From: Sipunculus nudus
Lineage: Eukaryota > Annelida > Sipuncula > Golfingiida > Sipunculidae
Direction of reading: 5' to 3'
Assembly: GCA_026874595.1 (NCBI GenBank)
Contig: CM049317.1
Location: 75,856,891 to 75,920,890, forward strand
DNA length: 64,000 nt
This document shows positions 1-64,000 of the stretch, one piece after another; within the stretch, counting starts at the first letter, position 1, and the number at the start of each line of letters is the position of its first letter. A program made the position numbers and the translations under genes. A model generated the notes under the pieces. It worked only from the letters and a program-made list of their open reading frames with translations, was not told the origin of the DNA and did no database searches.

Positions 1-726
1 TATTATATTTATATATAAAAGCAAAAGTTCCAAATTATCGAAGTGATCCATGCTGCACGAGAGGGAGTTAATTCTAATTAAATTCTCCTAAAATGCAATA
101 AATACATTATCTGTGTATATTATCTACCTCGCCATGCACCTAATAAAGTGTACTGACACTTCTTTATACTGAGGTGCAATGCTTGACCATTATCAATTAC
201 CAATTGAACAACGGAAACAAAAGTCAAGCCTGTTAAGGCTGTATACACAGAGACCGTATATATACGTGCAATATCTGTGTGGTCCACCGGCCAGGGAGTG
301 ATGTCAAATATAATTAAATACTAGTATATTGTTCACACGCCAGCATGGCCGTTACATAATGTAGAAAACAATATTTACTGATTTGATAGAAAATAACAAA
401 ATTACAAAATCTTTAAAAAAATAATCCCAGTTTAATTAATATAAATAACTGAGGATCATCTGCAAATAAGAGATAACACCTTCATGTACCAAATTGTGCA
501 ATAATATGAGATATAATGTTAAGATACATAAAGATCTGTCAGATCTTTTACTATCCTGACTGGAATAAATGTTTTTTTTTAACCTTCGAAAAGATTTTAA
601 GAGCCAATTCCTCTCTCTCTCTTCCTCTCTCTCTGTATATATTCCGTTATCAGTTTATAATTGACTAAATATATTCTGAATAAAATTATATACATATATA
701 AATAAAAACAGAAAAAGTGGTAATGT

Positions 727-728
<2 letters not shown>

Positions 729-794
<66 letters not shown>
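729..794. repeat. (TA)n microsatellite
   Basis: About 33 uninterrupted TA units, the longest in the window together with 42162-42217. It creates false YIYIYI reading frames. Confidence 0.95.
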
Positions 795-797
<3 letters not shown>

Positions 798-3700
798 CAT
801 ATTGCCTATAATTTGTAATGGCTTTGTAGTGTGTATATTAACATGCACCGACCGGAAAGTCCTACGTTGCAAGCGGAACCACTCGAATAAGACATTCCCA
901 AAAGTCACGGACAATATTATCTTTAGTGGGCAGTGACACTTTGATGACCCGGCTGCAGTTGAACGACATGCCGTCAGTGGCCAAGTCCTAATATGGAATC
1001 CTTGCGCCAGGTAAGAACCAATAGGAGAACCGTGAAGGTAGCCGTTCCACTCCTGTCTGAGCGGAACACCAAATAGTCTTCAAAATGTCCTATCTTATGA
1101 ATAGAAAAAAATATCAAGTACAGAAAGAAGGGTCCCTAAAATGAGGTCTGTTAATCATATTTGTGGAAACCTGAGAGTTTTCGCTGTGTCTTCTGACAGA
1201 ATCTTACTCGCGCCTTTGTGATTGCCTGGATAACAATGTGTGCGCGCAAGAATATGTCCAATTTACAGCTGTGACGCGGTCTTGTTGGCTTTCCGGGTGT
1301 GAATAATCTGGGTGCATTGCCTGAGACAGAAGTTGGAGTTTGGACACGAGGTAATGTGGTTATACATATATCTACATTTGATAATTATATTAGCTGATTA
1401 AGCGATGCTTATCAGTTGTGATTTATATCATAACCACCGTGGATAGTGGGTATATACCGTGTTGGTATATATTGTTTAAAGATAGGCGTATATAAAGAAT
1501 AGGCTAGGCACTTATTTATCGCCCACCGGCCTGAAGAGGGTGTGTCCGTAAATGCCTTTATCGGCGTCGCAAAGACCTGTCACACCTCGTCTCTGTCGGT
1601 TCTTTATCTAACCTAACAGAATACACAGGTGTCAATCAGACTCACCGGTTGGTCATATATTTATATATGTATATCAATAGCAGAGGAAACCACTGTTTAC
1701 TTTTGCCAAGCAGGCTCGACCGATTGTTGCACTGTAAACTGGTAAATGTGTTCCTAATAGTAAAATTAATAATGTGCCATTATTTGTACACTCTTTCAAT
1801 TAAATTTAGGGACAAATTGTCAAACCTGAGTCTTTTTACATTTTGAAACTCCTATTCAAAGAATTGGTGTTTAACAAGTAAAAATCTTATAATTAAACAT
1901 AACCTGTATATAATGGCTTATGCTTGAATCAAGTTTTCAATTATTCAGATTTTTAATAAAATTCATACTGTAATATATATTCTATCAAGAAACTTTTGTT
2001 GTAGAATCATATGTAATTAGATAAATTACTATTGAATTTTATTTAATATTAATTCCTCAACTTCAGTGTCATGAAGTTTTTTTATTGCCAGTTGTAAAAG
2101 CCAGTTTACCTTAAGTATTAATTACTTAATCTGTGTAGCATATGACATTAGGAAAGTGGAAAGAATCATATAAATATATATATTGTATTCTGGTATAATT
2201 CATATATTGTCATATATCTTTACAAAATTTGCAAATTATTAATTAGGTGTTTTATGAAGATATTTCAGAATATGTGGAGGTTTGAGAAAATGTAAATTTA
2301 TGGGATACCTCTGTGGTATTTACAGGTTGACTGTGACACTATACTGTCATTTTGTTTCTCTGTACCTTTGTGAGCTATATAGTATTGTATACAAAGTAAT
2401 ACCTTCTGTGCTTTATTAAGATTCAGTGTTCTAGTTCGTGACTTAGTGTATTAAGGTCGTCACTACTTTGTATGTGTCACCTCTGTAATCATGAGACGCC
2501 CATGTTACGCTTGGCTTATCTTGAATAAAGCATACAGTGAAGCTTTCATATAATAACGTGGTGTAGATAATTAACGTGAGTAGGAAGTGATGATGTTTTC
2601 CTTATTCTGACTGTCAGGAATCAAATATGAAATAATTGGGGATTTCCTAATCTACACTTCCCCAGTCTGCATTGTACACTGAAATAACTAAATTTTGACA
2701 CAATTATTTGGCCGTTTGAAGTTTGATTGGACACAGTGATTTTAACAAACAACATTGAGTGTTAGCTTTCTGTCAATGATTGCCTCATGACTCTCTTCAT
2801 TCATTATGTTTCCTTAAATTTTTATTGAATAATCAATAATTTAAAATTCAACTTTCCAATCAAGATGGAACCACGATTGACGAATAACCTGGAATAAAAA
2901 AGAAAATTTTTATTTTGTCCGTTTTTGCAATGGGGCAGGTTTCCAGAGGCCAATTTGGTACTTTGGTAGGTTCAGTGGTTTGAGCGGGATATACTTGAGT
3001 TGTTTCTTGTAGATGGTGCAATAACCTCTTAAGAAAATGTCACAATTTATCTTGGGAGGAAATACTATTGACTCCTTACCGGCAAGACTAAAACTAACAT
3101 GTCTGAGGCCCTGCTAGTTTGGAGGCCAACTCTGTCTATATATTAGAGAATCAGCAGTAAGTGAGAACAGTTGAAAACTTTCTATTCAGGAAGTGAGCAT
3201 CAAAAAGTGCTGTTTTCAAAGTGACATCTTTTGTAACATTGGAGATCTGGTTTTTCCCAGCATCGTCATGATTTCTCTGAATCTGGACAGGTTTCTCAGT
3301 GACTCTTACAGATTGATTTATGGCTGGGTGCCTATCAGTATCAGTCCTAGAAAGAAAATTTGGCCAAGAATCAGTGTACATACATACATTATTCCCAGTG
3401 TGGGTTTCCTTCACCTAGTGTAAGGCAAATGATAATGCTGGTGTCATTGTTTTAAAAGTTGTTGCTTTACATATTTTTTGCCACCAATTTGATTCAAATG
3501 TGTTTAATCAGGTTATCGGGTCAACACCCACATCTTAGAATCTGTACACAATAGGGATCAGCTATATAATGATTTACAGAGCCGGTGACTCACAAAATTT
3601 GTTGGTGAGTGACATACAAGGGCAGGCAGTGGAAGATATTTACTTAGGTCTCCCTCCCACATTGCCACACAAGCAATGCAGACACTTTTAAACTGATGGT

Positions 3701-4975
3701 GAACCACAAGGGAGTGAGGCACATCTACTGACCTGTCCCTGTCATAGGTCATACCCATGGGAGGGGGAGGGTCTCTGTGCTGTGAAAGTGTTCTCATGTT
3801 TTAGTACTTGACTAATAAAATAAGATTTGGGTTAAGTGATGTAGTTCCTTATTCGTAAAAAAGTCTTGTTAGAAAGGTTATGATTCAGATGTACTGCAGT
3901 TGGTCTCATATTCATGGAGATGATACTATACAATTTTCACTTTTTCATTGTTTTGTGAGGTATCCATTGTTGCGATATCATAGTTGGCCAACATTAGCCT
4001 ACGTGTAGTATATCTATTTTATATGAATTATTACTATACTATATGATAATGCTATATTATTTTATATTATTATTACTTATTATTTAAAAAAGTGGGACAA
4101 ATGGAAATTGTACATTATTGGTAGATAATTTGAGAGATAAGGTATTTTTAATAAAAGCAGTCTTTGATTAACATTATTTATTATGTAATTAATCTATTTA
4201 GTCATGTTTATTTTTATTAATGTCCATTTTTTGCTTTTGACTGACTTTTATGATGGGCTTTTATATTCATGAAGGTTTTGATTTCACAATTTGTCTTTCT
4301 TTTCATGAATATCATAAATTTCAAACCCTTGCACACAAAAATGCTATCATATATACCATAGTAAAATGCAAAATATAACATGGTATAAATATTGAGTTTT
4401 CACTTATTTTTTGGAAATTGTTCTCAGTAATCAGAGTAGGTACAGTGGTCCTGATTGCTCAGTTAATCAACTAAATGGATGGTAATTACCATAACTAATT
4501 AATAACCCAGATGCCAAATATGTCAAACCAATATGTTTTCACATGTGCCTGCTGGATAAGCAGTATGTTTGGGGATTTCTGTTCAAAGCGCGTAAGTCTC
4601 CATCAATGCAAACTGAACAAATGTTCATAACAGATGAGAACGATTTCTGGAGGAAACCTGTATAAGCTGCTGCTGAGTCATTCTCAGAAATGAGGTCCGG
4701 TTACTAACTCCACTCTCAGAGCTTCCTGCTCCACCAACCCCCTACTATTTTTCAACTTGCCACGGCTATTGCAAAAGTATGTCAGTTTCGGATGAAGACC
4801 TCAAAAGAAGATGACTGACCCATGCCAGAGAGTACTTGTGCTGAGAGTGTAACAGTTATGCCTTAGTTGTTTGCTAGTTTCTCATAGCTATCTAGGTTGT
4901 TTGCTGGGTCATATTGAACATTGTAAGTTGGTGCAAACTACAGACAGGATGAAAAAAAGGAACTTGCTTACTCAT

Positions 4976-4978
4976 GAT

Positions 4979-5027
<49 letters not shown>
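4976..5027. repeat. (TA)n microsatellite
   Basis: TA units with one break near 4989. Confidence 0.9.
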
Positions 5028-5029
<2 letters not shown>

Positions 5030-6756
5030 TATGGTATAAAATGGTTGTAAAATGTGTAAACCGAGAAAGAGCAAAGCAATTTCTCCCAGTCATGTTTAGA
5101 GGTAGGTTATTGTATTTGGCTGACTTGGACTAATTATGCCTTCTACTCAATTTCAAGTCCATATTATTAGCTAAATTTGGTGTATCCAAAAAATTAAAAG
5201 TAAACTTTGTGTAAAGTCCTGATTAAACCAGATTAAACCAAACTGTTGACTGTTTGTCCAGGTCAGAAATTCCTGGAAATGGTTGTAGAGAAACCAAAAA
5301 TACTTGTCCAACATGAATCTTCACGCAAAGGCCTGGATCTTCACTGATCTTCAGTTGGCGATTATCTTTCTTCCAGAAAGGTAATAACATGGGTACCTCT
5401 TAATAAGTATCTTTAATTACTTGTATGTTCATCAATATAAATACTAAAGAGAAATATAATTAAAACATCAGACCATGTTTATAAATTGGTTATTATGTAA
5501 TTCTAACATGCAGCTCAATATGTTTAACACACTGTTTTTGTGGCTTAAGGTATTGAATTATGCAATCATAATAATCATATAGGGCAAGTTTAAGCTAGAT
5601 GCTAGGCAAGCGTATTCACAGGTTAATTTCAAGCCCTACTGTAGTTTGAAGAAATATTGGCCCATGAATATGGTGAGAACAGGTGGCAAACCAACAAACT
5701 GCATAATAAACTATGACTTAGAGCTTTATAACTGTTGAATGCTGACAAAATATAATACCATTGTTGATTTCATAATACCCAGCCAGGTTAGCTGTATTAC
5801 TTTTAGTCAGATTTAGCACAATTCTTTCATTTAATTTGCCAAAATTTCATATAACAAGTATACATTATAAGCTCTCCGTTAATTAGGGCTTTCAGATTTG
5901 GCTGCATGGTAATGGTTACATGGTTGTATTTATTCATGTCAGGATAATGACCGTCTAGCGCACACAAGGTTAAACAGGCCCCTGAATGATTAAGCATGCA
6001 CATGTAAATTTATGGCCCTGTTGTTTGATTATTCTGTTTGTTTCTGCAGTTTTTTGTGGTTATATAGAACCAGAGTACAGCTAATTAATCAAAATAATTG
6101 TGATTAATATTGGTTGATTGTTTAGGAAGAAGTTGGTGGTCAACTATGATATCCGTTTCCTAATTTCCAAATCCAGTTTTGTGTTATCATCTGTGTTCCC
6201 TGACACTATGCAAATGGATTGTGTAATTTTCTCGTTTCCTAGTGAAAGAGGTTTTGGTACTTATGACCAGGGCATAGGATGCCTGTTTCACTCTGGTTAT
6301 AATAAGTCATAATTAAATTTAGGTAACTCATCTTTTTTTATATAATTAAATTGAAATATAATTATGCATTGATAAAATTTATTGAGTCTCCCCTCATATC
6401 TGTTATACAAACATCCAACTTGGGGGGGGGGGGGGAGTTGACTCTGTGGAAATTTTAATTCCTTATTTTAATGTTTTTTTTGTTTTCATCCTCAGTTACA
6501 TTATAAATGCTATATTTCATTTGAACCCCTGGTTTAACAGGTATTTGAATGTATGAGAAATTACCTTTTTTTCATAACATTGAAATAATAAACAAAATAC
6601 ATGGTCCTCTCTATATAGTCTTTTTCAGTATCAAGGCTGGGATTTATTAAAGTATGGATATATTGCCTGGGTCTTTCCTGTCATGTCATGAAACCCATAT
6701 TGGTATATGACAGATTTATGACTTCACCTCATATTCCTTTGTCTTGTTCGTTTCAG

Positions 6757-6798
6757 ATTTCCTTTGGATAACACATTAACCAGTCAAAATGCCTCTCG
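6757..6798 (+). CDS. Exon 1 (5'UTR end plus start codon, MPL-G)
   Basis: An acceptor (TTGTTCGTTTCAG) precedes 6757. ATG at 6789 in context TCAAAATGC is followed by CCT CTC G and donor GTAAGT. It leaves one base, and G+GA forms Gly with exon 2. The acceptor implies an untranslated exon further upstream. Confidence 0.8.
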
Positions 6799-9700
6799 GT
6801 AAGTTGGTTATTTTTTTTCTCCTTGGTCTTAAATAGCTAAAGACTTCATTAAATTAACTGTAAACCAGAGAGTTAGAATTTTGTGGAAGCTCATGTATTT
6901 ATCATGTAGTTTTAGAATATGTTTAAAAAACCTTCTAATTCTAGGAATATAGATTATGTAGTAAGGACATCCTAGAAAAAGATTTTACCTAAGGAGAAAT
7001 TACTACCTACATGGTGTTTGTTATACACCTGTTTCAATATATGTAATCTATAGAAATGTTGATTATTTATTAAGTAGGTGTCAAGAGTTCTTGTCTATAT
7101 AGGGAAGGCAAGCTTTTTTAGGTAATGGTACAAGTCATCTACACAGACCGTGACCTATGATTTGTATAGAGACATAACCAACACACCAGGAACATAAAAT
7201 GTCGTGTCAGTGATGCATGACATGCCAAGGTGTGCTGATAATGACATCCCTACACACACTAGTCATGTTGATCTAATGGTATTACCAAGCTCAGTCAATC
7301 ATGGCCATAAGAAACATGATATTAAAATTGAGCATATAACAGGAACAGTTAATATACTTGTGCTGTAATAACTGAATGTGTCATCAGCCTGTGTAACATG
7401 CTTATAATACATCATCCGTGAGTCAGTGGCTAACTTAATGTACTTGATGCAACTTTGCATTCAAGCCGGCTCACTCTTCAGGTTCAAACTGGAGTGATCA
7501 GATATCTGGGTGAAGAAAACTTCACCAAGATATCAGATCACTCCAGTTTGTACCTGAAGACAGAAGAATGAGCCGGCTTGAATGTTGCTCTCACGAAACA
7601 AATCTGTCGCACAAACTGATGAAGTCAAACTAACCGTACTTTAATTATTTATAAACACTCCCATATGGTAGAGCACTATCACAACTATGTATTGAATTCA
7701 CACTATGTGAACAATACAAATTATATAAATATATAAAGACACTATTATTAGTACCATGTTATCAGACAAATGCAACAGGACTTAATATCAACAAAACACA
7801 ATAGGATTTACTGTCCGCTTACAGATGCCACAGGACCTACTGATGTGTCCACTAACTAATGAGGAACAGGATAGAATGTCCCCTGATAAAAACAGTAGGA
7901 CATAATGTTCACTTACAAATACAGTAGGACATCCTGGACAGAATGTCCATTTAGGTGCTGGCAAAATGCCATATGATTTAAAATACACAGACAAACTTGG
8001 AGACAGATGTTGTGTCTAGTGTCATTTGTGTCCCATGCAGATATAGTCATGGTAACATTGTAACCCCATCAAAATCTTTGTTTAACTAGAATACGGGTAG
8101 TCAACAAGCTACTACTTGTATCCGCCTAAATCAGAGTGGAACGGGTGAAGTGAGGCATGGATTGAGTGGCAAGGGGAAATAGAGTGAAGTGTTGCATATT
8201 AGCAGGGATGTCTGCAGCCAAATGGTGTATGTAGGTTGCGCCAAATACCACAAAATCCAGAAAGCCGTCCAAGTTGTATACATATGCAAAATTTGAGGCA
8301 GATAAGTCAAACCACTATATGTTTATGAGTGATTTGAGCCCATGGCAGACAAACAGATGGATGCTGTGCAGAAATGGTTGCAGTTGGCGCCACCAGTTTT
8401 GGGTATGATAAAGAGCTGTATGAGATCTATACACATGCAAAATTTTGGCCCAATCAGTCAAACGGTTCCCAAGATATGAGCTTGGATGTCTGCTGCATAA
8501 ACTAGAATGCAGGTGGCGCCATCTGTCATAAAATCAAGAGAGCTGTCGGGGATGTATAAACCTGCAAAATTTTAGGCAGATATGTCAAACCACTGCTGAG
8601 ATATGAGTGATTTTAACCCAAGGCAGATGAACAGATGGACACTGTGCAAACATGGTTGCAGGTGGCGCCACCATTTTTAGCCCTCAGCCCTAAGGCTGAT
8701 GGGCTATTGTCGTCATCCAAGCTGTCTGTCTGTCCGTCCGTCCGTCTGTCCGGCGTCCGTTAACTTTTACCTTGTGAGCGGGATATCTTGAAAAGGATTC
8801 ACCGTCAGAATTTTATTTCCTCGGTAAAGATGTATATCGACAAAATCTCGGTCAGGTTCGAAGATGGGTGCCCTTGACCTATTTTTCTACATTTTAGAGC
8901 TGATTATAGAAAAACACTTAAATGGTTATTACTCAGAACCATTTGGTGGATTTTCACAAAACTTACTATGATCATAGGGACTGATGGTCTGTAACTGCTG
9001 CACAAGTTTGGTGGCGCCACCTACAATTTTTTATTTTTAATGAATTTTTATCAGATTTTTCAACTTTGGGCTTGTGAGCGGGATATCTCTAAAAGGATTC
9101 ACCGTAGGAATTTTATTTTTTCGGTGAAGATGTATATTGACAAAATCTCGGTCAAGTTCGAAGATGGGTGACCTTGGCCTACTTTTCTACGTTTTAGAGC
9201 TTTAAAAAACATTTAGAAGCTTATTTCTCAGGAACCATTGGGTGGATTTCCACAAAACTTACTATGATCATAGGGACTAATGGTCTGTAACTGCTGCACA
9301 AGTTTGGGGGTGCAACCAACAATTTCTGATTTTTAATGAATTTTCTTGGATTTTTCAACTTTGGCCTTGTGAGCGTGATATCTCTAAAAGGATTCACAAT
9401 AGGAATTTTATTTCTTTGGTGAAGATGTATATCGACAAAATCTCGGTCAAGTTCTAAGATGGGTGACCTTGACCTTATTTTCAAGGTCACAGAGCTTATA
9501 ATAGAATAAAACTTAGAAGCTTATTTTTCAGGAAGCATTTAGTGGATTGTTATGAATCATGGTACATACCTCTCCATTTTAAATTTATAACTGAGACTTG
9601 TACAAGTATATACATCCATGTGAGAACAGATATTTTGTACTTGTTACTGTTACCACCTCTAAACCATGTTCTTTTGGCTAAGGGCTTTTGTCAGCTTCTG

Positions 9701-12700
9701 CTGATATTCTAGTTTGTGTATGTTATAAAGCTCTCCAAGGGCTACATTTGTGCAAAAAATTTTTCCTGATCCGTCAAAAGGTTCACGAGATATGTGGGTT
9801 CACATGTGGGTTCACATGTGACCCGAACATAATCCTGGGTTTTGTAAAATTCCGCCCAGCGGTTACGGAGGAGTTCTCCGGACACCTACGCGGAGGCGGC
9901 GGCGGCGGCGTGCAGCTGAAAACATAGTATCCGCAAAACTCTGTTTTGGCGGATACAATTATTGATTAAAAATCAATCTTGCTGTTTATGTGCATTAACC
10001 ATGTGTAATCTGGGGCTATAGTCCCAGAAAAGTGTTATAGTAAGCATGTAATTTTATTTGATTGTGTAAAACAGAAGACCACTTATTTTGTGTCATGTCT
10101 GCATTCAGTGTATTCCTAGCCTAAACTTGTATTTTGTGGGTCAGGATAAAAAGGCTGGTATTATAGTAGTGAAAATTGTATGAACTTTTTTTATCATGTT
10201 ATATGTTTATGGTGTATATCAACAGGTGCTCCTGGAAGAGGTATACTTACATGTAAAGAAGGAACAATAATTTAATTAGAGTAGCTGTACCAGAATGTGT
10301 ATTATTTTGCGTATACATCCTGGATAGCTTTTCTGATTTTATGACAGGTGGCGCCACCTACATTCACGTTTACGCTGCAGACATCCAAGCTCATATCTCG
10401 GGAACTGTTTGACCAATTAGGCCAAAATTTTGCATGTGTACAGATCTCACATAGCTCTTTATCATACGCAAAACTGGTGGCGCCACCTGCAGCTATTTTT
10501 GCAAAGCTCCCGTCTGTTTGTCTGCCATGGGATAAAATCACTCATATCTCGGAAGTGGTTTGACATATCTGCCTAAAATTTTGCAGGTTTATACATCCCC
10601 GACAGCTCTCTTGTTTTATGACAGGTGGCGCCACCTGCATTCTAGTTTATGCAGCAGACATCCAAGCTCATATCTCGGGAACCGTTTGACCGATTGGGCC
10701 AAAGTTTTGCATGTGTATAGTTCTCACATAGCTCTTTATCATATGCAAAACTGGTGGCGCCACCTTCAACCGTTTTTGCACAGCGTCCATCTGTTTGTCT
10801 GCCACGGGCTCAAATCACTCATAAACATATAGTGGTTTGACTTATCTGCCTCAAATTTTGCATATGTATACAACTTGGATGGCTTTCTGGATTTTGTGGT
10901 AGGTGGCGCAACCTACATACACCATTTGACTGCAGACATCCATGCTAATATGCAACACTTCACTCTATTTCCCCTTGCCACTCAATCCATGCCTCACTTC
11001 ACCTGTTCCACTCTGATTTAGGCGGATACACGTAGTCGCTTGTCGCCTACCCGTATTCTAGTTTAATTTGAGTAGCTGTACCAGAATGTGTATTATTTTA
11101 CACCCAAGATAGGAGTGTAAAAGAAAATAAATCACTCATGTATGAACTCCCCCCTTTTTATGTCAGTACCACATTTAGTTTATCCAACTTGGAACGTGTG
11201 GAAACCCTGAACAGCATTGACACCTCATTACTGAATGTCCTTAGTATTTAAGTGCACCAGAGGAAAAATGATTTGCATGTACAGTGTCTTTATTTTCAGG
11301 CTTTGTAAATTGGCACATGTTTCCTGGTAAACTGTTGACCAATGTAAAATTCACAGGCTGAAGCTGGAAATATATAGTTGTATATATAAACAGTATTAGA
11401 TTAAGTTGAATATATTGCAGCATGTTCCCCACACTACAGACATTTGTAATAGTGGTGTAGATGTAGTGGTGATATCATGACTCCAAGTGGGCATTTAAAT
11501 CTACATGGAGTCATGGTGACAGTCATATCAAGATGTGCATTTTTACTGGGGTCCAATCATTTCTTCAATTCTGGATAAAACTTGTATTCCTATATATAGA
11601 AAAATTTGTATAAACTAGAAAATATTTATTCTCCATACAAATAAGATAAATACAACTTCCTACATGGTAGTATTTGCTATTCTGTATGTATTCTTTATTT
11701 ATCAACATTCAATGGAGAACTTTGTGTCTACTTTTGATAAGTCACAGTATTTCACATTGTTTATGGTAAGAGAAGTGACCTTATAAACAATACCTGACTT
11801 GTAAAAAAAAGTCCAGTTATAAAACGGCAATTCTATGAGACCACCAATCCTTGTAACTGAAGAAAGTGGGTTTATCTCGATTAAACCATGACTTCAGCTA
11901 TACTGTCATAGGTTACCGTTTATAAATAAATAACAATAGACTGGTGGAGGAAGATCCAGCTGATCCCCCTATTAATACATTATATGCCAGATGATCTCCC
12001 AAATATGTCTTGACACATGTGAAACTCTTGTGTGTAATGGAGCTTTGTGGTGTAAAAGTGCCTAGATTTGTGATGGGAAGCTTGTGGAACCTTTTACAGC
12101 CCAGGCTGTGCCCCTTGCTGAGACCCCTGGCAAAGTTCTTAACCTCAAGGTTGCACCCTCTTCAACCAGCAGTGTACAGGTGCTGGTAATGGGGAGCAGG
12201 CATATGTAGAATGAATAACCTTAAAGAATCTTATGTATCTGCATGGCGTGTATGCTTCCAAGGAGGACCGAGAAAGCTACAACAATGTAAACGCCCAACA
12301 GACCAGGAAGTTGAAGTCAATGATCTCGACTGAAATTGTTGTGATATCAGATTATAAAATTCTCCCTTTACCTTTTACCATCCTCGTGCATTCATTTATT
12401 CTTGCAGTAATAACTGTGCCGGAAGGGGGGGGGGGCATTTCACTTTTGGCATCCAACACTTCCTGGTCTAGCTAGCAGATCCTTGATCCTGAAATATATG
12501 AAGCAGAATTAAAATTGATCGATTCAAAATTCTACATGACTATAATACATAATGCCACATCCAAAATTGTATTTGAGGATTATTCTGTGTTATACAAAAA
12601 AGGAATACACACAATTTCATATTATATTCTGGAAAAAGGTATAGTGTATGTACATAATACATAACAAACTCCTGTGAGTCTGGGTTTGGATTTCCCCTCC

Positions 12701-13044
12701 AAGTCCTGTAGATAGTTGATGGACGGTGATATTGATCGTGTTGTGTGTGTGAAGCAGGACAGGCTCACACCTGTGTTGTTTAATTACTTCCACCTGTCGT
12801 GCTTCGTCATTGATTACTTGTTGATATTGGATTATCATCTGCCACCAATCTCTGATTAGTCATTTCATGAAAGAAATTGAAGTTTCCAGGTGTCCTATTG
12901 AAAAATTCATGTTGATACGAAAAATGTAAGAAGACATTGATTTTTCTTTTTATAGAACTGTTGTAACTTGATTACCGGTAATAGGAAAGTTTGTTAATTG
13001 ATTAATAGGAAAATATATATTTGCTTATTAAATATTTTATCCCA

Positions 13045-13108
<64 letters not shown>

Positions 13109-16100
13109 AAATATATATCTAATAATGATAATATATATTTATTTTATTATTGGGCATTCCTTTAAACTTTTTCAATCTTTTGGGTGTACCGTTTGGCATA
13201 TATGCTGCAGTTAGTAGCTACTGGTTGCAATAACAAGTACTTTTTGGTTACAAGGCCTTGTAATATTATTCTGGCAGATAAAACATAACCGCTGACCTTA
13301 TCATATACAGTCATATTCATGGTTAACCACAGCCCAGCCACTATAATGAGTAACTTACAATGACACAGTCAGGGTGGGTGGGTAACAAATTTATAACTTC
13401 CAGTGGATTCATTAAAGGAGCCTATTCTGCTAACATGACATGTATCAGCTAAAGGTAATCTCTTGAACCTTTAAATAGAATCAGGTCAGATCAAGCTGAT
13501 CCCAACACACACAGGCGTTGTTTTGATTATTATCTGTGTGTTTATAATATCAGAGTTGCCTGTCTAAATAATCCTAATACATTCAATAGTGACAAATTGT
13601 AGCAAGTCAGATGAACCACAGTTCTGCAAAAGCCATTTTGCTGCAACTACCGGTAGTGACCTGTCAAAATATGTAACAAATCACCTTTGGTAACATGGTT
13701 ATTCAACATGGGTGCATGAACTGAATTTACTGACATATTGTAGATAAATAAAACTCATACATTCATGACAGAGGTGATATAACATATAATATAGGCCATT
13801 TTCTTAACAGGAAACATCCATCACAGAGGTGTTATAAGACATTTCCTAAACAGGAATCACGTAGAGTCCATTAACATGTACCCAGAGAAAGCCAGAAATC
13901 ACATAAAATCAAAAGATAAGGCAGGGAATAGCTGACTTTAAGTTTTATCAGTGTAGCAATACAGGGGCACTTGAGGAACATATTAACTTAGAAAATATTT
14001 GACTTTGAATCGTGAAGTGCAGTTATAACATAACACTCCTTCAGAGTGTCTAAATCTATCCAAATTTCTATAACTTTTCTTGATTTGACTGTTATCATTA
14101 ACCAAGACAGATTGAGTACCCAGCTCCTTAATTTGTTTCACCTGCCCTGTATCTACTGAATAACGATAACAATATATACATATATACCAAAGCACACCCA
14201 GCACCAGGTAAATGAAAGATACACAGAGTGACGGAGCTCCTGTTTACACAGAACTGTGACATTGATAAACTCTTTGATTGTGGAGAGCCTGATGTGGTCT
14301 GAAGTACAGTAACTGTGCATCATACCCATGTACAGAGCATACCTCAGAATACAGGGAGCCCATGTGTAACCACAGAGTTGATAAATAACTGGTATTGTTA
14401 ACACACATGGAGGGTGTTGTCGTGGCTCAGTCATTCATATCCCCAACAGGAAGTGATACTAGGTCTGTAGCTGCACATACAGATTTACCATGGCAGGTAA
14501 AAAGTTTAATTTTTTCACATTATATCATCTCGGTTGCTCAGGAATTTAGCGATCATTGCATTCTAGTGAATCTAGGCCTACAGTTTTATATTTCAGGATT
14601 AATGATTACATGTACAAGAATGTGTCTTGTGGTCATGTTGAGGGATGATGCATGCTTGGGTTTTTGGCTGAATTTGATATTTGAAGAATGTGGTTATCTT
14701 TTGGTTTGAGGTGTATTTAGATTGATTTGTCAAATATTTATATATAAATGGGGGTTAAGCTTGTGCTTGTGTATACCTTAATGTTGATGAAAGGCAGAAG
14801 TATTATACCCCGCAGAAGTATTGATGGCTTGATAGCTGATGATGACAGTAAAATATTTGGTTTTGTGGCTGCTTTTGAAATACTGTTATTAGGCTTTATT
14901 CTGTAAATATCCCTTTAGGTCAGTAAAAAGCGTTCGAAGAATAATCTGATGTCAAGATCAGGAAGGGAAAACTTAATTGAGGATTGATTAGTTTATTAAT
15001 GTCTGATCAAAAAAGGATGAGAAGTTTAATTAGATTTTACTCTTTTATGTTTCCTTTTTAACCTCCATCTATCTGTTTTAGAAAATTAGTTAAAGAGGAG
15101 CTATGGTGTATCCAGAATACGATATGTGCATTTTACCACTACTTCCTGTCAAGCTCTTCCATTCTGGTGGAAGAGTCAAAGGGCAAGTGTCTCAAAACAA
15201 AGTTGAGTAATGTAACCATTTATTATGGGTGCCTTAATGAATTTCTAGCTTGACAAATGTTACAGCAAAAAAAAAAACAGACAGGACATATGATCTACAA
15301 TGTACCAATGTACCACCACAGTTATTAAAGATAGAATGAAGGCCCAAGGTGCATCCTACGTGTGATTCAGACAGTGGGAAGGCCATGTGGTTGTGTGCAT
15401 GTATCCGGCACTTCCATTTGAGACTGTAATAATTATAATAGGTGAAAAATATGGTGTATATACTAGACCTGTGAATGGTGAGGCACCTTGGAAACAAAAC
15501 AGACTGTTGATTCTTTACCTTCAATTTCATTCTCCATTCAGTCATTTTTCAGTAGCAAATTTCAAACTTTAAATAAAAGCAGATATTTGACCACAATGGA
15601 TATTAATTAATGTAAGCAAGTAAAATAACAATGGAGCTCACCCTCTTGTATAATGCTGACATATTACTGTCATTTTTGTTTCGGTACGAATGCAGCAGTC
15701 TTATTCCAGCAAGCATTAAAAGTGGATCCAGGACACAGAAAAGAAAAATAGACTCAACATTGTGGGATGCACCATCAAAAATTGACAGCTCAAAAAAATA
15801 ATTGATTTGGAGGTTACGAATTGAAGTTCCATCAAGGAGTTTACAATTTAATGGATTGATTATAGAGTACATTGTAACACTCCAGTATATGATGTAAGCA
15901 TGTAGTTAAATGTATAAACAGAGATGTTATCTAGTTATCAGATAATGTACAGTATCTGTGTACAGTCCGAGCAGTACCACTCTTGTACAGGATTATGTGA
16001 CCAAAAAAAACCACTAGGAAATGTCAGAAAAACTCAACTTAGCGACTTGCATTGTTCTCACTGTAGGAAGATGTTTATGTATATATTTATATAACCATAA

Positions 16101-17513
16101 TGATAAAACCACATTAACAAGACAACAGTGAAGAGATGATACATTGTGAATGCTTTTCCCTTTGTAAAAATTTAGTCTTCAATTATATAATAAATCCTAA
16201 AGATAGAAGTATTAGAATATCAATACTTGTTTGTATATGTGAAAATAGTGTTACCAAAATATTTGTATAGTTTCTCATTAAATTAATTAGATAGTTGCAG
16301 CAGGATAGAAGGAATCCTTTATTAAATATAGTTAATTATTGGCATTATAATATTTATCATATTTGTTTGCTAGTGTGATTACGCAAATCTGTCAATAAAC
16401 TGTTTCATGGTTACAATCTATGTCAAGCAAAACTGTTTGGCTCATTTTCACAGCTTGTTCACATGTACTTTCACTATTACTTTGTGCTTCTGTTGTATTT
16501 TATGATAATAATGCTGATACAAGTACAGTTTGTACATGGTGACAAGTCCGTGTGCTGATAAAGGTATTTTCCACCTGTATGTATGTTATTGTTAATCCTT
16601 GCACCTTTTATTCATTGTAGGACTCAGAAAAGCTAAGCGTTATGACTGGAAGGACTCCAACCTGGCCTTGTTTGGCTCCGACACTGAGAAACAGGTCAAA
16701 AGTAAGTGGTTCATAAGTATATGACAAATTGAAAATCAAAAGAATAAACATGTAAATATGCTATGAATACATAGATATTTTGCTCAAATAGAATTCAAGA
16801 CAGGCATATTGGAATACAGGATATATAAAAAGTAAATATATATACTAAGTCACCTTTTCATATAATTTTTAAAAAATTAAGAAGACATATATAAAATATG
16901 GTAAAATATGGTAAATATCAAGCATATGGGGGTTAAAAAAACTCAAAAGACAAGCACATTTACATCAGATGCAAGAATAGACAAAATATATCATTTAACA
17001 TATTTATTATTAGTATTACATAATACAATAAGTTGCTCTGGCCAAATCACAAAAATTTGCAAAATAGGGATTCCCCTAAAAGTGTTCAAATGCCTGAGCA
17101 CAAACAGCATGCACCGGTATTTATAAATACTGAACAGTCTAAAGATTTTGTATCAAGAGGATTTATTGTTTTATTTGTAATCTAGAGTGGATGCCCATAA
17201 AGATTTGAATCAGTTGTTATGATATTGGTGTTATTATAAGACAAGACTGTGGTATGCCATATACTGGTTATGATATAGGCAGTGCCATAGGGCATATTTT
17301 TAAGTATTTTTGATTATTTTGATCTCTTAGTTTCTCTCTTCTCTTATCACTCGCTTCAAGTATGTATGTGTCCTGTGTACTTCTCATCACTCACGCCAAG
17401 TCATTTACAACCCTGGTATTTCTGTGTCAACGGAACTGATTTAAAATGAGATTAAAACATGCAAATTCAATAAGATTGCTTTGAATGAGTTAATTTATGC
17501 CTTTTGTTTACTT

Positions 17514-17555
<42 letters not shown>

Positions 17556-20500
17556 CACTTTTTACGCAAGATATTTCAGCAGTATCATTCAGTTATGGTT
17601 CAGTCAGTTGCAAGTTTAAATTTGACCTACATCCATTGAAAGCTTTGTGTAAGTCAAGCATGTAAGCACGAGAATAAAGCCAGGCACCCTGTTATATGAT
17701 TTATTAGTGTGCAGTTCAACATGACGGTGATATAAACATAGGAACAGCTGAAACTAGGAATGAAATTGTATCTGAACATGGACTGATGATTCTAAATCCT
17801 AGGTTTTCCTGGATGAGGGCCAAGGCAACAAACAGGACGCTTTGTAAATTTAAATGATGTATGGTATATTTAGTATGTAAGGCCAGTGGTCAGATATGGC
17901 AGGGAAGGTGCAGGAATCCTGGTCATGTGATTGTTTGCTCTGCCTGTGTTCCTGTGTTGGTGGCCGGCCATATTGATTAAACATGGCGGCTTGCCATGTG
18001 GCTTGTCTGTTTATAGGACCTGCAACACCTGAACAGGCATTACACACCCTCCACCATGTATAAGACATGAGCATATCCCGGGGAATGGCCAGGCATTGAG
18101 GCTTCACATGCCATAGTCAGGAGTTCAGGCTGAAGCTGTAAGGCTTACAGACTGGGCAGTATGCAAGCACAGAATGTCAGTGTACATACAGCTCCGCACT
18201 AAATGCCTTGGGCTGTCTTGGCTGGTTGTTTTAAAAAATTCATTTGAATTAAAACATACTATAATTATATCACAGAAGAATAAAATAATGTCAGATATTG
18301 CGATGGATGAATTTGCTATTCATTCCTGTTTGTTATAACAGATACCCACTTTACTCTTCCGTTTGTACCTGGGTCAGCTAACTTCTAGTTAAGTTAACAG
18401 AGATGTAGCCTCACACACTTTTAAAAAAAATAAAAATTTGACCATATGTAAATTAGCCTTAAATATTACATTGTGAAATGACAAATTGTGCTGAGCACCA
18501 TTGCCAGTGGGTCACATGCATTAAAAAAGTCCTGTTGTTTGAACTGTTCACTAGTTATCAAAGTGTAGAGTCACATGACCTCTCTTTGGCTTGTTACATT
18601 TCTGTACTGGTGCTGCACTGACTCTACAGGAGGAAGTAAAGTCAGTCAGATCTGATTATTTAGACTGCTACATAGTCATAAAGATCTCAGGAGTCATGGA
18701 TATAATAAATTATGTTTATAATTAAACAAAAAGTTCATGCTTCATTAACTTGGTCTGTATTTACTTCATCATCAGATGATGTACATGTCCATTAAGTTAA
18801 TTGACAGATCTTCCTTCTTTTCCCGGGTTCAGCTCAACTTGACCCCTTAATTATTGATTTAACAAAGCATTCTTGAACACAAAAACTTGTACGATATTTG
18901 GTCACTGTTCCCTGTTTTTAGTTGGGGTTAGAAAATTTATTTATTAGAGCCCAGCCTAATCAAGTCCTTTATAGTAATCTGGTTTCTCCATTCTTTTGGC
19001 CATCTGTCTGTCTGTCACGCACAAGGTCTCATCTGATTGGACAAATAAACAGTGCTCCCCTCTGGTGTAGCAATTCAGGATACAAGGTCATAACAAACAG
19101 GGCATACGATATAGGTAGTAGGCCTGTAGGTAAAGCGCTTTGTAAAGAGCGTAAATGGTTAACAGGACCTGTCACCAGTCAAACCTGGATGTTTGACTGG
19201 CGTGTACAATATTGGTGGTTAAGGCCAGAGACATTCAACAGTGATTAGAACAGGAGTGTCTATTACCTTCACTGATAAGGCCATGTTACAGCGTATAAAG
19301 GATAAATTGTTGGGGAAATTAATGGCATATAAAGAACGTGAATGCACCTTTATAATATCTCCAAGTTAGCACATCAGATAAATTCATGCTAAAAGGAATC
19401 CGTTTCCAGGTTTATATACAGAGCTTTAATGTACCTCTTTATCAGAGATAAGGCTACATTAGATCAGGTATAATGGAATACTTGAGGGGATGAGGTTGCA
19501 GGGAGTGAAAGTCTGGTGATGAGGCTGATCAGCGGGCTGAGCTGCAGCTGAGGGGTGCTGGGAGGGCTGTAAGGCAGACAGGGGTGTTCAACCTCACTGC
19601 TGGCTATGTCAGGTGATCAAGGGTTCCCAGAAATTCCTGACTGCCAGCCCTGTGGTGACTGCCTTGAGTGTATAAGCTTTCCAGCTGCTTACATTTGCTG
19701 CTTACTGTGGCTTGGTGATTATCACAAGTACCAGGTTCAGCGTAATGACCTTTGACCTTTGGTCATGTCATGGCTACACCTGTCTGTACATTGAGAGCCA
19801 TCTGTGATGTACAGTTCTTCCCTCCTGTTAGTTATTCCAGTGAACAGAACAGGGTATCATGAAAAAGAAATTTCTCTTTCTACACAAACTGTGACTTTGT
19901 GCCTTATCCCATTTTGTGACATTTTCATTCATGTTTATTTTATGTCCTAAATTTGTGATTTTTTAGCTTCTGACTTTTGATTTTATCCACCTTTCAAAAT
20001 GTTCCTGTTTCCAATCATTGCCCTTTGATAATCATTGACTATTAAAATAAATCAGATCCATGCAAATCAGTATATAAGGCCAAAATAAAAAAAAAGGTAT
20101 GGTTCTCAGGCACTTTTTTTCAGAAATCAATGCGGGCGGGCGGTTTTTTTATTTTTATTTTTTTGTATGTTTCGATAAAAATGTCAATTGAAAAGGGAAA
20201 AACATGACATAACAAAGGAAATTGTATGATTTTATTAACTTGAAAGAAATATCCGAGCGGCTGCAGCTCAAAATCGGTAAGTTTCAGTTGAAAATCAAAA
20301 TAAAAATTTTTGATGCGGGGGGGAGGGGGGGGGGGTGGGGGTTAAAATTGATGCGGGCGGTGCCTGAGAACCATACCTTTAATTTTTTTTGGCCTAACAT
20401 TTTCTCTTTTAATTTTAAAAGGGTCAATGTGAAATGTAATTTCATTGATTAGTTACTCTTTGTATTATCTTTCTGTTTGAATATAAGACATGAAAATAAA

Positions 20501-23500
20501 AGAAAAAGAATATGTTTGCATGTTCAATATTCTGAGATTAGTGAAGGTATACATATATGAAAATAATCTTACCACCATTGATATTAGGAATGTAAGAAAG
20601 TCCTCCAGTGAATGCACATATATTTTTGCCTCCTTTCAGATAAAAAACATTGTGATTCATAGGTCTTTATGTTTTAATATTTTTTGTAGTGTTATTTAAA
20701 ATGATCAGAAATTATGCAGACAGCTAGGACCAATTTCTTGTAACATATACAGATGTATCTAATACAAAAAGGGGTATTGCATGGATTAAACTGATTCCAA
20801 TAAAAAAATGTTTTAATAAAAATAAAAAAGAAACTACTTCACATATGAAGTGAAAAAGTATGGCATCTTGCTTGGATGTTGGAGAATGGAAGGGTTTAGA
20901 ATGTGCTGCCCATCACTTTAAGGGATGGGAGTTTCCCTGCATGCTTTATATATCTGTAGAAGACAGAAACAGATTCTGTAGCATATTTAAACATTCATGA
21001 AAATCACTGCAAAAGTCCATGCATGGGGGAAAGTAATGGGATATCACCATCCAGACAGTATCTATGTACATGTAATAATATCCTTACAAGTTAATAACTG
21101 TGCTGACATAGTGTAGAGGTCAGGGAGTACAGTGTGGCTGTGAAGAAAGATGGCGCCATGAGTCACTAGTTGTAACCTAACCACGCGTTGTGCTGTTTCT
21201 TGATGGACTGGCAGACTGGTGGTGCTATATTAGGAACATTAACATCATGGTACTTGTGTTGTGGCTAAGGTTCTGCTGCTGTAATATTTACAACAATAAA
21301 CAGACAAAATAAAGCATGTTTTTATTCATTTAGGTGGGTGTTTGTGAGCTGCAGACTGAATCACTTAATACAAAAAAATATTGTCATTGCATGGATTAAT
21401 TTAGACAAGATAAATAATCTGCTCATCTGGTATGAGTAAACATTGACCTGGTCAGGTATCTATATTGTTGATATGACAGTTTTAACATGCTGAGAGCTGA
21501 TTGGTTATTTTTATAAACAGTCCAGGAGAGGAAGCTTACAGGGGTAGAGTTTATTCTGTATCAGTATTTGGTTCCATATTTTTTTTTTGGGTGGCAGGAC
21601 CTTAGATTTAAGTTTATTAATTGAGAAGAATTTTTTTCTGCACAAGTTTGTGATTGACCTCCATTATGACTGATTTTTCCAAAACAGCCTGGGTCAGATA
21701 AATATATTTAGTCACAGGTGAGACATGCACTTGCTATTTATTTTTTACCTTGACCTAATTTTCAGGGCAATCCCTTACTTATCCCTGATTGGTTGCCTAA
21801 TTGCATGCAAAGGGGACAGAAGCAAGGTGTCATTTGATTGCAGACCTCTAGTTTCTTAACAAACATTTTATCAACTTTACCACTTCAGATTAATCATTGG
21901 GGAAATACTTGCATGTATGTACACACACATACCCAGACATGTCACATACATACACATACTCTTACATGTTTTTGGCATATCTTGTTTTTCAATGAATTAC
22001 ACCAAAATTAAGTTATTCTTTCATTGATTACAATTTTCAAAATTAATCTTATTTTTGAATTTCAGTTCATTTTGTGTTAAAGTCACATGTTACTCAGCTT
22101 ACCATGATATTAAATGTACAACCCCAGGTATTCAGATACTTGTTGCTAAATTAACTGTGAAATACATTGTTGTGATATAGAGATTATGATCTGATACAAC
22201 AGCAGTTATGGCATCTTTACATGTAATCAGAACATTATTAATAAAACATTTAGAATGTATTGAGATTGATTTCTCATTAATTGTATCCCCAGACAAAGTC
22301 GGGGTACTATGGTTTCACAACGGTCACGCCGCTGCCGCCGCCGCCGCAGAAAAACCTTGTGAGCGGGATAACTAAAAAAAAATTTCACTGATCTTTTTCA
22401 AACTTTACATTTGCATAGATATAGATAAGGCGACGAAGCCTATTTAAAATGGGGTCATGACCTATGCTAGGAGAGTGACCTTGACCTTGAATAGGTCCAT
22501 TTTTGCTGAAAATAACACTAATTCTTAAATATCTCAAGTAAACTTGCATGGACTGGTCCAAAAATCAAGGTGACCGAAGATCTTGGATAGCCTTGTGATA
22601 TACCAGAAACTGGTGGCGCCACCTATTATCCTTTTCTTGTTTTTACGCCTTTTAATACCCCCATAATTGCCACTTGACAATACTGTAAGCATTATAAGTA
22701 CAAAACTAATGGACAGATTTGTCATATTATGCATATGTAGAGAGATGGGTTATGAAATGAGGTCTATTTACATTTGGGTCATGACCTTTACCATGAGAGT
22801 GGCCTTGACCTTTAATGTGTCCATATTTGGTGAAAATCACACACCTCTTATGATATCTCCAGTGTTGATAGCCATATGGATTTCAAACGTGACTTATGTA
22901 TGGCCCACCACTAAAGTAAGAACCCTAGGCTATAGGTTCTAGGGTCATGAGGTCAAAGGTCAAGGTCACTGGACTCGCATCTTAAAAGATACTGTGGATG
23001 TATTTTAAGCCAAACATTCATCCCAGGTCTTCAATCTTGAATATATAGCTCACTTGCCAATAGTGGATGATCCATATCAATTTTGGGGTCACAAGATCGA
23101 AGGTCAAGGCCACAGGAGCTATCTGTCAAAAAATTAGTTTCTGGATGATAATTCCTGCTTTTATTGATGTATTGATTTCAAACTTGACTTGTATATGTCC
23201 CATTGAAAAAGCAAGACTCCATTTGATTTTGGGGTCATGAGGTCAAAGGTCAAGGTCACAGGACACATCTTTAAAAAGATTGTGGATGCATTTTCAGCCA
23301 AACATTTCATCTCAGACCTTTCATCTTGCACATATAGTCCCTTCCAAGAGAGGTAGACCCCTGTCAGTTTTTAGGTCACAAGGTGAAAGGTGAAGGTCAC
23401 AGGAGCCATCTGTCCAAAAATTTTATCTTGCACATACAATTCCCCTGCCAATAGAGGAAGATGCCTGTCAATTTCTGGGATAGCCTTGTGATGTGCCAAA

Positions 23501-26500
23501 AGGTCAAGGTCACAGGACCAACATCTTCAAAAAGGTTGTGGATTGATAGATGGAAGAAACAATAATTGCTTGCCAAGTGTCAGTATATGCTGCTAAAAAT
23601 TGGGGCTTATTCTTAAAGGGGGGGGGGGGGCAACTATGTTTGGGGATACTCTGGCACCTGCGGTGCCAAGAAATGTCTAGTTAGTTAATTCCAGTATTGG
23701 TATTTTTTAATTGTAACAGGTAACCAAGTACAAGTCTACTTGAATGATGGATACAAAAATTAATATGTGGTGGTGTAATTGGTGTTAACAAATTAATAAT
23801 GAAATTTAAAAGAGGACAATAAAAAAGCAGGAAGCCAATCCGATGAACAAACTAAAGAAGAAAAATTAATTCCAATATGAGGCCAGTTTGATGGAAAATG
23901 CACTCAAGAAAAATTCCTATCAGTGATATATCCACACACACGCCTCTGCCTGGGGGAGGCCTTTTATATGCCACATATTTCACCCCTCACCTGTACCCGG
24001 CCATGCAGGTGTGTAGCGCGAGATGAGGCCATGTGTGTGTGATGCTCTCCTCATCAAGCGTGAAGCAGATGGTTTACATATAGTGTGTGTAGCTCCAGAG
24101 CATCCTGTACCAGCTTATCTGAGGTCTTCTTTATGTTTATTTACCTGTGTGTGTGTGTGTGTGTGTGAGGGTGTGTATGTGTGTGTGTCTTACACACATG
24201 GTATATCAAGCTTAGTAATAAAGGAAGCAAATCAATTAAAAAAAATACAAAATTTAATAGAGCAGCTTTATCTCATCACAGCACTAGTTATGATTGAATG
24301 AATGAATGAATCATTTACTCAAGTCAGTAAATGTCTTGTCTGTAGAACGAATGCCGTCTAATGTAATAAATATCCTTTATTTTCTGTAATGTAAAAAAGG
24401 GTATTAACAATTACAGCAATGAATGTGCTGCCATGTACTGACAGACCAACTGAACCTGCTTCACTCTAAACTCCGGTTTTCAGTTTCTGGTGGTTTAAAC
24501 TTAAATTTTATGAATAAATAATAAAAATTGTACCCTTAAGAAAATTGGTCAGCAACATTATAAAAAAAATACATCAACATTTATATGAAACAATCATTAA
24601 ATAGTTTTAAGAAATACTTCCTTCAGGGAATCCATAAGAACCATGATTACTCAAGATGTTTTATTTTGTATATTACTGATGTCTTGAATTTCTAGGAGTA
24701 ATTTTAAACATCTGTTTTACAGAGGAGGCTGCCATGACAGAACCTGCCTGGGCAGGATGCGGCCAGGAAGTAGGACTTAAAATTTGGCGTATTGAGGTGG
24801 GTGTAATTGAAAATATTATCTATGGTATTGAGGTGTAGTGGAAAATAATCTATAGTATTGAGGCAGGAAAGTAGGAAATATTATCTATAGTATGGAGGCA
24901 CCAGTAGGTTTATTGGAAAAATGAATTACCCAGAAATAGAGAATCAATTGAGTGAGATCTTGTGGAATTAAAAAATATGCTACCTTCAGTCAAGTTTTGT
25001 CTTATGTAACTCTAAGGTTGTTGCTCAGGTATAGTATGAAAAAACATGTCTTTTGAATTATTTGTTACTTCCTATGTTATATTAGCTATTACAAAATATA
25101 AATCCCAGCAGAATTTGGATCTGTGGACTGTAATTTTGTTTTTATTTCAGCAATTTAAAGTGAAAGATTGGCCAAAACAAGATTATGGCAAGTTCTACAG
25201 TGGTGACTCTTACATCATTCTCAATGTAGGTATTCTACCTTAATGAAGAACCATTTCTGAAGTTACTGCACTATAATGTGTGGAGAATGTGGGCTCCTGA
25301 TTAAATTTAATGCATAAAACATAACATAACCCCGCTCCTTGGCAGAGGAAACTATGATATAACCTATCATATGATAAAATGAAATTATTCACAGGTATCA
25401 GAGATAAAGTAAATGTTTGCTCACACTCATTCTTAGCAGCCATTTAATGGCTTTTATGATAAAGATTTAATGATTATATTGAAGGCTTTAATGATTAAAG
25501 CTAGAGATGGTGCTTTGGGTTTGTCTTCAATTAAAAAGAAAGATGCACGGTGTTAATTGTTGCAGACATACAAACCTGACCCCAACAGCGAGGAACTCGC
25601 ATACGACCTCCACTTCTGGATCGGCAAGTACAGCACACAGGTAAGCTCATTAACCTGGGAAACAGAGAGTATGTCAGGTGACAACAACTATGACCTGTTA
25701 TTTAAAATATAGACTAGTGTCAGGTAGAAAGATCTTTAATTAAAGACATAAGCATGGTAATGAGAGAATGTCAGCTTATTGTTTCCATGAAACAGATCAG
25801 TCACATGTTGTTGGGGTGAATGTTTAAAAAACTGTGGTGGTTAAGTTCATGTTGTTATTATATAGGTGTATCAGAGATATCAGTAAAATGAACACGTCGA
25901 AGGCAAACATCCCAGTCACCAATATACAGAGTTACCTCTTTATGTCTGCTATCTAAAAAGCTACTTCTGTTATCTGACAGTTGTGTGAAATATGTCAAAA
26001 ACAATAGCGTCATGAAGAACTATCTGTAAAGGAAAGGATATGTTAAAGGTACATAGACAACATGAGATCATTATTAGTAATACGAGTACCATAACTGCAT
26101 ATTTGATAACTGACTCAGCAACTGATGATACCATCAGATAATATTGCCACGTGCTCTTTTGTATTTAGTTTCATGCTGGCTGTGATATATTCTTAATTTT
26201 TTGCTGATGAATCACTGGGATGCATGTTATTGTGGTTTCCCCTTATGTTCATCAGGCTTTGATACTGGAAGCATCTGGTTAGTGTACTCTCTCTCTTATC
26301 TTCCAGTGCACCGTCTTTATAAAATTGTGTCATAATGACAGTTATAAGTAGTAATGCAGTAATAAGTGAAGAATGACAAGAATGGTGTTTCTAATCTTTG
26401 GGTGTCCCCATTTGTCATTGTGTCTGTGAGACAGAGAAAAAGAAAGAGAAAGAGAGTAAGAAAGAAAGAGAGTGAAAGAGAGTAAGAAAAAGAGAGAGAA

Positions 26501-29500
26501 AGAGAGACAGTGAGGGAAAGATAAAGATAAAGAAAAAGAGAGAGAGAAAGAGATGGATTAATCAGTTAATGTGTAGAATGCAATGAGACTGATCTGTTTC
26601 ATGGAAGAAAATCTGACAATTTAAAAAAAAAAAATTAGTTGTAGAATGCAGTTCATTAGACTGGCTCTGACTTAGATTTGGAGCATAAATTGAAGTTATT
26701 TGTCCACATTTTTATTGTCCAAATGATAACCTATGTGCATCAGAAGCTTGTTATATGTTAGCAGAAATCTGATTGATTTTCGATTTTCAAACTTAAAGTG
26801 TAATACACTGAGAACCATGTGGAACAGAGCAAAATGTTGGGCCTGTTGGTCAACGTACAAATAAACAAGTTAACAGTGAAGAGCCCAGGCATCAGCAGTA
26901 TTGTAAATTTACTTTTGCAGCTTGATACAAATCTTGCAGTTCTAAATTAGCATGGAATTTTTATCTTAACAAGTTTTATTTGTTTGTAATTTTAAAAGAG
27001 TCAGTTATGGTTTGTGATGTGCAGTTGACAGTTTTGAAATGCAGCATGGAAAGAAACTGGAAAATAAATGAGCAAAATAGAACTTTTAGATCTTAACATT
27101 TGATACAAGTTTCAATTGCTCAATTCAACAAAATATTGAATTTTGCACAATAGTAGATAAATATGTAATATCTCTCTTTGATATATTAAAATTTTTATTG
27201 ATAGACTGTAATTCCATGTTTGAAATTGTGTTAAAAGTCAATGTTATATAATCATTGGCCAGGCCAAACTTACAGCCTCTTGAATAATAACTTAAAAATT
27301 GTGCTGTTTATAATGCTTTGCATATACTGTATTAAGCTAAGCTTAAGTGTAACCCATATTTAAGCTTATATGTTTTCCAGTTGTGTTTCATGTGATGTGT
27401 GCAGTGATTGTGGTTACTTTGAAATGTCACAATTTTATGCATGTATTGAGTTGAGCAAGTCATCCTGCATGGCACAGTTGAGTGTTTTTCTGTAGCATAA
27501 GTATGTATTTCTTAGTTTACTTAAGGAAGAGAGTGACACACTTAATATTCTGTAGGATAGGTACAATACACGATTGTATTTAGTATTAGTATGGTACCTC
27601 TTTTGAAAGTGTTTATGGTACACATTACAGTCTTTTAGAGTGTGTATGGTACTCTTACTTCTCTACAACATGAGTATATGTCCCTGTAATTCTCCTTTAG
27701 GATATATATGGTACACTTCTCTTTAGGATGAGTATGGTAAACTTAATATTCTCTAGGACGAGTATGGCACAGCTGCATACAAAACAGTGGAACTGGACAC
27801 ATTTTTAGATGATAAGCCAGTACAACACAGAGAAGTGCAGGGCTTTGAGTCTGCATTGTTTAAGAAAAACTTTAAACAAATACAGTAAGTCCCCCCATCT
27901 GACATCCTCCTGATTTGCATGATCTGTATAATCACAAATCATTTTCCTTCACTCTGCTTTAATCCATTGGATACCATCAAGTGGAAAAATCTAAACTTTT
28001 GTAATTAAAATTCTGTTAATTTTTAAACACCTAGCATATTAAGTCATTTGAAAGATGAGGGCACTTTTTATGTGTGGTTAGTACCACCTGGTACCCCTTG
28101 GAGTGTGAAAGCAGAGTGAAGCTTCAACATCAGAATCTTGCTGGGGGTCTTTTGCATATTAACAACTCTTGTTTGAGAGATGTATGGCACAAATTTCCAG
28201 AAAAGGCATTTCAATTATGGAATATTCCTATTAATAGCATGGATCACACTTTATTGTGTATATAAGAAATAAAAAAATTAATTTCTGTTAATCACTTACC
28301 ATGATGAGCATTATGATTAAAAGCGAGGAATTTGTGCCATTCATTAAAAGAAACAGATAATTTTAGTTTCTAATAACTTTGACTATAACAAATGAAATAA
28401 GCATGGTGGACTGGTGTAGATTATAGCAAATTAGTGCAGGGTTTTTGCACAATTAATTATTAATAAAAGCATTAATTAAGGCTAGCAGGCATAAAAAAGT
28501 CATAATATTTATTTATTTTAATGGAAAATAATTAAATGCAAAATTAAGATAACAATGTAAATTTAATCATCTTGAAAATGAAAGATGATAAAATATTATT
28601 GATTGCATTATCAGCAAATATTTCATTATATTATCAGTTATAGAATCCATTTTGGATAAGTTCTGAAATTAAAGTACTTTTTTAAAAGTACCAGGAAAGG
28701 TTTGTCACCTTTCTTATATAATTTTCATTCAAATGAATATTGATTCATAGAAAATTTATGCCTGTGATTTTATTCAAAATTTGAATGTGGTTTCTCTTGA
28801 TGCATATATCAGTGTCAGAATCTTGGGTGTTTCCATGGATAGAGCATTGCATGATAGGATTTCTTCACAGTGTGCTTGAGCTGAGCAGGTTGCCATGGAT
28901 ACAATGCTTCCTTGGATATCATCATAATATTTCAGTCTCTTTATATCTTGTGTTGGTGTGTTCTGCATGACACAAAAAAAATTTACTTTCAAGCTTTTCA
29001 CAATGACAGCTTTAAACTTTTGATGATGCAGTTGTATTCAGGCTTTCTAGGCCTTAAGACCATCTGTATTCATTTAAAGAAGATTGGAAATCATAATATA
29101 TCTAATTCAAAAGACTTGATAACAGAATTATACAAACTCAGCCTAAACCTGGGCCGTTAACTTACTATTTCATTGTTTTTATGTAATCCATTTTACAAAT
29201 AAAGGTGTATAAAACCAGACACTTAGATTTTGATGGCATGTCAGTCATGAATATGACTTCAGTAACCTTCATCTTCATATAGAGTATAGTTGCCTCTACT
29301 CACGAATTTAAAATCCTGTCCTCATGACAGTATACACCTTCTGATGTCCCCTCATCTAAATCACCCAACAAATGGTACAGGTCAAGTTGACCATCCCCAG
29401 TTCACATATATTATGCAAATAAGGGCAAACAGTCAAAGAAATGACCTTTAGGATCTGTATTAAAAAATCAGAATTTTATTAGTGCTGAAATATCTGGATT

Positions 29501-32500
29501 TCCCCATCCTGTTTAATATTTAAATAGCTGAGACACTGTTCATGTAATGTAGCAGGTTATCTTCACATGTCCGTACCAAGCCTCCTTGTTCAGTATCTTC
29601 CTAGTTACTGGTGAAGTTTTGCATAGGTTGGTCACAGAATTCCATTTTTCATAATTCTTTACTTTGAATAGTTTCACCTCATTTGATCCTTTGAATGCTC
29701 ATGTCATGAGTTGCTCATTTTATTTGGCTGCTTATTAATTTTCAGCTTATTAAAATAATCATATGTTCTGTTACACCTGCACTCTGAGTCACTTGCTTCA
29801 ATCTCAGCCAATGCTCAGTCCTGGTGGCCAAAACCAGCAGTCCATAAACGTCTAGGTGAATCTTTCATGTTTTCCACAGGGAAATTGGATGCTTGAACTG
29901 CTGTTTATTATAATCTCGATCCGCAGCAACACTAACATGCTGTTCGCTGGCATCCAAATCACTTCCTGAAACTGCTGCTAACATTGTTACATATGAGCTT
30001 GTGTGTGTGTGCACAGCAACAATCTCTGGTTATTCCTCTGAGCTGATGTGTGTTTACACACAATATTGTTGCTGGCTGTTTGTCTCAGTTGGTGTGTGTG
30101 TTTGTACACAGTGTCATTGTACGCAGCTTTGTGTCATCCATCTACGTGTTCTTCATCTTCTTTGACCCGTCAAAGTGGAAGACGTAATTCTAGAATTATT
30201 ACTGTTAAAATACAGAGTGATAAAGAATGCAATACAAACATAAACCATTGGGAATCATCCCGAGACTTCCTGGTTCCAGGTATCACATACAAAACGTAGC
30301 TATAAGGCTAACACAAAAAAATAAAGACATGAAGATAATACATTCATTGATTGCCTTGTGTCACTCACTGGGCACACTATGTACACATCAGTACCGCTGA
30401 CCTCAGCTGTGATACAAAACACACAAACCAGATCCACACACTGGGCACTGACCATCGTCTTACTGCAAATGAACAAGCCAACCAGTATAGTGTGTGTACA
30501 CAAAATTTTACTCTAAAACTAACCAATCAGAATACTTAACGGTGGACACATAATAAAAGACATACCTATGTACACATGATAAAAGACATACCTATGTACA
30601 CATGATAAAAGACATACCTATGTACACATGATAAAAGACATACCTATGTACACATGATAAAAGACATACCTATGTACACATGATAAAGGACATACCTATG
30701 TACACATGATAAAAGACATACCTATGTACACATGATGAAAGACATTCCTATGTACACATGATAAAAGACATACCTATGTACACATGATAAATGACATACC
30801 TATGTACACATGATAAAGGACATACCTATGTACAGATGATAAAAGACATACCTATGTACACATGATAAAAGACATACCTATGTACACATGATAAAAGACA
30901 TACCTATGTACACATGATAAAAGACATACCTATGTACACATGATAAAGGACATACCTATGTACAGATGATAAAAGACATACCTATGTACACATGATAAAA
31001 GACATACCTATGTACACATGATAAAAGACATACCTATGTACACATGATAAAAGACATACCTATGTACACATGATAAAAGACATACCTATGTACACATGAT
31101 AAAAGACATACCTATGTACACATGATAAATGACATACCTATGTACACATGATAAAAGACATACCTATGTACACATGATAAAAGACATACCTATGTACACA
31201 TGATAAAGGACATACCTATGTACACATGATAAAAGACATACCTATGTACACATGATAAAAGACATACCTATGTACACATGATAAATGACATACCTATGTA
31301 CACATGATAAAAGACATACCTATGTACAGATGATAAAAGACATACCTATGTACACATGATAAAAGACATACCTATGTACACATGATAAAAGACATACCTA
31401 TGTACACATGATAAATGACATACCTATGTACACATGATAAAGGACATACCTATGTACAGATGATAAAAGACATACCTATGTACAGATGATAAAAGACATA
31501 CCTATGTACACATGATAAAAGACATACCTATGTACACATGATAAAAGACATACCTATGTACACATGATAAAGGACATACCTATGTACACATGATAAAAGA
31601 CATACCTATGTACACATGATAAAAGACATACCTATGTACACATGATAAAAGACATACCTATGTACACATGATAAAAGACATACCTATGTACACATGATAA
31701 AGGACATACCTATGTACACATGATAAAGGACATACCTATGTACACATGATAAAAGACATACCTATGTACACATGATAAAAGACATACCTATGTACACATG
31801 ATAAATGACATACCTATGTACACATGATAAAAGACATACCTATGTACACATGATAAAAGACATACCTATGTACACATGATAAAAGACATACCTATGTACA
31901 CATGATAAAGGACATACCTATGTACACATGATAAAGGACATACCTATGTACACATGATAAATGACATACCTATGTACACATGATAAATGACATACCTATG
32001 TACACATGATAAAAGACATACCTATGTACAGATGATAAAAGACATACCTATGTACACATGATAAAAGACATACCTATGTACACATGATAAAGGACATACC
32101 TATGTACACATGATAAAAGACATACCTATGTACACATGATAAAAGACATACCTATGTACACATGATAAAAGACATACCTATGTACACATGATAAAAGACA
32201 TACCTATGTACACATGATAAAAGACATACCTATGTACACATGATAAAGGACATACCTATGTACACATGATAAAAGACATACCTATGTACACATGATTAAA
32301 GACATACCTATGTACACATGATAAAAGACATACCTATGTACACATGATAAAAGACATACCTATGTACACATGATAAAAGACATACCTATGTACACATGAT
32401 AAAAGACATACCTATGTACAGATGATAAAAGACATACCTATGTACACATGATAAAGGACATACCTATGTACACATGATAAAAGACATACCTATGTACGGA

Positions 32501-35500
32501 TGATAAAAGACATACCTATGTACACATGATAAAAGACATACCTATGTACACATGATAAAAGACATACCTATGTACAGATGATAAAAGACATACCTATGTA
32601 CACATGATAAAAGACATACCTATGTACAGATGATAAAAGACATACCTATGTACACATGATAAAAGACATACCTATGTACACATGATAAAAGACATACCTA
32701 TGTACACATGATAAAAGACATACCTATGTACACATGATAAAAGACATACCTATGTACACATGATAAAAGACATACCTATGTACAGATGATAAAAGACATA
32801 CCTATGTACACATGATAAAAGACATACCTATGTACACATGATAAAAGACATACCTATGTACACATGATAAAAGACATACCTATGTACAGATGATAAAAGA
32901 CATACCTATGTACACATGATAAAAGACATACCTATGTACACATGATAAAAGACATACCTATGTACAGATGATAAAATACATACCTATGTACACATGATAA
33001 AGGACATACCTATGTACACATGATAAAAGACATACCTATGTACACATGATAAAAGACATACCTATGTACAGATGATAAAAGACATACCTATGTACAGATG
33101 ATAAAAGACATACCTATGTACACATGATAAAAGACATTCCTATGTACACATGATAAAAGACATACCTATGTACACATGATAAAAGACATACCTATGTACA
33201 CATGATAAAAGACATACCTGTGTACACATGATAAATGACATACCTGTGTACACATGATAAAAGACATACCTGTGTACACATGATAAAAGACATACCTGTG
33301 TACACATGATAAAAGACATTCCCTATGTACACATGATAAATTACATACCTATGTACACATGATAAAAGACATACCTATGTACACCTGATAAAAGACATAC
33401 CTATGTACACTTGATAAAATACATACCTATGTACACATTATAAATGACATACCTATGTACACATGATAAAAGACATACCTATGTACACATGATAAAAGAC
33501 ATACCTATGTACACATGATAAAAGACATACCTACGTACACATGATAAATGACATACCTATGTACACATGATAAAAGACATACCTACGTACACATGATAAA
33601 AGACATACCTATGTACACATGATTAAAGACATACCTATGTACACATGATAAAAGACATACCTACGTACACATGATAAATGACATACCTACGTACACATGA
33701 TAAAAGACATACCTACATACACATGATAAATGACATACCTATGTACACGTGATAAAAGACATACCTATGTACACGTGATAAAAGACATACCTATGTACAC
33801 ATGATAAAAGACATACCTATGTACACATGATAAAAGACATACCTATGTACACATGATAAAAGACATACCTATGTACACATAAAAAAAGACAAACCTAGAG
33901 TGCTTTATCATACAATAAAGATTAAGTACCGTGTTTCAGTCAGTATCCTACACAAGCACAGAATGCATGATATAGGCTTAGTCAGTATTATTTTGCACTG
34001 TGCAGACAGTACCTTTCAGTCACTCGGTGTGTTAGTTGTAGCCAGTGCCTTATATGGAACCTTAGTGAATGATGTACGAGTGTGCTATTATTTGATCAGG
34101 ATGAGTACGGTGCTGCCGCCTACAAGACGGTCGAGCTGGACACGTATCTGGATGATCAAGCCGTCCAGCACCGTGAAGCGCATGACTTTGAGTCGGACTT
34201 GTTTCTGTCTTATTTTGAATATGTTAAGTAAGTTTGCATGACGGTGTGCACTTGTACACTACTGACGGGGGCAAGCGGTGCTTTTTGTTACAGGATACCC
34301 TAATTCTAGCTCTCGTTGGCTTCTGTCTAGCATATGAATTTCAGTTAATTTTCTATCCCATCATGCAATTCACCTCAGGATGAGTTTGGAAGTGCAGCAT
34401 ATAAGACTGTGGAATTGGATACATATTTGGACGATGCCGCTGTTCAGCATCGTGAGGTACAGGGATTTGAGTCCGCCGCATTTAGAAAACACTTCCCAAC
34501 CATGCAGTGAGTAGCCCTGGTGGTAAACATCGTATAGTCAAGTGAAAACCCAATATACTTTCAAACACTCGCTTTTTACCCCTGGAACAGGCTTAGTCCG
34601 CAAGGGATGATGGTGCCATAGCTTTCTGTTTTTCAGGACATAGAACATACAATTACCCCTTTTGGGGTATTTGAGTTTCAGTCCTGTTTCTTGTTGCTTT
34701 TGGAGACGTTTACATGTACATAATTTCTTATTTTTAGCTCATTATGTAAGTAGCTGGTAAGAGGTTGGTCAGATATTCCCTTTCAGACTCCTGACTTCAG
34801 CAAATGAACTCAACTTGTTTCATCACATGGATTTCCAACTGTATTAAATCATACAAAAATATATGCTGAATTTGACCATATTTTTCACCCACCAAAATTT
34901 AAATCCCTATAAATAAGAAGAATAAACATCACAAAACTAAATTTTGTCCATTAATGGTTCCATTTATATACAAAAAAGTTCCATATATATTCTATGTTGG
35001 TGTGATCTTTAATTTGGAAACAGCAATTTCTTTACAGAAAATTTCAAACAAGCTTAATAAATGTTGAAATTCTCCAAATTTACAATAATGAAAATGATCA
35101 GTATCTTCGAGCTTCACATATACTGCTCACAGTCATTCTCAGAGGCCAGTTTTCTGAACACTTGCTTCCATTTTCCTTATTTCCATAATATTTTAAACAA
35201 ATATCAGTTATCATCATCTAGAAATGATGAACACTTGAAATGATGAACAATCCCTGGAAAAGCCTGGGAAATTCAGTCCCAAACTAATACAAACATATTG
35301 CCCTCGGGAGGTGTCGTTTATGATATAGCAAATCTTAAGCTTTACTAAAGTGAAAAGATATTTGTTTACCAGGACGAGTATGGTTCTGCTGCCTACAAGA
35401 CCGTAGAACTGGACACATTTTTGGACGATAAACCAGTCCAGCACCGTGAGGTCCAGGATCATGAGTCTGACATGTTTCTAAGTTACTTTAAAGAAATTAA

Positions 35501-38500
35501 GTAAGTAAATAATAGCATGGATGATCCCAGCATGCTGAGTGACCTAATTAATAATAAGCAAAAATGATGCTGGTGGGCTGTTGATTCGTAGTTTGACCGC
35601 CAGGGGGCGCCAGCAGGCTGATATTGCTTGATTCTCTCCTTGATCAGCAATAATGGTTGCATGAGCCAGGAAACTGCATGGACATTTACTGAATTGCTAT
35701 TCACAGTAAATTTCAGGATTTCGAGATATTGATGAATTTAATGACATGAGTACGAGATCTGGCTTATCTTTGGTAATGCTGATTTGTTAACAGTTTCATA
35801 TTTCACCCTAGAACCATTGATTGAGTTACATGTAGAAGAAACAGTCACATGCTTATGAGTAATGTATGACAAATAGCAATTATACAGATGGTTCTTTGAG
35901 AAACAATCTGGCTTTGGTATACAAAGAAAAAACAAGAATATGGAGACACCATTTACAAGAAATTAAATGCAAAATTTTCCTTTAAATTCAACAGATTTTT
36001 ACATGCAACAGCCTCTTGCCAAGTGACCATCAGGCTTCATTTTAGCTATTGCTTCAACAACAAAATTTATGTCTGTTGATCTAGTTAAGTTTTGTATTGC
36101 ATTTTTGGTTAAAATACATGAGGAAACAGTTGGTGTTTTTTTTTTATGATTTAACATTTGATGTTTTATGTTCATATTATAAATTTTCTTTTATTGCTTT
36201 AACAAGAATTTATCAAAATCACGTTTAAAATCTGGGTTAAGATTATCATCTGTCACTCATGTCAGTAAATTAAGCAACAACTGGAAAGGATTTTATTATT
36301 ATTATAACATACTCAGGTCCTGCCACCTTAGCTTCACCTCCTGGAGAACCTGTGTGTTCCTGCTGCTAGTCGCCATCGGTCAGACTGAGAGGAAGAACTA
36401 TCCGCTTCTAGTTGCGTATCTCATAACCCTTGCTTGTTTTAGGATGAGTATGGTAGTGCAGCATACAAGGCTGTTGAACTTGACACGTTTTTGGACGATA
36501 AACCTGTCCAACACCGGGAGGTGCAGGGCTTTGAATCAGACCTTTACCAATCTTACTTTAAAGAAATAACGTGAGTAACAGTGACCTTGATCTGATTCCC
36601 ACCCGAGCATGACCTCCCGTCATGTCCTAGTGAGAGAAGGATATGAACCTCGTTCCCAGAACTTAACTGTCATAAAGTAGCATGGTTCACAGACCAACAC
36701 ATGGATTACCAGAGGTCACACTTAGGACTGCAGTGTGACACTTGTTGCTGTGGTTCAGTCACACAAAAACATGCATATTGTGTCATTCTGGTCCATTATG
36801 ACCCTCACTGCTGTGGTTTAGAGAGTCATAATGAGATTGTGATGTGTCTAGTTGCTGTAGTTCATTGAGTCACACATGGATTGCTATGTGACTTTTTTTT
36901 ATTGCTGTCGTACATAGAGTCACAGATGGACTGCAATATTGTAACTCATAATTAAAAAAAATCACGAATTTGTAAGACCTCATTTGTAAGCCATTGGCAT
37001 CTTTACATTTGTATTTAAAATGCACTTGTTTTGTGCTTTGATTGTTTGAAATATTAAAGAAGAATACTCAATGTCTGTGGCAATGACATTTAAAAACTGA
37101 AGTATCTTTCACTAAAGTTTGCTAAATATAGCAAACAAGTAAAGTGTTCAGTCTTCATAAAAATATTGGTAATTGTGCAAAATAACGGACCCATCTTACA
37201 TGGTCTCACAAAAAAGTGTGACCACATTTCAATGAAAAAACTGTTTCATGTAAAAGTTGAAAATCTGGCCCATCTAATGATACAATATTTTTGTATGTTT
37301 GATATAAATATATTTTGCTACAAACTGTCGAAAAAGGGTAGTTTGCTGAAAATACTCAAAATGACGTCGTGTCAAAGACGTTCTCAGCCGACGTCATGAA
37401 TCCACAGTACTGTACGTGCATACCATGTTAAACAAAAGGATGATGTCTAAAAAAATATATCTTTTTATGCCTAGATAGAGAGACAATTTTACCTCTAAAT
37501 ATCCATATTTCCCAAGATTTAATAAAAGTTGACGACGTCGTGCCGCCTAAAACATAAACATGCAACTGTCGTCTGTGAATGTATTCGACTGATCACGTTA
37601 ACTCTTGCTCTGTTCAGCTTTGTTTCTATGTACGTTTTATATGTCAAATAAATATAAATTGTGTAATAAACAGTCATTTTTGTGGACAGAGTATAAAGAC
37701 TACATTTTAGACATGTCATTTATCTTATTTATTTTTTTTTGGTCCTGTTAGACTACTTTATGTAAAGACAATCAGATGGGAACATCCCCTCCCCATGAGT
37801 AACAGACCAGTAGCCCTTAAAATTGAGACGAACGCGGGAGAAACACGGGACCATGTTGGGCATATCATCCATATGTGACCACATTTTATAATATTATATA
37901 TAATACAAACTTATATGGCTGGTCAAATAAAATGTGGTCACACCTTATTTTTGTCAATATTTATTGTGAAAAATGTGGTCACACCATGTGACCACATTTT
38001 ATAATATATTATATATATATATATATATAATACAAACTTTTATGGCTTGTCAAATAAAATTTGGTCACACCTTATTTTTGTTAATAATTATTGGTAAAAA
38101 ATGTGGTTACACCATATGTGACATCATTAAAATATTATATATATAATACAAACTTAAATGGCTGGTCAAATAAAATGTGGTCACACCTTATTTTTGTCAA
38201 TATGTATTGTGAAAAATGTGGTCACACCATATGTGACATCATTAAAATATTATATATATAATACAAACTTATTAGGCTGGTCAAATAAAATGTGGTCACA
38301 CCTTATTTGTAAGAGAGAGAAATATGGGTCCGTTATTTTGCACGATTACCAAAATATCATAAATGGACCTTCCAAATTTACTTGTCCTTTTTCTAATGGC
38401 ACACAATAGTTCATCAAAATGCCAGTATAAAAGAGAGAAACAACCCACTAGCAGTCAGTTTTGGACATTGTTAAGGTAACCCTGCAGTTGATATTTAGTT

Positions 38501-41500
38501 CCATCTGGTGTTCAGACATTGAAGTAACACACTGAGTGATTTGTTAATATTTTATGTTTCCTTTATTTGTCCATGGGTTTGGAATAAGATGGCCTTAGGA
38601 AAAGAATTATTGTTCAAACTTCAGTTGAATATCTGTACACTGAAAGAAACAGTCTATTGTTCAAGCTTTCTAATTAGCAAGAATAATAAAAATCAGACAT
38701 TAATCATTTCAAACTTTAACACTAGATGGTGCTGGTAAGCAAATGCTTATTACCATAAATAATAATAATGATAACTCCCTTGTATAAGCACTGAGATACC
38801 TATGAAGTAAAAGTACAAGCTTGAACTAGAAATATCAAAATGCACATTTGTAGCTGTAGAATGATAACCCTGAACAGTAGATCAGATTTGTCAAAACAAT
38901 AAAAAATACAGTTGTCCCAATTTCATGATGACAGGGGAAATCTTTGTTGTATATCACTCAAATGCCCCAAAATAACAGAAAACATTTCAGAATTAGATCA
39001 GTGTAATTGTTAAACAAATTGCTGTAGCAATTAATGTGATTGGAGGGATAGCTTCATCAATTGTAAGTAATTATGTGTATGAGATTCCTGAATAACATAT
39101 AAGAAGCTAAAAATTTGACAGGTAATTTATACCCATGAAATATTAAGGTATTTTAATAGCAATGGCCAGTTTGTGATGTCACTAGTTTCAATAGCATCCA
39201 TTGTCTCATGAAGATCACTTGAACCATGCAGTTCTTTCACCTAACATCCAACACTTTCCAAATAGTATGATTACGTATATGCCCTTTTACCATCAGACAG
39301 CAAGAAAAAGTTTGCTGATTATAATAATCAGAACACTTCCTGATGGCCATGTTAAAGGGGCCTAATCACCTATCTGACCTTTATAAGCTAAAAGTAATCC
39401 CTTGGAGCTTTTATAAAAATAGGCCAGGAAACATAGATATCACTGCACACAGGCTGCTTGTTTTGTTTATATCAACATGTTTATGATATGTGGGGGCCCA
39501 CCAAAATTAATCAAAACAAATTCAACAAGGGCATCTGGCAGCAAGTCGGGTAAGCCAGAGCTTTGGAAATGGCATTTTGCAACAAGTGACCTCTTACCTA
39601 CGCATATATGCAGCCTTCCATCTTAGGTTACATGTTTTTCCTTCTCCCAAGGATGGCCCCGTCCTTCCCTTCAGTATCCCCTCTACCCTCAGATATCTTA
39701 AAAGAGTCCAGTTGAGTATCTAGTAGTTTAGACAATCACCTGCGGTGGTCAGGTTGTAGGTCATTCGGTGCAGTAGAGGGTCAGTCAGACTGACACGTAC
39801 ATAACGATTGGCCACATGCCTTGTGTCAGGGCAGTCTTTATTAGAAAACAGAATTTTGGGTGATCTGTTGATTCATTTATTGGTCAATTTGACTTCTGTT
39901 AACTTTTTTGTGTTCAAAACAGTGGGGAATTGTAGAAACTCCTATAAATGAACAGACCTATTTTTAATATAATTTTGATCGTTAATAATTTAAAATTAAT
40001 AGATTAACCTCTGGCATGATATGGACTCTTCTTATAATCAAGTTCTCTGATCAATTTATAACATGATATGAATCTATAAATCTCATACATTAATATTAAC
40101 TTCCAATGTGATGTTAATCATAAAAAAAGTGTGTTTGTACCTTAGCTAGGAGACCTTTTGCATGTTTAAAGTATTTAGCAGAAGTAGTCTGATATGCAAC
40201 AAATTATCAGTTAATTTTATTTTTTTTTCAATACTGGCTCATAACTGGCTGAGCACATTGTAAACCCTGCATGTTTAAATATTTATTGACTGTATACTCC
40301 TTTGGGGAGCAGTCACTTTACATTCTTTCTTTAACTCCTTATTCATCACTGCTTCCATTAACACAGTTTGCTGTGTATGACTACCAGGGAGTTGGAACAG
40401 GACCAAGAATGTTCAAGCCAATTAGGCTGGATATCACAGGTCTGATCAAGTACAAGTGAAAGCCACACTTCTCCCTATATCATTAATCAGTAGAATCTTG
40501 GCCCTGTAGCAATCCCCAGGTGGGGATTGATAGGAAATCCTAATGATGAAAGCAGTGGATAGATGGAAGTAGTTAAGAATGAATGTAAGATGACTACTGA
40601 ACAAAGAGTGTATTACAGACTTGTTTGCAAACTGCATGTTTAATACAGACCTGCTCCTTTGGAAGTGTGTAAATGCAAATTAAATAACCAGTCAGGATAG
40701 CTGGCTCTCCTGGAAAGTAATATATATGATACCCTATTTAAAAACCTGTTAAAACATTGATGATTTGTTAGATTCTTTACCAGAATTCATGGATTCAAAT
40801 TTATAAGCGTGATAATTAATGCCATATATATGAGTTAATTTCCAGTGCACACCCTTTTTAAAAGTACTTCAGCTTTAATCCTAATATTTCAAACCGCAGT
40901 AATGAAAGTCAAACTTTGCATGTATATTTTATGAAAATATGCCAGGCATCACCTCTGAGACAAGCAGAGGTTTGATAAGCAGAGCTGCTTTATGACATAG
41001 CTTTGAAGCAAATTAACAACAATGAAGCCAATTGGTTAAGGGATTGTGCTTTAGCTGTGGCTGCCAGGTGGTTGACTATGAGTCAGGTTTGAACTGATTT
41101 ACTGCTGAAAATGAAGACATCATTTCATGGGTATGCAGTAATATGTTGTGTTAACTTTGGTGCATTCAATCTAACAGGAAATAAAAATGTTGTGGAAAGA
41201 CCCAGAAGTTCTAATCATTTAGTTTTCTGGACCTCTTTTGATACCTGTGCCACCTGTAACATTAATATGAATTGTCATAGAAATTAGACTATAATTCTTC
41301 TCTATTGGTTGAAAATGCTGGGGTAAATTACTACCTAATCGGCCTCAGACTACTGACTGATATTTGGCACTAATATCAAGCTGATATATCAAAGGGGAAC
41401 GTATAGTCTGTAAACAAATCCACACAATGCATTAGAAGAACAAATTCATGAAAATTTGATAGTTTTATGCTGACTCTCTCCTTTCCTTGTATAAAAGTAA

Positions 41501-42159
41501 AAGACTATTTGAGCCTCTGACTTATTTTTTTTTCATTATACTGATAGTGTTATGGCTTGAAACCATTAATATCAAGGATTATTTACTTTCCTGTGGTATG
41601 TTTCCCATTTGTATCACAGAGATATGATCTATCCATGTTATTAAGTTTCTGAAATATTTAAAAGGATGCCATACTTACCAGGATATAAACTGCTTTGCAT
41701 CTCTTAGTTGTTAATGTCTGTTCATACTTTGGAGACACAACCCATCTTCATAAAATGACCACCTTTCCTCCTTCCTCTCTGAGAGCCTGAGAAAAATCTG
41801 ATTCATCTCACTAACATCTGAGCATCATCCATTACACTAACTGATCAATCACAATTAACTTTAAATGAATTAACCACATTGTCTTTCAGGTTTTGAAATA
41901 ACTCACTAATTTTTATTTGTTATTCTTGATCTGTGAATATATTGACTTAAATAGATGTGCTGCAATGTTTGTAATCTTTATAATGGTCATCTCATTTGCA
42001 ATATTACAATTTATTTAAATGAACTGTAAACAGATGGATGTCATAATTAAAATAAAAAGTATTATTGAAGTGTTAAGCATTTTGTATTAAGCATTAAGTA
42101 TTTTGTAAAAATCTAGACCATTTCATTCCTACTTTGACCATGTTTAATGAATACATTAT

Positions 42160-42219
<60 letters not shown>

Positions 42220-45200
42220 ATAATTTATATATAAAGATAGATAGATAGATATATATAGATAGATATATGGTATACTGTGTTATAATATGTTCCTATGACA
42301 TAATCCCTTTTAATAAAATTATTTTACTCGTAAACTTCTGTTGATTGTTAATCTGATTGTTAATACGTTTAAGAAATAGCAGTCAACAAGCTGTTGTTTT
42401 TGTTACACCTCCAGCTGATCATTAGTGTGCTGAGTAAATGTGATTAATGACACTAATTTATTTATCTAATTATTATTCAGCATTGTTTACTGTATTAATC
42501 TTTGCTATGGTCTCCAGATAAATATTTGCTATGGTATACAATCATGGCAATTAAAACAGTAGTTCTGTAGTAAATGTATCAAAAGTTGCTATGGTAACCA
42601 TGTAGTCACTTATTATAGCATCATGGAGGGTGGAGCTGAGACCGGCTTCCGTCATGTAAAACCCGAGGAATACCAGCCGCGCCTGCTTCACGTGTCTGGC
42701 CAGCGTAGAAGTGTCACAGTCAAAGAGGTTAGGCTTAGTTCTTGTCAGTTGGTTGAGATGTCAAACTTCACCCTGGAGGGTGACACTTTTCACCAAAGCC
42801 AGAATTTTAATGGTTGAAGGACCACAAAAACCTGTAACCTGATGATCAGATAATAACTCTTGTAACAATTGCTGATTTGATAATAATCCTTAACAAATGC
42901 TTATTGGATGAAAATCATTGAAATAGATGCTGACTGGTAAAAATACTTGTAACAAATGCTAATTGGATGAGAATCCTTGTAACAAATGCTGTTTGAATGA
43001 AAATCCTTGTGACGAATGGTGAAAGTATAAAAATCCTTATAACAAATTTTAATTGTATCCCCAGACAAAGTCGGGGGATACTATGTTTGCATACCGGTCC
43101 CGCCGCCGCCGCCGCATATAAATCTTGTTGGCGCGATAACCCAAAAAATATTTAACGGAACTTTACCAAACTTGGTATATGTATAGATATGGGTAAGAGG
43201 ACGACGCCTATTTAAAATGAGGTCATGATCTTTACTAGGAGAGTGTCCTTGACCTTGAATAGGTCCAATTTTGAGGAAAATCACACAAATTCTTTAATAT
43301 CTCAGGAAATCTTGCATGGATTTATCCCAAAATCAAGTTGATGGAAGATCATGGATAGGGTTGTCATGTTCCAGAAACTGGTGGCGCCACCTATTATTCT
43401 TTACTTGTTTTTGTGCCGTCTAATACCCCCAAAATTGCCACTTTACAGTACTGTGAGCATTATAAGTCAAAAACTAATGGACAGATTTCTTTTATATTAT
43501 GCATATACATAGGTATGGGTTATGGGATGATGTTTATTTAAATTAGGGTCAGGACCTTTCCCATGATAGTGGCCTTGACCTTGAATATTGCCATATATGG
43601 TGAAAATCACACACCTCTTATGATATCTCCAGTGTTGATAGACATATGGATTTCAAACATGACTTATATATGGCCCACCACTAAAGTAAGAACCCTATAG
43701 GTTCTAGGGTCATGAGGTCAAAGGTCAAGGTCACTGGACTGGCATTTTAAAAGATACTGTGGATGCATTTTAAGCCAAACTTTCATCCCAGGTCTTCCAT
43801 CTTGAATATATAGCTCACTTACCAAAAGTGGATGATCAATATAAATTTTGGGGTCACAAGGTCAAAGGTCAAGGCCACAGGAGCTATCTGTCCAAAAATT
43901 AGTTTCTGGATGATAATTCCTGCTTTTATTGATGTATTGATTTCAAATTTGACTTATATATGTCCCATTGAAAAAGCAAGACTCCAGTTTTTTTTTGGGT
44001 CATTAGGTCAAAGGTCAAGGTCACAGGACACATCTTTAAAAAGATTGTGGATGCATTTTCAGCCAAACATTTCATCTCAGACCTTTCATCTAGCACATAT
44101 AAGTCATCTGCCAATAGAGGAAGACCCCTATCAGTTTTGAGGTCACAAGGTCAAAGGTGAAGGTCACAGTAGCCATCTGTCCAAAAATTAGTTCCTGGAT
44201 GATAATTCCTGCTTTTATTGATGTATGGATTTCAAACTTGACATGTATATGTCCCATTGGAAAAGCAAGACCCAAATTGATTTTGGGTCATGAGGTCAAA
44301 GGTCAAGGTCACAGGACACATCTTTAAAAAGATTGTGGATGCATTTTTAGCCAAACATTTCATCTCAGATCTTTCATCTTGCACATATAGTTCACCGGCC
44401 AAGAGTGGAAGACCCCTATTAGTTTTGAGGTCACAAGGTCAAAGGTGAAGGTCACAGGAGCCATCTGTCCAAAAATTAGTTCCTGGATGATAATTCCTGC
44501 TTTTATTGATGTATGGATTTCAAACTTTACTTGTATTTGACCGATTGGAAAAGCAAGACCCGAATTGATTTCTGGGTCATGAGGTCAAAGGTCAAGGTCA
44601 CAGGAAACCTCTTTAAAAAGATTGTGGATGCATTTTCAGCCAAACAATTCATCTCAGATCTTTCATCTTGCACATATAGTTCACCTGCCAAGAATGGAAG
44701 ACCCCTATCAGTTTTGAGGTCATAAGGTCAAAGGTGAAGGTCACAGGAGCCACCTATCCAAAAATTAGTTTCTGGATGATAATTCCTGCTTTTATTGATG
44801 TATGGATTTCAAACTTGACTTGTATATGTCTCATTGGAAAAGCAAGACCCAAATTGATTTTGGGTCATGAGGTCAAAGGTCAAGGTCACAGGACACATCT
44901 TTAAAAAAATTGTGAATGCATTTTCAGCCAAACATTCCATCTCAGATCTTTCATCTTGCACATATAGTTCACCTGCCAAGAGAGGAAGACCCCTATCAGT
45001 TTTGAGGTCACCACGTCAAAGGTGAAGGTCACAGGACCCATCTGTCCAAAAATTAGTTTCTGGATGATAATTCCTTCTTTTATTGATGTATGGATTTCAA
45101 ACTTGACTTGTATTTGACCGATTGGAAAAGCAAGACCCAAATTGATTTCTGGGTCATGAGGTCAAAGGTCAAGGTCACAGGACACATCTTTAAAAAGATG

Positions 45201-48200
45201 TGGATGCATTTTCAGCCAAACATTTCATCTCAGATCTTTCATCTTGCACATATAGTTCTCCTGCCAAGAGAGGAAGAACACTATCAATTTTGAGGTCACA
45301 AGGTCAAAGGTGAAGGTCACAGGAGCCATCTGTCAAAAAATTAGTTTCTGGATGATAATTCCTGCTTTTATTGATGTATGGATTTCAAACTTGACTTGTA
45401 TATGTCCCATTGGAAAAGCAAGACCCCAATTGATTTTGGGGTCATGAGGTCAAAGGTCAAGGTCACAGGACACATCTTTAAAAAGATCAAGGTCACAGGA
45501 CCAATATCTTCAACAAGATTGTGGATTGTTAGCTGGAAGAAACAATAAATATGCCAAGTGTCAGTATATGCTGCTAAAAATGGGGGTCTATTCTTAAAGG
45601 GGGGGGCCTACTATGTCTGGGGATACTCTGGCACCTGCGGTGCCAAGAAATGTCTAGTTGAATGAATATCCTTATACCAACTGTAGATTGGATGGCAATC
45701 ATTATAACAAATGCTGATTGGACAAAGGGATGATGGTATGATGTCATGTAAACTCTTTTTAAAAGTAAAATCCAGCTGAAACTAGAAATGTGCTCAGAGA
45801 GCGCAGACCTCCACCAAGACAGCTCATAACCCCCATATGGCATTGTCAGAAGTGCAGCGTTTTCCCATTAAAAATTCTTGGATTCAGACCGTGATCTAGA
45901 TCACACCCAAAATTTGATCAATTGTTCCTTGTATAATTGCAGAGCTATCCGGAAAATTGCATCAAAATCAGTTCATTATGTTGCAAACACGCACAGACAA
46001 ACCAACGCCACCATAAACATAAGCCCTGCCGCTTGGCAGGGGTAACAACGATGGCTATACTGATGCAGGGACATACCTGATTTGTTAGATCACTTTCAAG
46101 AGTCCAAAAAGTTGTGAAACATAAACTGGAGATTTTAGAAAAGTTCTTTATCTATAGTTAGTTACTTCCATATACAGCTATTTAGAAAATTATTGAAAAA
46201 TATGTAGTAAATTTTAAGAAATTTATCTCCTAAAACCAGGTGGACACAGGTTTGTGAAACGGCTAGAGTCTGGAAAGGTCTCATGAACATAGAAAAGTTG
46301 TAATGCAAAATTAAAAACAGATAAATTTGTATGCATGTCATTCACACACATATAAGATTGAAATATATTGGTCAAAGCAAGTTAATCCAAACAATATCAA
46401 ATTGAATTTGCAGTGTGGTAAATATTACACAAACCTGTTATTATAATGTGCTGCCATCTAGGGGCATATAATAAAACAAATTAATTGGCACAGAACTGCT
46501 GACACTTGCTGACTTTGCCAGTCTAAGATTGATCTGAAAGCTTGTAATTTGAACTTTTAGCCTTGATGATGATCATATGATTTCTGGGTGTATTTGGAGT
46601 AACATGATTCCTGGTGTGTGTCTACAGGTACCACTGAACCGCTCTCGTCTGACGGACGATGATGTGTTCATCCTGGACATGGGAACCATGATCTACCAAT
46701 GGAACGGAAACAGCTGTAACAAGGACGAGAAGTTTAAGGTGAGGATATGTGTGTCTGATTATATAATTACCAGCTTCTGTGGTAATTACTATAAATCTTA
46801 TTGGATGCAGCACAAAACAAAAATACCTTGGGCACATTTGCCTGTTGTGCCACCTGGTGGCCTTTTTTAGCTCAGCTGACTTTCAGTCATGCTGGGCTAT
46901 AGCGATGGGTCTTTGTCCGGCGTCCTTCCGTCTGTCCGTCCGGCGGGCCATCCGGCCGTTAGCAGGGCACAAATCGTAACCGTAGGGGCTAGGGCAATGA
47001 ACCCTATGCAGTCTTAGAGGTTCTAAAATGATCTCCTTGCAAACCTGAAATTAGGTCACTGCGACCTATATTCTCAAAGTTATGGGGTGTGTTTGCACCC
47101 CCCAGAAATAATTCTTTTAGCCAAAATTTTCATCCCAAACCTTCCATCTTTCACATACAGCTCACCTACCAACAGGGGAAGAACCATAATTATTTTGAGG
47201 TCACAAGGTCAAAGGTCAAGGTCACAGAACCAACTTCTTTGAAAAACCTCAGGATGCATTTTAAGCCAAACCTTTCATCCCAATTCTTTGATCTTTCACA
47301 TATAGCTCACCTACTAAGTGGGAGAAGAATCCGATATATGTTGAGGTCACAAGGTCAAATGTCAGGGTCACAGGATCCACTTCTTTGAAAAGGTTGTGGA
47401 CACATTTCAAGCTAGACCTTTCATTCCAAACCTTTCAGCACTGATATCGCTTCTCTGCCAACAGGGGAACAGACCTGTTGATTTTGAGGTCAAAGGTCAA
47501 GTTCACAGCACCCTCTTCTTGCGTGGAGTCATTTTAAGGCAAACTTTTCAATCTATACTTTCCATCTGTCATACATGGCTTGCCTACCAATAGGAGAAGA
47601 AGCCTATTGATGTTGAGTTCAAAAGGTCAAAGGTCAAGGTCACAATATTGTTCTAAATGCTTGTGAACATATTTCAAGTGAAACTGTTCAACCCAAACCT
47701 TCAGTTTTTTACATATGCCACATCTATGGATCACTGAATTTGATTCAAACTTCATATTTATGGGTATTTTTGCATGAAGAAATAATTAATTGATTTTGAG
47801 GTCAGCTGGTCAGGAGGTTAAAGGTTGCAGGTCTAAGTTATTCACTCATTGGTTGCCAAGTAATTACACCCGGCCAGATGTAAGTGGTAAGTAGTTACCC
47901 ATCATTTAGAAAGAATCCAGTTGATATGTGGGCAAAAGGCCAAGGTCAAAGGTCAGGGATGTTCACAATAACTTATTTTGTAGACCATCTCTATTTTTCT
48001 TGTTTTCGTGTATATATAACCATGGCACTCACAACTGGTACATCTCACTATATGTGCTCATAATTGTCAGTGACACTTGTGATATATGACTCCCTTTTGT
48101 ATCAGCTCATGGAGTGATAAGGATATATCATTAGTGCATAACAAAAACACTGTTGCCGGAATGCTTTGGCCAGGCATTAAGACCAAGAGAGTTTAGTGTT

Positions 48201-51200
48201 AAGGATTAGCTACTGATTTATAAAATGATGGGAACATTTTGCAGTTTATTTCATGGAATCATAGCAATAAACTTAGTTTTCTGGATATCTGAATATTATT
48301 ATACAAATCATCAGATATACCAGCAAGTGTTTGTTCTGATAATATGTGGGTCTTTACCTGGATTTAGAATGGCTTAATTTTATTACAAGACTCTTAGTGA
48401 TGCTTTCTGCATTTCTTTTCTTTTAGGTTTTGCAGTTTACCTACCCTACTGACCCCATTGAATAGCAAGCTGATAATTAAATCAAATTGGACTTGCACTT
48501 TTTACATTTGCATGTTCATAAATCTGATATGAGAGCTCTCCAACCTGATCATACCTTTTGAATTGTTTTGGACATTCATAACTGTTACATTCTTTGAAGC
48601 AATTGCTTCAAGTTAAGTGTCTTATTGGAGGATGTGTGATATCAAATGTCAGACTTGTCAGAAAACCATTATGTCTGCCAGGTAGCCATTTTAGAAATCC
48701 TTTTGCCAGGGCAGTTTCTGTGATTTTTTTATGATGTTTGGTCCCTTTTAGAGGATGTTTGTTGTTCAATTTCCGGCCTGTCAGAAATCCAATATGGCCA
48801 CCAGGAAGCCATCTTTAAATTCCTTTAGAACATATTATCTCAAGAACTATTAAAGTGAATGCAGTGGGATGTATATTAATGTTATATTGCATTGGGTCAA
48901 AGATTTCTTAATAAATATGACCATCATTTATGAAAGCTCAGTACAGTTGGCTTGTATTGAATAAAAATTAATATGGAAGCACCCGTTTCACAATAATTCT
49001 TGCATGGATTTCCTTGATCTTTTGCTATATTTTGATCTTAAATGTGGCCTGTGTGGTATTCCTTTTGAGACTGACAGGTATCGAGCAAGCTGTGGGATTA
49101 GTTCCTGATAGCTCAACAACCATACATTTTGCCTCAGACCATCATTGTATCCCCAGACAAAGTCGGGATACTATGGTTTCATGACGGTCCCCCCGCTGCC
49201 GCCGCAGAAAAACCTTGTGAGTGGGATAACTCAAAAAATATTTCACTGATAATTTTCAAACTTTACATTTGTATAGATATTGGTAAGGGGACGAAGCCTA
49301 TTTAAAATGGGGTCATGACCTATGCTAGGAGAATGACCTTGACCTTGAATAGGTCCATTATTGCTGAAAATAATACAAATTCTTAAATATCTCAAGTAAG
49401 CTTGCATGGACTTGTCTAAAAATTAAGGTGACCGAAGATCTTGGATAGCCTTGTGATATACCGGAAACTGGTGGCGTCACCTATTATCCTTTTCTTGTTT
49501 TTACGCCTTTAAATACCCCATAATTGCCACTTGACAGTACTGTAAGCATTATATGTCAAAAACTAATGGACAGATTTCTTTCATATTATGCACATGTAGA
49601 GAGATGGGCTATGGGATGAGGTCTGTTTACATTTAGGTCATGACTTTTACCATGAGAGTGGCCTTGAACTTTAATGTGTCCATATTTGGTGAAAATCACA
49701 CACCTCTTTTGATATCTCCAGTGTTGATAGCCATATGGATTTTAAACGTGACTTATGTATGGCCCACTACTAAAGTAAGAACCCTATAGGTTCTAGGGTC
49801 ATGAGGTCTAAGGTCAAGGTCACTGGACTTGCATCTTACAAGATACTGTGGATGCATCTTAAGCCAAACTTTCAAGGTCTTTCATCTTGAATATATAGCT
49901 CACTTGCCAATAGTGGATGATCCATATCAATTTTGGGGTCACAAGAACAAAGGTCAAGGCCACAGGAGCTAAATGTAAAAAAAATAGTTTTTGGATGATA
50001 ATTCCTGCTTTTATTGATGTATTGATTTGAAACTTAACTTATATATGTCCCATTGAAAAAGCAAGACTCCAATTGATTTTGGGGTCATGAGGTCAAAGGT
50101 CAAGGTCACAGGACACATCTTTAAAAAGATAGTGGATGCATTTTCAGCCAAACATTTCATCTCAGACCTTTCATCTTGCACATATAGACCACCTGCCAAG
50201 AGTGGAAGACCCCTATCAATTTTGAGGTCACAAGGTCAAAGGTGAAAGGCACAGGAGCCATCTGACCAAAAATTAGTTTCTGGATGATAATTCCTGCTTT
50301 TATTGATGTATAGATTTCAAACTTGACTTATATATGTCTCATTGAAAAAGCAAGACCCCAATTGATTTTTGGGTCATGAGGTCAAAGGTCAAGGTCACAG
50401 GACCAACATCTTCAAAAAGATTGTGGATTGATAGATGGAAGAAACAATAATTGCTTGCCAAGTGTCAGTATATGCTGCTCAAAATGGGGGCCTATTCTTA
50501 AAGGGGGGGGGGCCTACTGTGTCTGGGGATACTCTGGCACCTGCGGTGCCAAGAAATATCTAGTTCGCTATGTTTAACCAGACATACATGATAAGAATTT
50601 ATGGCAATGTAGAAAGTTTAAACAAAATTGGCATATAGGTTCTGCAACAATTTTACTAGTTGTGAATCGCAGCCCATGATGTCGCAGGTCATGCTTGGCA
50701 GCTGAGCGTCATGACCCATGGGTCACTTGTTTTAATAAACACTCAAAAGAAATGCTCACAAGATTACTTTCTTGCTGTAAGTGTATAAAATATAAAAAGT
50801 TGACAATATGTGCTTTAAATGGAACAGAAATATGATTTAATCCCCAGTTTGATATGAAAATGAAAAATGTGAAACTATTAATTTCAAGCCTGAATTGAGC
50901 ACTAGATGGCACTGAAGAGCAGTCTTGGTATTACTGTAGAGTTAACATTATAAGTTGCATCGTTATTATTCAACATTGGACCCTACATGGCACTTATCAA
51001 CATGAGTTGTACTAATGGAAAAAGTAATTATCATATTATAAGAATGTATAACCAATGTATTTGCAGGCAGCACAGTTCTTGGCCACCCTGAAGGGAGAGA
51101 GAGGCAACGCACAATCAGACACGCTGGATCAGGCTGACACCCCTGACACGGTAGTTGCATCATTTCATCATTTTAAGTATTGAGCTCATCTGACACCATA

Positions 51201-54200
51201 ATCATTCTTGATATTTGGTCATGATTTTTATACAGGTAAACTTTGCATAATGACCACCTAAGTTTAGCGACCACTTCAAAATAATGGCAAAATCCAATAC
51301 ATGAATGGAATATATACAGGAATACCTTGCCCATCGATCACCTTAATTTAGTGACCACCTCAAAATATTGGCCACTCTTTCACGGTTTAAATTTCTTTTT
51401 TTGCGCTTTATATCAGATCTCGCTTAGAAGACAACCTCGTAAATGCATCTACTTTATTGAGGTTCGGTTGGTGGTCATGATTTTTTTTTTAGGTTTACCT
51501 TGTATATATTTCACTCGTAGTGGATTTTACCCTTTTCATTTATTGAACTTGTTGTATAAGTCATACTCTTATTCTTTAGTCATTCTATTAATCTATAGTC
51601 ATACTGGCACATTTTCCTGTATTTTTCATTGATATGGGAAGTATAAGTATTTTCATCTTGCCATCATGATGGTGCTACAGGTTTTATTGATGTCAGGTGC
51701 TGACATCTGGTGGCTCATTTTGGAACTAAACGAAGTTTGATTAGACATAATAAAGTATCCCCTGTCCTTCCAAAAGTAAAATCCACAGTTTTGACATGAT
51801 GTTTGTAGGAAAGTTAGTGTGAGACCCATAGCACTTGCAGTTAATGTGTGAATATCAGAGTTTGAAAACTCAGGAGTTTCCTAGTATGAACTTGAGTCCC
51901 TACATATGACTGTTGAGTAAAGGTAATAATTTCTTGTGCAAAAGAGCTGATCTTTGCATTACAGAACACTATAGGCACATATTTAATCATGTATGTAAAT
52001 GAAAGAACTTTGAAAAAAGTGAGTAGGTATATTAATTACCATAACGATAATGAGTGACCGGTGAGTAACACATTTTGTTTGAACAGTATGGATTATCAGA
52101 GGGGATTTCTGTATTTTGGAACATTTTGTTTCAGCATGACTTCTATGCCAAACTTGCTGAATTAGAAGAAGAGGATGAAACTGATGAGGATGAATGTGAT
52201 GATGTGGCAGCTGTCAACTTGTACAAGTAAGTAAGAGACTTAATGATACTTAAGTAAGTAAGAGACATAATGATCTTAAAGTAAGAGACTGAATGATACT
52301 TATCAAAGGACATATATTAGTTTGGAGTATCAATTGCTAAAAGGTGTATTGACATGGATAAGTTTAAACATACTTCATTCTTTTTAGGTGCTGTATATAT
52401 GCAGGTTCTATAAAAGTTAAGTCTACTATTAAAGACTTTACTGTAGTTGTATATATATTTCTAGTGCTGTTTGTCTGATTGATTTATTGTCTTTGCAGGG
52501 TATCTGATGCAGGAGGAGAGGTTGAGTTCTCAGCTGTCAAGGAGGGCAATGTGACCATAGATGACTTCAAGAGCAATGTGGGTCGTTTAACATGTATTAG
52601 TTGATTTGTATTGTATAATGAAAACAGTAATCATTGGCTGACTGTCAGGAGTAATGTCAGTATTGATCATCAGTCAAGTTTCAGTGAATAATCATTAATA
52701 ATATAAAGAGTATAGAGTAAACTGAAACAAAAATGTTACTAACATAGAAAGATTCTTTTCTTAGTATTACATAGACCCCAATATGGACAGTACAAAACTG
52801 GAAAGTAGTAAATATATATATTTATTTGTGTGTGATGGCTCATGCCCAAAGTCAGAATTGACAAGTCATCCAAGGCTTGACATTTGTGGTTAACCACTTG
52901 CCTGGGGCAAGTAAAAATTCTTGAAAATGGTGGTTGGGCAATTAAGATTTGGCCCCTGCTTGCCTGACAGGTTCAAAATTAACCTTTCCCCAGAGGCTTT
53001 AAATTTAACTGATCTACAGTTAGCCATTTTCTTTCTTAGAGAAATGGAATTGTATTGGGAATAACTCTTTTCTGTTTGATTTCCTGTTTGTTATCAGTAC
53101 AAATACTGAAGAGAAATATCATTAAAAAAAACAAATGTTTAAACACGTTTTTTGCGTGACCTGTTTTTTGTCTAATAATCCATTCAACATACTCCATCAT
53201 GTGGCACATATATTGTGGGTTTCTGTGACCACTGACTTAAGTGGGGGGAAAGTAAAAATTCATGTAGGACTAGTAATATCTAAAAGTTAGATTCCCACTG
53301 GCCAAGTACTTTGAAAAGTTAATATAGAGCCCTGTGATTATGCATCTTTGTTATCTCTCATTCTGCAGGATGTGTTCGTCCTTGACGGAGGTAAACAAGG
53401 CTGCTATGTCTGGATCGGCAAGAGAGCGTCAAAGGCAGAGAAAGCCAACGGCCTGTCATTTGCTCATGTAAGTATCAGTATATATAGTTCTGATAAGGAA
53501 AGTGTGAAAATTAATAACATTAAAATATCCTATGACAAAGAATATCCAATATACCTGCACCATTATATAAAACACTGAACCAGATTTTAAAATTATGTAT
53601 CCTTTTATGGCATAATATCAGAAATGAAATGTATAAATTTATGCAAATGATGGAAGGATACTGTACCAGTGTTTATTTCATGGAGCCTACTATATTTTTG
53701 AGACTGTCAAATGACAGGACTTGTATAAGTTTCTCAGCTTTTGTTGTCCAGAAACCTTGTGTACTTATTGATCAATGACTAGTTTTACAGTTCCTGAAGA
53801 CCTGTTGCAGCAACGGTTTATATCTTTACATTCATCAGCCACCTTCAGACAGTCATGGTGATCCCACCTGCTCAGTTTTACCGCAATGGAACCTGTCTGA
53901 AAGACCACTTTCTTTATAAGACCACCTGCCTATTAAGGCCTCCCTTGGGTGAACTGACGGCATTCACATTGGTTATAGCTCACCTGTTTGATCAGACCAA
54001 ATTGTGAATTAAGACCACGCTTGGCCAGTCCCATGGGTGGTCTCATAACACATGTTTCACTGTATGCCTACCCTACCAGCCCTAATACATCCACCATTTC
54101 TACCTCCACTTGGTTAAGGCGTGTGCTGCAATTAATTGACTTGAAAATGTAGGTAACTTTATCCCAGTGACATCTGTGTGTCACTATGATAACCATTATG

Positions 54201-54649
54201 ATATCACCATTGTATCAAAGGTATTCTGGCCTGCTCCTGGGCTGTTATGTTATTGCTACAGGACCCAGGTGTATCACACATACTCCACCGGTGCACCTGA
54301 CTTTTTCTGCTTCCATCTTGTTCATGTATACCATGTGTGTCCCCACTTGTTCATTTCAGTATTTCAGCAAAATGTGTTAATTTTCCCATTAATTAATCAA
54401 TATAATTGATAATTATTAATTTTAATTGATTATTTCAGAAACACTTGATGAACACATCCCACTTCATGGTTTCCGTGACGGTTCTAAACGAGGGTCAGAG
54501 AAACCCAGGCTTCCGTGACCTGGTCCCAGGAGCTGCTTAAATATGCAAATTATATGCATAAACCAGCAGTGCCACAGATTGTCATAGTCTGTGTTTGCTT
54601 TGAAGATGATATTAATTCAAGTCTACAGCATAGTGATAAATGAAATAAA
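6757..54649 (+). CDS. Gelsolin-like actin-binding protein, three gelsolin domains, complete gene
   Basis: Thirteen coding exons are joined per transcript: 6789-6798, 16621-16701, 24723-24796, 25151-25225, 25566-25640, one of five exon-6 variants, 42619-42727, 46628-46738, 51067-51150, 52135-52226, 52499-52577, 53369-53467 and 54439-54540. They give 372 aa, the size of severin, CapG and invertebrate gelsolin-like proteins. G1 (about 45-150) shows [24 protein letters not shown] (73-77), FWIGK (97-101) and VQHRE (127-131). G2 (about 165-255) shows DDDVFILD (194-201). G3 (about 278-365) shows DVFVLD (307-312) and VWIGK (320-324). Known for the family: calcium-dependent severing and capping of actin filaments, with phosphoinositide control; cytosolic here because no signal peptide is seen. 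G4-G6 are absent. An acidic run (258-272, [15 protein letters not shown]) links G2 to G3. The oddity is the five-fold exon 6. Family assignment is very secure; severing versus capping cannot be told from sequence. Confidence 0.95.
7458..7584. mobile_element. Foldback (hairpin) MITE, 127 bp
   Basis: The left arm 7458-7515 is the near-perfect reverse complement of 7520-7584, separated by AAAA. Both tips read CATTCAAGCCGGCTCA. The right arm carries a 7-nt insertion near AGAAGAA. A TTG triplet flanks both sides and may be a target duplication. Confidence 0.8.
8086..9959 (-). mobile_element. RepA element, minus orientation, interrupted by RepD
   Basis: On the minus strand the element begins ATTGTATCCGCC, folds as TATCCGC/GCGGATA, continues GATACTATGTTT and a (GCC)n tract, and ends GGCGGATAC, a small GTAGT/ACTAC hairpin and CTATTCTAG-like terminus CGTATTCTAG|TT. 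This resembles Helitron/Helentron-type non-autonomous elements (inference). The outer 590 bp at 8086-8674 mirror the copy at 10470-11061. No protein is encoded. Confidence 0.7.
8675..9712 (+). mobile_element. RepD element nested inside RepA
   Basis: Starts TTTTAGCCCTCAGCC, which folds with GGCTGATGGGCT. GGCTAAGGGCT recurs near the 3' end, followed by hairpin GTCAGCTTCTGCTGAT and terminus ATTCTAG|TT. The core has three tandem ~297-bp repeats beginning CTTGTGAGCG at 8771, 9071 and 9366, after a TCCGTCCGTCCGTC tract. Removing it restores RepA sequence that is intact at 10460-10487. Confidence 0.75.
10271..10308 (+). repeat. 38-bp direct repeat, left copy
   Basis: TTTAATTAGAGTAGCTGTAC and on through TATTATTTT. 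Repeated at 11062-11099 with one mismatch (A/T); the two copies flank the RepA fragment. Confidence 0.9.
10309..11061 (+). mobile_element. RepA 3' fragment, plus orientation
   Basis: Inverted partner of 8086-8674. It has four GGTGGCGCCACC palindromes and the same end CCCGTATTCTAG|TT, but lacks the 5' hairpin region. It is exactly bounded by 38-bp direct repeats. Confidence 0.75.
11062..11099 (+). repeat. 38-bp direct repeat, right copy
   Basis: TTTAATTTGAGTAGCTGTAC and on through TATTATTTT, starting directly after the CTAG end of the RepA fragment. Confidence 0.9.
13045..13104. repeat. (TA)n microsatellite
   Basis: TA run flanked by TATTTTAT/ATAAAATA, giving an AT-only palindromic block in intron 1. 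Confidence 0.9.
14490..14496 (+). CDS. Candidate alternative first coding exon (MA-G)
   Basis: The sequence TTTACCATGGCAG is followed by donor GTAAAAAG. The ATG has a full Kozak-type context (ACCATGG). ATG GCA G leaves one base, the same phase as exon 1, so splicing to exon 2 would give [10 protein letters not shown] instead of [15 protein letters not shown]-type starts are what I would expect for this family. The 5' limit of this exon is unknown; only the coding part is given. Confidence 0.45.
16621..16701 (+). CDS. Gelsolin-like exon 2
   Basis: Acceptor TTCATTGTAG, donor GTAAGT. Encodes residues 4-31, [20 protein letters not shown] and on, the N-terminal arm ahead of G1. Enters with one base from exon 1 and leaves one base. 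Confidence 0.92.
16702..22279 (+). other. Intron 2, proximal part
   Basis: Contains (TA)n at 17517-17551, a 10-bp perfect hairpin at 19175-19200 (CCAGTCAAAC/GTTTGACTGG) and the Harbinger-like MITE at 20078. No coding sequence recognised. Confidence 0.6.
20078..20394. mobile_element. PIF/Harbinger-like MITE, 317 bp
   Basis: Terminal inverted repeats GGCCAAAATAAA...GGTATGGTTCTCAGGCAC and its complement ending GGCC, flanked by TAA on both sides. A 3-bp TAA target duplication with GGCC tips fits PIF/Harbinger (inference). The interior is G-rich (20317-20342). Confidence 0.65.
22280..23680 (+). mobile_element. RepB element, copy 1
   Basis: Starts ATTGTATCCCCAGACAAAGT, then a CCG-rich tract, GGTGGCGCCACC at 22612, a tandem core with AGGTCAAAGGTCAAGGTCA at 22950 and 23240, GGGGATACTCTGG, hairpin GGCACCTGCGGTGCC and terminus AAATGTCTAG|TT. 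Non-coding; it lies in intron 2. Confidence 0.8.
24141..24192 (+). repeat. (GT)n microsatellite
   Basis: An uninterrupted GT run followed by broken GT/GTAT repeats in intron 2. Confidence 0.85.
24723..24796 (+). CDS. Gelsolin-like exon 3
   Basis: Acceptor TCTGTTTTACAG, donor GTGGGT. Encodes residues 31-55 ending in GLKIWRIE, the first strand of the G1 domain. Ends in phase 0. Confidence 0.94.
25151..25225 (+). CDS. Gelsolin-like exon 4
   Basis: Acceptor TTTTTATTTCAG, donor GTAGGT. Exactly 25 codons (56-80) with [14 protein letters not shown], the conserved GDSYI core of G1. Confidence 0.95.
25316..25355 (+). repeat. 3' fragment of the short dispersed repeat seen at 45784
   Basis: ATAACCCCGCTCCTTGGCAG resembles ATAAGCCCTGCCGCTTGGCAG near 46030, both followed by a GGAAAC/GGTAAC-type tail. 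Confidence 0.45.
25566..25640 (+). CDS. Gelsolin-like exon 5
   Basis: Acceptor TTGTTGCAG, donor GTAAGC. Exactly 25 codons (81-105), ending [11 protein letters not shown], the G1 strand leading into the variable exon. This is the common upstream partner of all five exon-6 variants and ends in phase 0. Confidence 0.95.
25641..27480 (+). other. Intron 5, with polypurine tract
   Basis: A strongly purine-only stretch (GA/GAAA repeats) spans about 26430-26552; the rest is AT-rich unique DNA. No exon-6-like sequence was found before 27480. Confidence 0.6.
27486..27756 (+). repeat. Degenerate ~30-bp array of exon-6a acceptor copies
   Basis: About nine diverged units resemble TCTCTTTAGGATGAGTATGG plus ~10 nt. 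TAG-like sites fall near 27495, 27555, 27583, 27638, 27700, 27726 and the true acceptor 27756, spaced mostly 26-34 bp. ACTTAATATTCTGTAGGA at 27540 matches ACTTAATATTCTCTAGGA at the real acceptor. Confidence 0.7.
27757..27884 (+). CDS. Exon 6 variant a (mutually exclusive)
   Basis: Acceptor ATTCTCTAG, donor GTAAGT, 128 nt. Encodes [16 protein letters not shown] and [21 protein letters not shown], residues 106-147 plus two bases. It lies 6.2 kb from the other four variants and is preceded by a degenerate array of copies of its own splice acceptor. Confidence 0.94.
27885..30545 (+). other. Intron between exon 6a and the minisatellite
   Basis: AT-rich DNA without recognised exon copies. GT-rich patches lie at 29998-30110. 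No mobile-element ends recognised. Confidence 0.55.
30546..33897 (+). repeat. 26-bp minisatellite, about 129 copies
   Basis: Unit is GACATACCTATGTACACATG followed by ATAAAA. Variants are few and recurring: AAAG, AAGG or AATG before ACATACC, and ACACAT or ACAGAT after TATGT. The last ~25 units (from about 33190) carry more private changes (CTGTG, CTACG, ACGTG), as expected of an ageing edge. It lies between alternative exons 6a and 6b. Confidence 0.97.
34100..34227 (+). CDS. Exon 6 variant b (mutually exclusive)
   Basis: Acceptor TTTGATCAG, donor GTAAGT, 128 nt. Encodes [16 protein letters not shown] and [21 protein letters not shown]. It replaces VQGF of variant a with AHDF, so it differs most in the second half. 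Starts 200 bp after the minisatellite ends. Confidence 0.94.
34379..34506 (+). CDS. Exon 6 variant c (mutually exclusive)
   Basis: Acceptor CACCTCAG, donor GTGAGT, 128 nt. Encodes [16 protein letters not shown] and [21 protein letters not shown]. It is only 151 nt downstream of variant b. Confidence 0.94.
35373..35500 (+). CDS. Exon 6 variant d (mutually exclusive)
   Basis: Acceptor TTTGTTTACCAG, donor GTAAGT, 128 nt. Encodes [16 protein letters not shown] and [26 protein letters not shown]-like motif lies about 94 nt past its donor. Confidence 0.94.
35594..35612 (+). promoter_or_regulatory. CTCF-like motif between exons 6d and 6e
   Basis: TGACCGCCAGGGGGCGCCA matches the vertebrate CTCF core TGGCCACCAGGGGGCGCTA at 16 of 19 positions, with the AGGGGGCGC heart intact. 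It stands out from the AT-rich intron around it. Function is inference. Confidence 0.5.
36443..36570 (+). CDS. Exon 6 variant e (mutually exclusive)
   Basis: Acceptor GCTTGTTTTAG, donor GTGAGT, 128 nt. Encodes [16 protein letters not shown] and [21 protein letters not shown]. It ends in AC, so the junction residue becomes Thr rather than His (a, c) or Asn (b, d). Confidence 0.94.
37168..38350. mobile_element. 1.18-kb TIR element with tandem hairpin units
   Basis: Ends are inverted repeats GGTAATTGTGCAAAATAACG GACCCAT (left) and its complement at 38323-38350, one mismatch in about 27. The interior has four units of 115-127 bp (GGTCAAATAAAATG at 37921, 38048, 38164, 38279). Each combines TGTGACCACATTTT or a TGTGACATCA variant with AAAATGTGGTCACA, so a unit can fold on itself. 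No transposase. Confidence 0.75.
38351..42618 (+). other. Intron between exon 6e and exon 7
   Basis: AT-rich unique DNA; (TA)n at 42162-42217 followed by a GATA-type run. I found no sixth exon-6 copy here or elsewhere in the intron. Confidence 0.6.
42162..42217. repeat. (TA)n microsatellite
   Basis: TA run bounded by TTATCAAA and TTTGATAA, which are inverted, so the block can extrude as a cruciform. A GATA-type run follows at 42233-42268. Confidence 0.9.
42619..42727 (+). CDS. Gelsolin-like exon 7
   Basis: Acceptor CACTTATTATAG is purine-rich and weak; donor GTTAGG is also non-consensus. Takes two bases from exon 6 and encodes [20 protein letters not shown] and on (149-184), the G1-G2 linker, which in gelsolin contributes to F-actin side and PIP2 binding. 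The weak acceptor could matter for variant choice. Confidence 0.93.
43052..45657 (+). mobile_element. RepB element, copy 2 (long, six tandem core units)
   Basis: Starts ATTGTATCCCCAGACAAAGT CGGGGGATACTATG, forming stem TATCCCC/GGGGATA. It has GGTGGCGCCACC at 43380 and ends with hairpin GGCACC/GGTGCC and GTCTAG|TT. Core units of 286-290 bp each carry AGGTCAAAGGTCAAGGTCA (43715, 44005, 44291, 44581, 44871, 45160, 45447). Short frames seen in both strands here are repeat shadows. Confidence 0.85.
45784..46050 (+). repeat. Short dispersed repeat (SINE-size)
   Basis: Starts near GTGCTCAGAGAGCGCAGACC and ends GCCCTGCCGCTTGGCAGGGG TAACAACG with a CTGCC/GGCAG hairpin. A 3' fragment recurs at 25316. 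I recall similar GCGCAGACCTCCACC repeats from other animal genomes but cannot name the family. Confidence 0.5.
46628..46738 (+). CDS. Gelsolin-like exon 8
   Basis: Acceptor GTGTGTCTACAG, donor GTGAGG, 37 codons (185-221). Contains [20 protein letters not shown], the core strand of G2. Confidence 0.94.
46863..50732 (+). mobile_element. RepC element, copy 1, probably interrupted by RepB copy 3
   Basis: The 5' end TTTTTAGCTCAGCTGACTTT folds with AGTCATGCTGGGCTA. It is followed by TCCGTCTGTCCGTCC and a core with AGGTCAAAGGTCAAGGTCA at 47204 and 47625. The matching 3' end GCTGAGCGTCATGACCCATG GGTCACTTGTT lies at 50701-50732, beyond the RepB insertion. Joining the two parts is inference; the middle (48000-49143) also has two diverged repeats around GTCAGAAA.CCA.TATG. 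Confidence 0.5.
49144..50563 (+). mobile_element. RepB element, copy 3
   Basis: Starts ATTGTATCCCCAGACAAAGT and ends with GGCACCTGCGGTGCC, AAGAAATATCTAG|TT. AGGTCAAAGGTCAAGGTCA at 50090 and 50379; the palindrome is decayed to GGTGGCGTCACC near 49470. It is closer to copy 1 than to copy 2 in length and layout. Confidence 0.8.
51067..51150 (+). CDS. Gelsolin-like exon 9
   Basis: Acceptor GTATTTGCAG, donor GTAGTT, 28 codons (222-249). [18 protein letters not shown] matches the long helix at the end of G2. Confidence 0.92.
51231..51504. mobile_element. Tc1/mariner-like MITE, 274 bp
   Basis: Left end TACAGGTAAACTTTGCATAA TGACCACC; right end, reversed, TACAAGGTAAACC and ATGACCACC. TA sits on both outer sides. 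TACAG tips with TA targets fit Tc1/mariner (inference). Confidence 0.5.
52135..52226 (+). CDS. Gelsolin-like exon 10 (acidic linker)
   Basis: Acceptor TTTTGTTTCAG, donor GTAAGT. Encodes [20 protein letters not shown] then VAAVNLYK (250-280), a strongly acidic G2-G3 linker leading into the LYKVSD strand of G3. Leaves two bases. Confidence 0.92.
52499..52577 (+). CDS. Gelsolin-like exon 11
   Basis: Acceptor TTGTCTTTGCAG, donor GTGGGT. Encodes [18 protein letters not shown] and IDDFKSN (281-306), the opening of G3. Confidence 0.92.
53369..53467 (+). CDS. Gelsolin-like exon 12
   Basis: Acceptor CTCATTCTGCAG, donor GTAAGT, 33 codons (307-339). Contains [20 protein letters not shown], the conserved core of G3. 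Confidence 0.95.
53878..54064. mobile_element. MITE of the TACAGTGAAAC / GACCACC type
   Basis: Left part TACCGCAATGGAACCTGTCT with AGACCAC; right part, reversed, TACAGTGAAACATGTG with GAGACCACCCA. Diverged inverted ends, in intron 12. Confidence 0.45.
54439..54540 (+). CDS. Gelsolin-like exon 13 and stop codon
   Basis: Acceptor TTGATTATTTCAG; TAA stop at 54538-54540. Encodes the end of G3, finishing [10 protein letters not shown] (340-372). No further gelsolin exons were found before the protease gene. Confidence 0.93.
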   Translation, partial: KHLMNTSHFMVSVTVLNEGQRNPGFRDLVPGAA

Positions 54650-55450
54650 TTGTTTATAAAATCTACCCTGCATTGATGCATAGTATCAAAATGCTTTGTA
54701 GCATAACTTTATGAATATTCATGTATGTGGGGTCAAGTGAATATTCATAGATGTGACCCAGCTAGAAATGTCTCATTTAGCTAGAGCTTCTGTTGCAAGG
54801 GAATGGTCCATTTTATGTGATTCGTTACATGATCATATAAGTCTTGTCATATTTTGTATTTCTTCTAATTAAACTTATATATATATAAACATACATCCAG
54901 TACCGTTATGTGCTACTAATGATGTGTATTGCAAGAATAAGTAGTGACATTTTAATTTACACCAATCTGTCATATGATTTGCATAATTATGTTGAATGCC
55001 CTTGACGAAGCCAGGTTATGAGAAATTTAAAGATTCACTTTAGAGTATGATGTTGAACAATTAGGATTGTTATTAACAATGCATGTGATATGAACAAATT
55101 AATGGTAGATTATTTGGACCAATCTTTGACTATGCAATAAAATGTTACTGTTAGCTACAGGGTGTGAGACCAGCACAAAATTTTAATTGCAAAATAGAAT
55201 GGTCCTTTGAAGACATTTGTTAGATATGTTACATTTTACAAGTACTCTTATGTTTACATCATGCATAGGACAGCTCCACTCATGGTTTTATTGCTGCTGT
55301 TAATGATGTACATGGCCTTACAAACTCTTTATATATTTTTACTTTTATTTCACAAATGAACAACACTCACATGACACTCGATATTATCCTTATATTGTTC
55401 TCCTTATTGTTTACATGGTATATCTAATGCATTATGTCTGTAGGAATAAA
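54541..55450 (+). other. 3'UTR with candidate poly(A) signals
   Basis: AATAAA lies at 54644-54649, 104 nt after the stop, with further AATAAA at 55136-55141 and 55445-55450. The first is the simplest cleavage signal; the others could give longer 3'UTRs. No gene-like reading frame is seen here. Confidence 0.55.
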
Positions 55451-56487
55451 ACAATTTAGATATGTCCTTGTATTTGCAAGCAGTTAAGCATTTCTTAGCA
55501 GTAAAGTGTGAGCGCCACCTTGTGGGAGAATTTTACAACTTAAATGGTACTCGGCACCATAGTGCCCTGTCTCCATTGCAACCTATTAAAATCTCATCTG
55601 TGATTTTCTTTACTTTTGTACACAGAAATATGTTTGATCTATATAACTAACGCTAATTGCTTGTGTAGCCGTTTATCAGAAATGTGCTAAGATCTGATAC
55701 GCTCGTTTATTATGATATTTTTCCTGTCCATTGGTTCAGCTCGTTGTGATAAACATGTTGAATAAATATGCACAAGAGTCACAATATTTCTATTAAAGAT
55801 TTCCTCCAGCCCATTACGAGTTTGTGTTTTATTGAACTGGTTTATCATATCACCAAATGTAGACTTGTACCCAGCCCAATATGTTTCTGATAGGAATGAC
55901 GTCATAAAGAGCTAGTTATTTGCTTCTGTCCTTTGGCCCTTCATCTGTGTTGTGAGCTGAAAATTCCTTGACAATCTTTGAAATAGGTTATGTATTCAAA
56001 AGTGAATGAATTTGTTAAGTTGTGAAACCTCCATGAACAATGCCTGGCTCTGTGCTTGATGGCAGACAAATGGAAGTAAGGCATGCTTTACAATATTACT
56101 GTCCTCTTGCATGAGTTTATTGACTTGGATTAATATTTTGTCCAGCCTTGAATTTTTGGATTTCAGTACCGCACCGATACACATATATCAATATTGTATA
56201 CTTCTTATGACCAACTGATACCGGAAAGATGCCATCCTCGGTCCATCGACATAACCCAGCAGGGTCCCAAAGTAAATACTTTTAATTAGATATATTATTA
56301 ATTTACACAAAATTGGCGGAACATCTGCATATTCATTCTAGGAGAAAGGTTATTTGTAAAGAATATCGTGTAAAAAAATCCATGCAGACAAGGGCTCTTA
56401 GACTGACTTAAGATGTCCCGTGAAAAGTGCCTGTACGCTTATCTCTAAGGTGGATTAAAAGGCGTCTTTCCGTTTCTTACCTTGTCG
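55451..56487. other. Intergenic stretch after the gelsolin-like gene
   Basis: AT-rich DNA between the poly(A) signals and RepC copy 2. No gene, motif or element end was recognised. Confidence 0.5.
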
Positions 56488-58817
56488 TTTTTAGCTCCGC
56501 TGACTGTAAGTCGTCAGAGCTATAGCGATCACACTTTGTCCGTCGGCCGTCTGTCCATTAACAGGGAACAAATCGATCGCAACCACTGGACCTGGAATCT
56601 TCATACTTTACATCCAGAGAGGATCATGAAAAATCTCCTTGGAAACCTGGAATTAGGTCTCTGTTACCCATATTCTTCAAGCTATGGGGCTCCGAAGTAC
56701 CTCCAAGAATAATGAAAAATTTTATACAAAAGCTGAAGTATCTGAACATCTAATGCATTGATCAGCATGATTCTGTGCATGGATATTGATCATGGAGTGT
56801 TTCATCATTTTCTGCAGACTGGTGGCGCCACCTGTATTTTTTCGATTTTTTTTACGATTTTTTTCTCTATATTTGATACCTCAAAAGATGCGGTCATTTG
56901 TTAACAGGGCACAAATCGTAACTGCTAGACCTGGAATCTTCTAACCTTACATCCAGAGAGGACCATAAAGTCTCCTTGGAAACCTGGAATTAGGTCTCTG
57001 TTACCCATGTTCTTCAAGCTATGGAGCTTCGAAGTACCCCCCCCCCCCCCCAGAATAATGAAAATTTGATTTAAAAGCTCAAGTATCTGAATAACTAATG
57101 CATTGATAACCATGATTCTTTGCATGAATATTGTTCATGGAATGTTTCATTAGTTTCTACAGACTGGTGGCTCCACCTGTATTTTTTTCGATTTTATCTT
57201 TATTTTTTAGACCTTCAAAATGTGGTCGTCTGTTAACAGTGCACAAATCATAACCATTTGGTCTGGAATCTTGTATCTTGACATGCATGAAAGCCCATGA
57301 AAAAGTCTCCTTGGAAACCTAGAATTAGGTCTCTTTTACCCACATGCTACAAGCTATGGGGCTCAGAAGTACCCCCCAGAATAAATAAAAAATTGATACA
57401 AAAGCTCTAGTATCTAAACAACTAGTGCATTGATCAGCATGATTCTGTGCATGCATATGCATCGTGGAGTGTTTCCTCGGTTCCTGCAGACTTGTAGCGC
57501 CACTTGGACTTTTAAACAATTTTAACACATTTTTTCATATATTTTTGAGACCTTCAAAGATGGGTCGTCAGTGAACAGGGCACATGTTGTAACCATTGGT
57601 CCTAGAATCTTCTAACCTGACATCCAGGGAGGTGTGTGAAAAATATCCTTAGGTGTATGTTACCCATCTTCTCTAAGCTATGGGGCTTATAGACACCCCC
57701 CCCCCCCCCAGCATAATTAAAAATTTGATACTAAAGCAGGACACAAACCATAACCATTTGACATGGAATCTTCTAACTTTAAATCCAGGGAGGTTCATGA
57801 AAAGACTCCTTGGAAACTTTAAGTAAGGTCTCTGTTACCCATATTTTCTGAGCTGTGGGGCTTGTAAGCACCCCTCAGAATAATTGAAAAATTTGATACC
57901 AAAGTAGGGCACATATCATAACCATTTGGCCCAGAAACTTCTAACTTGACATCCTGAGAGTTCCTCATAAATTCTCCCCAGAAACTTGAAACTCGGTCAC
58001 TGTGACGTATATTCGCAGAGTTTTTAGGTATGTTTGAGCACCCCAGAAATAATGCAAAATACACACAAATTGCCAGATTCCTCACTAAAGGCTGGTTGGA
58101 TTGTCATCAAATTTGTTGTGCTTATGGGTCTTATTGAACTAATGCTAAGATGCATGAACAATGATGCCACCTTCATTATCTTAATTTGTTGCCTGTGCGA
58201 GGACATATTGTCAACATGTCAGTCGGCTGAGCGTCATGACCCATGGGTCACTTGTTTGATTTTTTACGTTTTTTTTTTCTCTATTTTGAGACCTTAAAAA
58301 TGCCGTCATCTGGTAAAAGGGCACAGATATTCACGACTAGACCTAGAATCTTCTTTCTTGACAAGCTGAAAAGTCTCTGGTATATTATCATCTGGTAAAA
58401 GGGCACAGATATTCACGACTAGACCTAGAATCTTCTTTCTTGACAAGCTGAAAAGTCTCCTTGGAAACCTGAAATTAGGTTTCTGTCACCCATATTGTCC
58501 GAGCTATGGGGCTAAAAAGTACCCCCCAGAATAATTAAAATTTGATACCAAAGTAGGGCACAAATCATAACCATGGGGCCAAGAATCTTCTAACTTGACA
58601 TCCTGAGAGTTCCTCAAAAGTCTCCCCAGAAACCTGAAATTAGGTCACATTGACCTATATTCTCAGAGTTTTTGGCTATGTTTTAGCACCCCAGAAATAA
58701 TGCAAAATACACACAAATTGTCATATTCCTCACTAAAGGCTGGTTTTGGTTGTCTGTGCAAGGATATATTATCAACATGTCAGTCGGCTGAGCGTCATGA
58801 CCCATGGGTCACTTGTT
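56488..58817 (+). mobile_element. RepC element, copy 2, with duplicated 3' half
   Basis: Starts TTTTTAGCTCCGCTGACTG, folding with GTCGTCAGAGCTATAG. Core units of about 335 bp repeat GTTAACAGGGCACAAATCGT and GGAAACCTGGAATTAGGTCT. GGTGGCGCCACC at 56821. The 3' end GTCGGCTGAGCGTCATGACC CATGGGTCACTTGTT occurs twice, at 58257 and 58817. A 72-bp exact direct repeat (58306 and 58388) lies in the second half. Confidence 0.75.
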
Positions 58818-59717
58818 CCAGACATAACCGGCATCATTTGTCTCCCGCTGTATTATTAGCATCAAATTTTATAGGTGTTTTGATCACGAGACTTGCGTGT
58901 GTCTGTCACATTTGGGTGGTTCAATCTGTTTTATACACCTAAATGAACTCCACTAGATAAAGAAGTACCCATGAACACTCGGCTGTAAAATCGTGAGCAA
59001 TAGTTCTTTATCGAAAGGGAAGTAGATAAGGATAAAAATTATTTTTCCAAGATGGCATTTTTCCAGCTTCATCAGTGTAGCTGGTTGCGAACTTTATTAT
59101 ATACCTGCGTACATTTGGAAAAAATAGTTGAAAAATACCCTATGAGATTACTGAAACGGTAAGAAAGCTGTCAAACCTCCGTCTTTATATCATGATAAAC
59201 TTTATCTCAGAACAAGGAAAATTCATTGACCGTGGTTTTAAGATTGTTTTCCAAAATGACTTCACGTAACTTCTTTACACAAGGAGCTATGACAATCAAA
59301 TTTTAAAGGACTATATTTGTCGTCTAATCGGTATGTTAATTTTGCCTGTATAGCAAGCGCCACGTGTTACCTCTCTGCAAGTCCAAGTTTCATATCCCAT
59401 TTATTTCAAGATAAATGAGAAAACATAATATTTTTATATAACAGGATTCTGCATTTTGAAACTGATGAATTGTAATGAAATAAAATAAAACAACTCTTAC
59501 ATTTCTATTTTTATTATGTAGTTCCATGAGACCAATATAGACAAACTCAAGTTCCAAAAATATACAGCAGTTTTCTAATCTATCCTCCGACCATAGGCGG
59601 TACAGACGTCATAAGATGAAAAATGAAATATTTAAATAGAAGTTAAATAAATCTAAATTATATAAACCTTGGAAATGTGAGATTCCTGAGCGCATCCTGG
59701 CGGAAAACAGGGGCGTC

Positions 59718-59818
59718 ATACGAGCACTAGTCTCTCCAACAGATGCCAGGTGCCGCTACTGTACTGGTGCAGAGCAGTGGAGGCACCTGGCGTCTGTTGG
59801 AGAGACTATACGAGCACT
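59718..59818. mobile_element. 79-bp hairpin micro-MITE with 11-bp target duplication
   Basis: Element 59729-59807: 26-nt arms AGTCTCTCCAACAGATGCCA GGTGCC and complement around a 27-nt loop. The single arm difference is a G·T wobble, so RNA would form an unbroken 26-bp stem. ATACGAGCACT flanks it exactly at 59718-59728 and 59808-59818. Confidence 0.85.
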
Positions 59819-60148
59819 AGACAAAGAACACAACGACACCTTGTGGTCAGAGATTAAAATACTGCAACCGTAGTCCGTAGTATTGAGGCGTCTCAAACAG
59901 TTTTTTCTGAGAACAGCTTATGTGCATCATACCTATCTTGATATCACGAAAATCAGGATTGCGTTATCTCGTGCATCATTCTGTTGGTATAAATCGGCAT
60001 TTTAAATGACATTGTTAATTATATGTATCAATATTATTTGTTCACTCATATTAACAGGCGAATCGCAGACCACAAGCCGTAATTAAATCAAGGCATCACT
60101 GTGTCCTCGTCCAGTCCGTGTCGACAGAACGCCCCCTGACGGCGTCAA

Positions 60149-60319
60149 CTAAAAGCAGTTTCCACACTCGCGTCTGACCCATTCCAGGAAGTGCGTGAGT
60201 CTTGCGTACGCGAACGGTTTCCTGTTGAGGTTGCAGCGGGACGGGGCCCAGGACGCCGCGCCGATCGTCACCCAGTTACTCCCGCCCTGCTGACACAGGA
60301 GGGGTCCCCCGGAGTCACC
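60149..60319 (-). CDS. Chymotrypsin-fold serine protease, last coding exon
   Basis: On the minus strand, acceptor TGCATTACAG is followed by 56 codons and TAG. The exon starts GDSGGPLLCQQGGSNWVTIG, carrying the catalytic serine, the oxyanion glycine and the substrate-pocket region. It ends FAYARLTHFLEWVRRECGNC F, the usual C-terminal helix. It reads as one domain with the exon at 63922: RICK|GDSGGP. Known role of the S1 family: secreted or zymogen endopeptidase. The pocket-bottom residue (position 189, usually six before the Ser) lies in the previous exon, at or near the I or R of RGRICK, so primary specificity is not trypsin-like on its face. It converges on the gelsolin-like gene. Domains further upstream are unknown. 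Confidence 0.9.
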   Translation of the reverse strand, partial: GDSGGPLLCQQGGSNWVTIGAASWAPSRCNLNRKPFAYARLTHFLEWVRRECGNCF

Positions 60320-60724
60320 CTGTAATGCAGGTCAATTGTCCGTAAAATATAAAAGAAAAGACGAAAAATGCTTTCAGATGCATGTGAAACAATTCTGAGA
60401 CCTTAATACAGCAATCCGTCAATCAAAACTCGCCTGGTCTTAAGCGTCAAAACGTATGGTAATTTTTTATATTTACAGTAGCGAAATACACATGTTTACA
60501 TGTATAACACAAGGGGATGGCCTGACGGGGTCAGAGCGTGGCCTGGAAAACGAGATGACGGCGCTTTTGGTGAGACCGTGAGAGGATGGTTTGGGAAATG
60601 TTTCTTCCCTGCCATGGTAAATTTTATGGGAAACAAATACCGGTATCCAAAATCTAATTAAGTATTTCAATAATTAATTCTCACCTTTGTTTTCGTGTTT
60701 AAACAGTTTATTAATGGGTTCACA

Positions 60725-61280
60725 CAGGGGCGTCAATATGGTGGGGGGTATACATACCCCCCACTTTTTTGGCAAGATGGGGATGGTCAATGTAATCATC
60801 CCCTCCCCACTATTAAGAGAATAATAGTTATATATTGCAAATGAAATATATTTATAAATAGAAATTAAAGACTTTGGTTCCATTTATCAGTTTACAATGA
60901 AATATATCTAAACCTGGTTTAGAATTAACTTAAACTTGAAACATAATACCTTATTTTCTAAAATCTTATACTTAATTGTAATATATCTAAAACTGGTTCA
61001 GGGGCAGATCCAGGATTTAGGAAAAAAAAAGGGGGGGGGGGTCCAACCCAGGGGGACTAGGATAAAACCAAAAAAAAAGTCCTCAGGTCCGGAAAGGGGG
61101 GGGGGGGGGGGGGTCCAGGCCGCAAAATTGGTCTGAAACCCTTAAAAATGGTTGCTTCGGCTGAAAAATGGGAGGAGGGGGATCCGCTTCTGTGGTTTAG
61201 ATTTTACCTATACTGAAAACATACCTTATTTTCTAAAATCTAAAAAAACACACACCCTGGAAGATAAATTGACGCCACTG
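60725..61280. mobile_element. hAT-like non-autonomous element, 556 bp, with a nested MITE
   Basis: Tips CAGGGGCGTCAAT and CAGTGGCGTCAAT (reversed), flanked by the exact 8-bp duplication GGTTCACA (60717-60724, 61281-61288). 8-bp duplications and CAGNG tips are hAT hallmarks. A second inverted pair, CAGGGGCAGATCC (about 60999) and CAGAAGCGGATCC (reversed, about 61192), lies inside. Confidence 0.75.
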
Positions 61281-62349
61281 GGTTCACATGTATGTGGTAA
61301 GCCTGTATGAGTGACGTATCTATGTGCTGCATTCTCCAGCCCAAAAATTTTAGCCCCCCCCCCCCCCCCGGTTCCATGAACAAAATTTATACCCAATGTA
61401 TTTCCTTGGCCGTAAGGATAGATAATACATTGTTTTCCAGACATAGACTAAGTGATGATACATTTCTGTACAATATTTCCAAGACCCTTCGTATCCTCGG
61501 CTTCGGTGTCACTGATTTCTCCCATGCTTTGTCTCGTAGATATTCCCATTTGTGAAAAACACATAAATAACAAAAGCATACGTGAAATTAACAACAGATA
61601 CGTAATCTGAGTCCCCCCCCCCTTCCTAACGGCCCTCGAGTACTTGATGGTTTCCAGGATAGATAATAATTTTGTTATGATTTGCATGGTGTGCACTTGG
61701 TGTGTCCGGTTTAGGATACAATGTTTCACTGTTGAACCTCTGTTGATTTCTACACAATAGTGTCTTTCATTTTTATTGAAGATAACTAATACAACAATGA
61801 TACAGGTCACGTGACGTCCTTATCATCAATAACGGAAGTATCTGTATTTATTAAACAATGGATGTTTAGATATGAGTGTGTGGTAGTGTGTTCGAACAGG
61901 ATGGATATGTTGATGATAACGCTACTGCTATTTTGAATACTTATCCTAATTCGTCCCTGCTTGTCGCCCACTATATTCTGATTTGATAAAATACAAAATC
62001 AACGTGACAAATTACAAACTAACATGATGAAATATTGAACTTCATATCTATATAACTGTAATGGTGACATATTATTTTATCATTTTCACCTGCGGTCCGA
62101 CTTCAATAAAAATAAAAAAAAAGATCAAAGGGTTCTTAATCAAACTAGCGTACATAGTACGTGACGGATTTTCGGGGTGGAAGGGCGCTTTCGTTATAAG
62201 TTATAACAGGTTGTCCTGGAAACGGTCGGTTTACTACAAAAGAACAGAATATAATAGGAGTGTCTCGGGGGGGGGGGGCGCGGGTGGGGGTGGGGGGGGG
62301 GGTGGGGGTTTATGACTATTATGAAAACTAAGTTCTTAAATTGTTCATT

Positions 62350-62351
<2 letters not shown>

Positions 62352-62382
<31 letters not shown>
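62352..62382. repeat. (TA)n microsatellite
   Basis: TA run inside the protease intron. Confidence 0.9.
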
Positions 62383-62384
<2 letters not shown>

Positions 62385-63921
62385 GTAATATATTTTCAGG
62401 CTATGAAAATTATAAATATTTGTTTTTATTAAAGTTAACGACAAGTTCATGGGAGACGGAGGGCATTGGAAAGGATCTCCCCTTCCCGTATTGAGAACAT
62501 TTAAAAAAAATCGGTAATATAAACAGGACATTTTAAGGACCCTTTTATTAAAAAATATGATTTTCTGTTCAGCAACTAATGTTCTTATAAATGTCAAAGC
62601 ATAATCTAGTCAAACGTCATAGGTGTTTAATATTTATATATTCATCATCTCAAACATGGTGCAACATGTTGATGTCAATGGTGAGATGGGGAGGGGGGGG
62701 GGGGGCTCTTGATCAGCCGCTAGATATGCATGAGGAAGTTGACCTTATTTCACGAAGGGTCTGTCGAAGCGAGATCTATCAGAAGCTTCGCCAATTAACT
62801 CGGTCAATGCCAAGTCGGCCCATGGGAGATTGGTCCCAAAGCAAAAAGGCAATATGCTAGTACTGAAAAACAAAAAATGATAACGTGGGTTGCTCCTAAC
62901 ACAGGTTGAGCCTACCCTTTTTTAGCAATTGGACACTGGATTTATTAACATTGAATTTTCTTTTCTCAACGGTGCCAAACTACTCTCAGAGCATGTGAAC
63001 CTTTTTTTTAACAGAGTGGCTCGAAAAAGGACCGTGTGGATGAGAAGCTTTCAAGTTGTAACATTTCAAACACGCTACCGTTAAGCTGATGTGTACGTGT
63101 GACCATAAGTTCCCATTAACACATGCCTTGTATAAGTAATGCCACGATAAAAATAATTAAGACTGTTACTACCAATAATTATGGATAATACCATGCACTA
63201 TAATATAATTAAGGACTAGAATCCTTATTTTATGGCAGTATTACATGTATTATTTATAATCATATGTAGTAATGATAATCCTTACGATTTTGGGAGTAGT
63301 ACATGTATCATTTATAATTATACCTAGTAATGATGACTGTTGTGTGACGCTGCGTGTTTCAAGTGATCTGCTCAAATATCACGACCCTAGCACAGTTTAC
63401 AGCCAACTATTCACCTAATCTGTTTTCCCTCAAGAATTATGGGACTTCTGGCTTTCTCTATGCATGTATGAATGAATGGCAGGTATTTCCTGGTAGGGGA
63501 AGTGATTATACGGCTCTGTACCGGATGAATGAGCTTGTTTATCTACAAGCTGTTAGTATACATGGAACATGCTCCAATGTTGACAGACAGTTTTTAACTC
63601 AAGGTGGCTGGCTGCATATGTGCGGAAGTTAAAAGGAAAGTAGTTGCGAAACGAAACGCCCTCTGCCAAACTCTGGTTCGGCTGACTTGCCACCAGATGT
63701 CGTTGTTGATGGTGTTTTGATTTAGGCGGGCCTTCCACCCCTTATAAACAGGTGGATATACCCAAAACGAACAGCTTATGTGCGCCGGGGTTATCTGGCC
63801 TTTTATTATTTAAAAGATTCAAGCGATTGACTTTAGCTGATAGACGTCAGGTATAGGAATGGCCACTTTAAGGGTCGAAGAACAACGAGAATTGATGCGG
63901 TATTCAGACAGCGTTTCTCAC

Positions 63922-64000
63922 CTTACAGATGCGCCCCCTGTCGGCGCCTTGGACACACATGGTGTGGTTGCCCATGATCATGCTCTTGTGTTCCTTCCAC
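63922..64000 (-). CDS. Serine protease, penultimate exon (partial, runs off window)
   Basis: Read on the minus strand this gives WKEHKSMIMGNHTMCVQGAD and RGRICK followed by donor GTGAGA, in phase 0. It fits the segment just before the catalytic serine in chymotrypsin-fold proteases (.M.CAG....ICK/Q|GDSGGP). The Cys before the junction is the expected disulfide partner. The upstream part, including catalytic His and Asp, lies beyond 64000. Confidence 0.8.

What the first reader, a model, noticed from the sequence alone, without database searches (positions are those of the whole stretch)
27757..36570. Five mutually exclusive copies of the G1 exon in a gelsolin-like gene
Five 128-nt exons, all with consensus acceptors and donors, encode the same 42-residue segment of gelsolin domain 1. 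All are open, in the same phase and lack disabling changes, so they look like functional alternatives rather than pseudo-exons. This would give one actin regulator five versions of its main actin-contact module. I do not recall this being described for gelsolin-family genes; that needs a literature check.
Basis: partly seen in the sequence, partly recalled or inferred. Interest (0 to 1): 0.88.

Follow-up and report, generated by a model that had tools for sequence, protein, structure and literature searches.

The report
Five swappable exons in a gelsolin gene
A gene for a small actin-regulating protein of the gelsolin family, probably from an animal, carries five interchangeable copies of one exon, built so that only messages with exactly one copy encode a whole protein; the copies keep the actin-gripping helix almost unchanged and differ mostly elsewhere in the domain.

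Summary
Five 128-nt exons at 27757, 34100, 34379, 35373 and 36443 lie in one intron of an intact three-domain gelsolin gene (modelled CDS 24734-54540, 338 aa, three PF00626 repeats). Each alone gives the full protein; of all 32 inclusion patterns only these five stay open. The copies are old: synonymous sites are near saturation and flanks share only short matches. No sixth copy was found in the window or by an exon search of the 1.43-Gb assembly. They form one clade apart from the paralogues. [quoted passage not shown] No transcript could be examined. The papers listed by seven searches (partial lists) show no gelsolin MXE cluster. The kind is known; the gene and the pattern of variation are the news. 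Mollusc origin was not tested.

The parts
24734..24796 (+). coding exon 1 from the ATG (an acceptor-like AG lies just upstream; an untranslated exon may precede)
   Evidence: spliced model; N-terminus aligns with gelsolin
25151..25225 (+). coding exon 2, with the G-D motif (GDSYIIL)
   Evidence: alignment
25566..25640 (+). coding exon 3, shared upstream partner of all five variants (donor after 25640, phase 0)
27757..27884 (+). variant 1 of exon 4 (short helix FKKNF, basic class)
30546..33897 (.). 26-bp minisatellite, about 129 copies, 96% matches, in the intron between variants 1 and 2; context only, no role shown
34100..34227 (+). variant 2 of exon 4 (FLSYF, acidic class)
34379..34506 (+). 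variant 3 of exon 4 (FRKHF, basic class); 151 nt after variant 2
35373..35500 (+). variant 4 of exon 4 (FLSYF, acidic class)
36443..36570 (+). variant 5 of exon 4 (YQSYF, acidic class)
42619..42727 (+). coding exon 5, shared downstream partner (phase 2 acceptor)
46628..46738 (+). coding exon 6, in gelsolin repeat 2
51067..51150 (+). coding exon 7 (weak donor GTAGTT, score 0.4)
52135..52226 (+). coding exon 8
52499..52577 (+). coding exon 9
53369..53467 (+). coding exon 10, in gelsolin repeat 3
54439..54540 (+). last coding exon, ends in TAA

Best explanation
This is a functional cluster of five mutually exclusive exons in a three-domain gelsolin (CapG/severin/fragmin-like architecture). The splicing machinery joins exon 3 (25640) to one of the five and that one to exon 5 (42619). 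Each copy is 128 nt, so skipping all or using two or more leaves an early stop far from the last junction; such messages would be removed by nonsense-mediated decay. The result is one protein with five interchangeable inserts covering human gelsolin residues 96 to about 139. All five keep the long helix that enters the actin cleft, with its acidic calcium ligands. They differ mainly in the short helix on the other side of the sheet and the stretch after it, in two classes (basic: 27757, 34379; acidic: 34100, 35373, 36443). So the cell most likely swaps not the main actin grip of domain 1 but how that other region behaves: contact with domain 2 in the closed state (hence calcium response), lipid binding, or partner binding. 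Shown: anatomy, frame logic, constraint, pattern of variation. Inferred: use of all five in RNA, decay of errors, and the functional effect.
For: Exact exons and phases. Only 5 of 32 patterns open; the other 27 stop 533-953 nt before the last junction. pS 0.63-1.00 against pN 0.11-0.24 over ten pairs. A neutral 128-nt exon keeps its frame, AG and GT in 0.18% of 20,000 runs at 1.5 substitutions per site. The other ten coding exons show no second copy in the window beyond a weak mutual match of exons 6 and 10 (two gelsolin repeats, E 0.006), so this is not a tandem gene array. The five form a clade (100/99) apart from two own-genome paralogues, villin and gelsolin, in a 40-column tree. Variable columns: long helix 4 of 17, strand E 1 of 6, short helix 6 of 6; net charge of the last eleven residues +3, -2, +2, -1, -1. 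Passages of PMC5368644 place the long helix (95-112) in the actin cleft and the short helix (128-133) on the other side of the sheet. Passages of PMC4647846 put domain 1 between domains 2 and 3 in closed adseverin, its main actin face masked by domain 3.
Against: No transcript was examined: how many copies are used, and whether strictly one at a time, is unknown. The only positive evidence for exclusion is the frame; introns between copies (151-6215 nt) are long enough to be spliced, all sites are ordinary GT-AG, and a coarse docking/selector test gave no clear signal. The column split was chosen after seeing the data. Faster change in the short helix could be relaxed constraint: in codons 29-42 only 4 of 10 pairs give a finite dN/dS, 0.31-0.78, none above 1. 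Against the control idea: residues 135-142 are said to overlap a G-actin site as well as a PIP2 site (passage of PMC6080781), and the short helix of domain 1 is among the flexible parts of closed adseverin (passage of PMC4647846), which weakens the idea of tight packing on domain 2. No related species could be searched.
Confidence: 0.74

Rival explanations
1. One copy is the working exon and the other four are old duplicates that are rarely spliced in, or serve mainly to lower protein output by producing early-stop messages (splicing noise or poison-exon control).
For: Double inclusion or skipping always gives early stops far upstream of the last junction. No dedicated exclusion device was found.
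Against: All five keep open frames, splice sites and 67-86% protein identity despite near-saturated synonymous sites; a neutral copy would keep frame and splice dinucleotides in 0.6% (1.0 substitution per site) or 0.2% (1.5) of runs. A pure poison exon would not need its 42-residue frame kept.
Confidence: 0.15
2. The cluster is a mutually exclusive set whose choice is set by competing RNA pairing (docking site and selector sequences), as in insect Dscam.
For: A number of MXE genes work this way (start of abstract of PMC6071210, listing), and it has been proposed to follow from tandem exon duplication (passages of PMC9013439). In the layout with docking after exon 3, only 1 of 12 shuffles did as well on the worst-of-five measure.
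Against: In the same layout 5 of 12 shuffles had a better mean energy; with docking before exon 5, 12 of 12 shuffles did as well on worst-of-five and 2 of 12 on the mean. Flanks share only short matches of up to 17 nt, best E 0.004. Flanks of 300 nt at most and 12 shuffles per layout, one species: not excluded.
Confidence: 0.15
3. The copies are remnants of tandemly duplicated genes, or an assembly artefact (unmerged haplotypes).
For: Tandem gene copies are a known false positive for this kind of prediction (passages of PMC3228551).
Against: None of the other ten coding exons has a second copy in the window (exons 6 and 10 match each other weakly as two gelsolin repeats). Haplotypes would be nearly identical, but pS is 0.63-1.00. 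All five lie in order on one strand between intact shared exons.
Confidence: 0.02
4. The five exons differ chiefly in how they bind actin (five actin-contact modules).
For: The exon does encode the long actin-binding helix. Long-helix columns for human 98, 100, 105 and 111 differ among copies. Residues 135-142, where the exon ends, are said to overlap a G-actin site (passage of PMC6080781).
Against: 13 of 17 long-helix columns are identical in all five, and the four changes are Y/F, T/A/S, T/A and F/Y. Beyond strand E 13 of 16 columns vary, up to it 7 of 27 (post hoc split, Fisher p 0.0006).
Confidence: 0.25

Closest known systems
Muscle myosin heavy chain MXE clusters of molluscs, annelids and arthropods (Kollmar and Hatje, PMC3912159; listing and passages seen)
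   Same: Clusters of same-phase alternative exons that retune one part of an actin-cytoskeleton protein; scallop, oyster, Aplysia and Lottia examples are given.
   Different: A motor protein with several clusters per gene; here one cluster of five in a gelsolin-family protein.
Three-domain gelsolins and N-terminal halves in the PDB: CapG (1j72, 1jhw), fragmin pieces (7w4z, 6ljc), gelsolin G1-G3 (1rgi), adseverin A1-A3 (5a1k)
   Same: Three gelsolin repeats; residues 6-332 align with nearly all of CapG.
   Different: No alternative domain-1 exons for these appeared in the listings. In this gene all five copies have T and D at the human 110 and 114 positions, and several basic residues of the 135-142 site are replaced.
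Human MXE clusters (PMC5740500; listing and passages seen)
   Different: 'Gelsolin' does not occur in its main text. The passages also report reads joining two such exons, so the frame rule may act after splicing.
Coronin-1D exon 5a/5b (PMC3203266; passages)
   Same: Alternative exons in another actin-binding protein.
   Different: Two copies, vertebrates, WD-repeat protein.
Insect Dscam clusters (starts of abstracts PMC6071210, PMC8042237 in listings)
   Same: More than two alternatives, one chosen.
   Different: Docking/selector pairing not clearly detected here.
Oyster CgiLBP5 lipid-binding protein MXE pair (PMC5399370; listing and passages)
   Same: Alternative exon in a bivalve; the authors plot surface charge of the two forms.
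   Different: Two copies, different protein family.

Membership tests
Cluster of mutually exclusive exons | Neighbouring internal exons of similar length | tested here: met
   five of 128 nt between shared exons 3 and 5
Cluster of mutually exclusive exons | Same splice phases and reading frame, no in-frame stop | tested here: met
Cluster of mutually exclusive exons | Sequence homology among the exons | tested here: met
   28-36 of 42 residues identical; clade 100/99
Cluster of mutually exclusive exons | Exactly one present in each functional message | tested here: inconclusive
   by frame only 5 of 32 patterns can code the whole protein; no reads available
Cluster of mutually exclusive exons | At least two alternatives seen in transcripts | not testable with these tools
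   no RNA data
Docking/selector (Dscam-type) MXE | One intron site complementary to an element beside each copy | tested here: inconclusive
   worst-of-five: 1 of 12 and 12 of 12 shuffles as good in the two layouts; mean: 5 of 12 and 2 of 12
Tandem gene duplicates (false positive class) | Other exons of the gene also repeated | tested here: not met
   0 of 10 other coding exons repeated in the window, apart from the weak 6/10 repeat-to-repeat match
Gelsolin superfamily, three-domain type | Three gelsolin repeats and little else | tested here: met
   PF00626 E 2.3e-37, three stretches in 338 aa
Gelsolin superfamily, three-domain type | Acidic calcium ligands of domain 1 (human D66, E97, D109) | tested here: met
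   G-D in exon 2; E and D in all five copies. Roles of 66 and 97 recalled; 109 from a passage of PMC5368644. Position 114 is D, not G, here.
Gelsolin superfamily, three-domain type | Calcium-dependent severing or capping | not testable with these tools
   needs purified protein

The most novel reading that the evidence does not exclude
A five-state actin regulator: one gelsolin gene fixes the actin-gripping helix of domain 1 and swaps the other side of the domain by mutually exclusive splicing in two charge classes, so that different tissues set the calcium threshold or the membrane (PIP2) response of the same severing protein.
Probability: 0.28. Interest if true: 0.75.

Novelty: new member of a known kind. 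Interest (0 to 1): 0.56.

Why it matters
Here one gelsolin gene appears to hold five versions of the domain that caps and severs actin, with the actin-docking helix held constant. That is a natural set of five replacements of the short helix and the segment after it, and it lets a direct question be asked: does that region set calcium or lipid control? It would also add a gelsolin to the actin-system genes, such as myosin heavy chain and coronin-1D, that make variants by exon choice rather than by more genes.

Tried and rejected
Sixth or decayed copy: tblastn, a 128-nt AG/GT scan, hmmsearch and nhmmer with filters off found only the five in the window. A genome search with a blend of the five gave seven matches at E up to 10: the five, one on C16, one on C2 (the tool scores only best candidates). 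A DNA search with copy 27757 found only three of the five, so it is the weaker test.

Docking/selector pairing: two layouts, 180 and 283 candidate sites of 30 nt, 12 shuffles each, no clear signal; figures under the rival. Steric exclusion: gaps of 151-6215 nt make it unlikely, except possibly for the 151-nt gap. Minor-spliceosome incompatibility: all five donors are GTRAGT.

Recent duplication, haplotype artefact, tandem genes: rejected. Multiple domain-1 exons in paralogues, in the six neighbourhoods fetched: C2 23.38 Mb has the segment once, apparently split by an intron; C16 60.35 Mb has one strong match (E 8.5e-12) and one weak one (E 0.001) that I take for another gelsolin repeat; C16 35.58 and C2 61.77 have partial matches; C2 28.56 none; C3 94.1 only a weak one outside the segment. 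Divergent copies may be missed. In one search the block headed L011 mixes loci L011-L014 by a file slip; one search is the clean version.

Not tried: structure prediction.

Limits: column split chosen after seeing the data. Synonymous sites saturated, so dN/dS is rough (6 of 10 pairs infinite over the whole exon). The donor matrix is from recalled frequencies; donors of exons 2, 7 and 9 score under 2. The neutral simulation ignores indels. The tree has 40 columns. Seven bear on gelsolin exons or molluscan gelsolins: 7 of 7 listed; 7 of 7; 25 of 182; 20 of 31; 20 of 210; 20 of 176; 20 of 21. Subscription papers and preprints are not held, so absence from print is not proved. Fifteen papers were opened, all by passages only; PMC9433394, PMC12674126 and PMC5302490 added nothing decisive, and PMC4465641 mentions only an isoform with a different N-terminus.
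Full report
OBSERVATION. The five exons were read directly from the window. Each is 128 nt, preceded by AG, followed by GTAAGT or GTGAGT, and open in frame 0. Any two share 28 to 36 of 42 residues. tblastn of each against the window finds the other four at E 5e-15 to 5e-21; the best other match to any of the five has E 0.16. One copy searched against PDB sequences matches domain 1 of villin, gelsolin, fragmin, CapG and adseverin (44 distinct sequences at E up to 0.001).

THE GENE. A coding model was built by hand from splice sites and homology: eleven coding exon positions from ATG 24734 to TAA 54540, AG and GT at every junction, matching phases, 338 residues with any one of the five copies. 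Some shared donors are weak (exons 2, 7 and 9 score under 2), so small boundary errors are possible. Pfam gives three gelsolin repeats (PF00626, E 2.3e-37). The PDB comparison aligns residues 3-333 with the N-terminal half of gelsolin and 6-332 with nearly all of CapG. The window is G000:C12:75856891-75920890 of a 1.43-Gb assembly in 153 contigs. A search with PF00626 lists 15 matches at E up to 1, on C2, C3, C12 and C16 (lower bound). A search with a blend of the five copies lists seven: the five, and one each on C16 and C2. On C2 the region appears split between two exons. As far as these searches reach, the array is confined to this gene.

FRAME LOGIC. 128 leaves a remainder of 2 on division by 3. 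All 32 subsets were joined in genomic order and translated. The five single-copy messages give 338 residues. The other 27 (none, 10 pairs, 10 triples, 5 quadruples, all five) stop early, even the quadruples whose total length keeps the frame. The early stops lie 533-953 nt before the last exon junction, which in animals generally marks a message for nonsense-mediated decay (recalled rule). In humans 377 MXE clusters (60%) have lengths not divisible by three, though reads joining two such exons do occur (passages of PMC5740500); so the frame may select after splicing rather than during it.

AGE AND CONSTRAINT. pS is 0.63-1.00 and pN 0.11-0.24 over ten pairs. In the flanking introns blastn found only short matches, up to 17 nt, best E 0.004. 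Under neutral substitution a copy would keep frame and both splice dinucleotides in 0.6% of runs at 1.0 and 0.2% at 1.5 substitutions per site (20,000 runs each, indels not counted). None of the other ten coding exons is repeated in the window; exons 6 and 10 match each other weakly (E 0.006) as two gelsolin repeats. A tree of 40 columns puts the five in one clade (100/99) against C16, C2, villin and gelsolin, with 27757 and 34379 as sisters (95/91). So the array arose inside this gene, long ago, and has been maintained.

WHERE THE COPIES DIFFER. Column 1 of the exon is human residue 96; residue names in passages of PMC5368644 (Asp96, Glu97, Asp109, His119, Glu121) fit, and the last columns may shift by one because of a one-residue gap. 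That paper gives a long helix at 95-112 that enters the actin cleft, strand E at 117-122, and a short helix at 128-133 on the other side of the sheet. Variable columns: long helix 4 of 17 (Y/F, T/A/S, T/A, F/Y); loop 2 of 4; strand E 1 of 6; 123-127 3 of 5; short helix 6 of 6; last five 4 of 5. Up to the end of strand E 7 of 27 vary, beyond it 13 of 16 (Fisher p 0.0006; split chosen after seeing the data). The short helix reads FKKNF and FRKHF in 27757 and 34379, FLSYF, FLSYF and YQSYF in the others; villin, gelsolin and both paralogues have FLxYF. Net charge of the last eleven residues is +3 and +2 in the first two, -2, -1 and -1 in the rest.

LIKELY WORKING. In calcium-free adseverin, domain 1 is sandwiched between domains 2 and 3; domain 3 masks its main actin face, calcium releases that latch, and the domain 1-2 contact is lost next (passages of PMC4647846). 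The short helix lies across the sheet from the actin-binding helix, so it may lie toward domain 2 (inference; contacts were not seen). Against this, the same paper counts the short helix of domain 1 among the flexible parts. A PIP2 site of gelsolin is residues 135-142, where the exon ends, and it is said to overlap a G-actin site (passage of PMC6080781). In this gene several of its basic residues are replaced, while two copies carry a basic pair one helix turn earlier. I think it most likely that choosing a copy changes control (calcium, lipid or partner) more than actin docking. That step is inference.

SPLICING CONTROL. Spacing between copies is 6215, 151, 866 and 942 nt. All five have ordinary sites, GTRAGT donors with no G at -1. 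A coarse search for one docking site able to pair with an element near each copy gave no clear signal. Worst-of-five energy: 1 of 12 shuffles as good with docking after exon 3, 12 of 12 with docking before exon 5. Mean energy among the three best sites kept: 5 of 12 and 2 of 12 as good. What makes the choice is unknown.

WHAT IS KNOWN. Seven searches of the open library (five of the lists cut short) listed no report of such a cluster in a gelsolin gene; listings and passages were read, no whole paper. Nearest parallels are myosin heavy chain clusters in molluscs (PMC3912159, passages), coronin-1D (PMC3203266, passages) and an oyster lipid-binding protein (PMC5399370, passages). A gelsolin-like protein is enriched in scallop catch muscle (PMC5963113, passages), and gelsolin-like protein 2 in Aplysia transport complexes after training (PMC9829102, passages); whether either is this gene is not known.

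VERDICT. A real, old, maintained five-exon cluster in a three-domain gelsolin, very probably spliced one at a time. It is a new member of a known kind, with the added point that variation largely avoids the actin-docking helix.

Noticed in passing
30546-33897: A 26-bp minisatellite of about 129 copies at 96% matches fills 3.35 kb of the intron between variants 1 and 2 and ends about 200 nt before variant 2; its length may vary between individuals (not tested).
   Followed up: no
43645-45487 and 49734-50428: A 288-289-nt tandem repeat (6.4 and 2.4 copies, sub-periods near 145 nt) in two different introns of the gene; stretches before each array also match at 80-88% about 6.1 kb apart.
   Followed up: partly
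L037/L038/L011/L012 (C16 near 60.35-60.38 Mb) and L013/L014 (C2 near 23.38 Mb): Own-genome gelsolin or villin relatives without an array of this segment; the C2 one appears to split by an intron the segment that is a single exon here.
   Followed up: partly
27757-27884, 34100-34227, 34379-34506, 35373-35500, 36443-36570: All five copies have T at the human D110 position and D at G114, beside the actin/calcium contact, unlike the villin, gelsolin and paralogue segments compared; the gene as a whole may bind that calcium differently.
   Followed up: no
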